This document shows, piece after piece, positions 1 to 64,000 of a stretch of DNA of 64,000 nt. Below the pieces are notes generated by a model that was given only the letters and a program-made list of their open reading frames with translations, was not told where the DNA came from and made no database searches. How positions within the stretch are numbered: position 1 is the stretch's first letter; each line of letters opens with the position of its first letter. A program made the translations under genes and the position numbers. The DNA is from a virus. Location of the stretch: IMG/VR virus record IMGVR_UViG_3300021389_000015, positions 1 to 64,000 of that record; one strand, given 5' to 3'.

Positions 1-129
1 TGAGTTATTAATTTAGTAGTAGAAGATAATCAGCTTTCTCAGAATGAACAAAATACTGATTTTAGTACAGGTACAGATTTTATAGACTTTTCAGAAAATA
101 ACCCGTTTGGAGATGTGAGTAACAACTAA
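1..129 (+). CDS. Probable C-terminal end of neck protein gp14-like (5' partial)
   Basis: An open frame runs from position 4 to the TAA at 127-129 and its stop overlaps the ATG of the gp15-like gene (TAATG). Position upstream of gp15 and the end of the peptide (DFIDFSENNPFGD) fit the C-terminus of a T4-like gp14 neck protein, but too little is visible to be sure. Odd: positions 1-3 read TGA in this same frame and no ATG, GTG or TTG start follows until 115, so either the window edge hides a frameshift or this is an edge artefact. Confidence 0.4.
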
Positions 130-917
130 TGTTTGGTGGACACTTTTATCACGAAAAAACTAAAAAGGCTGTTGCTTTATTCGGCAGGCTATTTAATAAT
201 ATATATGTAATTCGTAAGAATTCATCAGGTGCAGTGATAAGTCAAATTAAAGTTCCTTTATCTTACGCACCAAAACAAAAGTATCTTGAAAGAGTTAGAG
301 AAAATCCAAATTTAAATGATGACACTTCAGTTGCAATAAAACTACCAAGAATGTCATTTGAAATTACTTCAATTGCTTATGATGCAACAAGACAACTTGC
401 AAAGTTATCTACGTTTAATACTACTGCGTCTGATGCTAATGTAAATAAAAGACAAAAGTTTTTTACGCCAGTTCCTTATTCAATAAATTTTCAGTTAAAT
501 GCATATGCTAAATCACAAGATGATGCATTACAGATAGTAGAGCAGATACTGCCTACATTCAATCCTCAGTACTCTTTGACTATTAAACCTTTTGGAACTG
601 AATATCCATCTTTGGTTGAAGATATACCTATCATAATACAAGGTGTTTCATTCAGTGATGATTTTGAAGGTGCGATGGAACAAAGACGTACAATAATATA
701 CAGCATAGACTTCGAAATGAAGATAAGTTATCACGGTCCTATTGCTGATACTAATGTCATTCGTAGTAGTATTGCTTCATTATTTGATATAAATGCAGGC
801 CTCAGCGATTCTGATGTTGGTCTTGAAACAATAACAGTAACACCTAATCCTACCAGCGTAATTGGTTTGGCTGATAGCGATTTTGGATTTACAACAACCA
901 TAGTGGATAGCGCATAA
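129..917 (+). CDS. 15: Tail sheath stabiliser / tail completion protein gp15-like
   Basis: 262 aa, close to the 272 aa of T4 gp15, which caps the tail sheath at the neck. The N-terminus (MFGGHFYHEKTKKAVALFG) and the RMSFEITSIAYDATRQ segment are typical of the gp15 family of marine T4-like phages. It lies between a neck gene and the terminase genes, the usual order in this phage group. The C-terminal 50 residues are low in charge and look like a variable tail. The start overlaps the upstream stop, so translation is probably coupled. Confidence 0.85.
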   Translation: MFGGHFYHEKTKKAVALFGRLFNNIYVIRKNSSGAVISQIKVPLSYAPKQKYLERVRENPNLNDDTSVAIKLPRMSFEITSIAYDATRQLAKLSTFNTTASDANVNKRQKFFTPVPYSINFQLNAYAKSQDDALQIVEQILPTFNPQYSLTIKPFGTEYPSLVEDIPIIIQGVSFSDDFEGAMEQRRTIIYSIDFEMKISYHGPIADTNVIRSSIASLFDINAGLSDSDVGLETITVTPNPTSVIGLADSDFGFTTTIVDSA

Positions 918-1336
918 TGTATGAGTATAGATGTAAGGTAGTTAAAATAATAGACGGTGATACTGTAGACGTAGATATTGATTTAGGTTTCGGTGTTTGG
1001 ATGCATAAAGAAAGAGTGAGATTATACGGAATCGATACTCCTGAATCGAGAACTCGTGACTTAGAAGAAAAAAAATATGGGCTTGCTGCAAAAGCATTTT
1101 TAACTGGCATGTTAGATGATCCGGCTGGTATAATACTTAAAACACACAAAGATGCAACAGGTAAGTTTGGTAGAATACTAGGTGAGTTATGGAGAACGAC
1201 AAATTATGCTGATCAATCTATAAATGATTATATGATAGAAAAACATCATGCTGCAGCATATATGGGACAATCAAAAACTCATATAGAAGAACAACACTTG
1301 AAAAACCGTAAACTGGTGATATTAAATGAAGAATGA
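917..1336 (+). CDS. Staphylococcal-nuclease-like (SNase) thermonuclease
   Basis: 139 aa with a full SNase core: IIDGDTVDVDID at 11-22, then RVRLYGIDTPE at 33-43 giving the Arg35/Asp40/Thr41/Glu43 catalytic set, and KFGR at 83-86 supplying the second catalytic arginine. The enzyme should cut single- or double-stranded DNA or RNA with calcium. No signal peptide is seen, so it acts in the cytoplasm or is virion-associated. It sits between gp15 and the terminase, a place where cyanophage-like myoviruses also carry SNase genes, and overlaps both neighbours by a few bases. Confidence 0.85.
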   Translation: MYEYRCKVVKIIDGDTVDVDIDLGFGVWMHKERVRLYGIDTPESRTRDLEEKKYGLAAKAFLTGMLDDPAGIILKTHKDATGKFGRILGELWRTTNYADQSINDYMIEKHHAAAYMGQSKTHIEEQHLKNRKLVILNEE

Positions 1337-1697
1337 TACGAGTAAATTCTTTCCTCCAGAAGAAAAGAATGTTGATAATGATTATAAGTATTCAAGAGAT
1401 ACATACTACGAATTAGTGGAAAAAGGAAAGCAGAGTCTTGAGCTTATGATTGAGGTTGCACGAGAAAGCGAACATCCGCGTGCATTTGAAGTTTTATCTG
1501 GTATGATTAAAAACATATCTGATGTTAACGATAGACTTATGGATTTAAATAAAAAGAAAAAAGACTTAGATCGAAAAGAAGAAATAAAAAATATTGCAAA
1601 TACTACAAACAACTTATTTGTTGGGTCAACCGCTGAATTACAAAAAATACTTAAGAATGATACGGACCTTGTAGATGTCACGCCAAAATCAAAATGA
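1326..1697 (+). CDS. 16: Terminase small subunit gp16-like
   Basis: 123 aa, charged and predicted helical, directly upstream of and overlapping the large terminase by 23 bases. Residues 30-90 (ELVEKGKQSLELMIEVARES, then MIKNISDVNDRLMDLNKKKK) look like the coiled-coil core of T4-like gp16, which recognises DNA and stimulates gp17. Assignment rests on position, size and this helical segment. T4 gp16 is longer (164 aa), but marine homologues are commonly shorter. Confidence 0.8.
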   Translation: MKNDTSKFFPPEEKNVDNDYKYSRDTYYELVEKGKQSLELMIEVARESEHPRAFEVLSGMIKNISDVNDRLMDLNKKKKDLDRKEEIKNIANTTNNLFVGSTAELQKILKNDTDLVDVTPKSK

Positions 1698-3276
1698 AAA
1701 TTATCTAGGTAATCCTAATATTAAAAAAGATGGTATCGTTCAAAACTGGACGAAAGACCAAATACGCGAATATGCGAAGTGTATGAAAAGTCCTGTTTAC
1801 TTTGTGGAAAAGTATGCAAAGATTATTTCATTGGATAAAGGTTTAGTACCATTTGAGTTATATCCATATCAAGCTAAAATGTTTAAACAGTTTGATACTA
1901 ATCGATTTAATGTAGTTTTAGCTTGCAGACAATCGGGAAAATCTATATCTGCGTGTGGTTACTTATTGTGGTTTGCTTTATTTCAACCTGAAAAAACTAT
2001 TGCAGTATTAGCTAACAAAGGTGCTACTGCTCGTGAGATGTTAGCAAGAATAACCATAATGCTTGAAAACATTCCGTTCTTTCTTCAACCCGGTTGTAAA
2101 GCTCTTAATAAATCTAATATTGATTTTAGTAATAATAGTCGTATTATTGCAGCTGCTACTTCTGGTCAATCTATTCGTGGTTTATCTGTTAACTTATTGT
2201 ATTTAGATGAGTTTGCATTTGTTGAAAGAGCTGCAGAATTTTACACTTCTACTTATCCTGTTATATCATCGGGTACTGACACTAAAATTATAGTAACATC
2301 TACTGCTAATGGAATAGGAAATACATTTCATAAAATATGGGAAGGGGCAGTCCAAGGCGTAAATGAATATAGTTACTTTAGAGTAGATTGGAATGATGTA
2401 CCGGGTCGTGATGAAAAGTGGAAAGAAGAAACTATTAACAATACTTCGCAAATACAATTTGATCAAGAATTCGGTAATACATTCTTTGGAACTGGTGATA
2501 CGTTAATTAACGCTCAGACGTTACTCGACTTACGAGCTTCAAATCCTATAAGAATGTTAGAAGGACGCGATATATTAATATATAAAGAACCTATTAAAGG
2601 CCATGAATACATTTTAGTTGCAGATGTATCAAAGGGAAGAGGACAGGACTACTCTTCTTTTTCCTTAATCGATATTAGCGCTCGCCCGTTTGAACAGGTT
2701 GCTGTGTACCGCAATAACACTATATCTCCATTACTCTTCCCTAATATTATATATAAGTATGCCAATGTCTACAACAAAGCTTATTGTATTGTAGAATCAA
2801 ATGATCAGGGCGGTGTTGTTTGTAATGGTTTATATTATGATTTAGAATATGAAAACGTTCATGTTGAATCTGCAATAAAAGCAAATGCAGTAGGTATTGA
2901 AATTACACGTAAATCTAAAAGACTAGGTTGTAGTGCACTTAAAGATTTATTAGAGAATCAAAAATTAAAAGTAGTTGATGAACAATCTATATTAGAAATA
3001 TCTACATTTGAAGCAAAGGGACAAACATTTCAAGCTTCTGTAGGTAATCATGATGACTTAGTTATGAATTTAGTTCTATTCGGATACTTTGTGTCTTCTG
3101 CGTATTTCTCTAATTTGACTGATTTGAACCTTAAAGATATCATTTTCAATAAAAAAATGAAAGAAATTAACGAAGATATAGTACCATTTGGGTTTATCGA
3201 TGATGGTACTGAATTTATACAGAAGATTGAAACACAAGATGACCCTTGGCAGATCGGATATGATAGAGATCTGTAA
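1675..3276 (+). CDS. 17: Terminase large subunit gp17 (packaging ATPase/nuclease)
   Basis: 533 aa. The N-terminal ATPase has Walker A CRQSGKS at 84-90 and Walker B LLYLDEF at 174-180 followed by catalytic Glu. The C-terminal RNase H-like nuclease shows Asp317 (VADVSKGRGQD), Glu374/Asp377 (VESNDQGG) and Asp460/461 (NHDDL). It powers headful packaging and cuts concatemers. All key residues are present and the length is near that of T4 gp17 (610 aa). It is coupled to gp16 by overlap and followed by a late promoter for the tail genes. Confidence 0.97.
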   Translation: MSRQNQNENYLGNPNIKKDGIVQNWTKDQIREYAKCMKSPVYFVEKYAKIISLDKGLVPFELYPYQAKMFKQFDTNRFNVVLACRQSGKSISACGYLLWFALFQPEKTIAVLANKGATAREMLARITIMLENIPFFLQPGCKALNKSNIDFSNNSRIIAAATSGQSIRGLSVNLLYLDEFAFVERAAEFYTSTYPVISSGTDTKIIVTSTANGIGNTFHKIWEGAVQGVNEYSYFRVDWNDVPGRDEKWKEETINNTSQIQFDQEFGNTFFGTGDTLINAQTLLDLRASNPIRMLEGRDILIYKEPIKGHEYILVADVSKGRGQDYSSFSLIDISARPFEQVAVYRNNTISPLLFPNIIYKYANVYNKAYCIVESNDQGGVVCNGLYYDLEYENVHVESAIKANAVGIEITRKSKRLGCSALKDLLENQKLKVVDEQSILEISTFEAKGQTFQASVGNHDDLVMNLVLFGYFVSSAYFSNLTDLNLKDIIFNKKMKEINEDIVPFGFIDDGTEFIQKIETQDDPWQIGYDRDL

Positions 3277-3279
3277 TTA

Positions 3280-3287
3280 TATAAATA
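3280..3287 (+). promoter_or_regulatory. T4-type late promoter upstream of the tail sheath gene
   Basis: Exact TATAAATA octamer in the 69-base gap between gp17 and gp18, 58 bases before the sheath ATG. It matches the -10 element recognised by gp55-RNA polymerase in T4, and this phage encodes gp55, the gp45 clamp and other late factors. The octamer also occurs by chance in AT-rich DNA, so intergenic placement before a structural gene is the main support. Confidence 0.7.
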
Positions 3288-3345
3288 AGATATAATTGAA
3301 CAATCGTATTATGAAACTTGTAATTTAAAAATAAGGAATAACAAA

Positions 3346-5139
3346 ATGGCACTATTTTCACCATCGGAATCACCCGCGGTTGTTGTCAAAGAGATAGACC
3401 TGACTGGAGGAGTGCCTAACGTCCAGTCAACTACAGGCGCAATCGTAGGAAACTATAGATGGGGTCCGGCTGACAAACGAATGTTAATTGCTAATGAAAC
3501 AGAATTAGTAGATACGTTTGCTTCACCAGACTCTAATAATACAGTAGATTTTCACTCTGCATCATATTTCTTGAGATATTCAAGTAATATGCAAGTAGTA
3601 AGATCAATAACATCAACAGCAAAAAATGCGTTTTCGTCTGACTCTGCAAATTTCGCGCAGACACTTCAGAATGAAGATGTATTTGCAACTCAAGAAAGCT
3701 TTTTAATATCAGAGCAAAATACCTTTTTAGGTAGATATCCTGGTGATTTAGCTAACGGATTAACCATTGAAAGATGTGTAGCAGGAGATTCTGCAGCATT
3801 CCTCAATTGGACGTACGCACCTGAATTTGATGCAAAGCCCGAAACATCAACATTCATATCAAATAAAAACGGGCAGAATGACGAAGTACACGTAGTAGTA
3901 GTAGATGGACAAGGTAAATTTACAGGAACTAAAGGCGCAGTTCTTGAAAGATATCCTTTCTTATCAGTGGCAAAAGATGCTAAAAACACTACCGGTAGTT
4001 CTATCTTTGTAAGAGACGTTATTAACGAAAAGTCAAGTTATGTCTATATGGCAGCATTTGATTCAGATGTAAGTTTAGCTCAATTTTCAGGTTCTACTGC
4101 AATAGGACGAGCCGGCAGTTTATCAAGCGATAGTGGAGATGACTATAATATTGATGCTGCAACATACGACTCAGCAGGTAGTCCTGGCAAATATGTTAGA
4201 GCTTTTACCTTAGCTAATGGTGTGGCATCGGGAGTGTTAGGTACGAGCGAATACGCAACAGGTTATGATTTATTTGAAGACAAAGATCAAATTGAAATAG
4301 ACTTTTTGATTTCTCCAAGTATGGCAACTAGAACAAATCATGACACTGTAGTTTCAGACTTAATTGGTACTGCTGCAGCTCGAAAAGATTGTGTTACAGT
4401 ATTTTCACCGGCAAGAGATGATGTTGTTAACTTGACAAATTCAAGCACTATAACATCAAACATTACTGCAACAGGTGATGCTATAACACCATATTCATCA
4501 TATGCTTTCATGGACGGTAACTTCTTAAAAGTGTATGATAAATTTAACGATCAGTTCATATTCATACCTGCAGCTTCTTCAACAGCAGGAATTATGGCTG
4601 CAACTGATTTAAACAGAGCGGCATGGTTTTCACCTGCAGGTTCTAGAAGAGGTCAATACCTTGGAATCACTTCATTAGCATGGACACCGACAAAGGGGCA
4701 AAGAGATTCTTTATACAAAAAGAGTATAAATCCAATTGCAAATATTCCTGGGTCTGGTGTAATACTATTTGGTGATAAAACTGGACTTAGAAGATCATCT
4801 GCGTTTGATAGAATCAATGTAAGAAGACTATTCTTAATATTGGAAAGAGCAATATCAAGAGCAGCAGAGCAAGTACTCTTTGAATTCAATGATGAATTTA
4901 CAAGAGCAGAGTTCGTTAACATTATTGAACCAGTGCTAAGAGAAGTCAAAGGCCGAAGAGGTATCACAGACTTTAGAGTAGTAGCGGACGCAACTAATAA
5001 TACTGCGACAGTTATCGATAGGAATGAATTTAAAGCAGACATATTTATTAAGCCTGCACGTTCTATTAACTATGTCACATTAAATTTTGTAGCCGTAAGA
5101 ACTGGTGTAGACTTCGAAGAAGTCGTCGGTACGGTATAA
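3346..5139 (+). CDS. 18: Tail sheath protein gp18
   Basis: 597 aa contractile sheath subunit. The N-terminus (SPSESPAVVVKEIDLTGGVP, 5-24) and the TTGAIVGNYRWGPAD segment are typical of T4-like gp18, and the C-terminal domain with FIKPARSINYVTLNFVAVRTG is the conserved sheath core. A ribosome site (AAGGAATAAC) precedes the ATG. It begins the sheath-tube-portal run, and a late promoter lies 58 bases upstream. Confidence 0.96.
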   Translation: MALFSPSESPAVVVKEIDLTGGVPNVQSTTGAIVGNYRWGPADKRMLIANETELVDTFASPDSNNTVDFHSASYFLRYSSNMQVVRSITSTAKNAFSSDSANFAQTLQNEDVFATQESFLISEQNTFLGRYPGDLANGLTIERCVAGDSAAFLNWTYAPEFDAKPETSTFISNKNGQNDEVHVVVVDGQGKFTGTKGAVLERYPFLSVAKDAKNTTGSSIFVRDVINEKSSYVYMAAFDSDVSLAQFSGSTAIGRAGSLSSDSGDDYNIDAATYDSAGSPGKYVRAFTLANGVASGVLGTSEYATGYDLFEDKDQIEIDFLISPSMATRTNHDTVVSDLIGTAAARKDCVTVFSPARDDVVNLTNSSTITSNITATGDAITPYSSYAFMDGNFLKVYDKFNDQFIFIPAASSTAGIMAATDLNRAAWFSPAGSRRGQYLGITSLAWTPTKGQRDSLYKKSINPIANIPGSGVILFGDKTGLRRSSAFDRINVRRLFLILERAISRAAEQVLFEFNDEFTRAEFVNIIEPVLREVKGRRGITDFRVVADATNNTATVIDRNEFKADIFIKPARSINYVTLNFVAVRTGVDFEEVVGTV

Positions 5140-5150
5140 GGAGATAGAAA

Positions 5151-5678
5151 ATGGCAGTATTAGGCGTAGATGATTTTAAATCAAAGCTTAGAGGCGGCGG
5201 GGCTAGACCTAACCTCTTCAAAGCTACTATAAACTTTCCAGGTTACGCGAATGGAGACCCAGAACTGACATCTTTCCTTTGTGAAACAGCTCAGTTGCCA
5301 GGATCAACACTCGGTCAGATAATTGTACCTTTCAGAGGTAGACAATTAAAAATGGCCGGTGATAGAACATTCGACGTATGGACAGTCACAATAATCAACG
5401 ATACAGATTTTGCTATCAGAAATCCAATGGAAAGATGGATGAACGGCATGAATGCTCATTCTGCAAATACGGGTTTATCAACTCCAATTGCATATGAAGC
5501 AGATCTCTTAGTTGAGCAATTAGACAGATCAGGTGATGCTGTCAAAAAGTACACATTCAGAGGATCATATCCGCAAGATATGTCTCCAATTGAATTGAAC
5601 TATGGTTCAAATGATGAAATCGAAAGATTTACAGTATCATTTGCTTACCAGTACTATGAGACTGACACAACAACTTAA
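5151..5678 (+). CDS. 19: Tail tube protein gp19
   Basis: 175 aa, close to T4 gp19 (163 aa), the inner tube subunit of the contractile tail. The sequence contains the tube-family pattern FLCETAQLPGS (about 43-53) and DRTFDVWTVTIINDTDFAIR, and ends in the beta strand FTVSFAYQYYETD. It starts 11 bases after the sheath gene with an AAGGAGATAG ribosome site, so the two are co-transcribed. Confidence 0.95.
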   Translation: MAVLGVDDFKSKLRGGGARPNLFKATINFPGYANGDPELTSFLCETAQLPGSTLGQIIVPFRGRQLKMAGDRTFDVWTVTIINDTDFAIRNPMERWMNGMNAHSANTGLSTPIAYEADLLVEQLDRSGDAVKKYTFRGSYPQDMSPIELNYGSNDEIERFTVSFAYQYYETDTTT

Positions 5679-5679
5679 G

Positions 5680-5687
5680 TATAAATA
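5680..5687 (+). promoter_or_regulatory. T4-type late promoter upstream of the portal gene
   Basis: Exact TATAAATA in the 50-base gap between tube and portal genes. Downstream lies a weak inverted repeat (GAGAG at about 5692, CTCTT at 5705) and a five-codon frame ATG GCT CTT CTA ACT TAA at 5701-5718 with its own AGGAG, just before the portal ribosome site. The small repeat looks like a terminator that lacks its T-tract. Confidence 0.65.
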
Positions 5688-5728
5688 TTAGGAGAGTCAA
5701 ATGGCTCTTCTAACTTAAAGGAATTATT

Positions 5729-7228
5729 ATGGCAGACAGTACGTTAAAATTATTTGGATTTGAAATAACGAGGACTAAAGACAAGAAATCAATCAAGTCT
5801 ATCGTTCCGCCACGTGACGATGATGGTGCAGGTTATGTAACCTCATCTACATCAGCAGCACATTACGGGCATTACGTCAATATGGAAGGCGATGATTCAA
5901 AAGATAACGTTCAATTAATATTAAAGTACCGTGGTTCAGCCATGCATCCAGAAGCAGATGCAGCAATAGAAGATATTGTAAATGAATCGATAACCTCAAA
6001 CGATATGAAACCAGCACTAACTTTAAACTTAGATAGAGTTCCAGTAAGTGCATCTATAAAGAAACAGATGCTTGAAGAGTTTGACAAAGTATATAACATG
6101 TTAAATTTTAAAGAATTAGGGCATGATATTTTTAGAAGATGGTACATTGATGGTAGACTATATCATCACTTAGTAGTTGATGAAAGCAATTTAGCTGCAG
6201 GTATTCAAGAAATAAGATATATTGATGCAGCAAAAATAAGAAAAGTTAAGCAAGTTCAAAAGAAGAAAGATCCTGTAACAGGTGCGAGTCTTGTAGAAAA
6301 AGTAGATGAGTTCTACATTTATCAAGAAAAGCCAGGGAATCAACAAAGTGCAATTAAATTAACTAACGATTCCGTAAGTTATTGTACTTCAGGATTATTA
6401 GATGAACACCGAAAGAAAGTTGTTTCTTTCTTGCATAAAGCACTGAAGCCGATTACACAATTAAGAATGATGGAAGACTCATTAGTGATTTACAGATTGG
6501 CAAGAGCTCCTGAAAGAAGAATGTTTTATATTGATGTAGGTAACTTACCACGTGGTAAAGCTGAGCAATATATGAAAGATATAATGGCAAAGTATCGAAA
6601 CAAATTAGTTTACGATGCTAAGACTGGTGAAATACGTGATGATCGTAAACATATGTCTATGCTGGAAGATTTTTGGCTACCGCGAAGAGAAGGCGGTCGT
6701 GGAACAGAAATATCTACATTACCGGGTGGAGAAAATTTAGGACAGATTGAAGATATTATATACTTTCAAAAGAGATTATATAGATCACTTAATGTTCCGT
6801 TGAATAGGCTTGAACAAGAACAACAGTTTTCATTAGGAAGAGCAACTGAAATAAGCAGAGATGAATTAAAGTTTCAAAAGTTTATCGATAGACTAAGAAA
6901 TCGATTTGCTACTTTCTTTTATGAAATACTTAAGAAACAATTATTAATGAAGAATATTATTACCGAAGAAGATTGGATGACATGGAAGAATGAAGTCAAT
7001 CTTGATTTTACACGTGATAATCATTTTTCAGAATTAAAAGAAGCAGAATTACTCAGAGAAAAAATACAAACACTCGATCAAATACAAAACTATGTCGGTG
7101 AATACTTTTCAAAACAATGGGTACAAAAGAATATTCTTCTTTTTGATGATGATGAAATCGAAAGAATGGATAGTGAAATGGCTGCAACTCAGCAGCAAGA
7201 ACCAGAAGACGACCAAGGAGCGATATAA
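5729..7228 (+). CDS. 20: Portal vertex protein gp20
   Basis: 499 aa, compared with 524 in T4. Portal-family features include FRRWYIDGRLYHHLVVDE (about 137-154), VSFLHKALKPITQLRMMEDSLVIYRLARAPERRMFYIDVGNLP in the stem/clip region and LPGGENLGQIEDI with the following LNVPLNRLEQE segment. It forms the dodecameric channel through which gp17 packages DNA. It is followed by the acidic core protein through a TAATG overlap. Confidence 0.97.
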   Translation: MADSTLKLFGFEITRTKDKKSIKSIVPPRDDDGAGYVTSSTSAAHYGHYVNMEGDDSKDNVQLILKYRGSAMHPEADAAIEDIVNESITSNDMKPALTLNLDRVPVSASIKKQMLEEFDKVYNMLNFKELGHDIFRRWYIDGRLYHHLVVDESNLAAGIQEIRYIDAAKIRKVKQVQKKKDPVTGASLVEKVDEFYIYQEKPGNQQSAIKLTNDSVSYCTSGLLDEHRKKVVSFLHKALKPITQLRMMEDSLVIYRLARAPERRMFYIDVGNLPRGKAEQYMKDIMAKYRNKLVYDAKTGEIRDDRKHMSMLEDFWLPRREGGRGTEISTLPGGENLGQIEDIIYFQKRLYRSLNVPLNRLEQEQQFSLGRATEISRDELKFQKFIDRLRNRFATFFYEILKKQLLMKNIITEEDWMTWKNEVNLDFTRDNHFSELKEAELLREKIQTLDQIQNYVGEYFSKQWVQKNILLFDDDEIERMDSEMAATQQQEPEDDQGAI

Positions 7229-7533
7229 TGTCTGAAGAACAAACACCTGAGAATGTAAATACTATTGAAGATTTAGTTCAATATTCATTAGCACAAGATT
7301 ATAATAAAGCAAATGAAATATTTGGTAACGTAATAACTACTAAATTATCAGATGTATTAGATCAAGAAAAAATTAAGCTTGCAGGGCAAATATACAATGG
7401 TGATCCAGAGGAAGATATCGATGAACCAACCGATGAGGATCTTGAAGATGCAGGACAAGACGAAGACGAGGAAGAATCTGAAGATGAAGATGAAGAAGAG
7501 TCTGAAGAAGAATCTGAAGATGAATCTGTATAA
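7228..7533 (+). CDS. 67: Acidic prohead core protein gp67-like
   Basis: 101 aa. The C-terminal half (about 60-101) is nearly all Glu, Asp and Ser, as in T4 gp67, a prohead core peptide precursor. It sits between portal and prohead protease, as gp67 does in T4. The N-terminal half is a normal mixed helix. The repeated GAA/GAC/GAT codons make the region low complexity. Assignment is by position and composition. Confidence 0.7.
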   Translation: MSEEQTPENVNTIEDLVQYSLAQDYNKANEIFGNVITTKLSDVLDQEKIKLAGQIYNGDPEEDIDEPTDEDLEDAGQDEDEEESEDEDEEESEEESEDESV

Positions 7534-7544
7534 AACTGTAAATG

Positions 7545-7552
7545 TATAAATA
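7545..7552 (+). promoter_or_regulatory. T4-type late promoter before the small core protein
   Basis: Exact TATAAATA in the 27-base gap. Counting T4-style spacing, transcription would start about 6 bases after the octamer, near 7558, only three bases before the ATG at 7561, and no ribosome-binding site is visible. The resulting message would be nearly leaderless. Confidence 0.6.
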
Positions 7553-7560
7553 TAGTTAAC

Positions 7561-7770
7561 ATGAAAACTTTTTCGCAACTTAGAGAATTGGCAGGTAGAA
7601 AGCCAGAAGGTAAGATGGTCTTTAACAAAAAGGTTAAAGGTGTCAAAGCAATGATACATAAAGAACGTAATGGATTTGTTGCTTATATAGATGGTGATAG
7701 ACTTGATGTATACAAAACTCAAAAAGAAGCAGAAAAAGCTATAACCGAATTTATGAAACAATATAAGTAG
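7561..7770 (+). CDS. Small prohead core / internal protein (gp68-position)
   Basis: 69 aa basic protein in the position of T4 gene 68 between gp67 and the protease. Its N-terminus, MKTFSQLRE followed by LAG, resembles the capsid-targeting peptide of T4 internal proteins, with an L-x-E site (7-9) of the kind cut by the gp21 protease. It may therefore be a core protein or an internal protein processed in the head. The start has no ribosome-binding site; see the late promoter entry. Confidence 0.6.
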   Translation: MKTFSQLRELAGRKPEGKMVFNKKVKGVKAMIHKERNGFVAYIDGDRLDVYKTQKEAEKAITEFMKQYK

Positions 7771-7779
7771 GTACAGAAC

Positions 7780-8439
7780 ATGAAACTAATATCAGAATTT
7801 GCCGAAAATGATTTAAACTTTCTAGTTGAAGCAGACAAGAAAACTGGAAAGAAGAATTATAAAATACAAGGTATATTCGCACAAGCAGAAAAAAAGAATC
7901 GTAACGGTCGTATATATCCAATGCCAGTGATGGAAAAAGCACTTGGCAAATACAATGCTGATCAAGTAAGTAAGGGTAGAGCAGTTGGAGAACTTAATCA
8001 CCCTGAAGGACCGACCGTTAATTTAGATAAGGTTTCTCACAAAATCAATAAACTTGAATTTCAAGGTGATGATATTGTGGGTGAGGCAACGATACTAGAC
8101 ACTCCTATGGGTCAAATTGTAAAAGGTTTACTTGATGGCAATGTCCAGTTCGGTGTATCGACTCGTGGTATGGGAAGTTTGAGCCAGCGTAATGACACAA
8201 TGGTCGTAAATAGCGACTACATTCTTAATGCGGTAGATATCGTACAAGATCCATCTGCTCCTGGAGCTTTTGTTAATGGGATAATGGAAGGTGTTGAATG
8301 GGTTTGGAATAATGGCATTATAGAAGCGCAAACAATTGAAAAAATGGAGACTGAAATTAAAAAAGCTCCACGTGCTAATCTCTATGAGACACAGGTTCGT
8401 GAGTTCAAGAATTTCCTCTCGTTAATAAAATCAAAATAA
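7780..8439 (+). CDS. 21: Prohead core protease gp21
   Basis: 219 aa, as in T4 gp21 (212 aa). Serine protease of the U9/herpesvirus-assemblin-like fold that matures the prohead by cutting after (L/I)-x-E. The conserved histidine lies in ELNHPEGP (His74) and the nucleophile in FGVSTRG (Ser127). Its own N-terminus has ISE and LVE sites that could be autocleaved. It precedes scaffold and capsid genes in the usual order. Confidence 0.95.
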   Translation: MKLISEFAENDLNFLVEADKKTGKKNYKIQGIFAQAEKKNRNGRIYPMPVMEKALGKYNADQVSKGRAVGELNHPEGPTVNLDKVSHKINKLEFQGDDIVGEATILDTPMGQIVKGLLDGNVQFGVSTRGMGSLSQRNDTMVVNSDYILNAVDIVQDPSAPGAFVNGIMEGVEWVWNNGIIEAQTIEKMETEIKKAPRANLYETQVREFKNFLSLIKSK

Positions 8440-8449
8440 GGAGTCAAAT

Positions 8450-9508
8450 ATGACTGATAAAGAAATAGTAGAAGATCAGGATGTAGAACTCCATGAAGAC
8501 GAGAACGAAATCATGGACGAAGCACACGATCCTAAGAATGCTGAAGCTCAGTCAATAGCTGCTACTGATAAAGCTGCTGATGCTACCGGAAGCGCTCCAA
8601 AGCGTAAAGGTGACCAAACTAAGAAAGATCCTATGATTAAAACTAAAGCTGGCATGATTGCCGCAATAGTTGGAAAAATGCAGGGCATGAACAAACAAGC
8701 TATTACAGCAATGTATAATGGCAATGAAAGTTTTGCACCTGAAGGCGAGTCAATCGCTGAAGATGAAGTTAAAACTACTGTAAATGTAGAAGTAGACTTC
8801 AAGGATGATCTTAAAGCATTAGTATCTGAAGAAGCAACATTGTCAGATGATTTTAAGCAAAAAGCTGAAACTATCTTTGAAGCTGCAATCAATTCAAAAG
8901 TAAATGCTGAGATTGACAGATTAGAAGAAAAGTACAACGAAGAACTAGCCGAGGAAGTAGAAACTACTAAGGCAGATCTTGTAGAGAAGGTAGACAACTA
9001 TTTAAACTACGTGGTTGAAAACTGGATGGAAGAAAATAAATTAGCTATTCAAAACGGATTAAGAACTGAGATTGCTGAAGACTTTATGAATAAGATGAAA
9101 GATCTTTTCACAGAATCTTATATCACAGTACCGGATGAAAAAGTTGATTTAGTAGACGATTTAGCTGACCAAGTTGAAGAGTTAGAGGCAACTGTTAACG
9201 AATCAACACAGAAAGCAATCGACATGGCTGTTGAACTTGAAGGTTACAAAAGAGAAGCTATCATAAGAGAAGCTACTAAAGACCTAGCCGAAACTCAAGT
9301 TGAAAAGCTCAAGTCATTAGCAGAAAATGTAGATTTTGATGACGAAGAAACTTTCGCACAGAAAGTAGCTCAATTAAAAGAATCATATTTTGCTAAAGCT
9401 ACAAAGTCACAGGATGATACAATAGAAGAAGAAGATGCACCAGTAATGGTAACTTCAGATTCAATGGCGTCATACCTTAATGCAATCAAAAAAACTCAAG
9501 TTAAATAG
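8450..9508 (+). CDS. 22: Prohead scaffold protein gp22
   Basis: 352 aa, highly acidic and predicted coiled coil for most of its length (about 120-320), with repeated Glu/Lys heptads, as expected for the major scaffold protein of the prohead core. It lies between the protease and the capsid gene with a GGAGTCAAAT ribosome site. The protease should remove it in pieces during maturation. Confidence 0.9.
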   Translation: MTDKEIVEDQDVELHEDENEIMDEAHDPKNAEAQSIAATDKAADATGSAPKRKGDQTKKDPMIKTKAGMIAAIVGKMQGMNKQAITAMYNGNESFAPEGESIAEDEVKTTVNVEVDFKDDLKALVSEEATLSDDFKQKAETIFEAAINSKVNAEIDRLEEKYNEELAEEVETTKADLVEKVDNYLNYVVENWMEENKLAIQNGLRTEIAEDFMNKMKDLFTESYITVPDEKVDLVDDLADQVEELEATVNESTQKAIDMAVELEGYKREAIIREATKDLAETQVEKLKSLAENVDFDDEETFAQKVAQLKESYFAKATKSQDDTIEEEDAPVMVTSDSMASYLNAIKKTQVK

Positions 9509-9519
9509 GAGAGCAAGAT

Positions 9520-10857
9520 ATGAACGGTGTATCTTACGATAAGTTAATCGAAAAATGGAATCCTGTACTTTCTGAAGAATCAGCAGGTGCAATTAAGGAC
9601 CATCACAGAAAAGCTGTTACAGCTGCAGTGCTCGAAAATCAGGAAATCGCTTTAAGAGAAGAAGGAATGATTAACGAAGCCGCACCTACAATGGCAACAG
9701 GCGCAGCCGCAAACTGGAACCCTGTATTAATCGCACTAGTCAGAAGAGCTATGCCTAACCTAATGGCATACGATATCTGTGGTGTACAACCAATGTCTGG
9801 ACCAACTGGTTTGATTTTTGCAATGAAGTCATTGTACAAAACAGCTAGAACTGGTATAAGTGTAAATGATGAAGCTTTATTTAATGAAGCTCAGTCAGGT
9901 TACTCAGGCGATTCTGCTACAACAGCACCAGCAGACGGATCAGGTTTATCTGGTCATGCAGACGGTGATGGTGATAGTTCAATTGCTGACTCAGCAGTAT
10001 CTGTACTAGCCGGTCAAGGCATGACAACAGCTAACGCTGAAGGTTTAGGTTCATCAGGCCAAGGTCCAAATACAGCCTTTGCTGAAATGGGTTTCACAAT
10101 TGAGAAATCAACTGTAACTGCAAAATCAAGAGCTCTAAAAGCTGAATACAGTTTAGAACTTGCTCAAGATCTTAAAGCCATTCATGGTTTAGATGCTGAG
10201 ACAGAATTGGCAAATATCTTGTCAACAGAAATCTTAGCTGAGATCAACAGAGAAGTTATCAGAACTGTTAACTCACAAGCTAAAATCGGAGCACTACAGG
10301 CAAATACAGCTATTAACGGTATCTTCAACGTACAGACAGATGCTGATGGTAGATGGTCAGTAGAAAAATTTAAAGGGTTAATCCTTCAAATCGAAAGAGA
10401 AGCTAACGTAATTGCAAAAGAGACACGTAGGGGTAAAGGTAACTTTATGATCTGCTCATCTGACACTGCATCTGCATTAGCAGCTTCCGGTATGTTAGAC
10501 TACACACCTGCAATGTCAACTAACTTACAGGTAGATGACACAGGTAACACATTCGCTGGTGTATTAAACGGCAGAATGAGAGTCTACATTGACCCATATT
10601 CAACAACAGATTATATAACAGTAGGTTATAAAGGCACAAATCCATATGATGCCGGTATATTCTATTGTCCATATGTACCATTAACAATGGTAAGAGCTGT
10701 TGGTGAAGAGACATTCCAGCCAAAAATTGGTTTTAAAACCAGATATGGTATGGTCTCAAATCCATTCGTAGGTAGCGCACCTGCAGACGGACTAGCAACT
10801 GCTAGAACTAACCAGTACTACAGAAGTTTCAGAGTTGACAACATTCTTGGTGCATAA
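9520..10857 (+). CDS. 23: Major capsid protein gp23
   Basis: 445 aa HK97-fold capsid protein. The N-terminal propeptide ends at a likely protease site, MINE then AAPT (Glu53), fitting the (L/I)-x-E rule. Recognisable core segments are MPNLMAYDICGVQPMSGPTGLIFAM (about 75-99) and AEMGFTIEKSTVTAKSRALKAEYSLELAQDLKAIHGLD. Codon use is slightly richer in C-ending codons than in neighbours, as usual for a highly expressed gene. A strong terminator follows. Confidence 0.98.
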   Translation: MNGVSYDKLIEKWNPVLSEESAGAIKDHHRKAVTAAVLENQEIALREEGMINEAAPTMATGAAANWNPVLIALVRRAMPNLMAYDICGVQPMSGPTGLIFAMKSLYKTARTGISVNDEALFNEAQSGYSGDSATTAPADGSGLSGHADGDGDSSIADSAVSVLAGQGMTTANAEGLGSSGQGPNTAFAEMGFTIEKSTVTAKSRALKAEYSLELAQDLKAIHGLDAETELANILSTEILAEINREVIRTVNSQAKIGALQANTAINGIFNVQTDADGRWSVEKFKGLILQIEREANVIAKETRRGKGNFMICSSDTASALAASGMLDYTPAMSTNLQVDDTGNTFAGVLNGRMRVYIDPYSTTDYITVGYKGTNPYDAGIFYCPYVPLTMVRAVGEETFQPKIGFKTRYGMVSNPFVGSAPADGLATARTNQYYRSFRVDNILGA

Positions 10858-10879
10858 GTATTAGTACTTAAAAATAAAG

Positions 10880-10904
10880 AGAGGAGTTTCGGCTCCTCTT
10901 TTTT
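10880..10904 (+). terminator. Rho-independent terminator after gp23
   Basis: Seven-base-pair stem AGAGGAG (10880-10886) and CTCCTCT (10893-10899) closing a TTTCGG loop, followed by six T residues (10899-10904). It separates the capsid operon from the gp3-like gene, whose late promoter begins two bases later. Confidence 0.92.
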
Positions 10905-10906
10905 CG

Positions 10907-10914
10907 TATAAATA
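10907..10914 (+). promoter_or_regulatory. T4-type late promoter directly before the gp3-like gene
   Basis: Exact TATAAATA immediately after the gp23 terminator. The gene starts at 10920, five bases after the octamer, so a T4-style start site would fall on or next to the A of the ATG and yield a leaderless message. No ribosome-binding site is visible. Confidence 0.65.
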
Positions 10915-10919
10915 GAATC

Positions 10920-11495
10920 ATGGCATTAACTAGTAACTTTAATTATCTACAACCAACTGGCTTTAAGTTGGTTATTGATAGAACTAACTATCCAAATCTT
11001 GAATTCTTTGTGCAAGATTTTACACACGCTGGCGTGATCATGAATACCGCAGATGTGGCATATAAGAAAGTAGCCGCAATTCCGTTTATCGGTGATAAAC
11101 TCACATATAACGAAATGCTCGCTAATATCATATTAGATGAAGACATGAAGTCTTATAGGGAAATGCATACTTGGATGAGAAGAATACTAGATCAAGATAA
11201 CATTACACCTGTAGATAGATTTAGAAATAAAACACAAACACCGCCGGCGCAATCAGATATAACATTATCAATACTTAACAGCTCTAACAATCCTATAGTA
11301 AGAATTGTTTATAGAGATTGTATACCAACTGCATTAACTGATATTCAGTTTCAATCCACAGGCGGTGGCGAATCGTTTATAAGCTTTGGAGCTTCTTTTA
11401 GATTCACATATTTTGATATACTACATAAAGATGCAACAACTGGTGGATTTGTAGATGGAGATTCTTTTTCTGTCACTGGCAATTTAACTAGTTAA
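10920..11495 (+). CDS. 3: Tail tube terminator gp3-like
   Basis: 191 aa, near T4 gp3 (176 aa). In marine T4-like phages the gene after gp23 encodes this protein, which begins with an FNYLQPTGFKLVIDR pattern and has LTYNEMLANIILDEDMKSY, a fold related to tail tube proteins. It would cap the growing tube. The name rests on recalled gene order and family appearance; a baseplate tube-like protein is the alternative. Confidence 0.65.
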   Translation: MALTSNFNYLQPTGFKLVIDRTNYPNLEFFVQDFTHAGVIMNTADVAYKKVAAIPFIGDKLTYNEMLANIILDEDMKSYREMHTWMRRILDQDNITPVDRFRNKTQTPPAQSDITLSILNSSNNPIVRIVYRDCIPTALTDIQFQSTGGGESFISFGASFRFTYFDILHKDATTGGFVDGDSFSVTGNLTS

Positions 11496-11518
11496 TATAT
11501 AATACTATTGGAGAGATT

Positions 11519-11965
11519 ATGATTGATTTGAAACAGATCCACAACATGTGGGCAGAAGACTGCACTATTAATAACACACAATTAGATGAAACATCTAAGC
11601 AAACCCCAGCATTACATTCAAAATATTTACAGTATTGGTCAACCGCCAAGCTTGAACTAAAACGTGCAGAGTTTGAGCAGAAAAAAATATTAAAAGATAA
11701 GTGGTTGTACTATAATGGAAAGATGGATCAAAAAACTTTAGATGATAAAGGTTGGAATCCAGATCCTTTTGATGGATTAAAAATATTAAAAGGTGAAATG
11801 GATTACTACTATGATAGTGATCCGGAAATACAAAAGTCCGAAGAAAAAATTCAATACTGGAAAACCGTGAATGATACATTAACGGAGATAATAGATAATT
11901 TAAAATGGCGGCATCAAACTATATCGAACATAATCAAATGGAAACAATTCGAGTCAGGAAATTAA
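11519..11965 (+). CDS. uvsY: Recombination mediator UvsY
   Basis: 148 aa (T4 UvsY 137 aa). It loads the UvsX recombinase onto gp32-coated single-stranded DNA. Typical family pattern: an N-terminal helix MIDLKQIHNMWAEDC, followed by LHSKYLQYWSTAKLELKRAE and a C-terminal helix NDTLTEIIDNLKWRHQTI. The 3' end overlaps the uvsW start by 61 bases in another frame. Confidence 0.92.
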   Translation: MIDLKQIHNMWAEDCTINNTQLDETSKQTPALHSKYLQYWSTAKLELKRAEFEQKKILKDKWLYYNGKMDQKTLDDKGWNPDPFDGLKILKGEMDYYYDSDPEIQKSEEKIQYWKTVNDTLTEIIDNLKWRHQTISNIIKWKQFESGN

Positions 11966-13413
11966 ATCATTCAACTATACACTTAAGGTGTGATAGGTCA
12001 ATTAGCACAGAATTAAGAGAGTTCTTTTCTTTCTTTGTTCCGGGTTATAGATTTATGCCTGCATACCGTAATAGAATATGGGATGGAAAAATAAGATTGT
12101 ATAATCAAACTACTGGTGAAATACCTGCAGGTTTATTTCCACAAGTATTAGCATTTGCAGAATCAAGAGAATATGAACTTGAAATAGATGATTCTGAATA
12201 TGGAAATCCTAATGAAGGAAATCCAATTAACGCAGATTTTATGATGAAGTTTGTAGAAGCATTAAAGCTTCCTTTTAAAATAAGAGACTACCAGTTTGAT
12301 GCGGTGTGTCACGGCATACAAAGAAAGAATGCCATACTGCTTTCACCAACGGGTTCTGGTAAGTCACTGATAATATACGTGTTAATGCGTTATCTCTTAT
12401 CTGCATTTGAAGATAAAGATATATTAGTAATTGTACCGACTACTTCATTAGTAGAACAAATGTACAATGATTTTAAACAGTACGGCTATAATGTAGAAAA
12501 AAATTGTCATAGAATATATTCAGGTAAAGATAAGAACACAAGTAAAAGAGTTATAATAAGTACGTGGCAATCGATATATAAATTTCCACAATCATGGTTT
12601 GAAAGATTTGGTGCGGTGTTTGGTGATGAGTGCCATGGATTTAAATCAAGATCATTGACATCAATAATGAATAAATGCATTGAAGCTGAATACCGATTTG
12701 GTACTACTGGAACGTTAGACGGTGCACAAACACATGAACTTGTTTTGCAAGGTTTGTTTGGAAAAATTCATAGAGTAACGAGCACACGACAATTACAAGA
12801 TGATGATACATTAGCTAAATTAGAAATACGTAGAATAGTATTACAACATAAAGAAGAAATAAGAAAAACATTTGGAAAGCAGACATACCAAGATGAACTA
12901 CAATACGTAGTATCTCATAAATCGAGAAATACATTTATAAGAAACTTAACACTTGATTTAAAAGGTAATACACTTGTACTTTATAACTATGTAGAAAAAC
13001 ACGGCAAACCTTTGTATACTTTAATTAAAGAAAAAGCTGAAGAAGACCGCAAGATTTTTTTTGTATCTGGAAATACAGCTGCTACCGACAGAGAAGCGAT
13101 ACGAGCTATAGTTGAAAAACAAAAAGATTCTGTTATAGTTGCATCACTCGGTACGTTTAGTACAGGTATAAATATTAGGAATCTTCATAATATAGTATTT
13201 GCATCACCATCTAAATCACAAATTAGAGTTTTGCAAAGTATTGGAAGAGGATTGAGAAAAACTGATGACGGAAAATCAACTACACTATATGATATTGTAG
13301 ATGATATAAGTTGGAAGTCACGTAAAAATTATGGAATATTACATGCAGATGAAAGACTTAGGATTTACGGTAGAGAAAAATTTACACATAAAACTTATAG
13401 AGTGGAACTATGA
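11905..13413 (+). CDS. uvsW: UvsW RNA-DNA/recombination helicase
   Basis: 502 aa superfamily-2 helicase. N-terminal DNA-binding domain (ELREFFSFFVPGYRFMPAYR, 36-55), Walker A SPTGSGKS at 147-154, DECH box at 241-244 and motif VI QSIGRGLRK near 433. It unwinds R-loops and branched recombination intermediates. The first ATG overlaps uvsY by 61 bases; ATG at 11938 (residue 12) is an equally plausible start that aligns better with T4 UvsW. Confidence 0.95.
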   Translation: MAASNYIEHNQMETIRVRKLNHSTIHLRCDRSISTELREFFSFFVPGYRFMPAYRNRIWDGKIRLYNQTTGEIPAGLFPQVLAFAESREYELEIDDSEYGNPNEGNPINADFMMKFVEALKLPFKIRDYQFDAVCHGIQRKNAILLSPTGSGKSLIIYVLMRYLLSAFEDKDILVIVPTTSLVEQMYNDFKQYGYNVEKNCHRIYSGKDKNTSKRVIISTWQSIYKFPQSWFERFGAVFGDECHGFKSRSLTSIMNKCIEAEYRFGTTGTLDGAQTHELVLQGLFGKIHRVTSTRQLQDDDTLAKLEIRRIVLQHKEEIRKTFGKQTYQDELQYVVSHKSRNTFIRNLTLDLKGNTLVLYNYVEKHGKPLYTLIKEKAEEDRKIFFVSGNTAATDREAIRAIVEKQKDSVIVASLGTFSTGINIRNLHNIVFASPSKSQIRVLQSIGRGLRKTDDGKSTTLYDIVDDISWKSRKNYGILHADERLRIYGREKFTHKTYRVEL

Positions 13414-13901
13414 CAGACGTAAAACAATTTAAATTAACAAACAATGACGAGATAGTTTGCGAAATTGCAGCTTGGAATGATGAAGAAACTGATGAAATAG
13501 TAATTAAGAAAGCACTCAAGATTGTCAGCGTTGAGGATTACACACGTGGTATAAGATTTTTTGCTTTAAGACCATGGATATCTTTTCAAGATAATCCGGA
13601 AGAATTGCAATCTCTTAATTCAACACACATTATTGTAACGTCATCACCTACTACATCGATGTTAAAATATTATAATACTTGCTTAAAGGCAATAAAACAA
13701 GATCTTAAGAAACCCGGCGTACCTCGTAAAGGTGTTTGGGCTAATTTGGATGAAGTAAATCATGAAACTCGTGATTTAACTGATGATGAACTTGATGATT
13801 ATCTTACAAGTAAATACGGAAGCATGATTGAAGATGAATTTGACGGTGATTCCGCAAGTGGTAATGTAATAAAATTTAAACCTAAAGACACAATGCATTA
13901 G
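13410..13901 (+). CDS. Conserved phage protein of unknown function after uvsW
   Basis: 163 aa, beginning MTDVKQFKLTNNDEIVCEIAAW, which looks like a small beta-barrel of Sm-like type (about 1-75), followed by an acidic helical tail and KFKPK near the end. It is coupled to uvsW by an ATGA overlap. No catalytic motif is seen. A divergent promoter-like site just downstream would produce RNA antisense to its 3' end. Confidence 0.6.
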   Translation: MTDVKQFKLTNNDEIVCEIAAWNDEETDEIVIKKALKIVSVEDYTRGIRFFALRPWISFQDNPEELQSLNSTHIIVTSSPTTSMLKYYNTCLKAIKQDLKKPGVPRKGVWANLDEVNHETRDLTDDELDDYLTSKYGSMIEDEFDGDSASGNVIKFKPKDTMH

Positions 13902-13934
13902 GGTATATCCCCTCTTCCTCAGATATACTATCTT

Positions 13935-13963
13935 ATTTTACCACACTTTTCAGCAAATGTACA
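13935..13963 (-). promoter_or_regulatory. Possible antisense promoter facing uvsW
   Basis: On the minus strand TGTACA (plus 13958-13963), a 17-base spacer ending TGG, and TAAAAT (plus 13935-13940) match the phage promoter pattern seen elsewhere in the window. It would be transcribed toward uvsW. It forms the mirror half of an inverted repeat with the gp55 promoter. Confidence 0.45.
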
Positions 13964-13998
13964 CCGTTATTTTCGCTTCTTAAAAGAAAAAAAAGTAT

Positions 13999-14027
13999 TG
14001 TACATTTGCGTAATTTTAGTGTATAAT
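13999..14027 (+). promoter_or_regulatory. Early/middle promoter of gp55
   Basis: TGTACA (13999-14004), 17-base spacer, TATAAT (14022-14027). The ATG of gp55 follows 25 bases later with an AAAGGA ribosome site. The eleven bases 13999-14009 are the exact inverted repeat of 13953-13963. Confidence 0.85.
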
Positions 14028-14052
14028 AGTACTATAGAATAAAGGATTAACT

Positions 14053-14637
14053 ATGGCACGCAGAAAAAGCATCCACTATGTCAATAACGCGCAGTTTTCA
14101 CAAGCGGTAGTTGACTATGTTGGACACCTCGACCAATGTAAAAAAGAAGAAATTTCTTTACCAAAAGTTCCAGACTACATAGCACAATGTTTCTTGAGAA
14201 TAGCAGAAGGTCTTTCTCATAAAGCAAACTTTATAAGATACACTTATAGAGAAGAAATGGTTATGGATGCAGTGGAAAATTGTTTGAAAGCTATATCAAA
14301 TTATAATCTTGAAGCAGCAACAAGAACAGGTAAACCAAATGCATTTGCATACTTTACACAAATAACTTGGTTTGCTTTCTTAAGAAGAATAACAAAAGAA
14401 AAGAAGCAACAAGAAATTAAAATAAAATATCTTACAAAATCTGGCATTGACAGTTTTATTGATACCGGTGATGAACAACAGGCAGTATCTGTTGCAACAC
14501 ACTTTGTTGATACACTACGTGATAGAATACAAAGAGTAAGAAGTACAGATGTAGAAATAAAAGAAATGGTCAAAAAAGAAAAGAAGAAGAGAAAAAGCAA
14601 AATTGCTGATTCAGATTTAAGTGAGTTTATGTTATGA
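14053..14637 (+). CDS. 55: Late-transcription sigma factor gp55
   Basis: 194 aa (T4 gp55 185 aa). It is the minimal sigma that directs host RNA polymerase to TATAAATA late promoters. Family features: FIRYTYREEMVMDAVENCLKAISNYN (a sigma region 2-like helix, about 56-81) followed by AFAYFTQITWFAFLRRI (97-113) and a Lys/Glu-rich C-terminus ending in the hydrophobic LSEFML, which would contact the gp45 clamp. It has its own promoter. Confidence 0.93.
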   Translation: MARRKSIHYVNNAQFSQAVVDYVGHLDQCKKEEISLPKVPDYIAQCFLRIAEGLSHKANFIRYTYREEMVMDAVENCLKAISNYNLEAATRTGKPNAFAYFTQITWFAFLRRITKEKKQQEIKIKYLTKSGIDSFIDTGDEQQAVSVATHFVDTLRDRIQRVRSTDVEIKEMVKKEKKKRKSKIADSDLSEFML

Positions 14638-15692
14638 AGATAGCGGTACTTAATGATACACATACCGGCATACGAAACTCATCAGAAATATTTTTAAATA
14701 ATGCAGAAGATTTTTATAACAACGTATTCTTTCCAGAATGTGATAAACAAGGTATAACACAAATACTGCACCTTGGCGATTTTTACGATCATCGAAAGTT
14801 TGTTAACTTTAAAGCATTGAATCATAATCGTAGAGTGTTTCTTGATCAATTACGTAAACGCGGCATGACTATGGATATTATTCCTGGCAATCATGATACG
14901 TTTTATAAGAACACAAATGAACTTAATTCATTAAAAGAATGTTTAGGTCACTACATGAATGAAGTCCATATTGTTATGGAACCTACAGTAATGCAGTATG
15001 ATTCTTTAAGCATAGGTTTAGTTCCTTGGATTTGTCAAGATAATTACACACAATGTATGAACTTCATAAAAGAATGTAAAGCTGATTGGTTAGGTGCTCA
15101 TCTTGAATTAAATGGTTTTGAAATGATGAGAGGTTTAAAAAATACTCATGGCATGGATCCTAAATTGTTTTCAAGATTTGAAATGGTATTAAGTGGACAT
15201 TATCATTGTTCATCACAAAAAGATAATATCTGGTATCTTGGATCACAAATGGAATTCTTTTGGTCTGATGCACATGATCCTAAGTATTTTCATATAATTG
15301 ATACTGAAACAAGAAAAATAGAGAAGATAAGAAATAATCACACTTTATTTGAAAAAGTCCTTTACAATGACGAAGAAATAGATTATAATAGTTATAATAA
15401 AGATTTAACTAATAAATTTGTAAAAGTTGTAGTTATGAATAAAACTGATCCTTTTACATTTGATAGATTTATTGACAATATTCAGAATCAAAAAATTTAT
15501 GAATTAAAGATAGCAGAAAACTTTAATGAATTTATTGGTGCTAATGTTGATGATGATAGTATGAACTTCGAAGATACTGCAGAAATAGTCGATACCTACA
15601 TTGATGCGGTTGATACCGATTTGGATAAGAACAAAATAAAAGTTGAAATGAGACAACTAATGACTGAGGCACAAGCACTAGAGATAGCATGA
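14634..15692 (+). CDS. 47: Recombination nuclease subunit gp47 (Mre11-like)
   Basis: 352 aa calcineurin-like phosphoesterase. Metal ligands are visible as Asp8/His10 (NDTHTG), Asp49 (LGDFYDH), Asn86-His87 (PGNHDT), His156 (GAHLE) and GHYH at 188-191. With gp46 it forms the T4 Mre11-Rad50 equivalent that resects ends for recombination-dependent replication and degrades host DNA. The ATGA overlaps at both ends indicate coupling to gp55 and gp46. Confidence 0.95.
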   Translation: MKIAVLNDTHTGIRNSSEIFLNNAEDFYNNVFFPECDKQGITQILHLGDFYDHRKFVNFKALNHNRRVFLDQLRKRGMTMDIIPGNHDTFYKNTNELNSLKECLGHYMNEVHIVMEPTVMQYDSLSIGLVPWICQDNYTQCMNFIKECKADWLGAHLELNGFEMMRGLKNTHGMDPKLFSRFEMVLSGHYHCSSQKDNIWYLGSQMEFFWSDAHDPKYFHIIDTETRKIEKIRNNHTLFEKVLYNDEEIDYNSYNKDLTNKFVKVVVMNKTDPFTFDRFIDNIQNQKIYELKIAENFNEFIGANVDDDSMNFEDTAEIVDTYIDAVDTDLDKNKIKVEMRQLMTEAQALEIA

Positions 15693-17386
15693 TTATATTT
15701 AAACTTCTTCGTTATAAAAACTTTTTATCTTCTGGTAATACATTTACAGAAGTAGACTTTACAAGAACTAAATCTACTTTAGTAGTAGGTCATAATGGTG
15801 CTGGTAAATCTACAATGTTAGATGCATTGTCTTTTGGTTTATTCGGTAAGCCTCATAGAAGAATAAGTAAAGCTCAGCTCGTTAATTCAATTAATCAAAA
15901 ACAAGCATTAGTTGAAGTAGAGTTTACTATAGGCCGATCTAATTTCAAGTTAATAAGAGGCATCAAACCTAATATATTTGAAATATGGAAAGACCATAAG
16001 ATGATTAACCAATCATCACACGCTATGGAATACCAGAAGATCTTAGAACAAAACATCTTAAAGCTTAATCATAAAAGTTTTCATCAAGTTGTTGTGTTAG
16101 GTTCTTCCTCCTTCATACCTTTTATGCAACTTAATGCGGGTCATCGTAGAGATGTTATTGAAGATCTTCTGGACATTAATATTTTTTCTAAGATGAATGT
16201 TATATTAAAAGAAAAAAACAGCACCTTAAAAGATAAAGCATCAACTATAGTTAATAACATTGAGTTGTGTAAAACTAAAATAGAACAACACTCTAAATAC
16301 ATTCGTGACATTGCTGCATTGACTACAGAAAATAAAAAGAAATATGAAAAACAAATTCAAAGCGCAGATTTAAAAATACAAAAGTTACAAGAAAATAATA
16401 ACATGTTAACTAATGAGCTTGATGCCTTTGGTGATATAGACTTAACATCTTTACAGAATAAAAAGAATGATGTTATAACATATAGAGCTGAACAAAAACA
16501 AGAATTGAAAACAGTTGCAAAGCGAGGTCTGTTCTTGCAAAGTAATGATGAGTGTCCTACATGCGAACAACCTATCCAGAATAAAGATAAATTAGTATTT
16601 GATACTAAAAATCAAGCTTATCAGATCGAGTCAACTCTTAAATTAATTGAAAGTAGTTATATCGAAGTTGAAGCAGAAATGCAAAAATTGCAAGAAACTA
16701 TTGCAATAGTAAATGGAAAAACTAGTACTATTAATTCTAATAACAGAGAAATACAATCTTTAAATCAAAGCAATAACGATTTAAGATCATACCTAAATGA
16801 AGAAGTCAGTACAGACTTAAATGTTGCTAGAAAAGAACTAGAAGATATTACTAATGACAAAGAAGACTTGATAGAAGAGAAACTTAAAGTAACTGAACAA
16901 ATTAATTACAACGGCGTTATAGCAGAAATGCTTAGAGACACTGGAATTAAAACTAAAATAATAAAGCAATACTTACCAGCAATTAATAAACTTGTTAACC
17001 AACACTTGCAAGTTCTAGATTTCTTTGTTTCTTTTGACTTAGATGAGAGTTTTCAAGAAACTATAAGATCAAGATTTAGAGATGATTTTACATATGAATC
17101 TTTTAGTGAAGGTGAAAAACAAAGAATTGATTTATCGTTGTTATTTACATGGCGTCAAATAGCAAAGATGAAAAACTCGGTTTCAACTAACTTGTTAATA
17201 TTAGATGAAACCTTTGACTCATCATTAGATCATGATGGTGTTGAAAATTTATTAAAAATACTAAACACACTTGGAGAAGATACCAATACATTTATTATAT
17301 CACATAAAGGAGATATACTCGATGGAAAGTTTGATTCCAAGATTGAATTTGTAAAAGAAAGAAATTTCTCTAAAATGAAAATTTAA
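15689..17386 (+). CDS. 46: Recombination nuclease subunit gp46 (Rad50-like ATPase)
   Basis: 565 aa SMC/Rad50-type protein. Walker A GHNGAGKST at 34-42, long coiled coils, a zinc hook CPTC at about 289-292, the ABC signature FSEGEKQR near 471 and Walker B LLILDE near 500. Length matches T4 gp46 (560 aa). It partners with gp47 encoded immediately upstream. Confidence 0.96.
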   Translation: MIIFKLLRYKNFLSSGNTFTEVDFTRTKSTLVVGHNGAGKSTMLDALSFGLFGKPHRRISKAQLVNSINQKQALVEVEFTIGRSNFKLIRGIKPNIFEIWKDHKMINQSSHAMEYQKILEQNILKLNHKSFHQVVVLGSSSFIPFMQLNAGHRRDVIEDLLDINIFSKMNVILKEKNSTLKDKASTIVNNIELCKTKIEQHSKYIRDIAALTTENKKKYEKQIQSADLKIQKLQENNNMLTNELDAFGDIDLTSLQNKKNDVITYRAEQKQELKTVAKRGLFLQSNDECPTCEQPIQNKDKLVFDTKNQAYQIESTLKLIESSYIEVEAEMQKLQETIAIVNGKTSTINSNNREIQSLNQSNNDLRSYLNEEVSTDLNVARKELEDITNDKEDLIEEKLKVTEQINYNGVIAEMLRDTGIKTKIIKQYLPAINKLVNQHLQVLDFFVSFDLDESFQETIRSRFRDDFTYESFSEGEKQRIDLSLLFTWRQIAKMKNSVSTNLLILDETFDSSLDHDGVENLLKILNTLGEDTNTFIISHKGDILDGKFDSKIEFVKERNFSKMKI

Positions 17387-17389
17387 ATG

Positions 17390-17418
17390 TGTACATTTAG
17401 TAAAAACTGTGGTATAAT
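17390..17418 (+). promoter_or_regulatory. Promoter of the clamp gene gp45
   Basis: TGTACA (17390-17395), 17-base spacer ending CTGTGG, TATAAT (17413-17418), then GAAGGAG before the ATG at 17446. Confidence 0.87.
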
Positions 17419-17445
17419 TAACTATATAATCAGAAGGAGTATATT

Positions 17446-18123
17446 ATGCAATTAAGTGATTCCACCTTGGACATCCTTAGAAACTTTTCGTCAATCAATC
17501 AAAACATTTTGATTAAAGGCGGAGGTCCTATTAAAACTATCAGCGAAGCTCGCAATGTTGTGGCTAAAGCTGAAATACCAGAAACCTTTGACAAAGACTT
17601 TGGCATTTATGATTTAAACGAATTCATAGGTGTAACTGGTTTAGTCAATAACCCTAACCTAGAATTTAACAATGACTTTGTTATTATTTCAGATGAATCA
17701 GGTAGATCAAGTGTAAAGTACTTTTACTCTGCCGAAGAAACACTAACAACACCGACTAAAGATGTTGCTATGCCAGAACCTGATGTAAAGTTTACATTAG
17801 ATAATGACACTCTTAATAAACTTAAGAAAGCTGCATCAACTCTTGGCCATAAAGAAGTCTTAATAAGAGCTAATAACGGTGTGTTAAGTCTGTCAATTGT
17901 TGAAAATCAAAATGCAACATCAAATGCATATTCAATTGACATTGATGGTGAGTTTAAAGAAGATGCCGTCTTTAATTTTATTATAGATATATCTAACTTG
18001 AAAATTTTACCTGGTGATTATGATGTTGAGATTTCCTCAAAATTAATAACACAATTCACTCATAAAGAGTTAAGTGTAAAGTATTGGATTGCACTTGAAA
18101 AATCGTCAACTTACGGAGTTTAA
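17446..18123 (+). CDS. 45: Sliding clamp gp45
   Basis: 225 aa (T4 gp45 228 aa). It is a trimeric DNA sliding clamp for gp43 and a mobile activator of late transcription through gp55/gp33. N-terminal QLSDSTLDILRNFSSINQNILIKGG and the later KKAASTLGHKEVLIRANNG match the family, and the protein ends with the strand KELSVKYWIALEKSS. It has its own promoter and heads the clamp/clamp-loader operon. Confidence 0.95.
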   Translation: MQLSDSTLDILRNFSSINQNILIKGGGPIKTISEARNVVAKAEIPETFDKDFGIYDLNEFIGVTGLVNNPNLEFNNDFVIISDESGRSSVKYFYSAEETLTTPTKDVAMPEPDVKFTLDNDTLNKLKKAASTLGHKEVLIRANNGVLSLSIVENQNATSNAYSIDIDGEFKEDAVFNFIIDISNLKILPGDYDVEISSKLITQFTHKELSVKYWIALEKSSTYGV

Positions 18124-18125
18124 TA

Positions 18126-18362
18126 ATGACAAGCAGTAACGACCAACTATTTGATCTTTCTAATAAAGCATCTAGAAGTACTATCGCTGTTATCGATGCG
18201 GTAACACAAAGAGGTGGCTTTAAAGGAGAAGAGTTATCTACTATCGGTGGATTGAGAGATCAATGCATTCAGATAGTTCAACTATGTGAAACTATTCAAC
18301 AAGAAAAAGCAATGGAAACACCAGCTGAAACACCAGCTAAAGAACCTGATGCTAAAAAGTAA
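18126..18362 (+). CDS. Small conserved protein between gp45 and gp44
   Basis: 78 aa, helical, with DLSNKASRSTIAVIDAVTQRGGFKGEE near the start and a Pro/Glu/Ala-rich C-terminus. Proteins with this pattern are carried at the same site in marine T4-like phages, but no function is known to me. It starts two bases after the clamp stop codon. Confidence 0.65.
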   Translation: MTSSNDQLFDLSNKASRSTIAVIDAVTQRGGFKGEELSTIGGLRDQCIQIVQLCETIQQEKAMETPAETPAKEPDAKK

Positions 18363-18410
18363 TTACGCTTTATTGAATTTTATTTTTATTTGTTATGGAG
18401 AAATGCGTAA

Positions 18411-19349
18411 ATGTCTAATGAATACCTATGGGTTGAAAAGTATAGGCCACAAAAAATTGCCGATACTGTTCTACCTACTAAACTAAAAGAAACCTTTCAA
18501 AAAATAATTGATGGTGGTGAACTACCAAATATGTTATTTACCGGTACTGCCGGCTTAGGTAAAACTACTGTTGCTCGAGCACTATGTAATGAACTTAACT
18601 GTGATTACATTTTGATCAATGGTTCTGAAGAAGGCAACATTGATACACTCAGAACTAAAATAAAACAATTTGCTTCCTCGGTATCTCTATCGAGCGACTT
18701 TAAAGTTGTCATACTTGATGAAGCAGATTATTTAAATCCCCAATCAACTCAACCAGCTCTTCGTGGTTTCATTGAAGAGTTTTCTAATAATTGTAGATTT
18801 ATTCTTACTTGTAATTTCAAGAATAGAATTATTGAACCATTACATTCAAGATGTGGTGTATATGAATTCAATACTTCTAAAAAAGATCTTGCACCAATAG
18901 CTTCTAACTTCATGAAAAGATGTCAATCAATTCTTGAAGGTGAAGGTATAAGCTACACACAAATGGCTGTGGCAGATTTGATTATGAAGTTTGCACCAGA
19001 TTGGCGTAGAGTACTTAATGAATTGCAAAGATACTCTGTAAATGGAAACATAGATGCTGGTATTATCAATATTGTAAGTGATAAAAACTATGATGATCTT
19101 TTCTCTTATTTGAAAAATAAAGATTTCAAAAAGATGAGATCTTGGGTGGTCAACAATATAGATACAGATGCTAGTGCAATTTTTAGAGCCATGTACGATA
19201 AGATGGCTGAAAAGGTTGCTCCTCAATCTATCCCGCAGTTGGTTTTAATCTTAGGTGATTATCAATATAAAAATGCTTTTGTTGCTGATCACGAACTTAA
19301 TGTAGTAGCATGTTTAACGGAGGTAATGTCTGATGTACAGTTCAATTAA
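18411..19349 (+). CDS. 44: Clamp loader large subunit gp44
   Basis: 312 aa AAA+ ATPase (T4 gp44 319 aa). Walker A GTAGLGKTT at 45-53, Walker B/DEAD at 103-106, arginine finger SRC at 146-148. With gp62 it loads gp45 at primer ends. Unusually, gp62 does not follow directly: three metabolic genes and one small gene lie in between. Confidence 0.96.
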   Translation: MSNEYLWVEKYRPQKIADTVLPTKLKETFQKIIDGGELPNMLFTGTAGLGKTTVARALCNELNCDYILINGSEEGNIDTLRTKIKQFASSVSLSSDFKVVILDEADYLNPQSTQPALRGFIEEFSNNCRFILTCNFKNRIIEPLHSRCGVYEFNTSKKDLAPIASNFMKRCQSILEGEGISYTQMAVADLIMKFAPDWRRVLNELQRYSVNGNIDAGIINIVSDKNYDDLFSYLKNKDFKKMRSWVVNNIDTDASAIFRAMYDKMAEKVAPQSIPQLVLILGDYQYKNAFVADHELNVVACLTEVMSDVQFN

Positions 19350-19638
19350 TTTAACCTTATACACACAAGATAATTGTGGTTATTGTCATCTTTTAAAGAA
19401 GAAACTCGCCGAATGGGACTTTAGGTATAGAGAAATAAATATAAGTTATGATCTATTTGCTAAAGATTTCATGAAAGAAAAAGGCCATAGAACAGTTCCA
19501 CAGTTGTACTGGAATAACATTCATTTAAATAAACTTCCAACAACAGAGCTTACTAAAGAACACATAGAAGCCGAGATTGATTATGATAACTACGTAGGTG
19601 GAGTAGAAAATTGGGGAACAACAAGAGCATCGCAATAG
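19333..19638 (+). CDS. Glutaredoxin
   Basis: 101 aa thioredoxin-fold protein with the redox motif CGYC at 15-18 and the cis-proline segment TVPQ near 57-60, followed by the helix expected in glutaredoxins. It could supply electrons to a ribonucleotide reductase (none is in this window). It overlaps gp44 by 17 bases and the next gene by 28, so it belongs to the clamp-loader transcript. Confidence 0.88.
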   Translation: MYSSINLTLYTQDNCGYCHLLKKKLAEWDFRYREINISYDLFAKDFMKEKGHRTVPQLYWNNIHLNKLPTTELTKEHIEAEIDYDNYVGGVENWGTTRASQ

Positions 19639-20807
19639 TAGGTGGCGGTGTTGCCGGAATTACTACTGCATATTTCTTAGCCAAAAAATATAAAGTAAGA
19701 TTGTTTGATCCTAATGGTATAGCTGAACAGTGTAGTTATGCCAATGGCGGTCAATTGTCTGTTTGTAACGCAGAAGTTTGGAATACTTATAGTAACATTG
19801 CTAAAGGTTTTAAATGGTTGACGCAACCAGATGCTCCTCTTGCTTTTCGACCTGATGTCTGGTCATGGCCTAAGATAAGATGGATTGCTGGATTCATTGG
19901 TGCAACTATAACTAACAAATATGATTATAATACTCGTAAGACAATAGAATATAGCTTAAGATCTAGAAAGCTTATGAAGAAAATGATGAAGGAAGTCGGC
20001 ATTGACTTTCATCATAATGACTGTGGTATATTACACATATATAAGAATCAAAAGTCATGGGTTAAAGCACAAAGAACTCTTGAAAGATTTAAAGATACTG
20101 GATGGGGTAGAGTTAAAACTAAAACTAATTTAATAAAGTATAATATTAAATCAAATGATGTTGTTGGTGCTACTTTAACTAAAGGTGACTCAGTAGGAGA
20201 CATACATAGTTTCTGTCAAAACTTATCTAGCTATATGATGCAAGATCCTAAGTATGATTACAGCTTTCGTATTAATAAAATTGTTCGAACTGAAGATGAA
20301 GTATTTTGGTCAAATCCGAGAGATATGGCTTTTAGTTTAACAAAACTTAAGAAAGACTTTGATGAAGTTATTGTTTGTGCTGGCGCTTATACACCACACT
20401 TAGTTCCAAGTATAAATGTATATCCTATCAAAGGTTATTCTATAACTTATCAAAATGCGTATGAAGGTCCAACAATCTCTGTACTCGATGATGATAGAAA
20501 AATAGTTGCATCACCATTTTCAAATAATGTTTTCAGAGTGGCAGGTACTGCTGAACTTGCTGATTGGAATCATAGTATAAGAAAAGATAGAATCAAACCT
20601 TTAGCTGACTGGGTAGAACAAAATACGTTTATTAAAAGAGATGATTATAAAAGATGGGCATGCTTAAGGCCAATGACGCCTAACATGTTACCAGTAATAA
20701 GTAAAGTAAAAGGCCTATGGGTTAACACAGGTGCAGGTCATCTAGGTTGGACTATGGGCATGGCTTTAGCAGAAAGGCTAGCAAATGATTTGCAAAGACG
20801 TAAATGA
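19611..20807 (+). CDS. FAD-dependent D-amino acid dehydrogenase/oxidase (DadA-like)
   Basis: 398 aa. A Rossmann FAD motif GGGVAG at 11-16, the YANGGQLS segment and the C-terminal GHLGWTMGMALAERL (about 378-392) are the marks of the DadA small-subunit/glycine oxidase (DAO) family. It would oxidatively deaminate a small amino acid. The TTG start has GGAG eight bases upstream. It lies between glutaredoxin and SHMT with overlaps on both sides. The substrate is not known; DadA resemblance is stronger than to ThiO or SoxB. Confidence 0.85.
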   Translation: MGNNKSIAIVGGGVAGITTAYFLAKKYKVRLFDPNGIAEQCSYANGGQLSVCNAEVWNTYSNIAKGFKWLTQPDAPLAFRPDVWSWPKIRWIAGFIGATITNKYDYNTRKTIEYSLRSRKLMKKMMKEVGIDFHHNDCGILHIYKNQKSWVKAQRTLERFKDTGWGRVKTKTNLIKYNIKSNDVVGATLTKGDSVGDIHSFCQNLSSYMMQDPKYDYSFRINKIVRTEDEVFWSNPRDMAFSLTKLKKDFDEVIVCAGAYTPHLVPSINVYPIKGYSITYQNAYEGPTISVLDDDRKIVASPFSNNVFRVAGTAELADWNHSIRKDRIKPLADWVEQNTFIKRDDYKRWACLRPMTPNMLPVISKVKGLWVNTGAGHLGWTMGMALAERLANDLQRRK

Positions 20808-21927
20808 TATATTACAGAAAGAAATATACAGACAAGATACTACTATTGAACTAATTGCCAGTGAAAACTTTGCAAGTCAAGCTGTAATGGATTTATGTGG
20901 AAGTGTATTTACTAATAAGTATGCAGAAGGTTATTCTGGTAAAAGATACTATAATGGTTGTGAACATATGGACGAGATAGAAGATTTAGCTATAAATCAA
21001 GTAACTCAATTATATGGTTGCGAATTTGCTAATGTACAACCTCATTCCGGTGTAAATGCAAATACTGCGGTGTACCAAGCATTTATGAAACCCGGCGATG
21101 TTATTATGGGTATGGACTTAGCAAGTGGTGGTCATTTATCTCATGGTGCTCCACCGACATTAAGTGGAAAAGTATACAACAGTGTTACGTACGGTGTTGA
21201 CGAACATGGTTATTTAGATTATGAAGTTATAAGAGGATTAGCCAAGATAAGTAGACCTAAAGTAATTGTTGCAGGTGCAAGTGCTTATCCAAGACAAATA
21301 GATTGGAAAGCATTTAGAGATATTGCTGACGGTGTAGGTGCAGTACTAGTAGTAGATATGGCACACTATAGTGGATTAGTAGCAGGTGGTGTATATCTAA
21401 ATCCTTTACCTTATGCTGATGTTGTAACAAGCACTACTCACAAAACATTACGAGGTCCAAGAGGTGGAATGATTTTGTGGAATAATCCTGATTATACGAA
21501 AAGAATAAATAGTTCTATATTTCCTGGAACACAAGGTGGTCCACTTATGAATATCATTGCAGCTAAAGCTCAATGTTTTATAGAAGCAAACACCGATGAA
21601 TTTAAAAAATATTCTGAACAGGTAATCTCAAATGCTCGAGCAATGGCATTGCAATTAAATCAATACGGTATGAAAGTATTAACTGACGGCACGGACAGCC
21701 ATATAATATTATTAGATTTAAGTGATAGCAAAAGGTCAGGTAGAGAAGCTGCTGACTTACTTGAAGAAAATGGAATAACAGTAAACAAAAATGGAGTTCC
21801 AAATGATCCTCGTAACTTTGTTGAAACCAGTGGCATAAGAATTGGTACTGCTGCAGAAACTACTAGAGGAAATGTAGAGTACTGGTTCAGAGAACTAGCA
21901 CAAAAAATAGTGAGAATTATAAAATGA
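20785..21927 (+). CDS. glyA: Serine hydroxymethyltransferase
   Basis: 380 aa PLP enzyme converting serine plus tetrahydrofolate to glycine plus 5,10-methylene-THF. Key parts are visible: ELIASENFAS (22-31), NKYAEGYSGKRYYNGC (44-59), Asp191/His194 (VVDMAHYSG) and the PLP lysine Lys220 in TSTTHKTLRGPRGG. It is somewhat shorter than bacterial GlyA (about 415-430 aa), mostly at the C-terminus. Methylene-THF is the donor for the ThyX and dCMP hydroxymethylase encoded later in the window. Overlaps DadA-like by 23 bases. Confidence 0.96.
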   Translation: MICKDVNDILQKEIYRQDTTIELIASENFASQAVMDLCGSVFTNKYAEGYSGKRYYNGCEHMDEIEDLAINQVTQLYGCEFANVQPHSGVNANTAVYQAFMKPGDVIMGMDLASGGHLSHGAPPTLSGKVYNSVTYGVDEHGYLDYEVIRGLAKISRPKVIVAGASAYPRQIDWKAFRDIADGVGAVLVVDMAHYSGLVAGGVYLNPLPYADVVTSTTHKTLRGPRGGMILWNNPDYTKRINSSIFPGTQGGPLMNIIAAKAQCFIEANTDEFKKYSEQVISNARAMALQLNQYGMKVLTDGTDSHIILLDLSDSKRSGREAADLLEENGITVNKNGVPNDPRNFVETSGIRIGTAAETTRGNVEYWFRELAQKIVRIIK

Positions 21928-22163
21928 ATGAAATGCAAATGTTAAATGAATTTGTCAATCAACTTGCAATGTGTGAGTTGTTGTCAGCATACAATTTATT
22001 AGAACCATCGATGGCGTTCAACTGTAGAGAAGTTGAAAACTTTGTTAAAGAATCTTACTTTGATAATAACTATCAAGGATTTATAACATGGTGGGATGCA
22101 AATGTAATGCCCTTAGTTGAAGAATTAAATACCATATATCAGGCAAGTAAAAATGGAAAGTAG
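21924..22163 (+). CDS. Small hypothetical protein between glyA and gp62
   Basis: 79 aa, acidic and helical with aromatic-rich centre (YFDNNYQGFITWWDANV). No recognised family. The ATGA overlap with glyA shows it belongs to the same operon. Confidence 0.55.
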   Translation: MNEMQMLNEFVNQLAMCELLSAYNLLEPSMAFNCREVENFVKESYFDNNYQGFITWWDANVMPLVEELNTIYQASKNGK

Positions 22164-22173
22164 ATAAATCATT

Positions 22174-22551
22174 ATGAACCCTTTTGAATACGTAAATGCA
22201 ATTAACTATACTAAGAAAGATATTATGACTGATGACATAACGGAGAAAGGATACGCTCCGTATATGATCAATAGACAATTATCATACTTTCCTGATACAG
22301 TACTTGCTGCAAATGAAATGAATCGCAACCACCACCTCGACAATCGTTTACAATTTGATTTTTTTATAAATATAGTTAGAAAACGTAAAAGGTTTTCTAA
22401 ATGGCATAAGCCAGAAACTGTAAGTGATTTGGAAGCAGTAAAAAAATATTATGGCTATAGTAATGAGAAAGCCCGCCAAGTATTAACTCTCCTAAATTCT
22501 GATCAGATTAATGAATTGAAAAATAAGGTAATGACCGGTGGAAGAAAGTAA
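22174..22551 (+). CDS. 62: Clamp loader small subunit gp62
   Basis: 125 aa. The N-terminal pattern NPFEYVNAINYTKKDIM with EKGYAPYMINRQLSYFPDTVLAANEMN and LDNRLQFDFFINIVRKRKRFSKW is that of gp62 from T4-like phages. It joins four gp44 subunits in the loader. T4 gp62 is longer (187 aa), but short forms are normal in marine relatives. It overlaps regA by 14 bases. Confidence 0.9.
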   Translation: MNPFEYVNAINYTKKDIMTDDITEKGYAPYMINRQLSYFPDTVLAANEMNRNHHLDNRLQFDFFINIVRKRKRFSKWHKPETVSDLEAVKKYYGYSNEKARQVLTLLNSDQINELKNKVMTGGRK

Positions 22552-22954
22552 TATAGTAGAATGGGCTCCAGCGAATATGTTGGAAGTTACATTGAATGAA
22601 CCAGATGATTTTTTAAAGATAAGAGAGACATTAACACGCATTGGTGTGGCATCTCGTAAAGACAATAAACTCTATCAATCATGTCATATACTTCACAAAC
22701 AAGGCAGGTATTTTATCGTGCACTTTAAAGAGCTCTTTTTGCTCGACGGTAAGAAATCTAACTTAGAAGAAAATGATGTAGCCAGAAGAAATACTATCGC
22801 AACACTTATGAGTGATTGGGGTTTACTACAAATTGATAAAACTAATAAGCCAGAACCAATAGCACCTTTAAGACAAATTAAAATAATATCTTTTAAAGAT
22901 AAAGACCAATGGAACCTATGTCCAAAGTATAACATAGGAAATGGTTCAAAGTAA
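22538..22954 (+). CDS. regA: Translational repressor RegA
   Basis: 138 aa (T4 RegA 122 aa). RNA-binding repressor that blocks translation of phage early mRNAs by covering their start regions. Family signature segments include VEWAPANMLEVTLNEPDDFLKIRETLTRIGV and YFIVHFKELFLLDGK, then NDVARRNTIATLMSDWGLL. Follows gp62 as in T4. Confidence 0.93.
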   Translation: MEESNIVEWAPANMLEVTLNEPDDFLKIRETLTRIGVASRKDNKLYQSCHILHKQGRYFIVHFKELFLLDGKKSNLEENDVARRNTIATLMSDWGLLQIDKTNKPEPIAPLRQIKIISFKDKDQWNLCPKYNIGNGSK

Positions 22955-22975
22955 AAAAAAAGTTTGTACAGGCTA

Positions 22976-23003
22976 TGTACATTTAAAAATAAAGTATTAT
23001 ATA
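22976..23003 (+). promoter_or_regulatory. Promoter of hsp20
   Basis: TGTACA (22976-22981) with a 16-base spacer and TATATA (22998-23003). A second TGTACA lies upstream at 22965-22970. The -10 is weaker than in the other promoters of this window. Confidence 0.6.
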
Positions 23004-23009
23004 TATTAT

Positions 23010-23063
23010 AGAGGCGCCGATAACCGGGTCTCGTTCAACCTTGCTAGTCAATAGGAGGCAATT
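23010..23063 (+). promoter_or_regulatory. GC-rich leader of hsp20, possible RNA thermometer
   Basis: About 54 bases between the promoter and the ATG stand out as GC-rich (GAGGCGCCGATAACCGGGTC) in an AT-rich genome. A CCTT at 23039-23042 can pair with GAGG of the AGGAGG ribosome site (23054-23059) across a loop, which could hide the site at low temperature. The pairing is short, so this is only a suggestion based on the common use of thermosensors before small heat-shock genes. Confidence 0.35.
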
Positions 23064-23474
23064 ATGACTAAGAACTTTTTATACCCTCGAAACAGTTTCT
23101 TGGGTTTCGACCACATTTTCGATCAGTTGGAAAATATCCATTCTCATGCGAAAGATACATACCCACCATATAATGTAGTTAAACACGATAGTATGACGTA
23201 TGAAATAGAAATGGCCGTAGCCGGTTTCAAGAAAGATCATATCGATATTGAAGTAAAAGATCATGTTATGACTATTATAGGTGATAGACCAAAGCGTAGA
23301 GAACAAGACGCCTATGTCCATAAAGGTATTAGTGCTCGAAAGTTTCAAAGATCATTTAGACTGTCTGAATATACAGAAGTAGACGGTGCTGACATTCAGG
23401 ATGGAATCCTTACTGTTAATCTCAAAGTAGTTCTACCAGAAGAGAAGCGACCTCGTAAAATTAAAATTAATTAA
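23064..23474 (+). CDS. Small heat-shock protein Hsp20 (IbpA-like)
   Basis: 136 aa alpha-crystallin-domain chaperone. The N-terminus (FLGFDHIFDQLENI) and the core YEIEMAVAGFKKDHIDIEVKD, ISARKFQRSFRLSE and DGILTVNLKVVLPEEKRPRKIKI, ending in an I-x-I motif, identify the family. It binds unfolded proteins without ATP. Such genes are standard in marine T4-like phages and are thought to help head assembly. Confidence 0.95.
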   Translation: MTKNFLYPRNSFLGFDHIFDQLENIHSHAKDTYPPYNVVKHDSMTYEIEMAVAGFKKDHIDIEVKDHVMTIIGDRPKRREQDAYVHKGISARKFQRSFRLSEYTEVDGADIQDGILTVNLKVVLPEEKRPRKIKIN

Positions 23475-23490
23475 TAACGAGGAAAATTAA

Positions 23491-23721
23491 ATGACAACTT
23501 TAACTCAGGCTGTAAATACAGCCACATGCCGGGTATGCGACGCAGTTGCAGCCTGGGGCAAACGCACTTTACACGATTTTCAATACAATAGACAGATGGC
23601 TGCTAACCGAGTGGTTGCTCAGGATCTGATTCATCTTGGATTTCATAATCAAAAAGAATATAATCAAATTCTTCAGAAAATGAATGATAAGACTATTGAT
23701 GAATATCATAAGAGCTATTAA
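23491..23721 (+). CDS. Small conserved protein downstream of hsp20
   Basis: 76 aa with a CRVC pair at 13-16 and a helical C-terminal part (MAANRVVAQDLIHLGFHNQKEYNQIL). No recognised domain. It follows hsp20 by 17 bases with ACGAGGAAAATTAA as leader, so it is co-transcribed. Confidence 0.55.
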   Translation: MTTLTQAVNTATCRVCDAVAAWGKRTLHDFQYNRQMAANRVVAQDLIHLGFHNQKEYNQILQKMNDKTIDEYHKSY

Positions 23722-23722
23722 T

Positions 23723-23767
23723 ATGTGGCCATATACAGAAGAAGAAAATGACTTCGTGTCAAAATAA
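23723..23767 (+). CDS. Possible 14-residue peptide MWPYTEEENDFVSK
   Basis: A short frame begins one base after the preceding stop codon and ends five bases before a strong terminator. Its start could use translational coupling, since no separate ribosome site is seen. The peptide is acidic with an aromatic head. It is listed because position and composition look non-random, but conservation has not been tested. Confidence 0.35.
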   Translation: MWPYTEEENDFVSK

Positions 23768-23771
23768 GATT

Positions 23772-23796
23772 AGGCGGGTTCTTCCCGCCTTTTTTT
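23772..23796 (+). terminator. Rho-independent terminator after the hsp20 operon
   Basis: Seven-base-pair stem AGGCGGG (23772-23778) and CCCGCCT (23784-23790), loop TTCTT, then seven T residues. The late promoter for lysozyme begins right behind it. Confidence 0.95.
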
Positions 23797-23797
23797 A

Positions 23798-23805
23798 TAT
23801 AAATA
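23798..23805 (+). promoter_or_regulatory. T4-type late promoter of lysozyme
   Basis: Exact TATAAATA two bases after the terminator T-tract, 21 bases before the lysozyme ATG. TAGGAGA forms the ribosome site between them. Late timing suits a lysis gene. Confidence 0.78.
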
Positions 23806-23826
23806 GTAATTTATAGGAGATATAAT

Positions 23827-24276
23827 ATGAATATAGAAAACTTAAGAAAAGAACTTGAATTGGATGAAGGAGTGAAATATGAAATATATAATGATCATCT
23901 CGGCTACGCTACTTTCGGTATCGGTCATTTGGTTAGGGATTCAGATCCAGAGCATGGACAAGAAATTGGAACAGCTGTCTCAGAAGAAAGAGTTATCGCA
24001 GCTTTCGACGAAGACGTACAAATCGTGCTCTCAGATTGCGAGCGATTGTACAACGACTTTAATGTCTTGCCGGAAGAATGCCAAATGATTATCGCAAACA
24101 TGATGTTTAACATGGGAAGACCAAGACTTTCAAAGTTTAAAGGTATGAAAGCTGGAGTTGATGCAAAAGATTGGCATAAGGCTGCAGACGAAATGATAGA
24201 CTCTGCATGGTATAAACAGGTTCCTAATAGAGCTGGTAGACTCGTTAAAAGAATGAGAGCTCTTGCAAATGGATGA
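23827..24276 (+). CDS. e: T4-type lysozyme (GH24 endolysin)
   Basis: 149 aa muramidase cutting the NAM-NAG bond of peptidoglycan. The catalytic triad matches T4 lysozyme: Glu14 (LDEGVKYEIY), Asp23 (NDHLG) and Thr29 (YATFGIGH). The C-terminal NMMFNMGRPRLSKF and W-x-x-A-A-D-E-M segments also fit. No signal peptide or SAR segment, so release would need a holin. Confidence 0.95.
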   Translation: MNIENLRKELELDEGVKYEIYNDHLGYATFGIGHLVRDSDPEHGQEIGTAVSEERVIAAFDEDVQIVLSDCERLYNDFNVLPEECQMIIANMMFNMGRPRLSKFKGMKAGVDAKDWHKAADEMIDSAWYKQVPNRAGRLVKRMRALANG

Positions 24277-24535
24277 TTTAGATTTTGATTTTGGTTTTAC
24301 TGCAGTAACTGAAGATGAGTTAGATGTAGTAAAGAAAAATCAAACAACAGTTAATAAAGCAGAGAAACTTGCAACAACTACACAAGACAGACTTGATAAA
24401 TTGTATAATGCTATAGTTCCTTTGCTTAATAATCTTAAAAAGAATCCAGAAAAAGAATACATTCTTTGGCCTAATAGATTAGAAAAAGTAGAACAGTTTG
24501 AAGATCATATACAAAAAATATATAAAAACGCATAA
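24263..24535 (+). CDS. Conserved marine-phage protein of unknown function
   Basis: 90 aa. Starts MQMDDLDFDFGFTAV, then a coiled-coil-like stretch, then NLKKNPEKEYILWPNR and a helix. I recall closely similar small proteins in T4-like cyanophages, always unannotated. Overlaps the lysozyme gene by 14 bases. Its last codons are part of a 27-base sequence repeated at 62303-62329. Confidence 0.65.
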   Translation: MQMDDLDFDFGFTAVTEDELDVVKKNQTTVNKAEKLATTTQDRLDKLYNAIVPLLNNLKKNPEKEYILWPNRLEKVEQFEDHIQKIYKNA

Positions 24536-24548
24536 AGTCCTTTACATT
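24522..24548 (+). repeat. 27-base direct repeat, copy 1 (promoter-proximal)
   Basis: Positions 24522-24548 and 62303-62329 are identical over 27 bases. Copy 1 covers the last codons and stop of the preceding gene plus the -35 region of the next promoter. Copy 2 is in an intergenic region before another promoter of the same type. Confidence 0.85.
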
Positions 24549-24569
24549 TACTAAAAACTATGGTATAAT
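24541..24569 (+). promoter_or_regulatory. Promoter of the HAD-family gene
   Basis: TTTACA (24541-24546), 17-base spacer ending CTATGG, TATAAT (24564-24569). The ATG at 24579 is only nine bases behind the -10 box, so the mRNA would be leaderless or nearly so. Confidence 0.87.
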
Positions 24570-24578
24570 ATAACTACA

Positions 24579-25184
24579 ATGAAGAATTTTAAAAATTATA
24601 TAGAAGAAGCTGCAGGTAAAGGATTAACCATCTTTGATATAGATGAAACTATGTTTATAACCAAAGCAAAAGTAAAGGTAGTTAAAAATGGCAAAGTTAT
24701 TAAGAAACTTGATAACCAAGAATTTAATACTTATAAGAAAAAAGATGGAGAAGAATATGATTTTGGAGAATTCAAAAACGCAGAAGTCTTCAAAAAAACT
24801 TCAACGCCAGTTGCAAGAATGATTAACAAAGTAAGAGCAATACTTAAAAATGCTACTAAGGCAGGTTCAAAAGTTATTATTGTAACTGCAAGACCAAACT
24901 TTGATAATAAGAAAACATTCCTTGATACATTTAGAAAACAAGGTATTGACATAGATAAAATCTATGTTGAACGTGCAGGCAACCTCGGTTCAGGTCCTGC
25001 CGCAGATAATAAAAAAGTAATATTTAAAAAATATTTAGATCAAAAAATATACAAACGAATAAGACTCTTTGATGACGCAATGTCAAATTTAAAAATGTTT
25101 CTGTCTTTACAGAAAGATTATCCAGAAGTCTCATTCGAAGCTTTCTTGGCAAAACCAAATGGTTCAGTTAACAGAATCCGCTAG
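24579..25184 (+). CDS. HAD-superfamily hydrolase with capsid-targeting-like N-terminus
   Basis: 201 aa. HAD motif I DIDET (Asp20, Asp22, Thr24), motif II region VIIVTARPN (about 102-110) and motif IV LFDDAMSNL (about 163-171) indicate a phosphatase-type HAD protein, perhaps a nucleotide or nucleic-acid-end phosphatase. The N-terminus MKNFKNYIEE then AAG resembles the capsid-targeting peptide of T4 internal proteins (MKTYQEFIAEA), with an I-E-E site suited to gp21 cleavage. It may therefore be packaged. Overlaps the IscA-like gene by 26 bases. Confidence 0.75.
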   Translation: MKNFKNYIEEAAGKGLTIFDIDETMFITKAKVKVVKNGKVIKKLDNQEFNTYKKKDGEEYDFGEFKNAEVFKKTSTPVARMINKVRAILKNATKAGSKVIIVTARPNFDNKKTFLDTFRKQGIDIDKIYVERAGNLGSGPAADNKKVIFKKYLDQKIYKRIRLFDDAMSNLKMFLSLQKDYPEVSFEAFLAKPNGSVNRIR

Positions 25185-25464
25185 AAATTATTTAAGCATT
25201 ACCACAAAAGCACATGATAAAAAGTATGCTTATCTTGCAGTTAATGGTGGTGGTTGCTCAGGTTTCCAGTATGAATGGAACATGACTGATACTTCAGAAA
25301 AAGGTACACTTATTGAAAATATTCTAGTGCTCGATCGAACAGCCGAAATGTTTGTTATAGGTTGTACAGTTGATTATGTAAAAGAGTTCGGTGGATCCTA
25401 TCTTAAAGTTATAAATCCAAATGCAACTGCGCAATGTGGTTGCGGTGAAAGTTTTGCTGTGTGA
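25159..25464 (+). CDS. A-type iron-sulfur carrier (IscA/ErpA/HesB family)
   Basis: 101 aa with the three family cysteines: Cys33 (GGGCSGFQY), Cys93 and Cys95 (CGCGESF near the C-terminus). It would bind an Fe-S cluster or iron and pass it to client proteins; the radical SAM enzyme at 60830-61762 is a possible client. Similar genes occur in many marine myophages. Confidence 0.92.
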   Translation: MVQLTESARNYLSITTKAHDKKYAYLAVNGGGCSGFQYEWNMTDTSEKGTLIENILVLDRTAEMFVIGCTVDYVKEFGGSYLKVINPNATAQCGCGESFAV

Positions 25465-25571
25465 ATAGAAAAGAACGTAAAGATTTTTTCGAAACAATGG
25501 AGATAATGTTATTTGCATTCGTGTTCGTTATGCTTCAAATTCTTGGTGTATACATAATTTTTTTAACTTAG
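25461..25571 (+). CDS. Small single-span membrane protein (36 aa)
   Basis: GTG start overlapping the IscA-like stop. After a charged head (MNRKERKDFFETME), residues 15-35 form one hydrophobic segment (IMLFAFVFVMLQILGVYIIF). Such short coupled membrane proteins occur in phages, but no function can be assigned. No strong ribosome site; coupling is inferred. Confidence 0.5.
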   Translation: MNRKERKDFFETMEIMLFAFVFVMLQILGVYIIFLT

Positions 25572-25584
25572 ATGCATTTTTTCC

Positions 25585-25613
25585 TTTACATTTACTAAAA
25601 ACTATGGTATAAT
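25585..25613 (+). promoter_or_regulatory. Promoter of a small orphan gene
   Basis: TTTACA (25585-25590), 17-base spacer ending CTATGG, TATAAT (25608-25613), preceded by TGCATTTTTTCC as in other copies of the cassette. Confidence 0.87.
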
Positions 25614-25639
25614 AGTACTTATAATTAAAGGAGAGCTAA

Positions 25640-25852
25640 ATGCTAAATTATAATCTAAACAACCCAACACCATTCATCAAAAAATATATTCAAAAAAATA
25701 ATCATATTATCAACAAATTCGCAGATTTATTATTTTCGGATCCAAAAACTACATCATCACCACAATGGAATTCACTTCCACTATTAACTACAAAACTCGC
25801 TTTCGAACTCTCATTATACAAACTCGAAAACGGCCGTGATTTTTATTTATAA
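25640..25852 (+). CDS. Small hypothetical protein with its own promoter
   Basis: 70 aa, rich in Asn, Lys and Leu, no recognised motif. AAGGAGAGCT ribosome site and a dedicated promoter suggest an early takeover or host-interaction protein. It and the next gene share the same leader layout. Confidence 0.6.
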   Translation: MLNYNLNNPTPFIKKYIQKNNHIINKFADLLFSDPKTTSSPQWNSLPLLTTKLAFELSLYKLENGRDFYL

Positions 25853-25867
25853 AATCACACTTTTTCC

Positions 25868-25896
25868 TTTACATTTGTTTAAAACTGGTGTATAAT
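25868..25896 (+). promoter_or_regulatory. Promoter of the 60-residue gene ahead of gp43
   Basis: TTTACA (25868-25873), 17-base spacer, TATAAT (25891-25896). Transcription would run on into DNA polymerase. Confidence 0.86.
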
Positions 25897-25920
25897 AGAT
25901 CTATAATCGAAGGAGAGCTT

Positions 25921-26103
25921 ATGTCTAAATTACAACAACACTATATTAATTTTCAATCACAACCAACAATTCCACATAAAGTTTTATATTTACAAAAACA
26001 CCAAAACGAATTATCACAATTCAACATAAACGTACCTAATCTCATCACGGCCTGGACTACAAATCAATGGCCATGGAATCAACCTAAACCGGACCACAAC
26101 TAA
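25921..26103 (+). CDS. Small hypothetical protein immediately upstream of DNA polymerase
   Basis: 60 aa starting MSKLQQHYINFQSQ. The ATG at 25921 is chosen because AAGGAGAG lies just before it; an in-frame GTG at 25888 would start inside the promoter. Its TAA is directly followed by the polymerase ATG, so it may serve in translational coupling as well as having its own role. Confidence 0.65.
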   Translation: MSKLQQHYINFQSQPTIPHKVLYLQKHQNELSQFNINVPNLITAWTTNQWPWNQPKPDHN

Positions 26104-28590
26104 ATGTCATTTTACACTAACGTATTACGCTATAAAAACTATATACTTCACCGGGGTTATCATAACAACGGTGAAAGGTTTATGCGTAAAGAATATTTCC
26201 AGCCAACACTATTTGTTTCTTCTAAGAAGAAAGAAGGCTGGACTGGATTCGATGGTCAGGATGTTGCACCATTACAATTTGAAAGTATGTTTGAAGCTAA
26301 TCAATGGTTAAAGCAAAACATTGATGTATCTGGTAGAAACATATATGGTAATAAAAAATTTACACAACAATTCGTTACCGAAAAATATCCACGTGATATT
26401 GAATTTAAACGTGAGTTTATTAATGTAGGTACTATTGATATTGAAACAGATTATGATACTGGCTTTCCACATCCTAACGAGGCAAGTCAAAAGATACTTG
26501 CTATAACCTATAAGTCAAGTAAGTTCTCTACGTACCATGTATGGGGTTACGGTGAATTTGATACTACTAAAGCTCTTATTACTGATGTCAAATACATTAG
26601 ATGTAATAGTGAAGAAGAACTTCTCAGTAAGTTTTTAGAATTCTGGTCACATCCTGATATTACTCCAGATGTTATTACTGGTTGGAATACAAGGTTTTTT
26701 GATATACCTTACATCGTAAATCGTATGGCAAAAGTTTTAGGCATACAAGAAATTCAAAAGCTATCACCATGGAATATGCAACTCGAACATAGAAGAATTA
26801 CAAAACGTGGTAGTGAAAATGATGTATATGAAATACCCGGCATACAAACTCTTGATTACATGGAATTGTTTCAAAAGTTTGGTTATACATATGGTCCACA
26901 AGAATCATATGCATTAAATCATATTGCTTATGTTGTACTTGGTGAAAAGAAACTTTCTTATGAAGAATCAGGTTCACTTAAAAATCTATATAAAGATGAT
27001 CACCAAAAGTACATTGACTATAACATGAAAGATGTTCAATTAGTTGACAGGCTCGAAGAAAAGATGGCTCTTATTACATTGGCCTTAACCATAGCTTACA
27101 AAGGTGGTGTTAATTACCAAGATACTTTTGGTGTTACTGCTATATGGGAATCAATCATATATCGTAAATTAAACTTAAGTAAAGTAGTTGTACCTTTAAG
27201 TAACAATGAAAAACCATATAGGTCTTTTGCTGGCGGTTATGTTAAAGAACCACAAGTTGGTAGACACGATTGGATAGTATCTTTTGATTTAAATTCATTA
27301 TATCCAAACTTAATTGTGCAATACAATATGTCACCAGAAACTTTAACCGACAATACTCATATGAATGATGTTGGTTATTATCTTAGCGGTCAAAGCGTTG
27401 ATAGTGAATATTCAGTTGCAGCAAATGGTTCTTCTTATCGTAAAGACATTGATGGTGTATTACCACAAATCATTGAAGAATATTATGATGAACGTGTGTC
27501 TGTAAAGAAAATGCAAATTGCTTCTCAAAAAGAAATACAAAACGGTTACACTACACAACTCGATAAAGAAATAGTTACACTTGAAAATAAACAGTTGGCT
27601 ATAAAAATTCTACTTAATAGTCTTTATGGTGCATTAGGCAACAAACACTTTCATTACTTTGATATTAGACTTGCTGAAGGTGTAACTTTATCCGGTCAGC
27701 TTGCAATTCAATGGGCAGAAAAAGCAATGAATGCTGCAATGAATAAATTACTTAACACTGAAAAAGATTATGTTGTAGCAATTGATACGGATTCTTTATA
27801 TGTTAACTTTGGTCCATTAGTTAAAGAACTATCTCCAGCAAATCCAGTTTCTTTCTTAGATAAAATTTGTAATGAACACTTTGAACCTGTATTACAAAAA
27901 GCATATGAAAAGTTATTTCGAAATATGAATGCTCATAAGAATAGAATGGTCATGGCTAGAGAAGGTATATCTGATAGTGGCATATGGACTGCAAAGAAAA
28001 GATACATTCTAAATGTTCATAATAATGAAGGCATTCAATATAAAGAACCTAAACTTAAAATCATGGGTATTGAAGCTATTAAGTCATCAACACCTGAAGT
28101 TGTACGTGATAAATTTAAGAAAGCATTCAACCTAATTATATCTGGTACTGAAGCTGAAACACAAAGATTTATTCAAGATTTTCGTAATGAATTTAAAACA
28201 CTTTCACCTGAACAGGTTGCTTTTCCAAGAAGAGTATCTAACATTACTGATTGGTATGATCACAAAACTATTTACAAGAAAAGTTGTCCTATACATGTTC
28301 GTGGTTCACTACTCTTCAATAAGTATTTAAAGTCTAATAAATTACAAAATAAATATGAATTGATCACTAACGGTAATAGAATAAAATTCTGTTATCTTAA
28401 GTTACCTAATTCGATCAAAGAAAATGTTATTGCTTTTCAAGATGCATTACCTAAAGAATTAAAATTACATAACTATGTAGACTATGATTTGCAATTTAAT
28501 AAAACATTTATAGAACCACTTAATTTAATATTACATTCTATCGGCTGGTCTGCCGAAGAACAAACTACCTTGGAGGATTTTTTCGTATGA
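26104..28590 (+). CDS. 43: DNA polymerase gp43 (family B)
   Basis: 828 aa replicative polymerase with 3'-5' exonuclease (T4 gp43 898 aa). Exo I Asp112/Glu114 (GTIDIETD), polymerase motif A SFDLNSLYPN near 393-402, motif B KILLNSLYGALGN near 501-513 and motif C DTDSLY near 562-567. The C-terminus ends LEDFFV, a hydrophobic PIP-like tail for the gp45 clamp. The start abuts the upstream stop without a clear ribosome site. Confidence 0.98.
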   Translation: MSFYTNVLRYKNYILHRGYHNNGERFMRKEYFQPTLFVSSKKKEGWTGFDGQDVAPLQFESMFEANQWLKQNIDVSGRNIYGNKKFTQQFVTEKYPRDIEFKREFINVGTIDIETDYDTGFPHPNEASQKILAITYKSSKFSTYHVWGYGEFDTTKALITDVKYIRCNSEEELLSKFLEFWSHPDITPDVITGWNTRFFDIPYIVNRMAKVLGIQEIQKLSPWNMQLEHRRITKRGSENDVYEIPGIQTLDYMELFQKFGYTYGPQESYALNHIAYVVLGEKKLSYEESGSLKNLYKDDHQKYIDYNMKDVQLVDRLEEKMALITLALTIAYKGGVNYQDTFGVTAIWESIIYRKLNLSKVVVPLSNNEKPYRSFAGGYVKEPQVGRHDWIVSFDLNSLYPNLIVQYNMSPETLTDNTHMNDVGYYLSGQSVDSEYSVAANGSSYRKDIDGVLPQIIEEYYDERVSVKKMQIASQKEIQNGYTTQLDKEIVTLENKQLAIKILLNSLYGALGNKHFHYFDIRLAEGVTLSGQLAIQWAEKAMNAAMNKLLNTEKDYVVAIDTDSLYVNFGPLVKELSPANPVSFLDKICNEHFEPVLQKAYEKLFRNMNAHKNRMVMAREGISDSGIWTAKKRYILNVHNNEGIQYKEPKLKIMGIEAIKSSTPEVVRDKFKKAFNLIISGTEAETQRFIQDFRNEFKTLSPEQVAFPRRVSNITDWYDHKTIYKKSCPIHVRGSLLFNKYLKSNKLQNKYELITNGNRIKFCYLKLPNSIKENVIAFQDALPKELKLHNYVDYDLQFNKTFIEPLNLILHSIGWSAEEQTTLEDFFV

Positions 28591-29009
28591 GTACAAACTG
28601 GTTTAAAGATATGCAGGACATGCATATAAAATATGGTGTCAACAAATGGGTACAAGCCGAAAAGCAAAGTGATGTAGAGATTAAAAGATTTAATCAATTC
28701 ATGGACTTTAGAATTAACATGATGCAAGAAGAACTTGATGAAACAAGAAATGCATTTATCAATAAAGATCCTGAAGAAATAGTTGATGGCATTATTGATC
28801 TATGTGTGTTTGCCATCGGTACACTCGAAGTATTTGGTGTTGATGCTAATAAAGCATGGGATGAAGTATATAAAGCCAATATGAATAAAGAAGTTGGAAT
28901 AAAAGAAGGTAGGCCTAATCCACTTGGATTACCAGATTTAGTAAAGCCTAAAGGTTGGAAAGGTCCATCACACGAGAATAATCATGGAAATATCTCTGAC
29001 TCTTTTTAA
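28587..29009 (+). CDS. MazG-like nucleotide pyrophosphohydrolase, possible dCTPase
   Basis: 140 aa all-alpha NTP-PPase. The metal-binding pattern is EELDE (48-52) followed by EEIVDGIIDL (63-72). It hydrolyses a nucleoside triphosphate to the monophosphate. As the phage encodes a gp42-type dCMP hydroxymethylase, a role like T4 gp56 (dCTP to dCMP) is attractive, but a general MazG or HisE-like activity is also possible. ATGA overlap with gp43. Confidence 0.75.
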   Translation: MSTNWFKDMQDMHIKYGVNKWVQAEKQSDVEIKRFNQFMDFRINMMQEELDETRNAFINKDPEEIVDGIIDLCVFAIGTLEVFGVDANKAWDEVYKANMNKEVGIKEGRPNPLGLPDLVKPKGWKGPSHENNHGNISDSF

Positions 29010-29913
29010 GAGTATATTTGATAATAAAACTACAGAAAAACTATCATTCAAAGATTTTGATTCTTTTGAGAAAGCGTTGTATGGTTTATCTGAACGTAGA
29101 ATTAAATCTAAAAAAGATGCTCCATTAATGTCACCAGCTTGTTATACGCCCGACACTACACGTGCAAATGCTAATGTAACTATGTGGTCAGGCTGGTGTG
29201 CAGTTGATGTTGATGATTTTATATTTAAAGGAGATTTATATGACGCACTTCGTACTAAGTTTGGTAACTATAAGTTTGTTTGCTATTCTACTGCTAGCAG
29301 CACACAATCTCTACCAAAGTTTCGTATTGTCTTTCCACTTACAAAAAAGGTTCAATCTGAAAAGATTCGACACTTTTGGTTTGCTCTCCAAACGCTACTC
29401 GGCGAAGTCGGAGATAAACAAACCAAGGATCTATCTCGTATGTATTATATTCCAGCAAAATATGATAATGCTTTTAATTTTATCTTTAGTAATGATGGGG
29501 ATGCTATCGATCCTGATGTGGTAATGACTAAAGTTCCATATAGAGAAAAAAGTAACAGCAGCAATTTCTTTGATAGATTACCTGAAGATATGCAGAAAGA
29601 AATCATCCAACATAGAAAATCAAAACTTGATAATGTTAATATCAATTGGTCATCATATACCAATTGTCCATTTATACCAAAGCAAATGGTAACCGAATAC
29701 AAGTTAATTAATAATACTGGTTGGTATCATAAAATGTACCAAATTATGGTTGCTACTGCTGGTAATGCAATTAAAAACAAATATCCAATTACTGCTCAAG
29801 AAATCACAACACTATGTCGTGAAATAGACATTGACACTGGTAATTGGTACAAGTCAAGACCAATGGATAAGGAAGCTGATCGTGCACTCGAATATGTCTA
29901 CAAAAATATCTAA
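28984..29913 (+). CDS. Primase-like protein (archaeo-eukaryotic primase type, putative)
   Basis: 309 aa. Residues about 66-130 contain MWSGWCAVDVDDF and CYSTASSTQSLPKFRIVFPLT, a pattern of AEP/Prim-Pol proteins in which the D-x-D binds metal and the S-x-H/S and R segment bind nucleotide. The C-terminal half is helical with NTGWYHKMYQIMVATAGNAI. It could make primers or play a role in replication initiation next to gp43. The T4-type primase gp61 is not in this window. Confidence 0.6.
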   Translation: MEISLTLFKSIFDNKTTEKLSFKDFDSFEKALYGLSERRIKSKKDAPLMSPACYTPDTTRANANVTMWSGWCAVDVDDFIFKGDLYDALRTKFGNYKFVCYSTASSTQSLPKFRIVFPLTKKVQSEKIRHFWFALQTLLGEVGDKQTKDLSRMYYIPAKYDNAFNFIFSNDGDAIDPDVVMTKVPYREKSNSSNFFDRLPEDMQKEIIQHRKSKLDNVNINWSSYTNCPFIPKQMVTEYKLINNTGWYHKMYQIMVATAGNAIKNKYPITAQEITTLCREIDIDTGNWYKSRPMDKEADRALEYVYKNI

Positions 29914-30367
29914 AGTAATAAACGGACTAGAAATAACAGTTACTCAAAGCTTTGTAGATTGGGCAGATAAGAAATCTAGAACACCAGGTTTTAGATATGA
30001 GTTAGGCAGAAAAGGTCTTGATTTTGAATTACTAGAACAGTGGCTACTATATAATAATTTTGTTGATAAAAAAGATACAACAGACAAATACTGGCCAGAT
30101 TTTAATATCGGAAAATTAAGAGTTGATAATAAATGCATAAGCTCAAAATGGTTTGAAATAAAAAGTACTGTTAAGCATGCTGTAGACGAAGGACTTATAA
30201 CACATTTTCTTTTTTATTCTATTGATAATAAATCAAAAGATGTTTTTAAAGTAGGTGATATTATTAAGCATAAGTTTATTGGGTTTGAAGAGGCAAATAA
30301 GATTTTAAGTAAAAAAATAAAAGGTAAATATTCAGAAGTAGTTAATTTAGAAAATTATTTCATTTAA
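29894..30367 (+). CDS. Conserved phage protein, possible nuclease-like fold
   Basis: 157 aa from the ATG at 29894, which overlaps the previous gene by 20 bases. It contains GRKGLDFELLEQWLL and DKYWPDFNIGKLRVDNKC, where the Asp and Lys spacing is reminiscent of PD-(D/E)xK proteins, but the match is too loose to assign. A frame open further upstream (GTG/ATG near 29831) lies wholly inside the upstream gene and is less likely. Confidence 0.5.
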   Translation: MSTKISKVINGLEITVTQSFVDWADKKSRTPGFRYELGRKGLDFELLEQWLLYNNFVDKKDTTDKYWPDFNIGKLRVDNKCISSKWFEIKSTVKHAVDEGLITHFLFYSIDNKSKDVFKVGDIIKHKFIGFEEANKILSKKIKGKYSEVVNLENYFI

Positions 30368-30380
30368 GTGCATTTTTTCC

Positions 30381-30409
30381 TTTACATTCCCTAATTTCTG
30401 TGGTATAAT
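30381..30409 (+). promoter_or_regulatory. Promoter of the 63-residue basic protein gene
   Basis: TTTACA (30381-30386), 17-base spacer ending CTGTGG, TATAAT (30404-30409), preceded by TTTAAGTGCATTTTTTCC, as in the repeated cassette. Confidence 0.88.
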
Positions 30410-30443
30410 AGTACTATAAAATTAAAAAGGGAGTTTTTATATT

Positions 30444-30635
30444 ATGTCTACTAAATTCAACACTACTCAAAACGCACCATCAAGGTCTAACGCTAATCGT
30501 TCACCTAATAAACAACCTAAAGCCATGCCACGAAATGGTAAATTTCCTGGCGATTACGGTGAGAAATCATCAAGATTTGGTTCTCAGGCTCGGTACTGGA
30601 ATCAATTAATGGCCAACAAATATGGTACATTATAA
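30444..30635 (+). CDS. Small basic conserved protein
   Basis: 63 aa, rich in Asn, Lys, Arg and Pro, with FPGDYGEKSSRFGSQARYWNQ near the C-terminus. The basic, disordered first half suggests nucleic-acid or ribosome contact. I recall similar short proteins in marine T4-like phages without function. Confidence 0.6.
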   Translation: MSTKFNTTQNAPSRSNANRSPNKQPKAMPRNGKFPGDYGEKSSRFGSQARYWNQLMANKYGTL

Positions 30636-30826
30636 TGGCTCATGAATCTGAAATCATAAATACTTACAAACATCCATTCGTCGGCATAAAATGGCCGGTG
30701 ACTGGATCTAAAGGTGATACATACAATGTTACTATGCGTGATAGTGGATTTGATTGTGACTGTATTGCATTCAGAAAATGTAAACACATTAAAGAAGTTG
30801 AAGAAAGGATTGTGCCAAATGATTAA
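30635..30826 (+). CDS. SWIM-type zinc-finger protein
   Basis: 63 aa. Residues 42-53 read CDCIAFRKCKHI, a C-x-C-x(n)-C-x-H arrangement typical of SWIM zinc fingers, preceded by a beta-strand DTYNVTMRDSGF. The domain usually binds DNA or partner proteins. The start overlaps the upstream stop (TAATG). Its stop codon lies in the left arm of the following terminator hairpin. Confidence 0.72.
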   Translation: MAHESEIINTYKHPFVGIKWPVTGSKGDTYNVTMRDSGFDCDCIAFRKCKHIKEVEERIVPND

Positions 30827-30894
30827 TATGTTAATCACTTTTTTTCATTTAAGTGCATTTTTTCCTTTACAAACCATAAAAACTATGGTATAAT
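30821..30894 (+). repeat. Terminator-promoter cassette, copy A
   Basis: Hairpin GATTAA/TTAATC (30821-30836), then CACTTTTTTT, TTTAAGTGCATTTTTTCC and a promoter TTTACA (30866-30871)/TATAAT (30889-30894). Positions 30831-30871 are almost the same as 53604-53644, and a diverged third copy is at 40782-40822. Confidence 0.85.
30866..30894 (+). promoter_or_regulatory. Promoter in cassette copy A
   Basis: TTTACA (30866-30871), 17-base spacer ending CTATGG, TATAAT (30889-30894). Confidence 0.88.
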
Positions 30895-30930
30895 ATATCT
30901 ATTAAAATGAAAAAAGCGGAGTTTAAAAAT

Positions 30931-31287
30931 ATGTATAAAGGTTATCAATCAGAATTATTTACTAATAACTGGGGAGTTAATTCAGGTTTCAAACATTTAG
31001 CTGATAAGTTAAATGAGTTATTACCATTTGAAGGTAGATGTGAAAAGCCAATGTCTTCAAACAAACACCTTGAAAAGTTTAGAAGAGCTCAAAATGCAGC
31101 TTATGATCTTTTCAATAACGGTCTTTGTAATAGAAGAGGTCTTTTCAACAGTGTATATGGTTTTGCACCTACTATGTCACAAACTCACCATGCCATGGCA
31201 ACCACATGGTCTAACTGGGAAGACATGGTCGAAGAAACACTTACACCAATTATTATTAATGCAGCTAAAGAACAGGGAGTACAATAA
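30931..31287 (+). CDS. Hypothetical early protein
   Basis: 118 aa from ATG at 30931, chosen because GCGGAG lies nine bases upstream, as before the gene at 40881; the in-frame ATG at 30907 is too close to the promoter start site. The protein is mixed helical with Trp and Phe residues and no recognised domain (NWGVNSGFKHLADKLNELLPF near the start). Confidence 0.6.
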   Translation: MYKGYQSELFTNNWGVNSGFKHLADKLNELLPFEGRCEKPMSSNKHLEKFRRAQNAAYDLFNNGLCNRRGLFNSVYGFAPTMSQTHHAMATTWSNWEDMVEETLTPIIINAAKEQGVQ

Positions 31288-31463
31288 TGCACGAATATCA
31301 AACATCAATATACACTCAAGATAGTGTTACTAAATCAATTACTCTTTCAGTAGTAGAACTTGGCTTCAGTGAAAAAAACTCAGTCGATAACGCATTTGAT
31401 ACTTTTAAGTGTCTAGCTTTAAATCTAAATGAAATACTTAAAATTGAAACAAAGGGGATATAA
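31287..31463 (+). CDS. Small hypothetical protein (58 aa)
   Basis: TAATG overlap with the preceding gene. The product starts MHEYQTSIYTQDSVTKSITL and ends in a helix. It fills the gap between two clear genes in the same frame density as neighbours, and a GGGGAT ribosome site for the next gene lies in its last codons. Confidence 0.5.
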   Translation: MHEYQTSIYTQDSVTKSITLSVVELGFSEKNSVDNAFDTFKCLALNLNEILKIETKGI

Positions 31464-31464
31464 T

Positions 31465-31683
31465 ATGGTTAAGTTTGATAATATATTTTATGTAGGTGAT
31501 ACCGTTGAAACTAAACACGGTCTAAATAAGATTGTTAAAATAGAGTTAATGCCTGAACCAAGACATTACTCTAAGTGTGGAATAAATGTAGAAAAAATGT
31601 TTACAAACATGAAAAACTATTGTATAATAGATCTAGATAACAAACATTTTGTATATGGAGATGAGGTAGAATTATGCCGATAA
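31465..31683 (+). CDS. Small hypothetical protein with beta-barrel look
   Basis: 72 aa from ATG at 31465, preceded by AAAGGGGAT. Pattern GDTVETKHGLNKIVKIEL then YCIIDLDNKHFVYGDEVEL suggests a small SH3-like barrel. It contains an internal promoter at 31600-31628 serving the downstream nucleotide genes. Confidence 0.5.
   Translation: MVKFDNIFYVGDTVETKHGLNKIVKIELMPEPRHYSKCGINVEKMFTNMKNYCIIDLDNKHFVYGDEVELCR
31600..31628 (+). promoter_or_regulatory. Internal promoter ahead of the dCMP hydroxymethylase operon
   Basis: TTTACA (31600-31605), 17-base spacer, TATAAT (31623-31628), located inside the preceding coding sequence. It would drive the operon starting at 31674. Confidence 0.75.
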
Positions 31684-32015
31684 TAGATAGAAAAGAATCC
31701 GTTGCAGTCCTACAAGAATGTATGGACTTACAACTCAGAAAATCCAAAGATTATCAAAGCGATACATCTAATGTAACACAATCAATGCATTATCGTAGAG
31801 GTGTGGATACAATCCATGACATCATCATCGGTAAGCTTATGCGTGCTACATCACTACTTGAGTCTGGTAATAATCCAAACTTCGAATCACTCGAAGATAC
31901 TTACAAAGATATGATTAACTATGCATCCTTTGCAGTATCATATATGCGTGGTAAAATGGATGGCCAGAATCCAAAGCACGATATGTTCAATAAGCCTAAA
32001 GGTCCTAAAATATGA
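31674..32015 (+). CDS. Nucleotide-modification-associated domain 1 / DUF1599-like protein
   Basis: 113 aa helical protein. Residues about 14-90 show a pattern of the Nmad1/DUF1599 family: LRKSKDYQSD, HYRRGVDTIHDIIIGKLMRATSLLES and NFESLEDTYKDMINYASFAVSYM. The family is often found next to phage nucleotide-modifying genes. It overlaps the dCMP hydroxymethylase by four bases (ATGA). The biochemical role is not known. Confidence 0.7.
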   Translation: MPIIDRKESVAVLQECMDLQLRKSKDYQSDTSNVTQSMHYRRGVDTIHDIIIGKLMRATSLLESGNNPNFESLEDTYKDMINYASFAVSYMRGKMDGQNPKHDMFNKPKGPKI

Positions 32016-32689
32016 TGAATAGCGTAGATGATATAAGAAATTTATTTAAGTCTAAACTTCTTAATGAAAAGTTTACTATTGATAGAACTGGCCAAAAAAC
32101 TATTGAACATATCGGTGCATCTTTCTTAGCTGATCAACCTTCAATCTTTGGTGCACCTAATAAAAAATATATTGAAAAAGAATTACGATGGTACAAGAGT
32201 CAAATCACTAATGTAAATGCTATTGATGATAAAGTTCCAGAAGCATGGCAATACGCTGCAAACGATTATGGTGAAATTAATTCTAACTACGGTCAGATAA
32301 TATTCTCTGATAAATACTATCACCAGTATGGTAGAGTGCTAGATGAACTACTAGAAAACCCTGATGGTCGTAGAGCTTCAATGATATACAATCGTCCAAG
32401 TATATGGGAGGAATACAATGAAAATGGTAAGAGTGATTTCATATGTACTAATGCCGTTACCTATTACATACGTGATGATAAACTACACTGTGTTGTTCAA
32501 ATGCGCTCTAACGATGTCGTGTACGGATATAAGAATGACTATGCTTGGCAGCTTTCTATTTTAGAAGAATTAGTCGAAGATTATAATCAATGTAAGAAAG
32601 AGACAATAGAGCCTATTACGTATGGTGATGTAATATGGCAAGTACAAAACTTGCATGTTTATGAAAGGCATTTTCATCTTGTCAAATAA
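32012..32689 (+). CDS. 42: dCMP hydroxymethylase gp42-like
   Basis: 225 aa thymidylate-synthase-fold enzyme (T4 gp42 246 aa). The segments IDRTGQKTIEHIGASFLADQ, EINSNYG, SDFICTNAV, MRSNDVVYGYKNDYAWQ and LHVYERHF closely follow T4 gp42. The nucleophile is Cys145 (T4 Cys148), and Asp176 takes the place of the Asn that selects dUMP in ThyA, as Asp179 does in T4 gp42, indicating dCMP as substrate. The enzyme makes 5-hydroxymethyl-dCMP from dCMP and methylene-THF. It lacks the last 20 residues of T4 gp42. Confidence 0.93.
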   Translation: MMNSVDDIRNLFKSKLLNEKFTIDRTGQKTIEHIGASFLADQPSIFGAPNKKYIEKELRWYKSQITNVNAIDDKVPEAWQYAANDYGEINSNYGQIIFSDKYYHQYGRVLDELLENPDGRRASMIYNRPSIWEEYNENGKSDFICTNAVTYYIRDDKLHCVVQMRSNDVVYGYKNDYAWQLSILEELVEDYNQCKKETIEPITYGDVIWQVQNLHVYERHFHLVK

Positions 32690-33119
32690 ATGGGATAAAA
32701 GATTTCTAGAAATGGCAAAGCTTGTGGCCTCATGGTCAAAAGATCCATCAACGCAAGTTGGTTCAGTTGCTGTAAGAAATAGAACAGTTATAGCTCAAGG
32801 TTATAATGGTTTTCCTAGAGGTGTGGATGACCATGAATTATATTATTTAAATAAAGCAATAAAATATAAACGTATAGTTCATGCAGAAATGAATGCAATT
32901 TATAATGCAGCAGAAAATGGTGTGTCATTAAAAGGTTCTACAATCTATGTAATAGGTTTACCAATATGCCATGATTGTGCAAAAGGTTTAATTCAAGCAG
33001 GCATAAGTAGAGTAGTAACGCCAGAACAAGAGATACCAGAAAACTGGCAAGATTCAATAACAAGTTCAATATCAATGTTTAAAGAGGCAGGTGTAGTATG
33101 GGACTGGATAAAGTATTAG
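32655..33119 (+). CDS. cd: dCMP deaminase
   Basis: 154 aa zinc deaminase. HAEMNAI (His76, Glu78) and PICHDC (Cys105, Cys108) are the zinc and catalytic residues. It turns dCMP to dUMP for ThyX. The ATG at 32655 overlaps gp42 by 35 bases; a TTG at 32682, giving MSNKWDKRFLEMAKLVASWS with AAAGG upstream, is the more natural start. T4 Cd is 193 aa, so this is a compact form. Confidence 0.93.
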   Translation: MFMKGIFILSNKWDKRFLEMAKLVASWSKDPSTQVGSVAVRNRTVIAQGYNGFPRGVDDHELYYLNKAIKYKRIVHAEMNAIYNAAENGVSLKGSTIYVIGLPICHDCAKGLIQAGISRVVTPEQEIPENWQDSITSSISMFKEAGVVWDWIKY

Positions 33120-33475
33120 TAGTTGGACATAGTCCGGGTAAAACACCCATAAATAAAATGAAGAATGGATCACCAACACTTAATAGGCTAAACCTTTGGC
33201 TCGATGCATGTGAGGTAGATCTATACAGCTTCAGTAACATCTATGCACACCACAAGGAATCTCTGAAAATAGCCGATATCGATGGAATATATGTCTCTAA
33301 AATAGCCGAAAATTATAATAAAATTATAACATTAGGCGGTTTTGTGTCACAATATTTCACTAAAAGGGGTATAAAACACTTTGCTGCTCCACACCCCTCG
33401 CCACGTAATAGAAAGTTTAATAATAAATCGTATGAACCTATGGTTATAAATCAATTGAAGGAGTATTTAAAATGA
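33098..33475 (+). CDS. Uracil-DNA-glycosylase-like protein
   Basis: 125 aa, about half the size of classic UDG. GHSPGKTP (10-17) takes the place of the water-activating loop and PHPSPRNRKFN (98-108) resembles the UDG minor-groove loop HPSP. ITLGGFVSQYF provides the central strand. It is likely a member of the UDG superfamily acting on a modified or damaged base, but the catalytic Asp/His of motif A is not evident. Confidence 0.6.
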   Translation: MGLDKVLVVGHSPGKTPINKMKNGSPTLNRLNLWLDACEVDLYSFSNIYAHHKESLKIADIDGIYVSKIAENYNKIITLGGFVSQYFTKRGIKHFAAPHPSPRNRKFNNKSYEPMVINQLKEYLK

Positions 33476-34752
33476 AAGTAGGAGTCTTATTAGGTAGAGG
33501 TGTTGAAGGCGTAGGCTTGACTAAGAATGTAGTTGAGTTTCAAAAGCTTTTCCCTGGTGTAGAAGTATTTGCTACTATTGATAAATTATGGCAAAGAATG
33601 AACTCTATGGACTTTAAAGTAAATTACTTTAGAGGTACAGATTGGGATGAAGTTAGTAAACCATCAAAGAAATTTCCAGATTTATTAACATGTTCAAAGG
33701 TTGTTGAAAGAATCAATCAACTCGACATGTGCATTGTTTGGAGTGTACCATCTAAATCTCATCCAGAAGATTGTATAAGTAACTTTATAAAGATGATGGA
33801 TGAAATTAAAGTACGTAAGTCTTTAGTTCAGGTAGACCATAAAATACATTCTATAAATAGGAATGCCGGCTTAGCTGAAATATGTTCTAAAGTCGATGTA
33901 TTAATGTGTCATTATATAGATAACCCTTTTGGTAAATGGGTTAAAAAGAACAAGATTAAAACACCAATCACAAATATGGGTGTAGGATTCAATTTTAATA
34001 AAGATTATTGGAAACCTATTGAACAACAAAATCCTTATTATGTAAGATGGGTAGGTCGTACCGCTATGTGGAAAGGACCAGACGTAATGATTGATTTCCA
34101 CAATGATCATCTTTGCAAAAATCATTTCATTACAATACTTGAAGGTTTAGAAGCTTCGATAAATTACCCTGCAGTTCTTTATAAAAATCCAAAGGAAATG
34201 ACGGGTCGAAGACAAGTGGTGAATTACTTTAGACCTGAGAAAGGTATTGATAATACCGGTAAACATCCTGTCTATGGTGCTGAAACAACAAATCAAGGTG
34301 CGTACTTGTATGGTGCATATACACACAGTGAAATGATGGAAAGAATGAGTTTAGGTGGATTTGGTTCTGACCTTATGTATTTTAAAGAAGACATATATGG
34401 TGATAACGTAGAGTACTGCCACACTGATTCATTTGCAGCAGGTGTAATACCTTTATTCCATAAACACTTCTGTGATCATGTAATACACAGAAAGCAAGGT
34501 AAGCCTATAAGTCAATGTAAAGATACAGGCACATTAGCTGTTGATGCATCAAGTGCGCAAGCAGTTTGTTCGCAAATGATTGTCCTTGCAAATGATAAAG
34601 TAATGAGAGATGAATGGAGAAACATGATGTATGAGTTTTGGAAAGAACACTGTGATGCTGAAACGGTATATAATGACATCATAAGTAGTACACTAAATTA
34701 TAATGAAAAGTACAACGTTAATGAAACAACACTGGAGGAATTTTTCGTATGA
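33472..34752 (+). CDS. agt: DNA alpha-glucosyltransferase-like (T4 AGT homologue)
   Basis: 426 aa GT-B enzyme (T4 AGT 400 aa). Parallels with T4 AGT as I recall it include the N-terminus MKVGVLLGRGVEGVGLTK, RWVGRTAMWKGPDVMIDFH near 190-208, ILEGLEAS, HSEMMERMSLGGFGSDL and VEYCHTDSFAAGVIPLF. T4 AGT adds glucose to 5-hydroxymethylcytosine in DNA. The gene follows gp42 and dCMP deaminase and precedes a sugar-nucleotide epimerase, so a different sugar donor is possible. The C-terminus LEEFFV resembles the gp43 tail and the clamp-binding tail of T4 AGT. Confidence 0.88.
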   Translation: MKVGVLLGRGVEGVGLTKNVVEFQKLFPGVEVFATIDKLWQRMNSMDFKVNYFRGTDWDEVSKPSKKFPDLLTCSKVVERINQLDMCIVWSVPSKSHPEDCISNFIKMMDEIKVRKSLVQVDHKIHSINRNAGLAEICSKVDVLMCHYIDNPFGKWVKKNKIKTPITNMGVGFNFNKDYWKPIEQQNPYYVRWVGRTAMWKGPDVMIDFHNDHLCKNHFITILEGLEASINYPAVLYKNPKEMTGRRQVVNYFRPEKGIDNTGKHPVYGAETTNQGAYLYGAYTHSEMMERMSLGGFGSDLMYFKEDIYGDNVEYCHTDSFAAGVIPLFHKHFCDHVIHRKQGKPISQCKDTGTLAVDASSAQAVCSQMIVLANDKVMRDEWRNMMYEFWKEHCDAETVYNDIISSTLNYNEKYNVNETTLEEFFV

Positions 34753-35507
34753 AAATAGCACTAACTGGATCACGTGGCTTTATAGGTAGCCACTTAAAAA
34801 CAAGACTTGAAAATGATGGACATGAAATAGTGGAATGGGATTTAAAACTAGATCCGGAAAAATCTATAAAAGATTTTGATATACGACAAATACATGAAGC
34901 AAGTTATGTAATTCATCTTGCTGCATATGCTGATGTAAGAGCGAGTTTGGAAGATCCTCAAAGATATTGGGATAATAATGTAGAAAATACTAAACGTATT
35001 CAAAAGGTATGTAACTATAATAATATACCTTTATTGTATGCATCTTCTTCTTGTATACATAACTGGTGGTTATCGCCTTATGGAATAAGTAAAAAAGTAA
35101 ATGAAGCAACCGCATTTGATCATCAGGTTGGATTAAGATTCACAACCGTATATGGCGATGGTGCTAGAGAATCTATGCTTATTGGTAAACTTATTGATGG
35201 TTCAATTGCTTATCTTACAAGACACGTAAGAGACTTTGTACACGTCAGTGATGTAGTAGACGCAATAGTATTATTAATGAGTAAAGATATTAGAACACTT
35301 AAGCCAGCATATGATATTGGTACAGGTGTAGGAAATGTAGTTATGGATCTTGGAATACTTGCAGGATGGGAAGGTATCGAAATAAGAGATGGTGATCCTT
35401 GTGAGGCACAAGATAATACTGCAGATATTTCAGAAATGAAAGCTTTAGGTTGGGAACCAAAAGTTAAAGTAGATGAGTACGTTGTAAAACACACGGTGCC
35501 ACACTAA
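34749..35507 (+). CDS. NAD-dependent sugar-nucleotide epimerase/dehydratase
   Basis: 252 aa short-chain (extended SDR) enzyme: NAD motif GSRGFIG at 7-13, LAAYADVRASLEDP, and the YGISK catalytic pair Tyr111/Lys115. Shorter than GalE (about 335 aa). ATGA overlap with the glucosyltransferase suggests it prepares the sugar donor for DNA modification, for example by epimerising a UDP-sugar. Substrate not determinable from sequence. Confidence 0.85.
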   Translation: MKIALTGSRGFIGSHLKTRLENDGHEIVEWDLKLDPEKSIKDFDIRQIHEASYVIHLAAYADVRASLEDPQRYWDNNVENTKRIQKVCNYNNIPLLYASSSCIHNWWLSPYGISKKVNEATAFDHQVGLRFTTVYGDGARESMLIGKLIDGSIAYLTRHVRDFVHVSDVVDAIVLLMSKDIRTLKPAYDIGTGVGNVVMDLGILAGWEGIEIRDGDPCEAQDNTADISEMKALGWEPKVKVDEYVVKHTVPH

Positions 35508-36703
35508 TGAATTATGCAAGTATAGTACCACTTATAGGTGGTGAAACAATTGCTATGCAAAATGTTTTTAAAAAGAAACCGGAGTACATATTAAGTTATG
35601 AAGACTTTAAAGCAAACGATACACACTTGGTTGAATATTATAAAGGACAAGTCCCCTACTATCTTTTGGGAAATAACAGGTCATACGACTTGCCTTCTGT
35701 CGATGTTGTTAATACCGTATGTCCTTGTGCTGGCTTGTCTAGTCTCAATACTTCAGCATCTTCTGATGCTGCTGCTAACGATTGGATGTCTACCTCTGCT
35801 AATTATGTCTTGGGTACACTCAAACCTAAAGTATTCTGGGGCGAAAACGCACCAAGACTTGCTTCAAAGATGGGAGAGCCTGTTGTTGAAGGTCTCAGGG
35901 AAATTGGAAAACAGCATGGTTACACTTTCTCATTATATAAAACGAAGTCTCTCCTTCATGGACTCGGACAAGTAAGAGATAGATCTTTTTATTTCTTTTG
36001 GAAAGGTAGTAAAATACCACAACTTAGTTATGTAAAGAGAAGTCATACTAAGATTGAAGATACTATAAGATCAACTCAAAACAATTCTGATGATCCTATG
36101 AATGTTCTTACTAACAAAGCAACACCGTCTGATGATCCTTATTATAGATATGTACTTGAAGAACTTGAAGGTGGCATAACTCATAATGAATTTCAAAACA
36201 AAATCAAAAAGAGTTATGATGTTCTTCATTACATTGAAGATAAGAAAGTACCTTACAGCGAAGTGAGTCATTGGATGTCATCTAATGGTTTTGAAAAACA
36301 AGCACAAAGATGCAAGGTTATGCATGATAAATTAACCGGTGGCGGTAACATCATGAGAAGAGGTGTGTACGTACCAAAAGATTATATTGGAGCTTTTGTA
36401 GGTAGTGCACCAACTAAACTAACACATCCTGATATTGATAGACATCTCACAATAAGAGAATGTTTAAACATAATGGGATTACCTAATGACTTTATGTTAC
36501 AAGGTGGACTTAAAAATTTAAATCATATTTGTCAAAATGTGCCAGTTACAACTGCAACTGACATGGCTGAGAATGTTTTAAGGTTTTGTGATGGCAGATT
36601 AGATAACCAATTATGGGATATGGATTTCATGATTCAAGACAATAAAAATCAATCGATAATTAGTGAAAATAAACCTTTACAATTAGACGAATTTATGGTA
36701 TAA
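35507..36703 (+). CDS. C5-cytosine DNA methyltransferase-like protein
   Basis: 398 aa. Motif I is degenerate (VPLIGGETIAMQ), motif IV reads CPCAGLS (Cys74), motif VI WGENAPR (113-114), motif VIII GQVRDR (154-159), and the C-terminal HPDIDRHLTIRECLNIMGLP fits motifs IX-X. All marks of the Dcm family are present, with an unusual motif I. Acting on DNA that may hold hydroxymethylcytosine is puzzling. The last codons contain the uvsX promoter. Confidence 0.75.
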   Translation: MNYASIVPLIGGETIAMQNVFKKKPEYILSYEDFKANDTHLVEYYKGQVPYYLLGNNRSYDLPSVDVVNTVCPCAGLSSLNTSASSDAAANDWMSTSANYVLGTLKPKVFWGENAPRLASKMGEPVVEGLREIGKQHGYTFSLYKTKSLLHGLGQVRDRSFYFFWKGSKIPQLSYVKRSHTKIEDTIRSTQNNSDDPMNVLTNKATPSDDPYYRYVLEELEGGITHNEFQNKIKKSYDVLHYIEDKKVPYSEVSHWMSSNGFEKQAQRCKVMHDKLTGGGNIMRRGVYVPKDYIGAFVGSAPTKLTHPDIDRHLTIRECLNIMGLPNDFMLQGGLKNLNHICQNVPVTTATDMAENVLRFCDGRLDNQLWDMDFMIQDNKNQSIISENKPLQLDEFMV

Positions 36704-36704
36704 T
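36676..36704 (+). promoter_or_regulatory. Promoter of uvsX
   Basis: TTTACA (36676-36681), 17-base spacer ending TATGG, TATAAT (36699-36704), overlapping the end of the upstream gene. Confidence 0.85.
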
Positions 36705-36730
36705 AATAATATTATTTGTAGGAGAAATGT

Positions 36731-37774
36731 ATGTCAATAATGGATAAACTTAAGAAGAACAGTAAAGTAGATTACACATCTATACTTGCTGATTCTAAAT
36801 TTTTTAATGATAAAGATATGGTACCAACAGATGTACCTATGATCAACGTGGCTTTATCAGGTTCAATGGACGGTGGCATATCGCCTGGCCTGACAGTTTT
36901 AGCTGGTCCATCAAAACACTTTAAAACTTCATTTGCTTTAATTATGGCAAGTGCTTATTTAAAACAATATGATGATTCTGTATTACTATTTTATGATTCA
37001 GAGTTTGGTTCACCTCAATCATATTTCGAAAACTTTGGCATCGATACTACAAGAGTTTTACACACTCCTATCACAAATGTTGAAGAACTTAAATTTGACA
37101 TGATAGCACAACTTGAAGGTTTAGATAGAAAAGATAAAGTTGTAATTGTAATTGATTCAATCGGTAACCTTGCTTCTAAAAAAGAATTAGACGATGCAAT
37201 AAATGAAAAATCAGTTGCTGATATGTCAAGAGCAAAAGCACTTAAAGGTTTATTTAGAATGGTAACACCATATTTGAATATGAAAGACATACCTCTACTT
37301 GCTGTTAATCATACTTACCAAGAAATTGGATTGTTTCCAAAAGCTGTAGTTTCTGGTGGTACTGGTATTTACTACAGTGCAGATAATATCTGGATTCTTG
37401 GCAGGCAACAAGATAAAGTTGGTACAGAAATCAAAGGTTATCACTTTGTAATTAATGTAGAAAAATCAAGGTTTGTAAAAGAAAAATCTAAAATACCAAT
37501 ATCAGTAAGTTGGGATGGCGGTGTACAACACTGGTCAGGTTTACTTGATGTAGCAATGACAGGTAACTACGTAGCCAAGCCTTCAGCTGGTTGGTACTGT
37601 AGAGTTGATAAATCTACTGGTGAATTAATTGATCCTAAAGTTAGAGAAAAAGATACTCTTAACGAAGAGTTTTGGAAACCTATAATAGAAGAAACTGACT
37701 TCAAACAATTTGTCACTAATAAGTATTCGATACTTAACAATGTGGTAGATCTTGAAAAGATGGATCAGCACTAA
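36731..37774 (+). CDS. uvsX: RecA-like recombinase UvsX
   Basis: 347 aa. Walker A GPSKHFKTS at 59-67 has the atypical T4 form, and VVIVIDSIGNL provides Walker B. It catalyses strand exchange for recombination-dependent replication with UvsY (11519-11965). T4 UvsX is 391 aa. Followed directly by a conserved small gene. Confidence 0.95.
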   Translation: MSIMDKLKKNSKVDYTSILADSKFFNDKDMVPTDVPMINVALSGSMDGGISPGLTVLAGPSKHFKTSFALIMASAYLKQYDDSVLLFYDSEFGSPQSYFENFGIDTTRVLHTPITNVEELKFDMIAQLEGLDRKDKVVIVIDSIGNLASKKELDDAINEKSVADMSRAKALKGLFRMVTPYLNMKDIPLLAVNHTYQEIGLFPKAVVSGGTGIYYSADNIWILGRQQDKVGTEIKGYHFVINVEKSRFVKEKSKIPISVSWDGGVQHWSGLLDVAMTGNYVAKPSAGWYCRVDKSTGELIDPKVREKDTLNEEFWKPIIEETDFKQFVTNKYSILNNVVDLEKMDQH

Positions 37775-38088
37775 TGCTGCTAGTCGAAGATAAGCACTAT
37801 CAAATAATTCCAGACAAAGGTGATGATCAAGCTTGGAATGTTAGATTATTATCAGGTCCATACACTGAAACGGTGCTAAAATATGGTGTAGTAAAATTTA
37901 ATGGAAAAGGAAAAGAAAAATATATGTCTTTCAACTTCGACATTGTTTACTCACCAGACACAGAACTTAAAAAAGAAAATATTGAACTTCAAGAGTTTGC
38001 TGGAAACTTATTAGAACAAGTGATGGCAAGAGGTATTGAAGAAGGTAACGTAATAACAAGAGAGGTTAAGGATGCAGATAACAGCTAG
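37774..38088 (+). CDS. Conserved hypothetical protein after uvsX
   Basis: 104 aa with a beta-rich N-terminus (YQIIPDKGDDQAWNVRLLSGPY) and helical C-terminus. A protein of this kind often follows uvsX in marine T4-like phages. TAATG overlap with uvsX, 17-base overlap with the next gene. Confidence 0.6.
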   Translation: MLLVEDKHYQIIPDKGDDQAWNVRLLSGPYTETVLKYGVVKFNGKGKEKYMSFNFDIVYSPDTELKKENIELQEFAGNLLEQVMARGIEEGNVITREVKDADNS

Positions 38089-38254
38089 TCAAAGACTCAT
38101 ATTATTGATGGATGAAATATCCATCGCTAAAAGCAAATTAGAACCACATGATACTGGTCATATTCATACTTCAATAAGCTATTTAGAAAGTAGAGTTGAA
38201 GAAGTACAAAAAGAAGTTGATGAAGGATTAAGAAAAGTCGCCTATGCCTACTAA
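38072..38254 (+). CDS. Small helical hypothetical protein
   Basis: 60 aa, amphipathic helices (SQRLILLMDEISIAKSKLE and YLESRVEEVQKEVDEGLRK). Overlaps both neighbours, consistent with a coupled gene between uvsX and gp41. Confidence 0.5.
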   Translation: MQITASQRLILLMDEISIAKSKLEPHDTGHIHTSISYLESRVEEVQKEVDEGLRKVAYAY

Positions 38255-39611
38255 TTTAGAACAAACTATATTACGTAATCTATTAACTGATGAAGATTAC
38301 ATGCGTAAAGTATTACCATTCATCAAGCCGGATTACTTTGAAGGTATATATCGAGTACTGTTTCGTGAAGCAGGCAAGTTTGTTGCTAAATACAATAAGC
38401 TACCAAATGCTGAAGCGTTTAAGATTGAACTAGATGGTGCCGATAAATTAAATGATGAACAATATAATTTGGCTATGGACATTGTACCGCAATTGTATTC
38501 TACTGAAAAGGTAGATGATAAGTGGTTGTTAGACACTACAGAAAAATGGTGTCAAGACCGTGCAATATATCTTGCAATCATGGAATCAATATCAATCATT
38601 GATGGAAAGCATGAACAACTAACTAAAGGTGCTTTACCGGATTTATTGACTAAAGCTTTAGGTGTTGGATTTGATTTGCAAGTCGGTCACGACTATGTAG
38701 AAAATGCTGAAGATAGATTTAAATTTTATCATACAGAAGAAGATAGGTTGCCATTTGATTTAGAATACTTTAATACTATTACAAAAGGTGGTGTACCACG
38801 TAAAACATTAAATATTGCGCTGGCCGGCACTGGTGTCGGTAAGTCTTTGTTTATGTGTCATGTAGCTGCATCATCTTTAGTACAAGGTCAAAATGTATTA
38901 TACATTACTATGGAAATGGCTGAAGAAAGAATAGCAGAAAGAATAGATGCAAACTTACTTGATGTACCTATTGATCAACTCGATAAAATATCAAAAGACA
39001 GGTTTTCTTTAATGGTGAATAACATTGCAAAGAAAACTACTGGTAAACTTATAATAAAAGAATATCCGACTGGCTCTGCACATTCCGGTCATTTTAGAGC
39101 ATTACTTAATGAACTGAAATTGAAAAGACAATTTGAACCAGACTTAATCTTTATTGATTACTTAAATATATGTGCAAGTTCTAGAATGAAAGGAATGGGT
39201 GGTGCAATTAATTCATACTCTTACATTAAAGCAATTGCTGAAGAATTACGTGGCCTTGCGGTCGAGTTTGACGTACCGATCTTCTCTGCAACGCAAACGA
39301 CTCGTAGTGGTTATTCTAACTCGGATGTTGGCCTTGAAGATACCAGTGAGTCTTTTGGATTACCCGCAACAGCGGACTTAATGTTTGCACTAATATCTAC
39401 CGAAGAACTTGAACAACAAGGTCAGTTTATGGTAAAACAATTAAAGAATAGATACAATGATCCTACATTACATAAAAGATTTGTAGTCGGCGTTGATAGA
39501 TCAAAGATGAGATTATTTGATGTAGAAGAAAACGAACAAACATTAACCGATGATACACCAGTATTTGATAACACTACAACCGGTCAAAGATTTAAGGATT
39601 TTAAGTTATGA
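38244..39611 (+). CDS. 41: Replicative helicase gp41 (DnaB-like)
   Basis: 455 aa (T4 gp41 475 aa). N-terminal helical domain, Walker A GTGVGKS near 194-200, the DnaB segments VLYITMEMAEERIAERI and LIFIDYLNI, and SATQTTRSGY. Hexameric 5'-3' helicase of the replisome. Coupled to thyX by overlap. Confidence 0.95.
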   Translation: MPTNLEQTILRNLLTDEDYMRKVLPFIKPDYFEGIYRVLFREAGKFVAKYNKLPNAEAFKIELDGADKLNDEQYNLAMDIVPQLYSTEKVDDKWLLDTTEKWCQDRAIYLAIMESISIIDGKHEQLTKGALPDLLTKALGVGFDLQVGHDYVENAEDRFKFYHTEEDRLPFDLEYFNTITKGGVPRKTLNIALAGTGVGKSLFMCHVAASSLVQGQNVLYITMEMAEERIAERIDANLLDVPIDQLDKISKDRFSLMVNNIAKKTTGKLIIKEYPTGSAHSGHFRALLNELKLKRQFEPDLIFIDYLNICASSRMKGMGGAINSYSYIKAIAEELRGLAVEFDVPIFSATQTTRSGYSNSDVGLEDTSESFGLPATADLMFALISTEELEQQGQFMVKQLKNRYNDPTLHKRFVVGVDRSKMRLFDVEENEQTLTDDTPVFDNTTTGQRFKDFKL

Positions 39612-40294
39612 TGAAAGCAAGACTTATAAGCTATTCTCAACCTACTGATATAATTGGAGTAGATGATATACAAGATCTTATTGCATTTTCTGCAAGAGTT
39701 AGTAATCCATCTAATCAAATGAATAAAGCAACTAATGATAAATTATTAAATTATCTTATGAAACATAAACATTGGTCACCTTTTGAAATGGTAAGTGCTT
39801 GTATTGAGATTGATACTACTCGAGATATCGCTAGACAAATATTGAGACATAGAAGTTTTAGTTTCCAAGAATTTAGTCAAAGATATGCTGATCCAGTTAA
39901 AGAGTTAAATATGGCTGTTACTACTGAGTGTAGATTGCAAGACAGTAAAAATAGACAAAATAGTATAGAAATAGATGACAGTGATGAAAGAGCAACATTA
40001 ACTCACGAATGGATTAAAGCACAAAGTGAAGTGATACTTGCAGCAAAACGAGCTTATGAGTTTGCTATTGATAGAGGTATTGCTAAAGAAGTAGCACGTA
40101 AAGTTTTACCTGAAGGATTGACTTCATCAAGACTCTATGTGAACGGTACCATAAGAAGTTGGATTCATTTTATAGAATTAAGATCTGCGAATGGTACTCA
40201 GAAAGAATGCACTGAGGTAGCTTTAGCGTGTGCACAAGCAATATCAAAAATATTTCCAATGATTAAAGGGTTCACAAATGAAAGAAGATTATAA
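39608..40294 (+). CDS. thyX: FAD-dependent thymidylate synthase ThyX
   Basis: 228 aa. Signature RHRSFSFQEFSQRY near 80-93, and the C-terminal NGTIRSWIHFIELR region. ThyX methylates dUMP using methylene-THF and reduced FAD and releases THF, so no dihydrofolate reductase is needed. With dCMP deaminase it provides dTTP; with the phage SHMT it can share a THF cycle. Confidence 0.96.
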   Translation: MMKARLISYSQPTDIIGVDDIQDLIAFSARVSNPSNQMNKATNDKLLNYLMKHKHWSPFEMVSACIEIDTTRDIARQILRHRSFSFQEFSQRYADPVKELNMAVTTECRLQDSKNRQNSIEIDDSDERATLTHEWIKAQSEVILAAKRAYEFAIDRGIAKEVARKVLPEGLTSSRLYVNGTIRSWIHFIELRSANGTQKECTEVALACAQAISKIFPMIKGFTNERRL

Positions 40295-40490
40295 GGTAGA
40301 TCCATTATCTATTAAGGTTGATCAAACTAAACAAGATACAAGAAGAGATGCTTGGGATAGAGACTATATGGGTTATTATTACTTAAGAGAAGAACCAGAA
40401 ACTACAAAAAAGATTTCAAATGCAACACCAGTTTTTATATTTGCATTCTTCTATATTTGTATACTAGTAATGATAGGTAGTATTAAATGA
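40278..40490 (+). CDS. Small tail-anchored membrane protein
   Basis: 70 aa: charged N-terminal 45 residues and one C-terminal membrane span (FIFAFFYICILVMIGSI). Coupled to thyX by overlap. Function unknown. Confidence 0.55.
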   Translation: MKEDYKVDPLSIKVDQTKQDTRRDAWDRDYMGYYYLREEPETTKKISNATPVFIFAFFYICILVMIGSIK

Positions 40491-40777
40491 ATAAGTACAC
40501 ACAAGACATGACCGGAACTGGTGATCATATTGAAATGAATGATGAGCCTGAAAGGTACTATGATTGGATGTTATGGAAAATAAAAAAAGAAGAAACCCAT
40601 AAAGAAAACAATAGATTGTACTATGCAGTAAAAGGCCAATTGATACCTGAAAGCTGGAGTCAAAAAGACATAAATAAAATGGCCTACAAATATACTAAAA
40701 GATTATGGGGCAATAACGAAAGACTTGAATATACTGATGAACCATTTGAAAAAATTTGGCAAGAAAGATATAGTTAA
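40487..40777 (+). CDS. Hypothetical protein
   Basis: 96 aa, acidic/aromatic (EPERYYDWMLWKIKKEE, WSQKDINKMAYKYTKRLWG). No recognised domain. ATGA overlap with the previous gene; a terminator-promoter cassette follows. Confidence 0.55.
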   Translation: MNKYTQDMTGTGDHIEMNDEPERYYDWMLWKIKKEETHKENNRLYYAVKGQLIPESWSQKDINKMAYKYTKRLWGNNERLEYTDEPFEKIWQERYS

Positions 40778-40845
40778 CATATTAATCACTTTTTTTAAAT
40801 TAAATGCATTTTTTCCTTTACATTTGCGGAAAACTATAGTATAAT
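40773..40845 (+). repeat. Terminator-promoter cassette, copy B (diverged)
   Basis: Weak hairpin GTTAA/TTAAT (40773-40786) followed by CACTTTTTTT, then TGCATTTTTTCC and TTTACA (40817-40822)/TATAAT (40840-40845). Same plan as copies A and C with a changed AT stretch. Confidence 0.8.
40817..40845 (+). promoter_or_regulatory. Promoter in cassette copy B
   Basis: TTTACA (40817-40822), 17-base spacer, TATAAT (40840-40845). Confidence 0.88.
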
Positions 40846-40880
40846 AGTACTATAAAATAAACAAAGCGGAGAAACTTTAT

Positions 40881-41084
40881 ATGTCTAAACCAATTTCAAC
40901 TTCATCACTTAAGGCTTTAATCCTTAAATCTAATAAACCTTCAATTAAAATTAAACTCTTATTAAGAACTCTTCCTGAAACTATTAGGAGAGAAACTGTA
41001 AGAGAAGATTATAATATGAAGATTATAAAGGATCTTGCTAATAAGTACACAATGGTTCAAAAATTAGCTACGGAGATTTTATAA
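40881..41084 (+). CDS. Small basic hypothetical protein
   Basis: 67 aa, basic, helical, starting MSKPISTSSLKALILKSN. Ribosome site GCGGAG upstream as before the gene at 30931. No family recognised. Confidence 0.55.
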   Translation: MSKPISTSSLKALILKSNKPSIKIKLLLRTLPETIRRETVREDYNMKIIKDLANKYTMVQKLATEIL

Positions 41085-41365
41085 TGGGAATACACATTGG
41101 TAAACACAAAAGATCAACATCATGGATTGGAAGATTCGATCCTAAAGATCCTAAAGACATGGCTGAATTTCAGATGGTTAAGTCTATTGTAAAAGCATGC
41201 AATTCAAATAAAACTAAATTCAGAGTTGAAAAGAAAGGTAGAAAACCAACTAATGGTTTTACTTACTTTGGTGATTGCGTAGGTGGCATTAAAAATGCTA
41301 CACTATGGGATGTATATGTTTATAAAAGAACATATGATTATTATAATAACAAAAGGATTGGTTAA
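41084..41365 (+). CDS. Small basic hypothetical protein
   Basis: 93 aa, basic (MGIHIGKHKRSTSWIGRFDP, RVEKKGRKPTNGFTYFGDC). TAATG overlap on both sides places it in the rnh operon. Function unknown. Confidence 0.5.
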   Translation: MGIHIGKHKRSTSWIGRFDPKDPKDMAEFQMVKSIVKACNSNKTKFRVEKKGRKPTNGFTYFGDCVGGIKNATLWDVYVYKRTYDYYNNKRIG

Positions 41366-42219
41366 TGATTATAGTTGACTACAGTGGTATTGCACTTGCA
41401 AGTATCATAATTAATAAAACATTTGATGAACAAATGATTCGTCATATGATATTGAATTCTCTAAGAATGTATCATAAAAGATACAAAGATGAGTTCGGCG
41501 AAATGGTTCTTGCAGTAGATGCTGCAAACAACTGGCGTAGGAAAGCATTTCCACAATACAAGGCTAATCGTAAAAAAGATAGAGGTACTTCATCCTTTGA
41601 TTGGAATGAAGCATTTCGTATTCTCAATCTTATACGAGAAGAAATCGGAGAAAACTTTCCATATAAAGTTATTAAGATTGATGGTTGTGAAGCCGATGAT
41701 GTTATTGGTACGTTAGTCATTAAGAAATCAAGAGTTGATTTCAATCCAGAAAAAATCATGATTGTATCTTCTGATAGAGACTTCGTACAACTACAAAGGT
41801 TTAAAAATGTCAGGCAGTTCTCGCCAATCCTTAAGAAAGAAATTGTAGAAAAGAATGCTAGGTACTTCTTACTTAATCATATTATACGTGGTGATAAAGG
41901 CGATGGTGTACCAAACATATTATCTAATGATGATGTATTTGTTGAAGGATTCAGACAAACACCTATGTCTCAAAAGAAAGTAGAAGATATTATGGAAGAC
42001 CTTGAACAAGGTGAATTACTATATGCAGCTTCATGGTATCGTAACTATTGCAGGAATGAAAAATTAATTGCTCTTAGCGAAACTCCCTCTAATCTTAAAA
42101 CAGAAATTATAAATAACTATGAAGAACAAAATCCTTTTGAAAATAAGAATAAGGTGTATCACTATCTTGTTACTAAAAGGTGCAACCAATTGATTGAAAG
42201 TGTACAGGAGTTTATTTAA
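41365..42219 (+). CDS. rnh: Ribonuclease H / 5'-3' exonuclease (T4 Rnh-like)
   Basis: 284 aa FEN-type nuclease (T4 RNase H 305 aa). Acidic residues appear in IIVDYSG, VLAVDAANNWRRKAFPQYKANR, IKIDGCEADDVIG, IVSSDRDFVQL and GDKGDGVPN. It removes RNA primers from lagging-strand fragments. Directly followed by a small conserved gene. Confidence 0.93.
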   Translation: MIIVDYSGIALASIIINKTFDEQMIRHMILNSLRMYHKRYKDEFGEMVLAVDAANNWRRKAFPQYKANRKKDRGTSSFDWNEAFRILNLIREEIGENFPYKVIKIDGCEADDVIGTLVIKKSRVDFNPEKIMIVSSDRDFVQLQRFKNVRQFSPILKKEIVEKNARYFLLNHIIRGDKGDGVPNILSNDDVFVEGFRQTPMSQKKVEDIMEDLEQGELLYAASWYRNYCRNEKLIALSETPSNLKTEIINNYEEQNPFENKNKVYHYLVTKRCNQLIESVQEFI

Positions 42220-42629
42220 TGGTTAAATATGTTTTTGAAATATTAGAAGAAGTAAGCAAACAACGAAATCGTATCGATAAAGTTAAGATTTTAAAATCAA
42301 ATGAAAGCTGGGCTTTAAAAGATATTATTAAAGGATCTATGGATGAAAAGATTATATGGAATTTACCGGAAGGTCTACCACCATACACACCTGCACCAGC
42401 TCATCACCACCCTGCAAATTTGCTAAGAGAAAATACAAAGTTTAAGTATTTTGTTAAAGGTGGCCAAGGCGATAAAATGCCAAAATACAAAAGAGAGCAA
42501 ATTTTTCTAGGTATACTAGAAGGTGTACATCCTGAAGATGCTAAAGTTGTTTTGTCAATGATTAACAAAGAGAAACTTAAAGGTCTATCAAAACCTGTAG
42601 TAGAGGAGGCGTTTCCGAATTTACTATAA
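42219..42629 (+). CDS. Conserved T4-like protein (DUF6433-like)
   Basis: 136 aa. The pattern VFEILEEVSKQRNRIDKVKILKSNES followed by IIWNLPEGLPPYTPAP is one I associate with a widespread uncharacterised family in T4-like phages. No catalytic residues are evident. TAATG overlap with rnh. Confidence 0.65.
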   Translation: MVKYVFEILEEVSKQRNRIDKVKILKSNESWALKDIIKGSMDEKIIWNLPEGLPPYTPAPAHHHPANLLRENTKFKYFVKGGQGDKMPKYKREQIFLGILEGVHPEDAKVVLSMINKEKLKGLSKPVVEEAFPNLL

Positions 42630-42648
42630 TACCAATGAAAGGTAGCAA

Positions 42649-42819
42649 ATGTTACAACAACTTGAACGTTTACAAAAAGACTCTAGTGAATTAGAAATTT
42701 ATGCATTAAAACTTAAAAAGCGAGGTAAGTTACAAAAGATGAATAAAATAATAGAAAAACGAAATTTCTTAGAAGATCAAATCAAGTTGATAAAACCGGA
42801 GGTAAGACTTTCCACTTAA
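42649..42819 (+). CDS. Small coiled-coil protein (56 aa)
   Basis: Starts MLQQLERLQKDSSELEIYAL, Lys/Glu/Leu-rich throughout and predicted as one coiled coil. AAAGG lies six bases before the ATG. It fills the gap between the DUF6433-like gene and the next promoter. Confidence 0.55.
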   Translation: MLQQLERLQKDSSELEIYALKLKKRGKLQKMNKIIEKRNFLEDQIKLIKPEVRLST

Positions 42820-42834
42820 AGCAAAACTTTTTCC

Positions 42835-42863
42835 TTTACAAACAGTGAATTTTATGATATAAT
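42835..42863 (+). promoter_or_regulatory. Promoter of the DNA-glycosylase-like operon
   Basis: TTTACA (42835-42840), 17-base spacer, TATAAT (42858-42863), preceded by CTTTTTCC as at other sites. Confidence 0.85.
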
Positions 42864-42886
42864 CTATATTATTTGAAGGTGACAAT

Positions 42887-43447
42887 ATGAATATTTTTAT
42901 ACTAGACAAAAACCCAGTTACGGCTGCTGAAATGCTGTGTGACCGACATGTTCCAAAAATGATTGTGGAATCTGGTCAAATGCTTAGTACTGCACACAGA
43001 TTGCTCGATGGCATACCAGAAAAGCGTAGGTCTAAATCTGGCAAAACTATACAAACATACTTCTCGTTTGGCGATAAACGTGATGATGTCTTTTATGCAG
43101 CAGTGCATAAGTATCATCCATGTACTACATGGACATTAGCATCTAAACAAAACTATGAATGGCACTATGAACACTTTATTGCAATGTGTGATGAATTTCA
43201 ATACAGGCGTGGTAAAGTACATAAGACATTTGAAGTTCTAGGAAAAGCACTTAAAAAAACACCGATAAATATACCAGATGTTGGATTAACGGAGTTTGCT
43301 CAAGCTATGTCTCATTATCCTGATTGTATAGTTGAAGGTGATGCTGTAAAAGCATATCGTAACTATTATCATATGGCTAAGTCATTTGCCAAATGGGATT
43401 GGAAAAGGCCTGCTCCACATTGGTGGAAAGGATACCAAGGTGCCTAA
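42887..43447 (+). CDS. Pyrimidine-dimer DNA glycosylase family protein (Pyr_excise-like)
   Basis: 186 aa. The pattern NIFILDKNPVTAAEMLCDRHVPKMIVESGQMLSTAHRLLDG, YHPCTTWTLASKQNYEWHYEHF and a C-terminal AYRNYYHMAKSFAKWDW-RPAPHWW is a widespread phage family annotated with the T4 endonuclease V (DenV) domain. It may excise UV dimers or another base lesion. DenV itself is 138 aa, so the match is to the family rather than to DenV. Confidence 0.65.
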   Translation: MNIFILDKNPVTAAEMLCDRHVPKMIVESGQMLSTAHRLLDGIPEKRRSKSGKTIQTYFSFGDKRDDVFYAAVHKYHPCTTWTLASKQNYEWHYEHFIAMCDEFQYRRGKVHKTFEVLGKALKKTPINIPDVGLTEFAQAMSHYPDCIVEGDAVKAYRNYYHMAKSFAKWDWKRPAPHWWKGYQGA

Positions 43448-43682
43448 ATATACATTAAAGAAATGGGTTGATGCTAAAAGAAATTATGTTGAATGGGATG
43501 TAGAATGTCCATCAGATGAGATTGAATCGATATGTAAAGAATACAATGCTGAAAGAGTTCTTAAGTTTCCAGGAATTGTAACACAACAAGGAAGTTTACT
43601 TTCGAAAACTGACGGCGGTTGGAAAGATAATTTAAAAAGAATGAAAGATAAATCAGGTAGAGGTAACACTATTAAGGTATGA
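43440..43682 (+). CDS. Small hypothetical protein
   Basis: 80 aa from a GTG at 43440 with AAAGGAT eight bases upstream, overlapping the preceding stop. It begins MPKYTLKKWVDAKRNYVEWD and ends in a basic tail. No recognised family. ATGA overlap with phoH. Confidence 0.5.
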   Translation: MPKYTLKKWVDAKRNYVEWDVECPSDEIESICKEYNAERVLKFPGIVTQQGSLLSKTDGGWKDNLKRMKDKSGRGNTIKV

Positions 43683-44359
43683 GTAAAAACATTGTTAAGT
43701 TTGAAGACTTAATTGAAATTGAGCCTATAACTAAAAATCAAGAAATAGCATTTGAATCGTGGCAACACAATGAAAACCTTGTACTTGCAGGTTCTGCAGG
43801 AACAGGTAAAACTTTTTTGTCTATGTATTTAGCTTTACAGTCATCACTAGAACCAGCTACTCCATATCATAAAACAGTAGTCATAAGATCTATTGTACCT
43901 ACACGCGATGTAGGTTATTTGCCTGGGAGTTTACAAGAAAAATCTGAACCTTTTGAAGAACCATATAAACAAATATGTTTAGAATTATTTAATTTTGATA
44001 ATTCGATATATAAAAAACTTATAAATAATCATCAGATGGAGTTTTTAACTACATCATTTATTCGTGGTACTCAAATTAATAATGCTATAGTTATCATTGA
44101 TGAAATGCAAAATCTTAATTTCCACGAACTTGACTCTGTAATTACACGTATCGGCCAAGATTGTAGAGTCATTTTTTCAGGTGATTACTATCAATCTGAT
44201 TTCAAAACTGATCATGAACGCGATGGTATTCAAAGGTTCCTAAGAATAGTCGAACGGCTAAAAAACTTCAGTGTTATAACTTTCGGTTGGGACGATATAG
44301 TAAGATCTGACTTTCTCAGAGATTACATTATGACTAAAGAAATGTTAGGTATAAAATGA
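43679..44359 (+). CDS. phoH: PhoH-like ATPase
   Basis: 226 aa P-loop protein: Walker A GSAGTGKT at 38-45, Walker B VIIDE near 138-141, followed by MQN. RSIVPTRDVGYLPGSLQEKSEPFEEPY is characteristic of the PhoH family of marine phages. Its cellular role is unsettled; proposals include RNA metabolism during phosphate stress. Confidence 0.93.
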   Translation: MSKNIVKFEDLIEIEPITKNQEIAFESWQHNENLVLAGSAGTGKTFLSMYLALQSSLEPATPYHKTVVIRSIVPTRDVGYLPGSLQEKSEPFEEPYKQICLELFNFDNSIYKKLINNHQMEFLTTSFIRGTQINNAIVIIDEMQNLNFHELDSVITRIGQDCRVIFSGDYYQSDFKTDHERDGIQRFLRIVERLKNFSVITFGWDDIVRSDFLRDYIMTKEMLGIK

Positions 44360-44619
44360 AGTTTTTTATAATAGTATCATTTATAATGGCAAACACTGCA
44401 GCACTAGATAGACCACTTTACGTATTTGCAAAACCAAATTTTGAAACAGTAACAGAGTGTAGAGATTATGTAGCTGTTATGCATCAAAGAATATATTCTG
44501 CGGCAAGCGCATCATATAACCACAAACACAAACCTGAATCAATATATTGTATAACTACTGATGAGGTAAAAGATATATTTAAATACAGTTACGATCAAAA
44601 GGAAAAGAAAAATATTTAA
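44356..44619 (+). CDS. Putative secreted small protein
   Basis: 87 aa with an N-terminal hydrophobic segment (FFIIVSFIMANTAALD) that looks like a signal peptide with cleavage near 16. The remaining part has two cysteines (ECRDY, YCITT) that could pair in the periplasm. No family recognised. Confidence 0.55.
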   Translation: MKFFIIVSFIMANTAALDRPLYVFAKPNFETVTECRDYVAVMHQRIYSAASASYNHKHKPESIYCITTDEVKDIFKYSYDQKEKKNI

Positions 44620-45280
44620 GCATGAAAAGATTGATATCGGATATAACGACTTGGATGCAGAGACTACCACAAAAGGGAGAACTTATAGTACTCCTGATGG
44701 CAAGTCTTATCCTAGTGTTACAACAGTTCTAAGCATATTAAACGAACATATTATTAAAGCATGGCGTGAACGTGTAGGTGAAGAAGAAGCAAACCGAGTA
44801 AGTGGTGTAGCTTCTAATCGTGGTACACGCGTACACAGTATAGTTGAAAAGTATTTAAACAATGAAGACACTACAGACTTCTTACCAAATATCAGACAAA
44901 GCCTTGAAAATCTCAAATCTGTCCTTGATCCTAATATTGGAAAAATATTCGGCCTCGAGGTTCCTCTATTTAGTCATCACTTAGGTGTTGCTGGTAGATG
45001 TGATTGCATCGCAGAATATAATGGTGTACCATCTATTATAGATTTCAAAACATCTCGTTACATTAAGAAAAAAGAAAAAATAACTAATTACTTTGCACAA
45101 GGTGCAGCGTACTCTATCATGTGGGAAGAACGCACAGGTATGGTAGCACCTAACATTGTGATCGTCATGGACGTAGACCATGAAAAGCCGTTAGTTTTTG
45201 TTGAACATCGTGACAACTGGACTGATTTATTACATAACACTATAAAAGAATATAGAACAAGAAGGATGTTTGGACATTGA
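44612..45280 (+). CDS. Cas4/RecB-like PD-(D/E)xK exonuclease
   Basis: 222 aa if translation starts at AUA 44612, or 209 aa from TTG 44651. Nuclease core: GRCDCIAEYNG and SIIDFKTSR give the Asp...D-x-K residues; an N-terminal YPSVTTVLS and RGTRVHSIVE with conserved His also fit. The open frame upstream of the TTG reads FKHEKIDIGYNDL, which resembles the N-terminus of cyanophage homologues, and AGGAAAAG precedes the AUA. No ATG or GTG is available. Confidence 0.82.
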   Translation: MFKHEKIDIGYNDLDAETTTKGRTYSTPDGKSYPSVTTVLSILNEHIIKAWRERVGEEEANRVSGVASNRGTRVHSIVEKYLNNEDTTDFLPNIRQSLENLKSVLDPNIGKIFGLEVPLFSHHLGVAGRCDCIAEYNGVPSIIDFKTSRYIKKKEKITNYFAQGAAYSIMWEERTGMVAPNIVIVMDVDHEKPLVFVEHRDNWTDLLHNTIKEYRTRRMFGH

Positions 45281-45516
45281 ATACTGTAATGGAATTACTT
45301 AATAAGAGATTTAATTTTGAAGAGATAACTAAAGGTTATAATTGTGAGCCAGGATCTGATATAGATAGTATAGAGTGGTTTATTGAAAATGGTCATAGAT
45401 CAAATTCTCTTCGTAATGGTTTTGGTGATGCACTTGAAATAGCGAAGGAAATAAAGGAGTTTTCAAATGAATGCACAAAAACAATTGGAGCCGGGGAGCA
45501 AATACGCAGCTTTTGA
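45277..45516 (+). CDS. Small hypothetical protein
   Basis: 79 aa from TTG 45277 overlapping the upstream stop, or 75 aa from ATG 45289. Contains FNFEEITKGYNCEPGSDIDS and an acidic helix. The 3' end overlaps the EF-hand gene by 50 bases. Confidence 0.5.
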   Translation: MNTVMELLNKRFNFEEITKGYNCEPGSDIDSIEWFIENGHRSNSLRNGFGDALEIAKEIKEFSNECTKTIGAGEQIRSF

Positions 45517-45808
45517 TAAAGATGGCGATGGAATAGTAACAGACGAAGAATTTGAAATGGAACAGAAATTAGTTATGTTAGAAAATGAAGATAAAAAGCA
45601 AGATGCGCAAAGAAACATGGCATGGTTTGCTTTAGGTGGAATGTTACTATATCCAGCATTTGTTATTGTTGCTACATTATTTGGTTTAGATAAAGCTGCT
45701 AAGATCTTAGGTGATATGGCGGCTGTTTACTTTGTATCAGTTGCAGCAATTGTTGCAGCATTCTATGGTAAAGAAGCTTTAGCTAATAAGGCACCACCAA
45801 AAAAATAA
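45467..45808 (+). CDS. EF-hand membrane protein
   Basis: 113 aa. A single canonical calcium-binding loop DKDGDGIVTDEE at 17-28, a helix, then two membrane spans (about 50-72 and 80-103). AAGGAG ribosome site. Similar EF-hand membrane proteins occur in marine T4-like phages; function unknown, perhaps in envelope remodelling. Confidence 0.75.
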   Translation: MNAQKQLEPGSKYAAFDKDGDGIVTDEEFEMEQKLVMLENEDKKQDAQRNMAWFALGGMLLYPAFVIVATLFGLDKAAKILGDMAAVYFVSVAAIVAAFYGKEALANKAPPKK

Positions 45809-45824
45809 ATAAAAAAGTTTTGTT

Positions 45825-46598
45825 ATGAAAAATTTAGTATTCCAATATTATATACCTTATGAATCTTTTGACGCTGATATGGGTGGTGTTAGAATGCCTG
45901 AATGGGCAAATGCAGGTTCACGTTCGGCAAAAGCTTATGCTGATTTTTGCAGTGCTGAGTACGAACTATCACATGAAAGATTCTTTCAAGAGCTTGATCC
46001 AAGACTCGATTCAATAAAAATAATATTCGATGAGAAATATGATGAGTATGATAATATACTTTCGATAGATCTTGACATGTTGATACATGCAGATGTAGAT
46101 GAAAATATATTTGAAGACAGGATTGATGATGTTGCAATGGTGCATGAAAGACACGTACATACGGGTGGACCAGCACGTTGGCTTTCAAACGTAATGTATA
46201 AACCTCTGTGGCAAAGAGGCATAGTAGCTTATGGTAAACACCTATGGGGTGATGACTGGATGTTTCCAAAGAGTGCGATTTATCCAGACGAAAAATTTAG
46301 ATATTTAAATGGAGGTCTACAACTTTGGTCAAAACAAGGTAGGCTTAAAGCACGTAAACATTTTACGTCAGTTGACCATTACGTACTTCACACGAGATAT
46401 ACTGAACAAATGTATATCAATCTACAATTATCACAACCAATATTCAATGTCATTGAGCTTGATACTCAATGGAACAGAATGCCGTATCAATGGCACGGTG
46501 GAAAACCTGACGGAAAGATTAATCATTTCTTGGCAAGAACTAAATTTGATATGCCGAGACTAGAACATACGGAGTTAAGTATATGGCAAAATTCTTAG
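45825..46598 (+). CDS. Glycosyltransferase-like protein (GT-A)
   Basis: 257 aa. The D-x-D motif lies in ILSIDLDMLIHAD (about 78-90), and FRYLNGGLQLWSKQG is the typical acceptor-side strand of GT8-like proteins. Begins the glycan island. Substrate unknown. Confidence 0.68.
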   Translation: MKNLVFQYYIPYESFDADMGGVRMPEWANAGSRSAKAYADFCSAEYELSHERFFQELDPRLDSIKIIFDEKYDEYDNILSIDLDMLIHADVDENIFEDRIDDVAMVHERHVHTGGPARWLSNVMYKPLWQRGIVAYGKHLWGDDWMFPKSAIYPDEKFRYLNGGLQLWSKQGRLKARKHFTSVDHYVLHTRYTEQMYINLQLSQPIFNVIELDTQWNRMPYQWHGGKPDGKINHFLARTKFDMPRLEHTELSIWQNS

Positions 46599-47188
46599 AA
46601 ATAGCAGCAGAAAAACCGAGAGGTTTAACTTGGGATGTTATGAACTTAGCAACTCATGCAGGTGTAGTCAAAGGTGACGCAACAAATATGCCATTACCAT
46701 ATAGCGATAATGAATTTTACGGTGTATATTCTGAACATTTTATAGAGCACTTATACAAATATCAAGGCATAAATTATTTTAAAGATGTATTGCGAATATT
46801 AAAACCCGGCGGTATAGTAAGAACAGTATGGCCTCCATATGAATTTATAGATTTGTTAGTAAGTAAAGAAGATCTTACACCCGATCAAAATGAATTTGTA
46901 GAGCACTATTACAATTTCTACATCGTAAGAGAAAAGTTTTCACCACCCGGAAATACGCACAGGTCTAAACGTGAGCAATGTGCATTAGGTTTACTATATC
47001 AAAAAGGACAACATTTATATCTCTGGTCAAAAGTTGAAATGATGAATATGTTAAATGAAATTGGTTATACTAACGTAAAGCTTATGAATTATCAAGACAG
47101 CAGCTTACTTGATTTTAAAAATATAGACACACCCGGAAAAATACGTGCATTGCATTCTGCCGTTATTGAGGCAAGTAAACCTTGGTAA
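46583..47188 (+). CDS. SAM-dependent methyltransferase (type 11)
   Basis: 201 aa. GDATNMPLPYSDNEFYGVYSEHFIEHLY followed by YFKDVLRILKPGGIVRTVWPP matches the post-I and motif II-III parts of Methyltransf_11 proteins. The N-terminal glycine loop is short, the protein starting just before it. It may methylate a sugar made by the neighbouring genes. Confidence 0.75.
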   Translation: MAKFLEIAAEKPRGLTWDVMNLATHAGVVKGDATNMPLPYSDNEFYGVYSEHFIEHLYKYQGINYFKDVLRILKPGGIVRTVWPPYEFIDLLVSKEDLTPDQNEFVEHYYNFYIVREKFSPPGNTHRSKREQCALGLLYQKGQHLYLWSKVEMMNMLNEIGYTNVKLMNYQDSSLLDFKNIDTPGKIRALHSAVIEASKPW

Positions 47189-47454
47189 TTGTAATTAAAT
47201 ACGATGGCCGTCAACAATTGTTTCATCACTATTGGTTGCCTCTCATATATAAACACCAAGAATGTACATTTATTGTAGAAGACAATACTGGAAAAATGAT
47301 ATATCCAAGTGATGTATCTAATCTTAATGTTACTAAAGAAGTTGACAAAGATAAATTGAAGAAACCAGTAATGCATTGTAATATAGATCGTGTTCCTACT
47401 TACAGAACTATGATTGATTTTAATCACCAAGTTTTTTATGAGGTACCATTATGA
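47182..47454 (+). CDS. Small hypothetical protein in the glycan island
   Basis: 90 aa from a TTG overlapping the previous stop. Pattern RQQLFHHYWLPLIYKHQECTF then FIVEDN; ends FNHQVFYEVPL. No recognised family; coupled to the UGM gene by an ATGA overlap. Confidence 0.45.
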   Translation: MVIVIKYDGRQQLFHHYWLPLIYKHQECTFIVEDNTGKMIYPSDVSNLNVTKEVDKDKLKKPVMHCNIDRVPTYRTMIDFNHQVFYEVPL

Positions 47455-48455
47455 AAATTTTAGTAGTAGGAGCTGGATTCAGCGGTGCAGTAATTGCACA
47501 TCAATTACATAAAGCGGGTCATGATATAACGGTCATTGATGAAAGAGATCATATCGGCGGTAACGCATATGATTATTGTAATAACGTAGGTGTCAGAGTT
47601 CATAAGTATGGTCCACACTTATTTCACACAAACAATGAAAGAGTGTATAATTGGATTACACAATTTGGTGATTGGACTCCATATAAACATAAAGTTAAAG
47701 CTTTACTTGAAAACTGTAAATATGTAACACTACCTGTTAATAAAGAAACAAAATTTGTGGTAGGTGAAGAAAATATATTAGATGTATTCTTTAGACCATA
47801 CACACGTAAAATGTGGGGTAAAGAATTAGAAGAACTTGATCCGTCAATTATTAAAAGAGTACCAATACGTGATGATGACAATGAATACTATTTTCCGAAT
47901 GATAAGTATCAAGTATTGCCGAATAAAGGATATACAGAAGTCTTTAAAGAAATATTAAAAGGTATAAATGTTTTCTTAAATTCACCATTTAAACACGATA
48001 TGGAATCACACTATGATCATATTTTTAATTCAATGCCAATTGATACTTACTTTAAGTTACAACGTGGTCCATTGCCGTATAGATCAATAAAGTTTCATCA
48101 TGTAAATATACCAGCACCGAAATTATTACCAACTACAACTGTAAACTTTACGAATCATGGTCCTTACACAAGAATGACAGAATGGAAACATATGCCGTGT
48201 CATGGTGAAGGTAATGAATGGACAACTATTACATATGAAGAGCCGTGTGATTATACAGAAAATAATCTTGAAAGATATTATCCGGTTAAAGATATCGACG
48301 GTGTAAATAGAAAAATATATGAGCAATATAAAGCTATGGTTGAAGACAACATGACATTTATAGGAAGATGCGGAATGTATGTATACATTGACATGCATCA
48401 AGCAATAAACTCATCATTACAAACAGCAGATAAATTTTTGGAGAAAATAAAGTGA
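47451..48455 (+). CDS. glf: UDP-galactopyranose mutase
   Basis: 334 aa flavoprotein. FAD motif GAGFSG at 7-12, DERDHIGGNAYDYCN, GPHLFHTN and RPYTRKMWGKELEELDPS are hallmark segments of Glf, which converts UDP-galactopyranose to UDP-galactofuranose. Slightly shorter than bacterial Glf (about 370 aa). It implies that a furanose sugar is used by the nearby transferases or by the DNA glycosyltransferase. Confidence 0.94.
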   Translation: MKILVVGAGFSGAVIAHQLHKAGHDITVIDERDHIGGNAYDYCNNVGVRVHKYGPHLFHTNNERVYNWITQFGDWTPYKHKVKALLENCKYVTLPVNKETKFVVGEENILDVFFRPYTRKMWGKELEELDPSIIKRVPIRDDDNEYYFPNDKYQVLPNKGYTEVFKEILKGINVFLNSPFKHDMESHYDHIFNSMPIDTYFKLQRGPLPYRSIKFHHVNIPAPKLLPTTTVNFTNHGPYTRMTEWKHMPCHGEGNEWTTITYEEPCDYTENNLERYYPVKDIDGVNRKIYEQYKAMVEDNMTFIGRCGMYVYIDMHQAINSSLQTADKFLEKIK

Positions 48456-49318
48456 AAAATATAATATATCAATATTGGCAAGGTGACTTAAAACCTGGTG
48501 TCATTTACAGCACTAAACTTATGAAAGAATATGCAGATAGGATTGGTGCAGAATATAGATTTGATCATAACATTCAAATAGCATCTAAGACTGTGAACGT
48601 GCCAATTTATTATGAACCTGCAAATCCTTTAGTAGATCCATCATTTGATGTATATGATAATGTTGCATTAGTTGATATTGACGTGTATCCAACCGAAGGA
48701 TTAACTGACGATATGTTTATGTTAGATGGCGAAGATGCATGTATTTGTACAGAACCTAAACAACCACATTTTAGACAGATCTATAATGTTGCAGGCATTA
48801 CAAATGCAAATGATATGAACTGGACTCGACACTTGAAGAATGTATGGAATATTGAATATTCGTATGATAGAGAAAATAGACCAATGGTGTACAACACTGG
48901 TGTTGTAGTTATATCAAAGAACGGTTTAAAAAAGATTAAAAAAGAATGGCCAACATTTCAACAGTATGTCAATCAAATGAATGCATTTCCTAGATTCTAT
49001 AAACTCTTTCAAGACTATTTCTCTGCAATGATTCATTACAGTGATTTTGTATTTGCACGCATGCCAAATAGTTGGAACTGCTATATGCATAAAGTAGGAT
49101 CACATCCTAATGCAACTATAGGTGATAATCGTGGTGCTGATCCTAAACTTGTGCACGTAATGTTTAGAACTGCAGACGACTGGCCAGAAGCAGCTCTTAA
49201 TGATGTGGTAAATAAACCTGTAAATGAATGGAAACTTCCAGTTCATAAAGAATGGCCAAATGATGCAGTTGCATCTAATAGTTTAATTGGTCAAATAAAT
49301 AAAATACAAGGACGATAG
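48452..49318 (+). CDS. Glycosyltransferase-like protein (GT-A)
   Basis: 288 aa, GTG start overlapping glf. Begins MKNIIYQYWQGDLKPGV; D-x-D in VALVDIDVYPTEG (about 71-83), and MVYNTGVVVISKNG as the acceptor strand. Two paralogues with similar layout follow (49882, 52305). Confidence 0.68.
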   Translation: MKNIIYQYWQGDLKPGVIYSTKLMKEYADRIGAEYRFDHNIQIASKTVNVPIYYEPANPLVDPSFDVYDNVALVDIDVYPTEGLTDDMFMLDGEDACICTEPKQPHFRQIYNVAGITNANDMNWTRHLKNVWNIEYSYDRENRPMVYNTGVVVISKNGLKKIKKEWPTFQQYVNQMNAFPRFYKLFQDYFSAMIHYSDFVFARMPNSWNCYMHKVGSHPNATIGDNRGADPKLVHVMFRTADDWPEAALNDVVNKPVNEWKLPVHKEWPNDAVASNSLIGQINKIQGR

Positions 49319-49319
49319 C

Positions 49320-49889
49320 ATGCTTACAGCTGATTTAGGTCATGTAAAAACCATACACGAATTTTACAAATCAATAAGAACTCAACAAGAAGTTGCACAT
49401 GGTAAAGCATATTGCGATCAGCATGATGCTATTACTAAGTACATGGAAGAATGTAACTCGTATAAAGAGTTAGGCACACACCAAGGCGGCACCGCTGCAT
49501 GTGCTATGTTAACTAATCCAAAGTATGTTGAATTAATTGATATTAATCATTACAAATATAGATGGAGACTACAGCCATTAGCTGAAGCGTATTGTGAAGA
49601 ACATAACATTGAGTTAGTAGTAAAAGATGCTGATTCCAGTTCATTGGCTTCACTTGGTGCACCTGTAGACATGATGTTGATAGATTCACTACACAAACCT
49701 GATCATATGAAAAAAGAATTAGAACTACATGGTGTATCAGTTAACAAATACATTATAGCACACGATACATATGTCAATCAATCTCTCCACGCATGCTTAG
49801 AAAATTGGTGTAATGATAACCGTGCTTGGAAAGTACACGAAAGAGGAATGGTTAACGTTGGTTATACGGTGTTAAAGAAAAATGCGTAA
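49320..49889 (+). CDS. Class I methyltransferase-like protein
   Basis: 189 aa. YKELGTHQGGTAACAML (about 45-61) is the SAM-binding loop, ELIDIN the second strand end, DMMLIDSLHKPDHMKKELELH the metal or substrate loop. Looks like MTase_24/cephalosporin-hydroxylase-type proteins that modify sugars. Confidence 0.65.
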   Translation: MLTADLGHVKTIHEFYKSIRTQQEVAHGKAYCDQHDAITKYMEECNSYKELGTHQGGTAACAMLTNPKYVELIDINHYKYRWRLQPLAEAYCEEHNIELVVKDADSSSLASLGAPVDMMLIDSLHKPDHMKKELELHGVSVNKYIIAHDTYVNQSLHACLENWCNDNRAWKVHERGMVNVGYTVLKKNA

Positions 49890-50583
49890 TATAATACTAC
49901 AACACTTTGATGGCGAGATGAGACCACTTGATTATGAATCACAGTGGAATATTATGGATTACGCCGATATGATTGATGCTGATTATAAATTAGTGCTAGG
50001 TAAACCATTTAGAGAAAATTTGACAAATGCCTGCCAAAAGGTTCATATGTTGCATGAAGATTTTGATGATTGGGATAACGTATTAATGTTAGATATTGAT
50101 ATGTTTAGACCTGAAGCTATGAGGTTAAATATATTTGATCAACCCGGTATAGGTCGATATGCCGACGTTCAGCAAAACTTACACAAGAGATTAACGCAAT
50201 GGTACCCTATGTTAGGTAGTATGGATACGCCATATTGGGGTGGTGCTATCTATAAGATGGATAGACATACAAGACAAACACTACGTAAACAGCTCGGTGG
50301 CAATGAAGGTTGGATGCAAAATTTTAATAAACCTTATAACTATGAAGATGAAGGTATTATGCATGTCTTGGCAATGAGGTCAGGTATGAAATTTAAAGAA
50401 CCGTATTTAGATCGTAAATGGTGTCAGTGTTCTTTTTTACCTAATCCTGAAAGAGCAGGCTTTATTCATGTAAGAACTAAGATAACTCCTCAAGGACCTA
50501 AGAGAGAAAAGATACTTAACTGGAAAGAATTAGTTGATAAAAAAATCATAGCTGCTTACAAACCTCATGATAGTGATGCTTAA
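49882..50583 (+). CDS. Glycosyltransferase-like protein (GT-A)
   Basis: 233 aa. MRNIILQHFDGEMRPLDYES resembles the start of the 48452 product, and NVLMLDIDMFRPEA (about 66-79) holds the D-x-D. TPYWGGAIYKMDR is the likely acceptor strand. Overlaps the methyltransferase-like gene by eight bases. Confidence 0.65.
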   Translation: MRNIILQHFDGEMRPLDYESQWNIMDYADMIDADYKLVLGKPFRENLTNACQKVHMLHEDFDDWDNVLMLDIDMFRPEAMRLNIFDQPGIGRYADVQQNLHKRLTQWYPMLGSMDTPYWGGAIYKMDRHTRQTLRKQLGGNEGWMQNFNKPYNYEDEGIMHVLAMRSGMKFKEPYLDRKWCQCSFLPNPERAGFIHVRTKITPQGPKREKILNWKELVDKKIIAAYKPHDSDA

Positions 50584-50989
50584 TATATTATTTGAAAGAT
50601 ATAAATCTAAAAGACTAAAGTACCACTTATATTATGAAAAAGAATTCTTTCATCGTAGATTTGAACCACTCATGATATTGCAAGTTGGTATAGAACCAAG
50701 CCTACAGGTTTGGCAAAGATACTTTACCAGATCTCAAATATATTGTATTGACAGATTTGTACATACAGATCCTAAAAACATTTCTTACTTAGATGAAGAA
50801 AGAATACACTGGTCAAGGTGTGATGTAAATGATAAAAAGAAACTTAATCATGTTATGATAGATGTATGGAAAAAGCCACGGTTTAATATTATAATAGATA
50901 GTATTAGTGATCATAAAACAATGAGACATTACGGTGTTGATAAGTACTACAAAGAGGTAAATAATGAAGTCTTTTGCCATAGTTGTTGA
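50567..50989 (+). CDS. Truncated class I methyltransferase-like protein
   Basis: 140 aa. PLMILQVGIEPSLQVW then IYCIDRF and FNIIIDSISDH look like strands 1, 2 and 4 of a Rossmann methyltransferase, but the G-x-G loop is altered and the usual C-terminal half is missing. The ATG at 50567 or 50576 may be used. Possibly a decaying or minimal enzyme. Confidence 0.5.
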   Translation: MIVMLNILFERYKSKRLKYHLYYEKEFFHRRFEPLMILQVGIEPSLQVWQRYFTRSQIYCIDRFVHTDPKNISYLDEERIHWSRCDVNDKKKLNHVMIDVWKKPRFNIIIDSISDHKTMRHYGVDKYYKEVNNEVFCHSC

Positions 50990-51692
50990 AGGCAATAAAA
51001 CATCTGAATCAGGTTATCGAGAACTCAAAGAGAGTTACGATAAGTATGGTTATCAAGATGAATTACAAATTCAACCAGCAATACCACCAGAAAAAGCTGA
51101 AGGTTATTGCGGTGGCAATGGTTTGTATTGGAACTATCCTTGGGAAGGTACTGAAACTGATTTGAAAACTGGTCTTATAAAATCTGCATATCCGACTCAA
51201 GATAAAAACAAAAGAATATCATGTTTTTTAAGTCATTGGTATCTGTGGCATAAGTGTAAGAACTTAGATGAAATGATAATGGTGTTTGAACATGACTCTC
51301 GAATCATACGTAAACTACCTGCAGATAGTACATTCCAAAAATCTCAGTTTGATATTGTAGGTATAAATGATCCATCAATGGCAACAAGAAAATCTAAATT
51401 ATATCACGATATTATACTTAAAAGAGCACAATCAGAATTACAAAGTCAGCAATATACTGAGTTCTTTCAACCAGTTCCTCGTATTGATGAGTTCAATGTA
51501 CCACAAGGATTAGCAGGTAATTCTGCTTATGTCATAAAACCAGCCGGCGCAATTAAGATGATAGAGTTATCACAAGAACACGGCATGTGGCCTAATGATG
51601 CACTGATGTGTTATCAACTTATTGAGTCGCTTGGAGTAACACGTAACTTTTATACAAGAGTACAAGGATTGAGGTCAACCACAACATTATGA
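50964..51692 (+). CDS. Glycosyltransferase family 25-like protein
   Basis: 242 aa. KRISCFLSHWYLWHKC (about 82-97) followed by MIMVFEHDSRI and NSAYVIKPAGAIKMI fits the GT25 LPS-type fold, with the E-H-D replacing the E-D-D site. Starts inside the 3' end of the previous gene. Confidence 0.7.
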   Translation: MKSFAIVVEGNKTSESGYRELKESYDKYGYQDELQIQPAIPPEKAEGYCGGNGLYWNYPWEGTETDLKTGLIKSAYPTQDKNKRISCFLSHWYLWHKCKNLDEMIMVFEHDSRIIRKLPADSTFQKSQFDIVGINDPSMATRKSKLYHDIILKRAQSELQSQQYTEFFQPVPRIDEFNVPQGLAGNSAYVIKPAGAIKMIELSQEHGMWPNDALMCYQLIESLGVTRNFYTRVQGLRSTTTL

Positions 51693-52330
51693 AGATGTAT
51701 GTAATAACAATAATGGAAAATGAAAGATCAGTACAAGTTGCTGATAGGTGTATACAAAGTGGTTTGGTATTTGGTCATAAGATAGAAAAGCATCCAGCAT
51801 ATTCTCCACAGAACTGTAATGTAAATCAAGAACTTGATAATTTAAATTATGACAGATCTGGTTTTATAGAAAAATATAGTAGGCCAGAAAACTGTATTGC
51901 AGGATTTTTAAGTCATCATAGCTTGTGGCAAAAATGTATTGACTTAAGTGAACCAATAGTAATATTTGAACACGATGCTGTAATAGTAAATGATATACCA
52001 GAACTACCTATGTTTGACATATTAAGTTTTGGTAAACCATCTTACGGTAAGTTCAATACGCCATCATTTTTAGGCTATGGTGCATTAGTATCTAAACCGT
52101 ATTTCCCTGGTGCACATGCATATAGGATTACTCCTAAAGGTGCAGCAGAATTAATTAATGAGGCTCAGTTTACTGCAGGTCCAACCGATGTTTATATTCA
52201 CAGCAGTAAGTTTACATTAGGTGAGTATTATCCATGGCCAGTAGAAGCAAGAGATAGTTTTACTACAATACAGAGAAAAGAAGGTTGTTACGCAAAGCAT
52301 AACTATGGTGAAACCTACGACATTATATGA
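51689..52330 (+). CDS. Glycosyltransferase family 25-like protein
   Basis: 213 aa paralogue of the preceding gene: CIAGFLSHHSLWQKC, IVIFEHDAVIV and HAYRITPKGAAELI in the same order. Coupled by ATGA overlap. Confidence 0.7.
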   Translation: MKMYVITIMENERSVQVADRCIQSGLVFGHKIEKHPAYSPQNCNVNQELDNLNYDRSGFIEKYSRPENCIAGFLSHHSLWQKCIDLSEPIVIFEHDAVIVNDIPELPMFDILSFGKPSYGKFNTPSFLGYGALVSKPYFPGAHAYRITPKGAAELINEAQFTAGPTDVYIHSSKFTLGEYYPWPVEARDSFTTIQRKEGCYAKHNYGETYDII

Positions 52331-52961
52331 TGAAGCTTTTGTAACTGGTTGCGATAGTTCACAAGAGTGGATGTTAGACTGGTTCTTAAAGAACTTTAAA
52401 AAGAATTCAAACAAACCTTTGATATTTGCAAACTTTGGTGTATCAGAATTAAGTCTTGAAATTATGAGAGCTAACTGTCATGCTATCATGGATATGACTA
52501 ACGTTGAAGAACAAGGTTGGTTTAAAAAACCAATGACAATGTTGAAGTGTCCGTCAGTTAAGACAGTTTGGTTGGATACTGATTGCGAAGTTATGATGAA
52601 TATCGATGGAATATTTAATTTATTAGAACCAAATAAACTTAATATGGTAACAGATAGGCCATGGACAAAACGAACAGGTGAAGTGTGGCATAACTCTGGT
52701 GTTGTCGGGTTTATAGATAAACCTATAATATTAAATCAATGGGTAAATGCCGTAAAATATAATAGTGGCAACCAAGGAGATCAAGAAGTATTACACTCGA
52801 TGTTGAATCCTATCACTAAGATTGGCGCAATACACGATTTACCTAATGAGTATAATGTATTAAGAATACAAACTGAGGTTGATAAAAACTATCATGGCAC
52901 TATACGTATCATGCACTGGACCGGCCACAAAGGTAAAATAATAATTAAATATAAAAAGTAG
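52305..52961 (+). CDS. Glycosyltransferase-like protein (GT8-like)
   Basis: 218 aa. TVWLDTDCEVMMNIDGIF (about 90-107) has the D-x-D, WHNSGVVGF the acceptor strand and HWTGHKGK at the C-terminus resembles the GT8 end. Overlaps the GT25-like gene by 26 bases. Confidence 0.7.
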   Translation: MVKPTTLYDEAFVTGCDSSQEWMLDWFLKNFKKNSNKPLIFANFGVSELSLEIMRANCHAIMDMTNVEEQGWFKKPMTMLKCPSVKTVWLDTDCEVMMNIDGIFNLLEPNKLNMVTDRPWTKRTGEVWHNSGVVGFIDKPIILNQWVNAVKYNSGNQGDQEVLHSMLNPITKIGAIHDLPNEYNVLRIQTEVDKNYHGTIRIMHWTGHKGKIIIKYKK

Positions 52962-52968
52962 GATCATT

Positions 52969-53592
52969 ATGAAAAGAATAGTACATATAATTGGTAACGG
53001 TGATCATTCTGGATATTTTTGGAATGAACCGAGATACGGCATGAAATTAACATGCAACGTACCTCCATTTGCTATACCTAATGTTTATGCTACTATTATG
53101 GTTGATTTTAAAATGATGAAAGCGATTCATGATGGTTCAGTAACTTTTGGTGGAGAATGGATTGTTGGCATGAGGCCAAAAATTTATATGGGTAATAATC
53201 CATCATTTCATATCAAAATGTCACCTTATATAAAAGAGTTTTATACAGAACTACCGAAGTATGTAGCTAACTACACAGACTTTAACTGCGGTCATATGGC
53301 ATGTCATTATGCAGCAAATAAAGTAAAAGCAGAAGAAGTACATATGTACGGATTCGATTCTTTATTTGATTTTAACTTAAGAAGTTACACTGATCTATTT
53401 TTAAACTCTGATCGTGGCGATATCAATAACAATAGACTTGCAAATAACTGGCGACCGGTCTGGGAAAATATGTTTAAAGAGTTTCCAAAAACTAAGTTTG
53501 TACTATACCATAAACATAATGCAATTAAAGTTAATGTCGGTGATAATGTTAGTATCGTAACATACGATAAGATGGCCAAAGCACCAGCTTAA
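52969..53592 (+). CDS. Conserved phage protein, possible sialyltransferase/DUF115-like
   Basis: 207 aa. Begins KRIVHIIGNGDHSGYF, contains NCGHMACHYAANKVKAEEVHMYGFDSLFDF and NNRLANNWRPVWENMF. The GNG head and the GFD strand recall GT42/DUF115-like proteins. Last gene of the glycan island; a terminator follows. Confidence 0.5.
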   Translation: MKRIVHIIGNGDHSGYFWNEPRYGMKLTCNVPPFAIPNVYATIMVDFKMMKAIHDGSVTFGGEWIVGMRPKIYMGNNPSFHIKMSPYIKEFYTELPKYVANYTDFNCGHMACHYAANKVKAEEVHMYGFDSLFDFNLRSYTDLFLNSDRGDINNNRLANNWRPVWENMFKEFPKTKFVLYHKHNAIKVNVGDNVSIVTYDKMAKAPA

Positions 53593-53594
53593 CT

Positions 53595-53667
53595 ATTAAC
53601 AGGTTAATCACTTTTTTTCATTTAAGTGCATTTTTTCCTTTACAAATCCTGATTTTTATGGTATAAT
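53595..53667 (+). repeat. Terminator-promoter cassette, copy C
   Basis: Hairpin ATTAA/TTAAT (53595-53608), CACTTTTTTT, TTTAAGTGCATTTTTTCC, TTTACA (53639-53644), TATAAT (53662-53667). Nearly the same as copy A through its -35 box. Confidence 0.85.
53639..53667 (+). promoter_or_regulatory. Promoter in cassette copy C
   Basis: TTTACA (53639-53644), 17-base spacer ending TATGG, TATAAT (53662-53667). Confidence 0.88.
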
Positions 53668-53699
53668 ATATCTATTAAAATAAAAAATCAGGAGTTAAA

Positions 53700-53855
53700 A
53701 TGTTGAAAATCGAAGAACTACAAAAGATTAAAGAATCATTGACAGACCTTGGAGACATCGTATGGAATGACATGGATTCTCATGATCCTAAAACAATCAG
53801 AAATCTTGATGAATCAATTGAAGCAATTGATAAGGCTATAAAAAAATGTGCATAA
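53700..53855 (+). CDS. Small acidic helical protein (51 aa)
   Basis: Begins MLKIEELQKIKESLTDLGDI and ends DKAIKKCA. Ribosome site CAGGAG seven bases before the ATG and a dedicated promoter support expression. No recognised family. Confidence 0.6.
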   Translation: MLKIEELQKIKESLTDLGDIVWNDMDSHDPKTIRNLDESIEAIDKAIKKCA

Positions 53856-53869
53856 AGTGCATTTTTTCC

Positions 53870-53898
53870 TTTACAGTTGCTGAAAAATGTAGTATAAT
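53870..53898 (+). promoter_or_regulatory. Promoter of the gene at 53932
   Basis: TTTACA (53870-53875), 17-base spacer, TATAAT (53893-53898), preceded by AAGTGCATTTTTTCC. Confidence 0.88.
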
Positions 53899-53931
53899 AG
53901 ATCTATAATAATTAAAAGGGAGTTAGATATT

Positions 53932-54120
53932 ATGGCAAAAGTTAAAAGTTTAGTTATGGATTCAATGGACGAGTTTTACAGTAACGCAGAGCATATCGTT
54001 AAGGATGCTGATTCGTTATCTCAAGCCAAAGAACATGTCGAGATCATGAGAAACAGAGAGTTCAACTGGTTGGACAAAGATCAAATTGCCGATGAAGTAG
54101 AGTTATACTGGTATGCTTAA
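53932..54120 (+). CDS. Small hypothetical protein
   Basis: 62 aa, acidic, helical (MAKVKSLVMDSMDEFYSNAE at the start). AAAGGGAG ribosome site, own promoter, and eight-base overlap with the secreted hydrolase. Confidence 0.55.
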   Translation: MAKVKSLVMDSMDEFYSNAEHIVKDADSLSQAKEHVEIMRNREFNWLDKDQIADEVELYWYA

Positions 54121-54664
54121 CAATATCAATGCCATGAAAGCATTTATTGCAGGTACTATAGGATTTATAGGACTATCATTCTGTAGTCCACAATCATATG
54201 CAGCATCGAAATATGAAGGTACCGCACACCAACAGATTGTATGTTTAGCCGATAACATCTATTGGGAAGCACGCAACCAGCCAGTTAAAGGTATGTTTGC
54301 GGTTGCATTTGTTGTTGATAACCGTGTTAGCGATGATCGTTATCCTAATACTTATTGTGAAGTTATACAACAAGGTCCTACTAGACCATCATGGAAAGAC
54401 AAAACAAAATACTTTCCGGTTAAAAACAGATGTCAATTCAGCTGGTTTTGTGATGGTAAAAGCGATGATATTCCTATATATGATAGAGAAGTTTATGATG
54501 TTGCACTTCAAATAGCTAGAACGATATTCTTTGGTCAATATAAAGATGATATAACTTATGGTGCAACACATTACCATGCCGACTATGTATTTCCATCATG
54601 GCGTAAACAAAAAACTAAAACTCTAATAATAGCTAATCATATTTTCTATAGATGGGAAAAATAA
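54113..54664 (+). CDS. Secreted cell-wall hydrolase (SleB/CwlJ-type)
   Basis: 183 aa. N-terminal signal-like segment (9-30, ending SYA then AS), then the Hydrolase_2 domain: CLADNIYWEARNQPVKGM with catalytic Glu52, VVDNRVSDDRYPNTYCEVI, CQFSWFCDG and GATHYHADYVFPSW. It should cleave peptidoglycan in the periplasm. A second lysis or entry enzyme besides the GH24 lysozyme. ATG at 54134 is an alternative start. Confidence 0.87.
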   Translation: MLNNINAMKAFIAGTIGFIGLSFCSPQSYAASKYEGTAHQQIVCLADNIYWEARNQPVKGMFAVAFVVDNRVSDDRYPNTYCEVIQQGPTRPSWKDKTKYFPVKNRCQFSWFCDGKSDDIPIYDREVYDVALQIARTIFFGQYKDDITYGATHYHADYVFPSWRKQKTKTLIIANHIFYRWEK

Positions 54665-54825
54665 TGGAAGAAGAATGGTGGGAACACTACTGTTGTGTGA
54701 AAAGAGATATAATGGGATTTCAGAAGGGTGTACCATGTGATTGGTGCGATGAAGAAGATCCAAATCCATTTTCAATTAAAGTAATTGTAAGAGATAATAA
54801 AAGGTCTAAAGACGATGGTGAGTAA
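54664..54825 (+). CDS. Small putative zinc-binding protein (53 aa)
   Basis: TAATG overlap with the hydrolase. Two cysteine clusters, HYCC (8-11) and CDWC (25-28), could bind zinc. Acidic start MEEEWWE. Eleven-base overlap with the following membrane-protein gene. Confidence 0.55.
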   Translation: MEEEWWEHYCCVKRDIMGFQKGVPCDWCDEEDPNPFSIKVIVRDNKRSKDDGE

Positions 54826-55189
54826 ATTCGTATATGATAGTTGGAATTCAGTCATGGATCATGATAGAAATCCTTTGAAGAATATACCGCACTTAAATAC
54901 AAGACATATGATAATGCAAGTGCTCGCTTGGATGTGGTGTATTATGTTTTCAATGTACTTTAGTAGTATGTGGATATTCGGTATCACGGCTATAGCACAT
55001 ATTTTTATCTTAGCTGCAATAACAGTTACAGTCGCTGCATTTGAAACTGCAAAAAGAAAACCACAATTCTTCTTAAAGAACGGTTATCATACATCGAGTA
55101 GATCAAGACAAGTAATGTACTTATCCGGTAATGGAAGACTACAAAAGATTGAATTAGACCCTAACGACCCTGGAGGCGAGCATGAATAA
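54815..55189 (+). CDS. Conserved membrane protein
   Basis: 124 aa with two membrane spans in about 32-77 (MIMQVLAWMWCIMFSMYF and FGITAIAHIFILAAITVTVA) and a soluble C-terminus with GYHTSSRSRQVMYLSGNG. I recall homologues in marine T4-like phages. Not clearly a holin. Confidence 0.6.
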   Translation: MVSKFVYDSWNSVMDHDRNPLKNIPHLNTRHMIMQVLAWMWCIMFSMYFSSMWIFGITAIAHIFILAAITVTVAAFETAKRKPQFFLKNGYHTSSRSRQVMYLSGNGRLQKIELDPNDPGGEHE

Positions 55190-55529
55190 AACTAAAGAAC
55201 CGAAAGGTGAATATAAATTTAATGAAAAAGATTATGTTGAAGAGTTGCTAAGAGTAATTGACTCAACTTATACTGGTCATTATTCAAGACAGCACTTTCA
55301 GGCTACAGAATTTATAATTGACGGTGGCCACGGTACAGGTTTCTGTATCGGTAACATTATGAAGTATGCTCAAAGATATGGTAAAAAAGGTACGAGTAAA
55401 GATGCTCGTAAAGATTTACTGAAGGTGCTACACTATGCTATCATTCAGTTGTATGTCCATGATATGGATGAATTCGATAAATATGCAAGTGTTGATTCTG
55501 ATAGAGAATATAGATATAACACCGATTAG
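55182..55529 (+). CDS. DUF3310-like protein
   Basis: 115 aa. Residues about 40-95 (HFQATEFIIDGGHGTGFCIGNIMKYAQRYGKKG followed by ARKDLLKVLHYAIIQLY) match the pattern of DUF3310, small helical proteins common in phages and sometimes called nucleotide kinases without proof. ATGA-like overlap with the upstream gene. Confidence 0.68.
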   Translation: MNKTKEPKGEYKFNEKDYVEELLRVIDSTYTGHYSRQHFQATEFIIDGGHGTGFCIGNIMKYAQRYGKKGTSKDARKDLLKVLHYAIIQLYVHDMDEFDKYASVDSDREYRYNTD

Positions 55530-55531
55530 TG

Positions 55532-55539
55532 TATAAATA
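55532..55539 (+). promoter_or_regulatory. T4-type late promoter ahead of the glutamine riboswitch
   Basis: Exact TATAAATA two bases after the upstream stop codon. T4 spacing predicts a start near 55545, eight bases before the riboswitch P1 stem. Confidence 0.7.
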
Positions 55540-55552
55540 GTATTACATTAAA

Positions 55553-55600
55553 CGTTCACCCGTAAAGGGCGGAAGTAAGCAATCGCTGAAGGAACGCACT
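55553..55600 (+). promoter_or_regulatory. Glutamine riboswitch (downstream-peptide/glnA-type RNA)
   Basis: P1 pairs CGTTC (55553-55557) with GAACG (55592-55596). P2 pairs CCC (55559-55561) with GGG (55667 is not used; the right arm is 55567-55569). The joining segment CGGAAGTAAGC and the end GAAGGAACGCAC match the core of the glutamine-binding glnA/downstream-peptide RNA class. A short basic peptide frame follows, the usual arrangement for the downstream-peptide class. Confidence 0.9.
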
Positions 55601-55628
55601 CTAACTATTAACTAGGGAGGGTGGCAAA

Positions 55629-55730
55629 ATGACTTACAGACCATTTCAATGGAAGATGTTTGTTAAGGCTCGTAAACGTGCTTTAGTTCATAAGATACTG
55701 AACTATCGTCTATTATTAAAAGCAGCTTAA
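55629..55730 (+). CDS. Downstream peptide controlled by the glutamine riboswitch
   Basis: 33 aa basic peptide beginning MTYRPFQWKMFVK, rich in Lys and Arg. AGGGAGG (55613-55619) precedes the ATG. A short frame of this kind directly after the RNA is what gave the downstream-peptide motif its name. Function unknown; the peptide may act on nitrogen metabolism of the host. Confidence 0.75.
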   Translation: MTYRPFQWKMFVKARKRALVHKILNYRLLLKAA

Positions 55731-55945
55731 TAAACTTTAGTATTCTTACCGATGCGCTTAGGTACGCATATCGCCGTATATGATAGGAACTTAGGCGCAT
55801 CTTCTTGTGCGACTCTATTTGGAACACCAGGTTGATTGTTTAATCTTTCAGCAAAGTACTTACATCGATCAATGTCAGCAAAATACATATCTTGACTCTC
55901 TACACGAGAACCTAAATATACCATTAATAAAAATGCGTGTATCAT
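55727..55945 (-). CDS. Small secreted/membrane-anchored protein
   Basis: 72 aa with a hydrophobic N-terminus (MIHAFLLMVYLGSRV) and a body with two cysteines, DMYFADIDRCKYFAERLNNQPG. I recall similar proteins in marine T4-like phages. Last gene of a minus-strand run starting near 57164. Convergent with the downstream-peptide gene, overlapping by four bases. Confidence 0.6.
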   Translation of the reverse strand: MIHAFLLMVYLGSRVESQDMYFADIDRCKYFAERLNNQPGVPNRVAQEDAPKFLSYTAICVPKRIGKNTKVY

Positions 55946-56223
55946 CTTCGTTTCTTCTTAGTTTCTGTTTTAACTATCGAGGCTTGAGCTTCTCTTCTGA
56001 GTTTTTCAAGAGCATCTTCTGATTTATCAAATTTTGGCTTCTCTCTTGTAGAGAGTTGAGCCCAAAACTTATCTTTCACTGGAGCATTATTCTTACTATT
56101 ATTTAACATTATTGTGATGGCTTTATAACCATCACCCATGAACACTAACTTATCATTTTTATATAATTTAGACTTAGACGATATCGTCATATCTAGTATC
56201 ATATTCTCATGTTTGAATATCAT
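55942..56223 (-). CDS. Hypothetical basic protein
   Basis: 93 aa from ATG at 56223 (MIFKHENMILDMTISSKSKL), ending in Lys/Arg. An upstream in-frame ATG at 56256 lies inside the cysteine-rich gene and is less likely. Contains FWAQLSTREKPKFDKSEDALEKL. No recognised family. Confidence 0.5.
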   Translation of the reverse strand: MIFKHENMILDMTISSKSKLYKNDKLVFMGDGYKAITIMLNNSKNNAPVKDKFWAQLSTREKPKFDKSEDALEKLRREAQASIVKTETKKKRR

Positions 56224-56350
56224 CTTTACCACATTCGCATTTCTGACACACGTCATTCATACACTCGGGACATCCACTTGAATAACAGTGACATCGATGT
56301 CCGCAATATCTACACTTTCTCTCTTCACCTACATTTGATTCACCTAACAT
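56207..56350 (-). CDS. Small cysteine-rich zinc-ribbon-like protein (47 aa)
   Basis: Ten cysteines in 47 residues, arranged CRYCGHRCHCYSSGCPEC and CQKCECG, plus His residues, indicating one or two zinc sites. The frame starts nine bases after the stop of the next upstream minus gene and overlaps the following gene by 17 bases. Confidence 0.65.
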   Translation of the reverse strand: MLGESNVGEERKCRYCGHRCHCYSSGCPECMNDVCQKCECGKDDIQT

Positions 56351-56358
56351 ATCAGCTC

Positions 56359-56688
56359 CTACTTTTTACCTATTGAATTTAAACTATCCATCACATTATC
56401 GATGTTTGGTTCTTTACTATTTGGATTGTATACACACTTGAATTGTTTTGGACAATTGTTGTCAAACATCAACTCATATGTTTTATTACCACCCTGATAT
56501 ATACACGCCTGTTCACCACTTCTTGATTGTATGATCTTCTTTAATCTACATGTGGTGTACTTCTTTTCAACGATAGTACCACGTTGTATCTTCTGTTGAC
56601 GAGTATAGTCTTTCTTTGTACCGACCGTCTTAGCACCCGCAAGTGCCGTAGATACTATAACGCAAAAGATAAGAAAAAACTTTATCAT
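56359..56688 (-). CDS. Secreted conserved protein
   Basis: 109 aa. Signal peptide MIKFFLIFCVIVSTALA (cleavage near 17), then a basic stretch and a cysteine-bearing domain (TTCRLKKI, ACIYQGGNKTYELMFDNNCPKQFKCVYNP). Probably periplasmic with disulfides. Found with similar small genes in marine myophages. ATGA overlap with the upstream gene. Confidence 0.65.
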   Translation of the reverse strand: MIKFFLIFCVIVSTALAGAKTVGTKKDYTRQQKIQRGTIVEKKYTTCRLKKIIQSRSGEQACIYQGGNKTYELMFDNNCPKQFKCVYNPNSKEPNIDNVMDSLNSIGKK

Positions 56689-57164
56689 TGATTACTATAA
56701 TAGATCGCACCAAAGACTGCCGCAACTCCACCGACCGCCGCACCCATAACCATGAGTACCATCTTAATGTCGGCCCATGTTTCGGCATCGGCTTTACGCT
56801 TATCGATACGCGCTTGTTTCTCGGCTTCTTTCTGTTCTTGTATTCGCCTTGCGCGTTCATCAACAATTCCTTGCCATGTACCCGGTCCAAATCGTAGATT
56901 AATGAGTGTTGAAATTTCTTGTAGTTGTTCCGCCGCAAGTCTTGCGTCAATCGTTTCTCTTGCGATATGTGCCGTGTCAAACTGTTCTTTGACTCCTAAA
57001 CCACGCTTATTCGACTTCTTATTGACTTCGTCTTTACCACGAAATAATGCGTCAATGTGACTACCTAACTCTCCGATGTCTTTACAGGTATCAATGTTAG
57101 ACTTAATGAAATCTACACTTGACTTCACCAATGCGATACCCGCTAGTATTTCTGCTACTGGCAT
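56685..57164 (-). CDS. Conserved C-terminally anchored membrane protein
   Basis: 159 aa: MPVAEILAGIALVKSSVDFIK at the N-terminus, a coiled-coil region rich in Arg/Glu/Ala (about 95-132) and a C-terminal membrane span (VLMVMGAAVGGVAAVFGAIYY). I recall this family in T4-like cyanophages with unknown role. First gene of the minus-strand late operon with AGGAGTTATT before the ATG. Confidence 0.7.
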   Translation of the reverse strand: MPVAEILAGIALVKSSVDFIKSNIDTCKDIGELGSHIDALFRGKDEVNKKSNKRGLGVKEQFDTAHIARETIDARLAAEQLQEISTLINLRFGPGTWQGIVDERARRIQEQKEAEKQARIDKRKADAETWADIKMVLMVMGAAVGGVAAVFGAIYYSNQ

Positions 57165-57186
57165 AATAACTCCTCTTCTTCAGTAC

Positions 57187-57194
57187 TATTTATA
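57187..57194 (-). promoter_or_regulatory. T4-type late promoter of the minus-strand operon
   Basis: TATAAATA on the minus strand, 22 bases before the ATG at 57164. Places the secreted/membrane gene block 57164-55727 in the late class. Confidence 0.72.
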
Positions 57195-57203
57195 AAATAA
57201 TCC

Positions 57204-57232
57204 TTTACAAACGGCGAATTCTGTGGTATAAT
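57204..57232 (+). promoter_or_regulatory. Promoter of the tmRNA
   Basis: TTTACA (57204-57209), 17-base spacer ending CTGTGG, TATAAT (57227-57232). Back-to-back with the minus-strand late promoter. Confidence 0.88.
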
Positions 57233-57244
57233 ATATACTATATA

Positions 57245-57505
57245 ACGATGAAACAAAGTGAAAAGTTCACTGGACTCGGGGGCAGTACCCGACAGCTCCA
57301 CCAAAAATACTATTATCGAGTATTTCTGATGGGGCTGAAATAGGATCGACAGGTACAATAACGATGTGGAGTTATCCGGATGTAAGCTCGGTTAATGCGA
57401 ACAATATACTAAATGCAAACGATAATTTTGCACCTCAAGAGTTAGCGCAAGCTGCTTAATTCTTATGCGCCCGGTGAGAGCGTGGAAACAGAATCTCACC
57501 ATTAA
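57245..57505 (+). ncRNA. ssrA: Permuted two-piece tmRNA (alphaproteobacterial type)
   Basis: Acceptor piece comes first: T-arm-like CGGG/CCCG and CAGCTCC-A-CCA (57293-57303). A 27-base linker with hairpin AAATACT/AGTATTT (57305-57325) follows, then the coding piece starting GGGGCTG (57331-57337), which pairs with CAGCTCC over seven pairs including G3-U70, the alanine identity. The tag frame from GCA 57415 to TAA 57459 encodes ANDNFAPQELAQAA. A hairpin GGTGAGA/TCTCACC (57473-57500) follows. End points are approximate. The tag and permutation match alphaproteobacterial ssrA. Confidence 0.96.
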
Positions 57506-57523
57506 CACACACAGGAGGACAAT

Positions 57524-57757
57524 ATGTCTAAAAACGCATACGAAATAAGACTCGAAACTTTAAGAATGGCCAAAGAGATGGCCGATACACAGTTCTGTTT
57601 ACAACAGGATATTATGTATAGAATGATCGATCAGGCGCAAGAAAAACGCATGGACATCATGGACGCGGTCAATGATCACTCACCACTGATGTATCAGCCG
57701 GTTGATCTCATTGAAACCGCAAATAAGCTATATGCTTATGTAGGCGAAAAACAATAG
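57524..57757 (+). CDS. Conserved marine-phage protein
   Basis: 77 aa, helical (MSKNAYEIRLETLRMAKEMA), a pattern I recall from T4-like cyanophages where it is unannotated. ACAGGAGGAC ribosome site. Shares the tmRNA promoter unless the RNA is terminated first. Confidence 0.65.
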   Translation: MSKNAYEIRLETLRMAKEMADTQFCLQQDIMYRMIDQAQEKRMDIMDAVNDHSPLMYQPVDLIETANKLYAYVGEKQ

Positions 57758-57766
57758 GATAAAATT

Positions 57767-57979
57767 ATGGCAGAAGTAGAAAAAAAGAACGGTATCGTTA
57801 TTAAAGATGAACACAACGAGTTTGAACTGGCACTCAGATTCCTCGGTAATGAACTGATCGCGATCAAGATGGCGGCGACAAACTTCAGTGGTAAACTGAT
57901 ACTGTGGAGTATTCTACTTCTGCTCTTTAGTTTCATGATGATCGAAGTCTTCGAAGTCAACACGTGGATAGGAGGATAA
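57767..57979 (+). CDS. Small tail-anchored membrane protein
   Basis: 70 aa, charged first half (KKNGIVIKDEHNEFELALRFLG) and one membrane span near 44-62 (LILWSILLLLFSFMMIEVF). Follows the previous gene by nine bases. Confidence 0.58.
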   Translation: MAEVEKKNGIVIKDEHNEFELALRFLGNELIAIKMAATNFSGKLILWSILLLLFSFMMIEVFEVNTWIGG

Positions 57980-57980
57980 C

Positions 57981-58139
57981 ATGTGGGGAAGACTCATTGA
58001 ATACACGGGTGGTAATGAATACAAACCACCTCAGTCAAAAAGGAGAAAGATTATGACACCCAACCCGCACTACATCAATATGATGATTAATATCGGTATC
58101 TTTGGTATGTTAATATACGTAGCTGTGCAAGTATCTTAA
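57981..58139 (+). CDS. Small membrane protein (52 aa)
   Basis: AGGAGGATAAC before the ATG. Begins MWGRLIEYTGGNEYKPPQSK and ends with a hydrophobic span INIGIFGMLIYVAVQVS. An internal ATG at 58053 with AAAGGAGAAAG could give a shorter form. TAATG overlap with the following gene. Confidence 0.6.
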   Translation: MWGRLIEYTGGNEYKPPQSKRRKIMTPNPHYINMMINIGIFGMLIYVAVQVS

Positions 58140-58750
58140 TGAGTAGCATAGTAGACGACAGATTAAACGATTTAAAAGATGACGTTATATATCATTTTAA
58201 AATCAATCACGATAAAGATAAGTTATTAAAAGAATCTAGTTCCGTTAGATATAATGCAATAAATGAAAAGAATCTTGAGAGATATAAAAGACTAGGATTT
58301 ATTGAAAAAGATACTATCAGCTATGATGTTGAGGATAAAGATTGGTTTAATAATCAAAGGGATTGGAAGATATCTTCAAGTTTAGATAATGATTCTAACA
58401 GTGAATCAGAACGTTTGCATGCGATTTTTAAAAGGTTATTACAGGTAGATAATTTAGGTCCTAGATTTCTTACTCAAAAAGAAGGAGCTGATGTTCACTA
58501 CCACATTGATGGCGAAACGTTATGTGCTATTAATTTTTTAGTAAAAGGAGAACGGACTCCAATATCTTTCAAGGATGTAGGACATTTTTATTATGACGTA
58601 GCATTAATTAACACTAATCACGCTCATTCCGTACCAAAACAAATCGACGAGGATAGAGTGTTATTTAAACTAAGAATAAAACAAATGACTTTTAAAGAAG
58701 CTAAGGAGAAACTAGTTGCTAACGAGAACTTTCGAGAGTTCTGGAACTAA
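58139..58750 (+). CDS. 2OG-Fe(II) oxygenase-like protein A
   Basis: 203 aa. The C-terminal domain has the iron ligands H-x-D at His122/Asp124 (HYHIDGETLCAIN) and His163, with Arg173 placed to bind 2-oxoglutarate (EDRVLFKLRI). Resembles aspartyl/asparaginyl hydroxylase-type cupins. A related protein with the same H-x-D-x(4)-C-A-I-N core is encoded at 59934-60428. Substrate unknown. Confidence 0.75.
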   Translation: MSSIVDDRLNDLKDDVIYHFKINHDKDKLLKESSSVRYNAINEKNLERYKRLGFIEKDTISYDVEDKDWFNNQRDWKISSSLDNDSNSESERLHAIFKRLLQVDNLGPRFLTQKEGADVHYHIDGETLCAINFLVKGERTPISFKDVGHFYYDVALINTNHAHSVPKQIDEDRVLFKLRIKQMTFKEAKEKLVANENFREFWN

Positions 58751-59456
58751 ATTAAGATTATCGCTATTATTAAATTTAATAGCGTCTTTAATTTACGTAT
58801 CAGTGTATGGAATAACAATCACTAATCTTGTGACAATATTAGTGATGTACTTTTTATATATGTGCATAGGAATGGTGTGTACTTTTCACCGATTTTACTC
58901 TCATAAGTCATTTGAGTTTAGAAATACTTTTACAAAATACTTATGTACGACTCTTGGTTTACTGTCTGGCTCTGGTTCAGTGTTTGGCTGGTGTGGAGTT
59001 CATAACAAACATCACGATAAGCACGACACTCCAGAAGATCCACACGACTCTAAAAAAGGATTTTTAAGTCTTATAACTTTAAATTACGACTATAATATCG
59101 AACTTAGATACGTAAAATATCTTTTCAAAGACAAGTTTCTTATGATGACTCATAAGTACTACTACTTAATGATAATAGCGTACGTGGCAACGATAGCGAT
59201 ATTATTTGGACCACAAGGAGTTGTATTTGGATTTTGTATACCTTCGGCAATTAACGTCATGGTTCAAGGCCTCACTACTTTCTTCTTACACAAAGACGGA
59301 GCTCCACGATACGTGAATTGGTTAAACTGGTTAGTATTTGGAGATGGTAACCATGACGAGCATCATAAAGATGTCAAACAGTATAAGTTAAAACATTATG
59401 ATATATCAGGATGGGTGATACATTGGATATTACGAAAGCAACTCACAAAAATATAG
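58716..59456 (+). CDS. Fatty-acid desaturase
   Basis: 246 aa integral membrane di-iron enzyme. Three histidine boxes: HRFYSH at 58-63, HNKHH at 96-100 and HDEHH near 212-216, with four hydrophobic segments. Should introduce a double bond into host acyl chains. TTG start with AAGGAG at 58703-58708, inside the preceding gene. Desaturases are known accessory genes of marine T4-like phages. Confidence 0.93.
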   Translation: MLTRTFESSGTKLRLSLLLNLIASLIYVSVYGITITNLVTILVMYFLYMCIGMVCTFHRFYSHKSFEFRNTFTKYLCTTLGLLSGSGSVFGWCGVHNKHHDKHDTPEDPHDSKKGFLSLITLNYDYNIELRYVKYLFKDKFLMMTHKYYYLMIIAYVATIAILFGPQGVVFGFCIPSAINVMVQGLTTFFLHKDGAPRYVNWLNWLVFGDGNHDEHHKDVKQYKLKHYDISGWVIHWILRKQLTKI

Positions 59457-59980
59457 TACGTGATAAACAAGAAATATCAAGAGTATTTTCACTGGCGTAC
59501 GAAGATAACATTCACCACGTTAATCGAAATAATTATAAAACTGTAAGATTAGATGGTTACATCAGATTTGACGTACTTTACTTTGAAGATGATGTGATAT
59601 CTTTTTCAGGATTGTGGACTCACGATAAATGGAATGATTGCGCACGAGCTGCTGATAGATATTACATCTTTAAAAAATACAGATGTAAGACTCTAGTATC
59701 AAGACCAAGTATGTTTGCGGCATCTCAATTATTCATACCAAAGCAATTTAAGACAGCGATTGAATGGGGACTCCATCCGTTCGTATCGATACAAAATATA
59801 AAGAAGAAAAAAGTTATTGACATTACTCGAGAACGTCTTAAAAATAATCACGATCTCGATTGTGTAGTCCTTGATGAATTAAAATATACTTGTGTAGATA
59901 ACAGTGACTCTATTAATTGTTGGCAAAACATACTTACGTTGAGATCTTGTAAAGATCAAGTCTCTTCTTCGCTTTCATAA
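59411..59980 (+). CDS. Conserved phage protein of unknown function
   Basis: 189 aa. YKTVRLDGYIRFDVLYFEDDVISFSGLW followed by ARAADRYYIFKKYR recalls a family in marine myophages with an acyltransferase-like (GNAT) look, but catalytic residues are not evident. Overlaps the desaturase by 46 bases and converges with the minus-strand oxygenase, overlapping by 47 bases. Confidence 0.55.
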   Translation: MGDTLDITKATHKNIVRDKQEISRVFSLAYEDNIHHVNRNNYKTVRLDGYIRFDVLYFEDDVISFSGLWTHDKWNDCARAADRYYIFKKYRCKTLVSRPSMFAASQLFIPKQFKTAIEWGLHPFVSIQNIKKKKVIDITRERLKNNHDLDCVVLDELKYTCVDNSDSINCWQNILTLRSCKDQVSSSLS

Positions 59981-60428
59981 AATCAATATCAAATATAGAC
60001 ATCTTAAAAAGTTTTCTTGGTTCGGTGACAGCTTCTACTCGATGTTCTGTCTGAACGTCGATCAGTGAAAAAGAGTAAGAGTGTGATGTTACGGTGCCAT
60101 CGCGTCGGAACCATATCGGGTCTTGATCCGTACTCAGTATCATGTTAATCGCGCACTTCGTACCTCTGTCAACATGCCACGGTACTTCACACTTATCTTT
60201 TAAGATATAATAACGAGGATGACACTGTACGTCTAAAATTTTGCTCATTCGTCTGTTGATCTCGTTCGTGTAAGGTCCTACGTCTTTACATATCATCCAG
60301 TAGTCAAGGCTCTTACCACCTAAAGGATCAAAGTACGGTTCGTACGAAGCCTCGTCACATTCTTGTAATATTAAATCTTTATCGTACTCTATGCAGTTAA
60401 TTTCTTGTATCATGTGGAATACATCCAA
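59934..60428 (-). CDS. 2OG-Fe(II) oxygenase-like protein B
   Basis: 164 aa. WHVDRGTKCAIN (His85, Asp87), His129 (QTEHRV) and Arg138 (EPRKLFKM) form the facial triad and 2OG-binding arginine. Paralogue of protein A on the opposite strand: same spacing, same CAIN core, same PI-W/SF and LFK-x-x-I strands. Overlaps oxygenase C by 32 bases. Confidence 0.75.
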   Translation of the reverse strand: MDVFHMIQEINCIEYDKDLILQECDEASYEPYFDPLGGKSLDYWMICKDVGPYTNEINRRMSKILDVQCHPRYYILKDKCEVPWHVDRGTKCAINMILSTDQDPIWFRRDGTVTSHSYSFSLIDVQTEHRVEAVTEPRKLFKMSIFDIDFMKAKKRLDLYKIST

Positions 60429-60837
60429 CGATATGAATTCGAGTCTCTGTAGAAGCGTTGACTGCCGTGTGTAACTTTGTGGTATCGATGACGTAAGGTC
60501 TTCCGATATCAGGACACCTGACTACCTCGTCATCAACAACTAGGAAACACTTGTCGTTAGTCACCACGGGCACGTGTAGTCTCTTCGTAGGATCTTGATG
60601 ATAAGTATAGCACGTCTTCGATCTCATTCTCATGACTCGAGTCCTATAAAGGTTGTGATCATCTATAATGCTGTTCAGTACGGGTGTGTCAAAGATTTTT
60701 CTTACGAGTGCTGTGTCGTTACGATTAACTCCACAGCCAAGAAACGGGTCTCCGCTCTCGTCACTTTGTAAACATATCTGATCCTCAAAGCGAGGTAGAG
60801 ACATAATCTCTTCTATTATCTTTTTCGTATCATACAT
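60397..60837 (-). CDS. 2OG-Fe(II) oxygenase-like protein C
   Basis: 146 aa. TYHQDPTKRLHVPVV (His80, Asp82), His123 (TTKLHTAVN) and Arg133 (ETRIHIVG) give the same triad, in a form closer to aspartyl beta-hydroxylase (AspH). It lies directly behind the radical SAM gene with an eight-base overlap, so these are translated together. Confidence 0.8.
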   Translation of the reverse strand: MYDTKKIIEEIMSLPRFEDQICLQSDESGDPFLGCGVNRNDTALVRKIFDTPVLNSIIDDHNLYRTRVMRMRSKTCYTYHQDPTKRLHVPVVTNDKCFLVVDDEVVRCPDIGRPYVIDTTKLHTAVNASTETRIHIVGCIPHDTRN

Positions 60838-61762
60838 ATTCTTTCCTAGAACAAAGTAAACCTATACATCCACAAATGTCTCGTTCGCAACTTATACTAT
60901 ATTTAGGCAATATAAAATTATCGACAAAAGACTTAAGATAAATGTTTGATTTTTTCGTAAAGTTTTGTCCACACGACATTGTTCCTATAAAACCTCTACT
61001 GTCTATCTGTATGAAGTCGTGATGAGCGTAACAACGATATCCAGTAAAAGTACCTCGTAAATTCTTCACGTGATGGAGTTGTAGATCAAAGATCTCTCCA
61101 TCACAGTTTACTTTACAAGATGGTTTCATGAGAGGTTGGTGTATGTTATCCTTGATGATCACCTCTTGTTCGAGCGAGTACTCTATCACTCTTCCGTTTT
61201 CTCTTAAAGTCTTAAGTTGAAAGTTAACATCACTAAATCTGTCTGATAGAGTACTATACGCGTCGATACACTCGTCAAATAACTTAGGATTTACCATCAC
61301 ATGTACTCGTAAACCGACATCGTCCTTGATACACTCGATAACTTTGGCCATGTGTTCGAGATCCGTATATTCAGAATGATAAGACAACAATACGTGATCG
61401 ATATATTGTAGGTTTTGCTTCCACCATCTTACAGTTCGACTTCCGTTCGATACAAAACCAATCTCACCAAAAGGTCTTAAGAAGTCCATCAACTGAACGA
61501 TGTCGCGATACAGTGTTGGTTCACCTCCACCAAAGTTAAACACTATCCTTTGTTTACTTACAGCATCGATCTCTTTCAACAGATGATATACATTTCTTTT
61601 TAAGACATCGTCGAGTCTTGGAACTCTGTCGGTGCCGGTGTTGGCGTTAGGAAAACAGTAAGAGCAATTGAAGTTACAAGTGTTACCAAGTACCCAGTCT
61701 ATTATCGTCAAGTCAGACACGTCTCTGTCTATAGATAAGATTTTCTTACCGTCGAGTCTCAT
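60830..61762 (-). CDS. Radical SAM protein with SPASM-like C-terminus
   Basis: 310 aa. Cluster motif CNFNCSYC (Cys29, Cys33, Cys36), GGGEP at 78-82 and a TIM-barrel length typical of the family. The C-terminal 100 residues hold several more cysteines (SCKVNC, GYRCYAHH, SCGQNF, SCERDICGCIGLLC), suggesting an auxiliary Fe-S cluster as in SPASM/twitch enzymes that modify peptides or proteins. Runs with two 2OG oxygenases. Confidence 0.9.
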   Translation of the reverse strand: MRLDGKKILSIDRDVSDLTIIDWVLGNTCNFNCSYCFPNANTGTDRVPRLDDVLKRNVYHLLKEIDAVSKQRIVFNFGGGEPTLYRDIVQLMDFLRPFGEIGFVSNGSRTVRWWKQNLQYIDHVLLSYHSEYTDLEHMAKVIECIKDDVGLRVHVMVNPKLFDECIDAYSTLSDRFSDVNFQLKTLRENGRVIEYSLEQEVIIKDNIHQPLMKPSCKVNCDGEIFDLQLHHVKNLRGTFTGYRCYAHHDFIQIDSRGFIGTMSCGQNFTKKSNIYLKSFVDNFILPKYSISCERDICGCIGLLCSRKEYV

Positions 61763-61776
61763 ATCACTGTGTCATT

Positions 61777-61962
61777 TCATTTTTGTGCATATTTCTTCTT
61801 AAACGCATATACATCAAACATCTTCAGATTCATCCACATACAAAAGAATCCAAATATCGATACACCCAGATGACTCGACATCCCTACCTTTAAAGAATAA
61901 AGGATTAATAAGGAATAAAACGCCACTACTACTTGATCTTTTACCGTTAATTGATTACTCAT
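61777..61962 (-). CDS. Small membrane protein ahead of the radical SAM gene
   Basis: 61 aa with two hydrophobic segments (VVVAFYSLLILYSLKVGM and LGVSIFGFFCMWMNLKMF) and a basic tail. First or second gene of the minus-strand operon. Function unknown. Confidence 0.55.
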   Translation of the reverse strand: MSNQLTVKDQVVVAFYSLLILYSLKVGMSSHLGVSIFGFFCMWMNLKMFDVYAFKKKYAQK

Positions 61963-62159
61963 ATCCTACATATCATCCATATAATACATCCTATAATAGA
62001 ACAATATAGGGTCATCCAATAATACATGTCTCTCATACTCCATATAACTTCATTAATACACTCACAGAACAGTACGCTATAGTAATAACTACTATATAGA
62101 GTAATAGATAATCGGGTGTGGTCACGTGTACTATATCCTATATAGAAAAGGTTATCCAT
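61959..62159 (-). CDS. Possible small membrane protein
   Basis: 66 aa, rich in Tyr, Cys and Trp, with a C-terminal hydrophobic segment (YYWMTLYCSIIGCIIWMICR). GAGG lies close before the ATG and its stop overlaps the next start as ATGA, which supports reality, but the composition is unusual and it may be spurious. Confidence 0.35.
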   Translation of the reverse strand: MDNLFYIGYSTRDHTRLSITLYSSYYYSVLFCECINEVIWSMRDMYYWMTLYCSIIGCIIWMICRI

Positions 62160-62321
62160 AACCTCATATGGTGTCTGTGTAATCTGTGTAAAGTACTCTA
62201 TACTATGTATATCGAGTAAAACTACAGTATCGGGGAGGAGAGAAGGGAACCTTAATGCCGTCAGACTCGCGGAGATTTTTTCTTAGTACAAAAATAAATC
62301 ACATAAAAACGCATAAAGTCC
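62160..62321. other. Divergent intergenic region
   Basis: About 160 bases between the minus-strand operon and the next forward promoter. A GC-richer patch (62231-62275) with GGGGAGGAGAGAAGGGAACC and a T-run (TTTTTTCT at 62277) could be a weak terminator. No gene seen. Any minus promoter for the radical SAM operon should be here, but I find no convincing match to either promoter type. Confidence 0.4.
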
Positions 62322-62329
62322 TTTACATT
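62303..62329 (+). repeat. 27-base direct repeat, copy 2
   Basis: Identical to 24522-24548. Here it is intergenic, carrying a remnant of the coding end (ACGCATAA) of the gene at 24263-24535 in front of a promoter. Confidence 0.85.
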
Positions 62330-62349
62330 CTCGCACGGTGTGGTATAAT
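62322..62349 (+). promoter_or_regulatory. Promoter of the gene at 62382
   Basis: TTTACA (62322-62327), 16-base spacer ending GTGTGG, TATAAT (62344-62349). Confidence 0.85.
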
Positions 62350-62381
62350 AATACTATATTATTTTAAAGGGAGAAAAATAT

Positions 62382-62630
62382 ATGTTTAATACTATCTTAA
62401 CTTCAATCAAATCTAACGGAGAACAGGTACAGAGAGTCTATCAGGGTGAGACCGAGAAGCTGTCAGTATACTTCGCTACCAATCTATGGAGTACATACGA
62501 TAAGGATATCGGAGAGGAATTAGTATCCCTCGAGACTACCGATAGAGATATTAGTAATAGATCACTCTATATGATTGATAACAGAAACCTCTGTACTATG
62601 CACTCCAAGGATATCGAACTCCACTCGTAG
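62382..62630 (+). CDS. Small early protein of unknown function
   Basis: 82 aa starting MFNTILTSIKSNGEQVQRVY, acidic, probably beta-rich. AAAGGGAG ribosome site. GC content is higher than in the core genome. Its stop codon lies in the loop of a small hairpin, ACTC/GAGT (62623-62634), and a structured non-coding region follows. Confidence 0.6.
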   Translation: MFNTILTSIKSNGEQVQRVYQGETEKLSVYFATNLWSTYDKDIGEELVSLETTDRDISNRSLYMIDNRNLCTMHSKDIELHS

Positions 62631-62862
62631 GAGTGACACCGAGCGCCCTTCTGGATCTGAGAGGATAGAGTCTATAGAGGACTACTGTTAGGGTGCTCAG
62701 TCAGTGTCTGATAAAGGGGTTTATATTGGAGAGTTTCGCAGTGGTATAACAGGTGGCCTTGTAGCCTGTCCTCGGTTGTCGTCTGAATACCTTTTTGACA
62801 AATTTTTTTTTCTCGAGAAATTTCTTCCCTCAGACTTTGTGTAACCATATAGATAACTATAG
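62620..62862 (+). ncRNA. Candidate structured RNA region
   Basis: No gene is seen in this 230-base gap. It holds a long helix GAGCGCCCT (62641-62649) with AGGGTGCTC (62690-62698), extended by GACAC (62635-62639) with GTGTC (62704-62708). A second helix ACAGG (62749-62753)/CCTGT (62765-62769) lies in a tRNA-like setting (CAGTGGTATAAC). The palindrome TTTCTCGAGAAA (62809-62820) follows a run of T. Transcribed from the promoter at 62322 if not stopped. Confidence 0.45.
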
Positions 62863-62874
62863 AAACAAAGGAGC

Positions 62875-62908
62875 TTTGTAATATCCCATTTAATTTGTAA
62901 TATACCCA
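62875..62908 (+). repeat. Short tandem duplication at the start of the next gene
   Basis: TTTGTAATATCCCA (62875-62888) and TTTGTAATATACCCA (62894-62908) lie 19 bases apart. They cover the region where translation of the following protein must start. Confidence 0.7.
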
Positions 62909-63579
62909 ACCAAAAAGTATGGGTACGCCGTGAGTATCTGAGAGATCTCCAGGATGGACACGGTGAATTCGTCGAGGGTCACTGGGTATCCGCTAAGAGT
63001 ATCCCGGGTCGTGCCTTCTATTTCGAAACATTCTTACCCGAGTACGGTGCCTTATTCGATAAACTACCGATCAGTGCCTTTGTTGCTGATCCAGAGACAC
63101 CCTCTGTTGATATGGCATTACCCGATCTACAGTTCTGGAATTGCATGGACTACGGTGTTACATGTATACAGAAACAGTTTATAGGCTCTATGGATTTTGA
63201 AGTCTATACAAAGAATCATGGATTTGTAAAGGGTTCCTATATTGCTACCTTGGATAACTACCATATACATGCGGATGAGATTGATTACTCTACGGCAGAG
63301 CAGCCGGACGAGCATAAGTCTTTCAACTTGCTTGAACTCGAGAATGGGCAATACTGTCTGTATCCGAATAATCGAATGAGAGTGTATGATAATAGTCTGA
63401 CACCGAAGAATCCGAAGATGCCGGACTTTAAAGTATCTACCGAGTACTATCAGGTCGAGAATGGCAATGAGTACCGACTCGGAGATACGGAAGAGTACTT
63501 CTATGATGCGGAGCTCGCTGAGAATGTCGATAAAGAGAATGCCGTACCATCACACGGTATACTCGGTCAAGGATGCTGA
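62881..63579 (+). CDS. Conserved T4-like protein without a canonical start codon
   Basis: About 232 aa. The frame reads NIPNQKVWVRREYLRDLQDG from 62899 and stays open to 63579, with FYFETFLPEYGALFDKLPIS and LQFWNCMDYGVTCIQKQFIG, a sequence I recall as highly conserved in marine T4-like phages. The only upstream stop is at 62860. No ATG, GTG or TTG precedes this part. AAAGGAG (62867-62873) is seven bases before an AUA at 62881; AUU at 62893 is an alternative. An ATG at 63112 would remove a conserved third of the protein. Confidence 0.75.
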   Translation: MSHLICNIPNQKVWVRREYLRDLQDGHGEFVEGHWVSAKSIPGRAFYFETFLPEYGALFDKLPISAFVADPETPSVDMALPDLQFWNCMDYGVTCIQKQFIGSMDFEVYTKNHGFVKGSYIATLDNYHIHADEIDYSTAEQPDEHKSFNLLELENGQYCLYPNNRMRVYDNSLTPKNPKMPDFKVSTEYYQVENGNEYRLGDTEEYFYDAELAENVDKENAVPSHGILGQGC

Positions 63580-63617
63580 GTAAAAAAAACCTGCTTAAGA
63601 GAAAAAAAAATCTTGAA

Positions 63618-64000
63618 ATGAAACAGATAATTAAAAAGTCTCATCACGCGACTATAGAACGCGACGGAGATAAGGTCATAAAGACTTTTACAGTACCAAA
63701 GAAGAGATGGATGCGAGACTGGTGGTATCATTATGACGCGTACTATAACATGTACGGAGGAGTACCACGAGTTTACGATGTGAACGAGAGCAGGATCGTG
63801 ATGGACTACGTTGAGGGAACTTCGGTAGAACACCATTTTTGGAGAGACGGTAATCTCAATCATGGAGTGGCGTACAAAGTCTTTTCCACGATCTTACAAA
63901 ACTTATCCAACATGGCAGAGTACTCGAGCATGATAGACACCGTGTGGTTTCATAATGACGCCGGCACACACAACTATATCTTTAACGGAGACGAGTATAT
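63618..64000 (+). CDS. Protein-kinase-like (APH/RIO-type) protein, 3' partial
   Basis: At least 127 aa, cut by the window end. IERDGDKVIKTFTVPKKRWMR supplies the nucleotide-binding lysine region, RIVMDYVEGTSVEH the hinge, and HNDAGTHNYIF (about 112-122) the catalytic loop with Asp114 and Asn119, as in aminoglycoside phosphotransferase or LPS-kinase-like folds. The activation DFG/D-x-D should follow beyond the window. Could phosphorylate a sugar, a small molecule or a protein. Confidence 0.7.
   Translation, partial: MKQIIKKSHHATIERDGDKVIKTFTVPKKRWMRDWWYHYDAYYNMYGGVPRVYDVNESRIVMDYVEGTSVEHHFWRDGNLNHGVAYKVFSTILQNLSNMAEYSSMIDTVWFHNDAGTHNYIFNGDEY

Follow-up and report, generated by a model that had tools for sequence, protein, structure and literature searches.

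A block of seven tightly overlapping genes at positions 31674-36703 of this T4-like virus, which infects bacteria, is best read, with a probability of roughly 0.8, as an operon for hypermodifying cytosine in the manner of T4, in which 5-hydroxymethylcytosine (hmC) would be made as a nucleotide and then glycosylated in DNA. Operons of this kind are already known; what is new here is that the block occupies a locus at which seven different modules are exchanged, as seen in 84 complete relatives. The window analysed comprises bases 1-64000 of a 73,320-base IMG/VR virus record, itself a fragment, and all features described below lie on the plus strand.

The genes of the block encode, in order, an NMAD1/DUF1599 protein (31674..32015; PF07659, E 6.5e-7, over cut-off), a dCMP hydroxymethylase, a dCMP deaminase, a small uracil-DNA-glycosylase (UDG)-like protein, a homologue of the T4 DNA alpha-glucosyltransferase (AGT), a short-chain dehydrogenase/reductase (SDR) epimerase and a C5-cytosine-methyltransferase (C5-MTase)-like protein. 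Neighbours overlap by 1-35 bases each, and the UvsX recombinase gene (36731..37774; PF21134, 4.8e-12; PF00154, 4.9e-8) forms the right border of the exchangeable block. Most of the loci compared, 56 with AGT and 80 with C5-MTase, keep this order, and the position of NMAD1 is conserved among relatives; chance is excluded because of the E-values and because the same gene order is found in dozens of other contigs. The original prediction gave correct coordinates and gene calls, as judged by profile and structure-database E-values, and the T4-like backbone it proposed is supported. Its description of an overlapping block also holds, but it ended the block at 35507 whereas the real end is 36703, since the C5-MTase-like gene follows the SDR; the UDG-like and C5-MTase-like genes were missed, as was the fact that the block can be exchanged. 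No operon promoter is claimed because sigma-70-like matches in the region are no commoner than in shuffled sequence (46 against 50.2).

The hydroxymethylase (32012..32689) matches T4 gp42 over its whole length (PDB 1b49, E 5.5e-71), the best match to thymidylate synthases being 1.9e-7. The catalytic Cys145 is present and Asp176, the dCMP-selecting residue, sits where thymidylate synthases have Asn, exactly as had been claimed; both are invariant in an alignment of 16 homologues. The enzyme is thus predicted to make 5-hydroxymethyl-dCMP. The adjoining dCMP deaminase (32655..33119; PF00383, 3.3e-22; phrog_174, 3.3e-46) had also been called correctly. A separate ThyX thymidylate synthase (39608..40294; PF02511, 1.3e-42) would make dTMP and so free the ThyA-fold gp42 homologue from that task, and a serine hydroxymethyltransferase (SHMT; 20785..21927; PF00464, 1.2e-145) is the likely source of methylene-tetrahydrofolate for both; the presence of the two genes fits the role assigned to gp42. 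The phage polymerase would then incorporate hm-dCTP, with a MazG-like pyrophosphatase (28587..29009; PF01503, 6.5e-10), a candidate dCTPase, perhaps lowering dCTP. Profile searches for a gp56-type dCTPase (PF08761) and a gp1-type dNMP kinase (PF21448), which the original prediction had proposed to seek, found neither in the 73,320-base partial record, nor was the kinase found in six other large or partial records.

The AGT homologue (33472..34752) scores 114.8 bits against PF11440 (5.9e-33; curated cut-off 25) and aligns with residues 3-392 of 1xv5, nearly the full length (2.6e-37), in agreement with the earlier call. Residues D122-H123, R196, K201 and E314 are invariant to the AGTs of phages T6 and S-TIM54, and the position before D122 is Val here and His in T6. 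It would transfer a sugar to hmC in DNA, UDP-glucose being one candidate donor. The accompanying protein is, as first annotated, an extended SDR resembling a short nucleotide-sugar epimerase (34749..35507; PF01370, 8.6e-26), with solved relatives of the GalE/MoeE5-like type.

A C-terminal LxxF[FM] tail resembling a clamp-binding motif is carried by four of the 109 window proteins (0.08 expected). The four are the gp55-type late sigma factor (14053..14637; phrog_234, 2.5e-51; tail DLSEFML), which served as positive control, the gp43-type DNA polymerase (26104..28590; tblastn to gp43 of T4-like phages; tail QTTLEDFFV, with canonical PIP-box spacing), the AGT (TTLEEFFV) and the C5-MTase-like protein (LQLDEFMV). 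Across loci the tail is present on 32/32 AGTs, 85/96 C5-MTase-like proteins and 56/60 polymerases, and on none of 111 gp42 homologues, 106 deaminases, 70 SDRs or 43 UDP-glucose dehydrogenases. It is thus seen on module enzymes that likely act on DNA and never on those acting on nucleotides or sugars; in two sister modules, however, the glycosyltransferases (GT371 and GT412) end without it. The proposed docking partner is the gp45 sliding clamp (17446..18123; PF09116, 1.2e-14; phrog_223, 8.8e-73), on which the AGT, held by its C-terminal LEEFF, may add sugar to hmC behind the fork. Docking of the window AGT is proposed from this tail, which is absent from T6 AGT; the T4 alpha-glucosyltransferase also binds gp45, in vitro, and in T4 clamp binding did not set the glucosylation ratio (PMC13216743).

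Each of the 84 complete loci holds exactly one of seven modules between gp42/deaminase and uvsX, and none holds two, a universal fit that is partly by construction as the modules were defined by inspecting the same loci. They consist of AGT and SDR, as in the window; an AGT-like gene with UDP-glucose dehydrogenase and epimerase (M2); another glycosyltransferase with UDP-galactopyranose mutase; a glycosyltransferase with a nucleotidyltransferase; inositol-phosphate synthase with a 5-hmdU-kinase-like protein (M5); a set of PLP enzymes (M6); and TAGT. The SDR of M2 was considered as a UDP-xylose synthase and this was rejected, its nearest solved relatives being 5u4q and 6zl6. On a UvsX tree of 71 loci the modules change 23 times against a minimum of 6; the compared loci share ancestry, so that permutation p-values are not independent tests. 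Two loci (L080 and L138) with UvsX 99%, gp41 100% and gp42 96% identical carry AGT in one case and glycosyltransferase with mutase in the other. Backbones that are almost the same can thus carry different modules. Gene content shows the module to be exchanged among relatives, so that the locus would receive one DNA decoration or another, and suggests that a swap of this single block gives these phages a new chemical disguise while the hydroxymethylation frame is kept. Among the papers searched, none joined inositol with phage DNA hypermodification, and no description of inositol-type or PLP-type chemistry on hmC was met with.

Two further members of the block would be partners tuned to the particular modification. 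The UDG-like protein (33098..33475; 125 aa), encoded between the deaminase and the AGT, scores 17.7 bits against PF03167 (E 0.0038), below the cut-off of 24.3, but its AF2 model (pLDDT 80.4) has UdgX (6l5b) as best PDB fold match (probability 1.00, TMq 0.65, E 8.3e-3), and motif III of the superfamily, HPS, is present within a PHPS that is invariant in 11 homologues. Its sequence diverges with the sugar module and not with the backbone, as expected of a co-exchanged gene, and it had no match among isolate phages. The hmC DNA glycosylases Brig1 and Brig3 belong to the UDG superfamily and recognise hmC-type bases (PMC13160076); they are bacterial defence proteins, whereas this is a small phage protein, putatively glycosylase-like.

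The C5-MTase-like protein (35507..36703; PF00145, 2.8e-15, 57 bits against a cut-off of 22) likewise diverges by module and not by backbone. Its AF2 model (pLDDT 82.7) matches M.HaeIII (Z 19.3), CmoX and M.HhaI (VIA Z ~19); the whole fold and motifs IV, VI and VIII are kept, the catalytic PCxGLS, ENAP and QxRxR are retained, and C74, E113-N114 and Q155-R157-R159 are invariant. The SAM pocket of C5-MTases has the consensus FxGxGG in motif I and GN in motif X. Here these read PL[IV]GG (PLIGG in the window) and [CA]QNVP (CQNVP), departing from consensus yet forming an invariant core across three unrelated phage lineages. One of the closest solved structures, that of CmoX (8yf3), belongs to the CmoX/CmoA 5-carboxymethylcytosine system of Synechococcus phage S-B43, where a C5-MTase fold has likewise been recruited for hypermodification, although the window gene, unlike that system, sits beside gp42. 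Identity with CmoX was rejected: the GRMVP of CmoX, which holds the Cx-SAM-binding Arg, aligns with CQNVP, Arg350 being Gln343 here, and in motif IV SPPC is VCPC. The gene was also considered as a constant partner of every hmC module and this was rejected, since it is absent from all 19 IMG/VR loci of the PLP type (M6), although among phage contigs binned in MAGs at least one of that type (L289) does carry it. A PADLOC scan gave nothing beyond generic methyltransferase matches.

The role of such an enzyme where cytosines should already bear a C5 group is a puzzle. If every C were hmC it would have no ordinary substrate, and replacement may therefore be incomplete, with the enzyme methylating the remaining C at fixed sites as a second protection. 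This reading, compatible with the preferred one, falls somewhat short of even odds. The retained catalytic motifs and fold, the failure to find gp56 in the partial record and the example of CmoX, a comparable site-specific enzyme that modifies 10% of C in S-B43 (PMC12783734), speak for it; the altered but invariant motifs I and X, and the MazG protein that may remove dCTP, speak against it.

The sugar is possibly not glucose, as had been suggested from the epimerase and from a UDP-galactopyranose mutase (47451..48455; PF03275, 1.5e-49). T4 is not known to need a phage epimerase, and the SDR accompanies AGT in 16/16 complete loci of its module, so that the caution is reasonable; if the SDR remodels the UDP-sugar, the sugar may therefore be galactose-like rather than glucose. 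The mutase as a partner of AGT proved a weak candidate and its link to the DNA sugar is uncertain. It is missing from four other AGT-module records (fragments of 33-68 kb) and sits in a cluster at 45.8-53.6 kb of GT25-type and other glycosyltransferase-like genes without clamp-like tails; in a sister-module locus (L125), however, a mutase sharing 72% identity with it forms part of the cassette. Plain glucose on hmC exactly as in T4, with SDR and mutase serving capsid or LPS glycans and the C5-MTase-like protein an ordinary orphan methylase, is a rather unlikely alternative, favoured by the clear T4 homology of the AGT, by the tailless cluster and by a pelagimyophage survey that assigned such glycosyltransferases to change of the host O-chain (PMC7029224). 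It accounts poorly for an SDR inside the overlapping block in all complete loci of the module, for sister AGT-like genes that come with UDP-glucose dehydrogenase and UDP-sugar epimerase, and for a C5-MTase-like gene that co-varies with the module. It is very improbable that the ThyA-fold enzyme instead methylates dCMP or works as an ordinary thymidylate synthase, with the AGT homologue putting sugar on a target other than DNA: an Asn-to-Asp change at the same position can convert thymidylate synthase to a dCMP methylase (Liu and Santi 1992, as cited in PMC8670742), but the similarity to gp42 dwarfs that to thymidylate synthases, ThyX is present, and the AGT, 5-hmdU-kinase-like and TAGT modules of the slot all belong to hydroxymethyl-base families.

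Cytosine hypermodification of the T4 kind, predicted here for the virion DNA from gene content, can be compared with known systems. The gp42-AGT/BGT-TAGT hmC glucosylation of T4 and T6 also has a gp42-type enzyme with Cys and Asp and an AGT homologue, with modification genes likewise between polymerase/gp42 and uvsX; the window block adds SDR, UDG-like and C5-MTase-like genes, has ThyX instead of ThyA, and gp56 and gp1 were not found in the fragment. Among cultured phages, cyanophage S-TIM5 encodes an AGT, an Asp-type ThyA and a C5-MTase-like protein, and Pseudoalteromonas phage vB_Psh_XG4 encodes a gp42-type enzyme, two glycosyltransferase-like proteins and a C5-MTase-like protein. The plasticity region between gp43 and uvsX holds differing sugar genes in RB69, Thanatos and phages with arabinosyl- or pentosyl-hmC (PMC6024577; PMC12838424), whereas here the AGT family is paired with other UDP-sugar enzymes and the modules include inositol-phosphate-synthase and PLP-enzyme sets. 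Relative to 5-hmdU-derived hypermodification (HMUDK, aGPT-type), M5 carries HMUDK_hel (PF18723) and M6 PLP enzymes, but both are paired with a dCMP-type, not dUMP-type, hydroxymethylase.

A bolder and more doubtful proposal is that one slot by the replisome genes takes interchangeable hmC-decoration modules, inositol- and PLP-type included, with clamp-docked DNA-acting enzymes, and that the PLIGG...CQNVP subfamily of C5-MTase-like proteins, found with most modules, acts covalently on hmC-DNA by a reaction that is not SAM methylation, this subfamily and the UDG-like protein both being fitted to the decoration at hand. If the exchange of modules is real, T4-like phages would renew their whole DNA armour through replacement of a single block of 2-5 kb within a retained hydroxymethylation frame, and the arms race with modification-dependent restriction would be one of module exchange. 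New bases, that is inositol-, uronic- or galactofuranosyl-type hmC, would be predicted, and the clamp tail would provide a sequence mark by which DNA-acting enzymes may be picked out among unknown genes.

The block at 31674-36703 very likely represents, as read from its sequence, a T4-kind operon for the glycosylation of hydroxymethylcytosine (hmC). It encodes, in order, NMAD1, a gp42-type dCMP hydroxymethylase, dCMP deaminase, a UDG-like protein (125 aa), a homologue of T4 DNA alpha-glucosyltransferase (AGT), an SDR and a C5-MTase-like protein, with adjacent genes overlapping by 1-35 bases and uvsX starting 27 bases past the block end. The genes of the original prediction are all present where it had placed them, but the UDG-like gene and the terminal C5-MTase-like gene had been overlooked. 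The source record is a 73,320-base IMG/VR fragment, and the phage is identified as T4-like because of its major head protein (phrog_138, 1.5e-164), late sigma factor (phrog_234) and clamp (phrog_223). Its closest polymerase is that of Phage C48C1 (Kyanoviridae, 52.9%), with cyanophages also close. The proposed gp42 assignment is upheld by a match to T4 dCMP hydroxymethylase at E 5.5e-71, against 1.9e-7 for the best thymidylate synthase, and by Cys145 and Asp176, which are invariant in 16 homologues including those of phages XG4 and S-TIM54. ThyX and serine hydroxymethyltransferase (20785-21927; PF00464 1.2e-145) have separate genes in the window; the latter adjoins a DAO-type FAD oxidoreductase gene (19611-20807; PF01266 3.8e-43), and this pair is a possible one-carbon source for gp42 and ThyX.

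The predicted kinship of the transferase with T4 AGT was likewise confirmed (E 2.6e-37), and D122-H123, R196, K201 and E314 are kept in an alignment with T6, S-TIM54 and module-2 AGTs. The SDR resembles GalE/MoeE5, although it is just 252 aa long. Its presence in 16/16 loci of the window's type (M1), together with 92% conservation between one M1 locus and one M3 locus in which galactopyranose mutase precedes it, suggests a 4-epimerase producing UDP-galactose, and the M1 decoration may thus possibly be galactosyl-hmC. The window's own mutase (47451) shares 72% identity with its M3 relative; no counterpart was found in four other M1 records. It lies in a cluster of GT-like, GT25 and methyltransferase-like genes (45825-53592), none of whose proteins carries the clamp-like tail discussed below. 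Further along, at 58139-61762, are genes for a radical SAM protein, an Asp_Arg_Hydrox protein, a fatty-acid desaturase and unassigned HxD-containing proteins; here GC skew falls to about zero and the gene strand switches.

A scan of IMG/VR with AGT, C5-MTase and gp42 queries yielded 123 non-redundant gp42 loci, 84 with complete gp42-to-uvsX cassettes. All 84 hold one module and none holds two; the fit of each locus to some module partly reflects how the modules were defined, but the absence of two-module loci does not. The modules are AGT+SDR (M1, n=16), AGT-like protein with UDP-glucose dehydrogenase and epimerase (M2, n=12), GT with UDP-galactopyranose mutase and mostly SDR (M3, n=14), GT with cupin, GDPD-like protein and nucleotidyltransferase/HAD (M4, n=6), inositol-3-phosphate synthase with HAD-like and HMUDK_hel proteins (M5, n=14), a PALP-type PLP enzyme set (M6, n=19) and TAGT (PF20691; M7, n=3), the GDPD-like and HAD-like labels of small proteins being sequence readings. 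The inositol-3-phosphate synthase and HMUDK_hel module adjoins dCMP hydroxymethylase in, for example, L095:3441-7252, L109, L136 and L142, and Stenotrophomonas phage Moby also has the synthase, beside queuosine-type genes; inositol-bearing DNA is possible in such phages. The PLP-enzyme module (PALP, phrog_7093 threonine dehydratase) occupies the same slot, without C5-MTase, in L248:9087-11923 and L186:2492-5590, and could possibly provide an amino-type decoration of hmC.

Module labels change 23 times on a UvsX tree of 71 loci (minimum 6), while still clustering relative to shuffles, and 26 times on a gp42 tree of 82 loci. Two loci, L080 (M1; UDG-like+AGT) and L138 (M3; GT+mutase), share UvsX and gp41 at 99-100% and gp42 at 96% identity, with C5-MTase at just 69%. 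When loci with close backbones were compared in pairs, the identity of their UDG-like proteins was 0.84 if the module was shared and 0.44 if it differed (partial Mantel r 0.61, p 0.001); the matching values were 0.85 and 0.68 for C5-MTase (r 0.41), against 0.75 and 0.71 for the deaminase control (r 0.06); the effect was weaker for NMAD1 (r 0.20) and SDR (r 0.27). The UDG-like and C5-MTase-like genes, tracking the module as the deaminase does not, therefore move together with the decoration. Plasticity between polymerase and uvsX was known for T4 and RB69 relatives (PMC6024577); the present analysis adds the modules themselves and their scale.

The UDG-like protein has a Pfam match under threshold and an AF2 model nearest UdgX. 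Elsewhere in the window, 42887-43447 weakly matches pyrimidine dimer DNA glycosylase (PF03013 7.2e-4, under cut-off). The C5-MTase-like protein has a complete C5-MTase fold (Z 19.3 to M.HaeIII, 19.0 to CmoX, 18.4 to M.HhaI) and retains the catalytic motifs; motifs I and X are altered, in a form itself invariant. Its gene occurs in 61/65 complete non-M6 cassettes and 0/19 M6 loci. Beyond the study group it was found in 6 of 50,697 phage records, namely five records of S-TIM5-type cyanophages and that of Pseudoalteromonas phage XG4. S-TIM54 and S-TIM5 encode an AGT homologue, and their annotated ThyA (OP053362.1 145397-146239) has the dCMP-type Asp at the discriminating position, so these cyanophages may be hmC (or 5mC) phages too. 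Beside its C5-MTase-like gene, XG4 encodes a gp42-type enzyme, a nucleotidyltransferase/phosphotransferase (559 aa) and two GT-like proteins. Twelve contigs among GTDB species genomes, apparently phage contigs binned in MAGs, also carry the gene, at least six with a gp42 homologue within the stretch read; for a divergent copy (L293, 29%) gp42 was not found within that stretch.

Of the 109 ORFs in the window, four (late sigma, polymerase, AGT and C5-MTase) end in a strict C-terminal LxxF[FM], a PIP-box-like tail, where 0.08 would be expected. Across loci it is present on AGT (32/32), AGT2 (19/20), C5-MTase (85/96), HMUDK (12/15), HMUDK360 (4/4) and polymerase (56/60), and on none of the gp42 (111), deaminase (106), NMAD1 (97), SDR (70), epimerase (40), UDP-glucose dehydrogenase (43), mutase (15), inositol-P synthase (18) and UvsX (109) proteins; GT371 (19) and GT412 (5) also lack it. 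We infer that the tailed enzymes dock on the gp45 sliding clamp, and such predicted docking would make DNA their substrate. T4 alpha-GT has been shown to bind gp45 in vitro, yet the alpha/beta ratio is not set thereby (PMC13216743). What is surprising in these phages is that the modules are exchangeable, that the UDG-like protein is tuned to the module and that a clamp-tailed C5-MTase-like enzyme stands beside a dCMP hydroxymethylase.

Follow-up and report, generated by a model that had tools for sequence, protein, structure and literature searches.

The window analyzed here, a 64,000-nucleotide stretch of viral DNA (IMG/VR record IMGVR_UViG_3300021389_000015, positions 1 to 64,000), carries an island of enzyme genes built on a recurring unit: a predicted AspH-family hydroxylase (C), a membrane acyl-CoA-desaturase-like protein (D), and a conserved protein (G), usually with one or two predicted oxygenases of the A/B type. 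The add-ons to this unit are exchangeable among viral loci and comprise the radical SAM protein R or the unrelated R2, a nitroreductase with a predicted oxygenase (O2), a QueC-like PP-loop enzyme, and TauD/Rieske oxygenases. We tentatively propose that the island, set in a hypervariable spot of a marine T4-like phage, serves as a swappable cassette for the oxidative tailoring of an acylated or envelope-associated small molecule. Related uncultured ocean phages hold similar sets at a variable spot, and these enzymes would probably decorate a host or envelope molecule chemically during infection.

The positions of R, C, the A/B-type oxygenases, and D were confirmed in the ORF list of the window. 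On the plus strand, a small protein with a C-terminal membrane helix (s70; positions 57767 to 57979) and a 52-aa ORF that adjoins s70 and A (57981 to 58139; counterpart in locus L180, 56% identity) are followed by A (58139 to 58750), D (58716 to 59456; TTG start), and G (59411 to 59980), with the start of D overlapping A and that of G overlapping D. The minus-strand operon is headed by M1 (61777 to 61962; 61 aa, hydrophobic), spaced 14 nt from R (60830 to 61762), and continues with C (60397 to 60837) and B (59934 to 60428). R and C overlap by 8 nt and C and B by 32 nt; the 3' ends of G and B overlap by 47 nt, and M1 shares 4 nt with a 66-aa hydrophobic ORF, M2 (61959 to 62159, minus strand). 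These coordinates agree with an earlier sequence-only reading of this DNA, which described an overlapping membrane protein-R-C-B operon with A and D convergent to it and overlooked G. The GC content of R-C-B is 38 to 42%, whereas that of A-D-G is 31 to 34%, and the island is bordered by a cell-wall-hydrolase side and a phrog_3704/DUF932-like side. The dN/dS values of A (0.11 to 0.17) and G (about 0.33) indicate that the island ORFs are genes under purifying selection and not chance ORFs; for D, C, and B, comparison with the nearest relatives of the window gave saturated dS. s70 is 65 to 91% identical over four islands (dN/dS of 0.07) and lies beside A or D in L077, L078, and L180. M1 has a weak counterpart upstream of an A/B gene in L179 (phmmer, 4e-4).

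Co-occurrence was assessed in the 12 viral loci returned by a search that used only B or C as the query. D and a G relative were present in nine of these loci (five of six independent groups), compared to D in 2 of 75 and G in 0 of 75 R-fetched loci (Fisher, 5e-6 for D and 2e-7 for G). An R orthologue was found beside C in none of the 12 loci, and 6 of the 12 contigs lack a radical SAM gene of any kind. Because D and a G relative recur where R is absent, the recurring unit is C-D-G, often with A/B. The sequence-only reading had centered a four-gene system on the radical SAM enzyme and treated the desaturase as an aside; oxidative cassette genes do recur together in viral contigs, but a central place for R is not supported, and D belongs to the core.

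Relatives of G are found in L077, L078, L169, L172, L173, and L175 to L180. The gene orders in L180 (B>C> facing <G<D<s70) and L179 (A/B>C> facing <G<A/B<D) mirror the window, and L169 carries D>B>G> adjoining radical SAM genes, together with a TauD-type neighbor closest to natural-product oxygenases, below cut-off. The island is common to four related phages (the window, L077, L078, and L180), among which three modules are exchanged, namely, R/C/B, an oxygenase with a nitroreductase, and B/C with the QueC-like enzyme that follows C in L180 (PF06508, 2.7e-10). The C loci L170, L171, and L174 lack D and G, and in other phages (L084 to L086) D is found without A, C, or G. The latter loci had suggested that D was a mere stray gene, an idea dropped after the B/C-fetched loci showed D recurring. 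Among the cultured phages searched, neither A nor G was found; C was limited to Pelagibacter phage Mosig, where it does not lie in such a cluster, R has only a distant Campylobacter phage match, and D has three distant matches.

Judged by its sequence, C is a bona fide hydroxylase of family PF05118 (Asp_Arg_Hydrox; 36.3 bits, cut-off of 22.6; 6e-9). Residues H80, D82, H123, and R133 are invariant, and C has 11 viral orthologues with 47 to 58% identity. By profile, the closest solved structures are the entry set of Cpz10 (7v4f; PMC9814697), an AspH-like enzyme that hydroxylates a nucleoside-antibiotic intermediate in caprazamycin biosynthesis. The HxD...H...R core is common to both, but identity is low, and Cpz10 comes from an actinobacterial antibiotic pathway that shares no partner genes with the island. 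The sole NCBIfam match of note was to the lipid hydroxylase LpxO (NF033391), far below cut-off (18.2 bits versus 500), and C was rejected as an LpxO-type lipid hydroxylase. In a 1.2-Mb genome of one bacterial class, C-like genes lie among housekeeping genes.

A and B are predicted Fe(II)/2OG oxygenases that match no Pfam family. Their paralogy, proposed earlier, is borne out by phmmer in both directions (6e-11 and 1e-11), and the alignment of nine family members shows H122xD124, H163, and R173 to be invariant (9/9), i.e., the HxD...H iron triad and 2OG-binding arginine of Fe(II)/2OG oxygenases. The iron and 2OG motifs, whose absence would have spoken against the sequence-only reading, are thus intact in A/B and C. 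The label "AspH-like" that it used for oxygenases suits C; A/B appear to form a separate family, weakly linked to C (hhalign, 42%). Pfam thus seems to lack at least one oxygenase family. A is 94% identical to its counterpart in L077 and 76% to that in L078, and B orthologues are present in L169 and L180. No PDB relative of A/B was found, and the AF2 model of A, from a shallow alignment, reached a pLDDT of 38. A candidate in L010 that shares a CAIN-like stretch was discarded as a relative when the profile search did not confirm it. A search of 289 genomes from the bacterial class mentioned above yielded no A/B relative, a weak negative because it had no positive control.

D carries both the family score (PF00487, FA_desaturase; 45.1 bits, cut-off of 29.7; 1.4e-11) and the eight-histidine boxes of membrane fatty-acid desaturases, with H58/H63, H96/H99/H100, and H213/H216/H217 invariant in 10 of 10 aligned sequences. 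Its profile matches the acyl-CoA desaturase 4zyo in the PDB (1e-16). Histidine boxes and membrane layout resemble those of SCD1 (4zyo, 4ymk), but D is shorter and phage-borne, and its substrate is a prediction. G matches no Pfam family and no PDB entry, and is acetyltransferase-like at best: one of six members matched Acetyltransf_7 at 0.013, and the AlphaFold model, from a shallow alignment, has a pLDDT of 41. Weak G matches to an L044 ORF and an L033 radical SAM protein were set aside.

R matches PF04055 (Radical_SAM; 49.1 bits, cut-off of 29.5; 9e-13), and its C29xxxC33xxC36 motif is kept in 41 of 41 homologues. GGE (residues 79 to 81) and C244, C292, C297, and C299 occur in 33 to 35 of these 41, and C264 occurs in 28. 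Although the SPASM domain model PF13186 does not match, the conserved residues identify R as a predicted radical SAM enzyme with five conserved C-terminal, SPASM/twitch-like auxiliary cysteines, in line with the auxiliary-cluster cysteines reported earlier. R reaches the cut-off of no named family: it was rejected as a prokaryotic viperin (NF038283, 53 bits versus 180), and it matches QueE only generically, with a score well short of the cut-off. In other viral contigs, radical SAM genes lie in clusters of 10 to 19, and we regard R as an accessory drawn from the gene pool of those clusters, an optional extra and not core. Bacterial relatives of R occur in Bdellovibrionales and Nocardia, with no AspH gene within 9 kb; one, as read from its sequence, lies near a DegT-type aminotransferase and is fused to a glycosyltransferase-like domain.

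In the proposed pathway, D would work on, or beside, an acyl chain in the membrane, G would conjugate or prepare the substrate, A, B, and C would hydroxylate the head group or chain, and R would contribute radical chemistry. During infection, host precursors would be turned into a decorated small molecule, probably acylated or envelope-associated; variation in this product would be consistent with competition between phages, e.g., through an altered surface of the infected cell. The enzymes could also act on several targets. Ornithine-lipid and lipid A hydroxylation (OlsB/OlsC/OlsE, LpxO) involves an AspH-type hydroxylase, a membrane di-iron enzyme, and an acyltransferase. The cassette may resemble this combination of enzyme classes as a works-like analogy, with G as the candidate acyltransferase. 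In a marine bacterium that has lost its aminolipids, phage adsorption is about 4-fold lower (PMC9938194).

Plastic hypervariable islands with radical SAM cassettes, and with AspH and 2OG oxygenase genes, are described for T4-like marine pelagimyophages and cyanomyophages in the available portion of PMC7029224. That portion places the published region, the host recognition cluster (HRC), between VrlC and gp14, unlike the borders found here, and makes no mention of the C-D-G(-A/B) unit or the A/B family. Cyanomyophages, like the window, encode several 2OG-Fe(II) oxygenases per genome, proposed to act in 2-oxoglutarate modulation or DNA repair (PMC3037559), but those of the window are joined by a desaturase and G in a recurring cassette.

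Small-molecule tailoring is favored over peptide maturation because D is acyl-CoA-desaturase-like, and the intact active-site residues of A/B, C, and D count for it. Against it count the status of G as a candidate acyltransferase only, the island's lack of a carrier protein, a thioesterase, and a complete pathway, and the loci in which C or D stands without its partners; the relatives of R also resemble peptide-maturase-type SPASM enzymes in layout. It is unlikely, in our judgment, that R and the oxygenases instead act on a protein of the phage or the host, such as a tail fiber or small membrane protein, by cross-linking or hydroxylation. R does share the radical SAM core and C-terminal auxiliary cysteines of SPASM peptide maturases, radical SAM/AspH clusters adjoin tail-fiber-like genes in several related viral loci, and the islands have conserved small membrane proteins next to them. 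However, with only about 20 residues before its core, R has no room for a recognition domain, the C-fetched loci lack R, and a core acyl-desaturase-like enzyme would be left unexplained. No conserved precursor-like ORF with a variable core was found across the islands, consistent with the earlier remark that no precursor peptide is evident, and no peptidase or transporter was recognized in the cassette, which thus departs from RiPP pathways (precursor, leader recognition domain, peptidase/exporter). The peptide or protein modification suggested by the sequence-only reading therefore gains no specific support.

We likewise doubt that the genes share no pathway and that a hotspot has gathered unrelated auxiliary metabolic genes with separate host targets. 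Module exchange between close relatives, the GC difference between R-C-B and A-D-G, and D alone in other phages fit such a history, but chance does not predict C, D, and G together, with overlapping genes and varied order, in several independent groups. Decoration of a surface polysaccharide or nucleotide-sugar building blocks seems more doubtful still. Glycosyltransferases lie just downstream of the L077 and L078 islands and inside related clusters, one bacterial R relative has the glycosyltransferase-like fusion noted above, and the available portion of PMC7029224 reports LPS-type genes with radical SAM cassettes in pelagimyophage variable islands; yet the window cassette has no sugar-nucleotide enzyme, and AspH- and desaturase-type enzymes are unusual for glycans. 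Synthesis of a hypermodified DNA base or tRNA, for which 7-deazaguanine pathways with their QueC-like and radical SAM enzymes would be the model, is very improbable. The QueC-like enzyme of L180 and several more in radical SAM clusters point that way, but the QueE match of R is generic, no QueD/FolE/TGT/DpdA-type gene was recognized in the island, and none of C, D, and G is known to act in pathways of this kind.

Unexplained enzymes crowd the hypervariable islands of abundant ocean phages. Setting the C-D-G(-A/B) unit apart from the radical SAM enzymes turns an odd gene list into a testable pathway of few parts. In its boldest form, which we consider unlikely, tailoring by a modular, rapidly recombining pathway (C-D-G-A/B with radical SAM, nitroreductase, or QueC-like add-ons) would yield, in the infected cell, a new class of oxidized acyl or amino-lipid products that alters the cell surface and reduces adsorption of competing phages, with A/B as a new oxygenase family. 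Should an envelope molecule prove to be the product, the control that phages exert over the surface chemistry of their hosts would become directly testable.

The virus record containing the window comprises 73,320 bases and carries T4-like terminase, portal, capsid, sheath and DNA polymerase genes. Its portal protein shares 67% identity with that of Phage C48C1 and about 50-53% with those of phages of marine Methylophilales and Pelagibacter. The enzyme island (58139-62159) consists of two convergent sets of overlapping genes, the plus strand encoding A, D and G, and the minus strand M2, M1, R, C and B. The sequence-only reading named its genes and their coordinates correctly, but overlooked G, which overlaps D. 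A strong match to phrog_3704 ('ferredoxin'; 6e-61) lies at 63112-63579; in this frame, the first 77 positions of the profile are missing.

Sequence comparison identifies A and B, predicted Fe(II)/2OG oxygenases, as paralogues of a family that matches nothing in Pfam or PDB and whose HxD...H...R set is invariant in nine aligned members. C scores above the PF05118 (AspH family) cut-off, and its H80xD82, H123 and R133 are invariant across ten viral sequences. The solved structures closest to C are hydroxylase entries of caprazamycin biosynthesis. The iron and 2OG sites on which the three-oxygenase claim depends are intact in A, B and C at the level of sequence motifs. The membrane protein D exceeds the FA_desaturase cut-off, retains all histidine boxes in ten sequences and matches PDB acyl-CoA desaturases at 1e-16 by profile. 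G belongs to a conserved family whose fold is uncertain; alignments for A and G were too shallow for usable structural models. In the radical SAM protein R, CX3CX2C, GGE and five C-terminal cysteines are conserved across 41 aligned sequences. R falls below the cut-off of every named family tried, including viperin, and was rejected as viperin on this score.

When viral contigs were queried with A or G alone, only two close relatives were found: L077, with A, D, G, a further predicted oxygenase (O2) and a nitroreductase, and L078, with A, G, O2, a nitroreductase and a radical SAM protein unrelated to R (R2). O2 belongs to no Pfam family and is predicted to be an oxygenase solely from its HxD-containing sequence. 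Queries with B and C retrieved 12 loci (L169-L180), nine of which contain D, and the same nine a G relative. A/B members occur in L172, L173, L176, L179 (two copies), L180 and, by construction, L169. After near-identical viruses were merged by C identities, D and G were present in five of six groups. Among 75 loci fetched with R, D occurs in two and G in none (Fisher, 5e-6 and 2e-7, respectively; indicative values, as the comparison set is R-fetched loci rather than random contigs). A and G of the window are under purifying selection, as is D in the comparison of L179 with L180. The proposed co-occurrence holds for C, D, G and often A/B, but not for R, which never accompanies C in L169-L180. 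Six of these contigs, which are partial records, contain no radical SAM gene. In L180, B and C oppose G, D and the small membrane protein s70, with a QueC-like enzyme in R's place; in L169, D, B and G directly join a radical SAM cluster.

The islands appear to occupy one shared variable spot in related phages, as gene lists give L178, L179 and the window a common flank (a DUF932-like protein and further neighbours). The L178 island (8422-16434) combines C, D, a G relative, at least two TauD/AspH-like oxygenases and a Rieske ring-hydroxylase-like protein. A small-gene cassette (window 55727-57164) lies on the opposite island side or inverted in L078 (11452-12493) and L180 (5501-6923), which suggests local rearrangement at this hotspot.

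GC content is 38-42% in R-C-B and 31-34% in A-D-G, consistent with separate origins. Most viral contigs with R relatives (L002-L050) hold at least 8-19 radical SAM genes each among the matches listed, and AspH-type genes share stretches with them. On contigs of at least 70 kb, 18 of the 20 AspH matches have one of the listed radical SAM genes no more than 5 kb away, versus 6.3 expected at random. Virus record G023 (L087 1-20000 and L088 1-12338) contains an enzyme cluster of about 30 kb, adjoining a tail-fibre-like gene, with many radical SAM proteins and tryptophan-halogenase-like, class IV aminotransferase, AMP-binding, nitroreductase-like and QueC-like members. Even apart from the island, this is a viral biosynthetic cluster. 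A methyltransferase-like family, marked by NTSCEH or a near variant of this motif, recurs with radical SAM clusters (L012, L034, L044, L085, L087, L171, L174). In a Bdellovibrionales genome bin (L093 6437-9980), twitch-type radical SAM proteins adjoin an R relative and a carbamoyltransferase-like gene. A 1.2-Mb bacterial genome has two C-like AspH genes that stand alone amid housekeeping genes (L185 6700-7296, L184 7596-8234) and are similar to the AspH gene of phage Mosig.

The sequence-only reading left protein, peptide and small molecule as possible targets. Peptide or protein modification now seems unlikely: the compared islands share no conserved precursor-like ORF, there is no space for a leader-recognition domain ahead of the R core, no peptidase or exporter was recognised, and R is dispensable. 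Although s70 and M1 are conserved in some islands, they resemble membrane proteins rather than variable-core precursors. The intact motifs, the overlapping genes, the recurrence of C-D-G(-A/B) and the exchange of other enzymes are observed. In the favoured reading, a small-molecule pathway, the C-D-G core would act on an acylated or membrane-associated small molecule, since D, a membrane enzyme, is acyl-desaturase-like and its partners are hydroxylases; add-on enzymes may diversify the product. Ornithine-lipid chemistry employs an AspH-type hydroxylase, a di-iron membrane enzyme and an acyltransferase, classes that would resemble C, D and G if G were an acyltransferase. However, C scores below the LpxO family cut-off in profile comparison, and G is only a candidate acyltransferase.

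Marine T4-like phages have already been reported to carry radical SAM cassettes, AspH and numerous 2OG oxygenases (PMC7029224, PMC3037559). Neither the C-D-G(-A/B) unit nor the A/B family nor the modular swaps turned up in the literature searched, which was covered incompletely and in full text by term only. In published work, aminolipid loss in a marine bacterium reduces phage adsorption (PMC9938194), and host-recognition islands are populated by glycosyltransferases and radical SAM cassettes (PMC7029224). Together with the variability of the island, this work suggests that the cassette may alter the surface of the infected cell.
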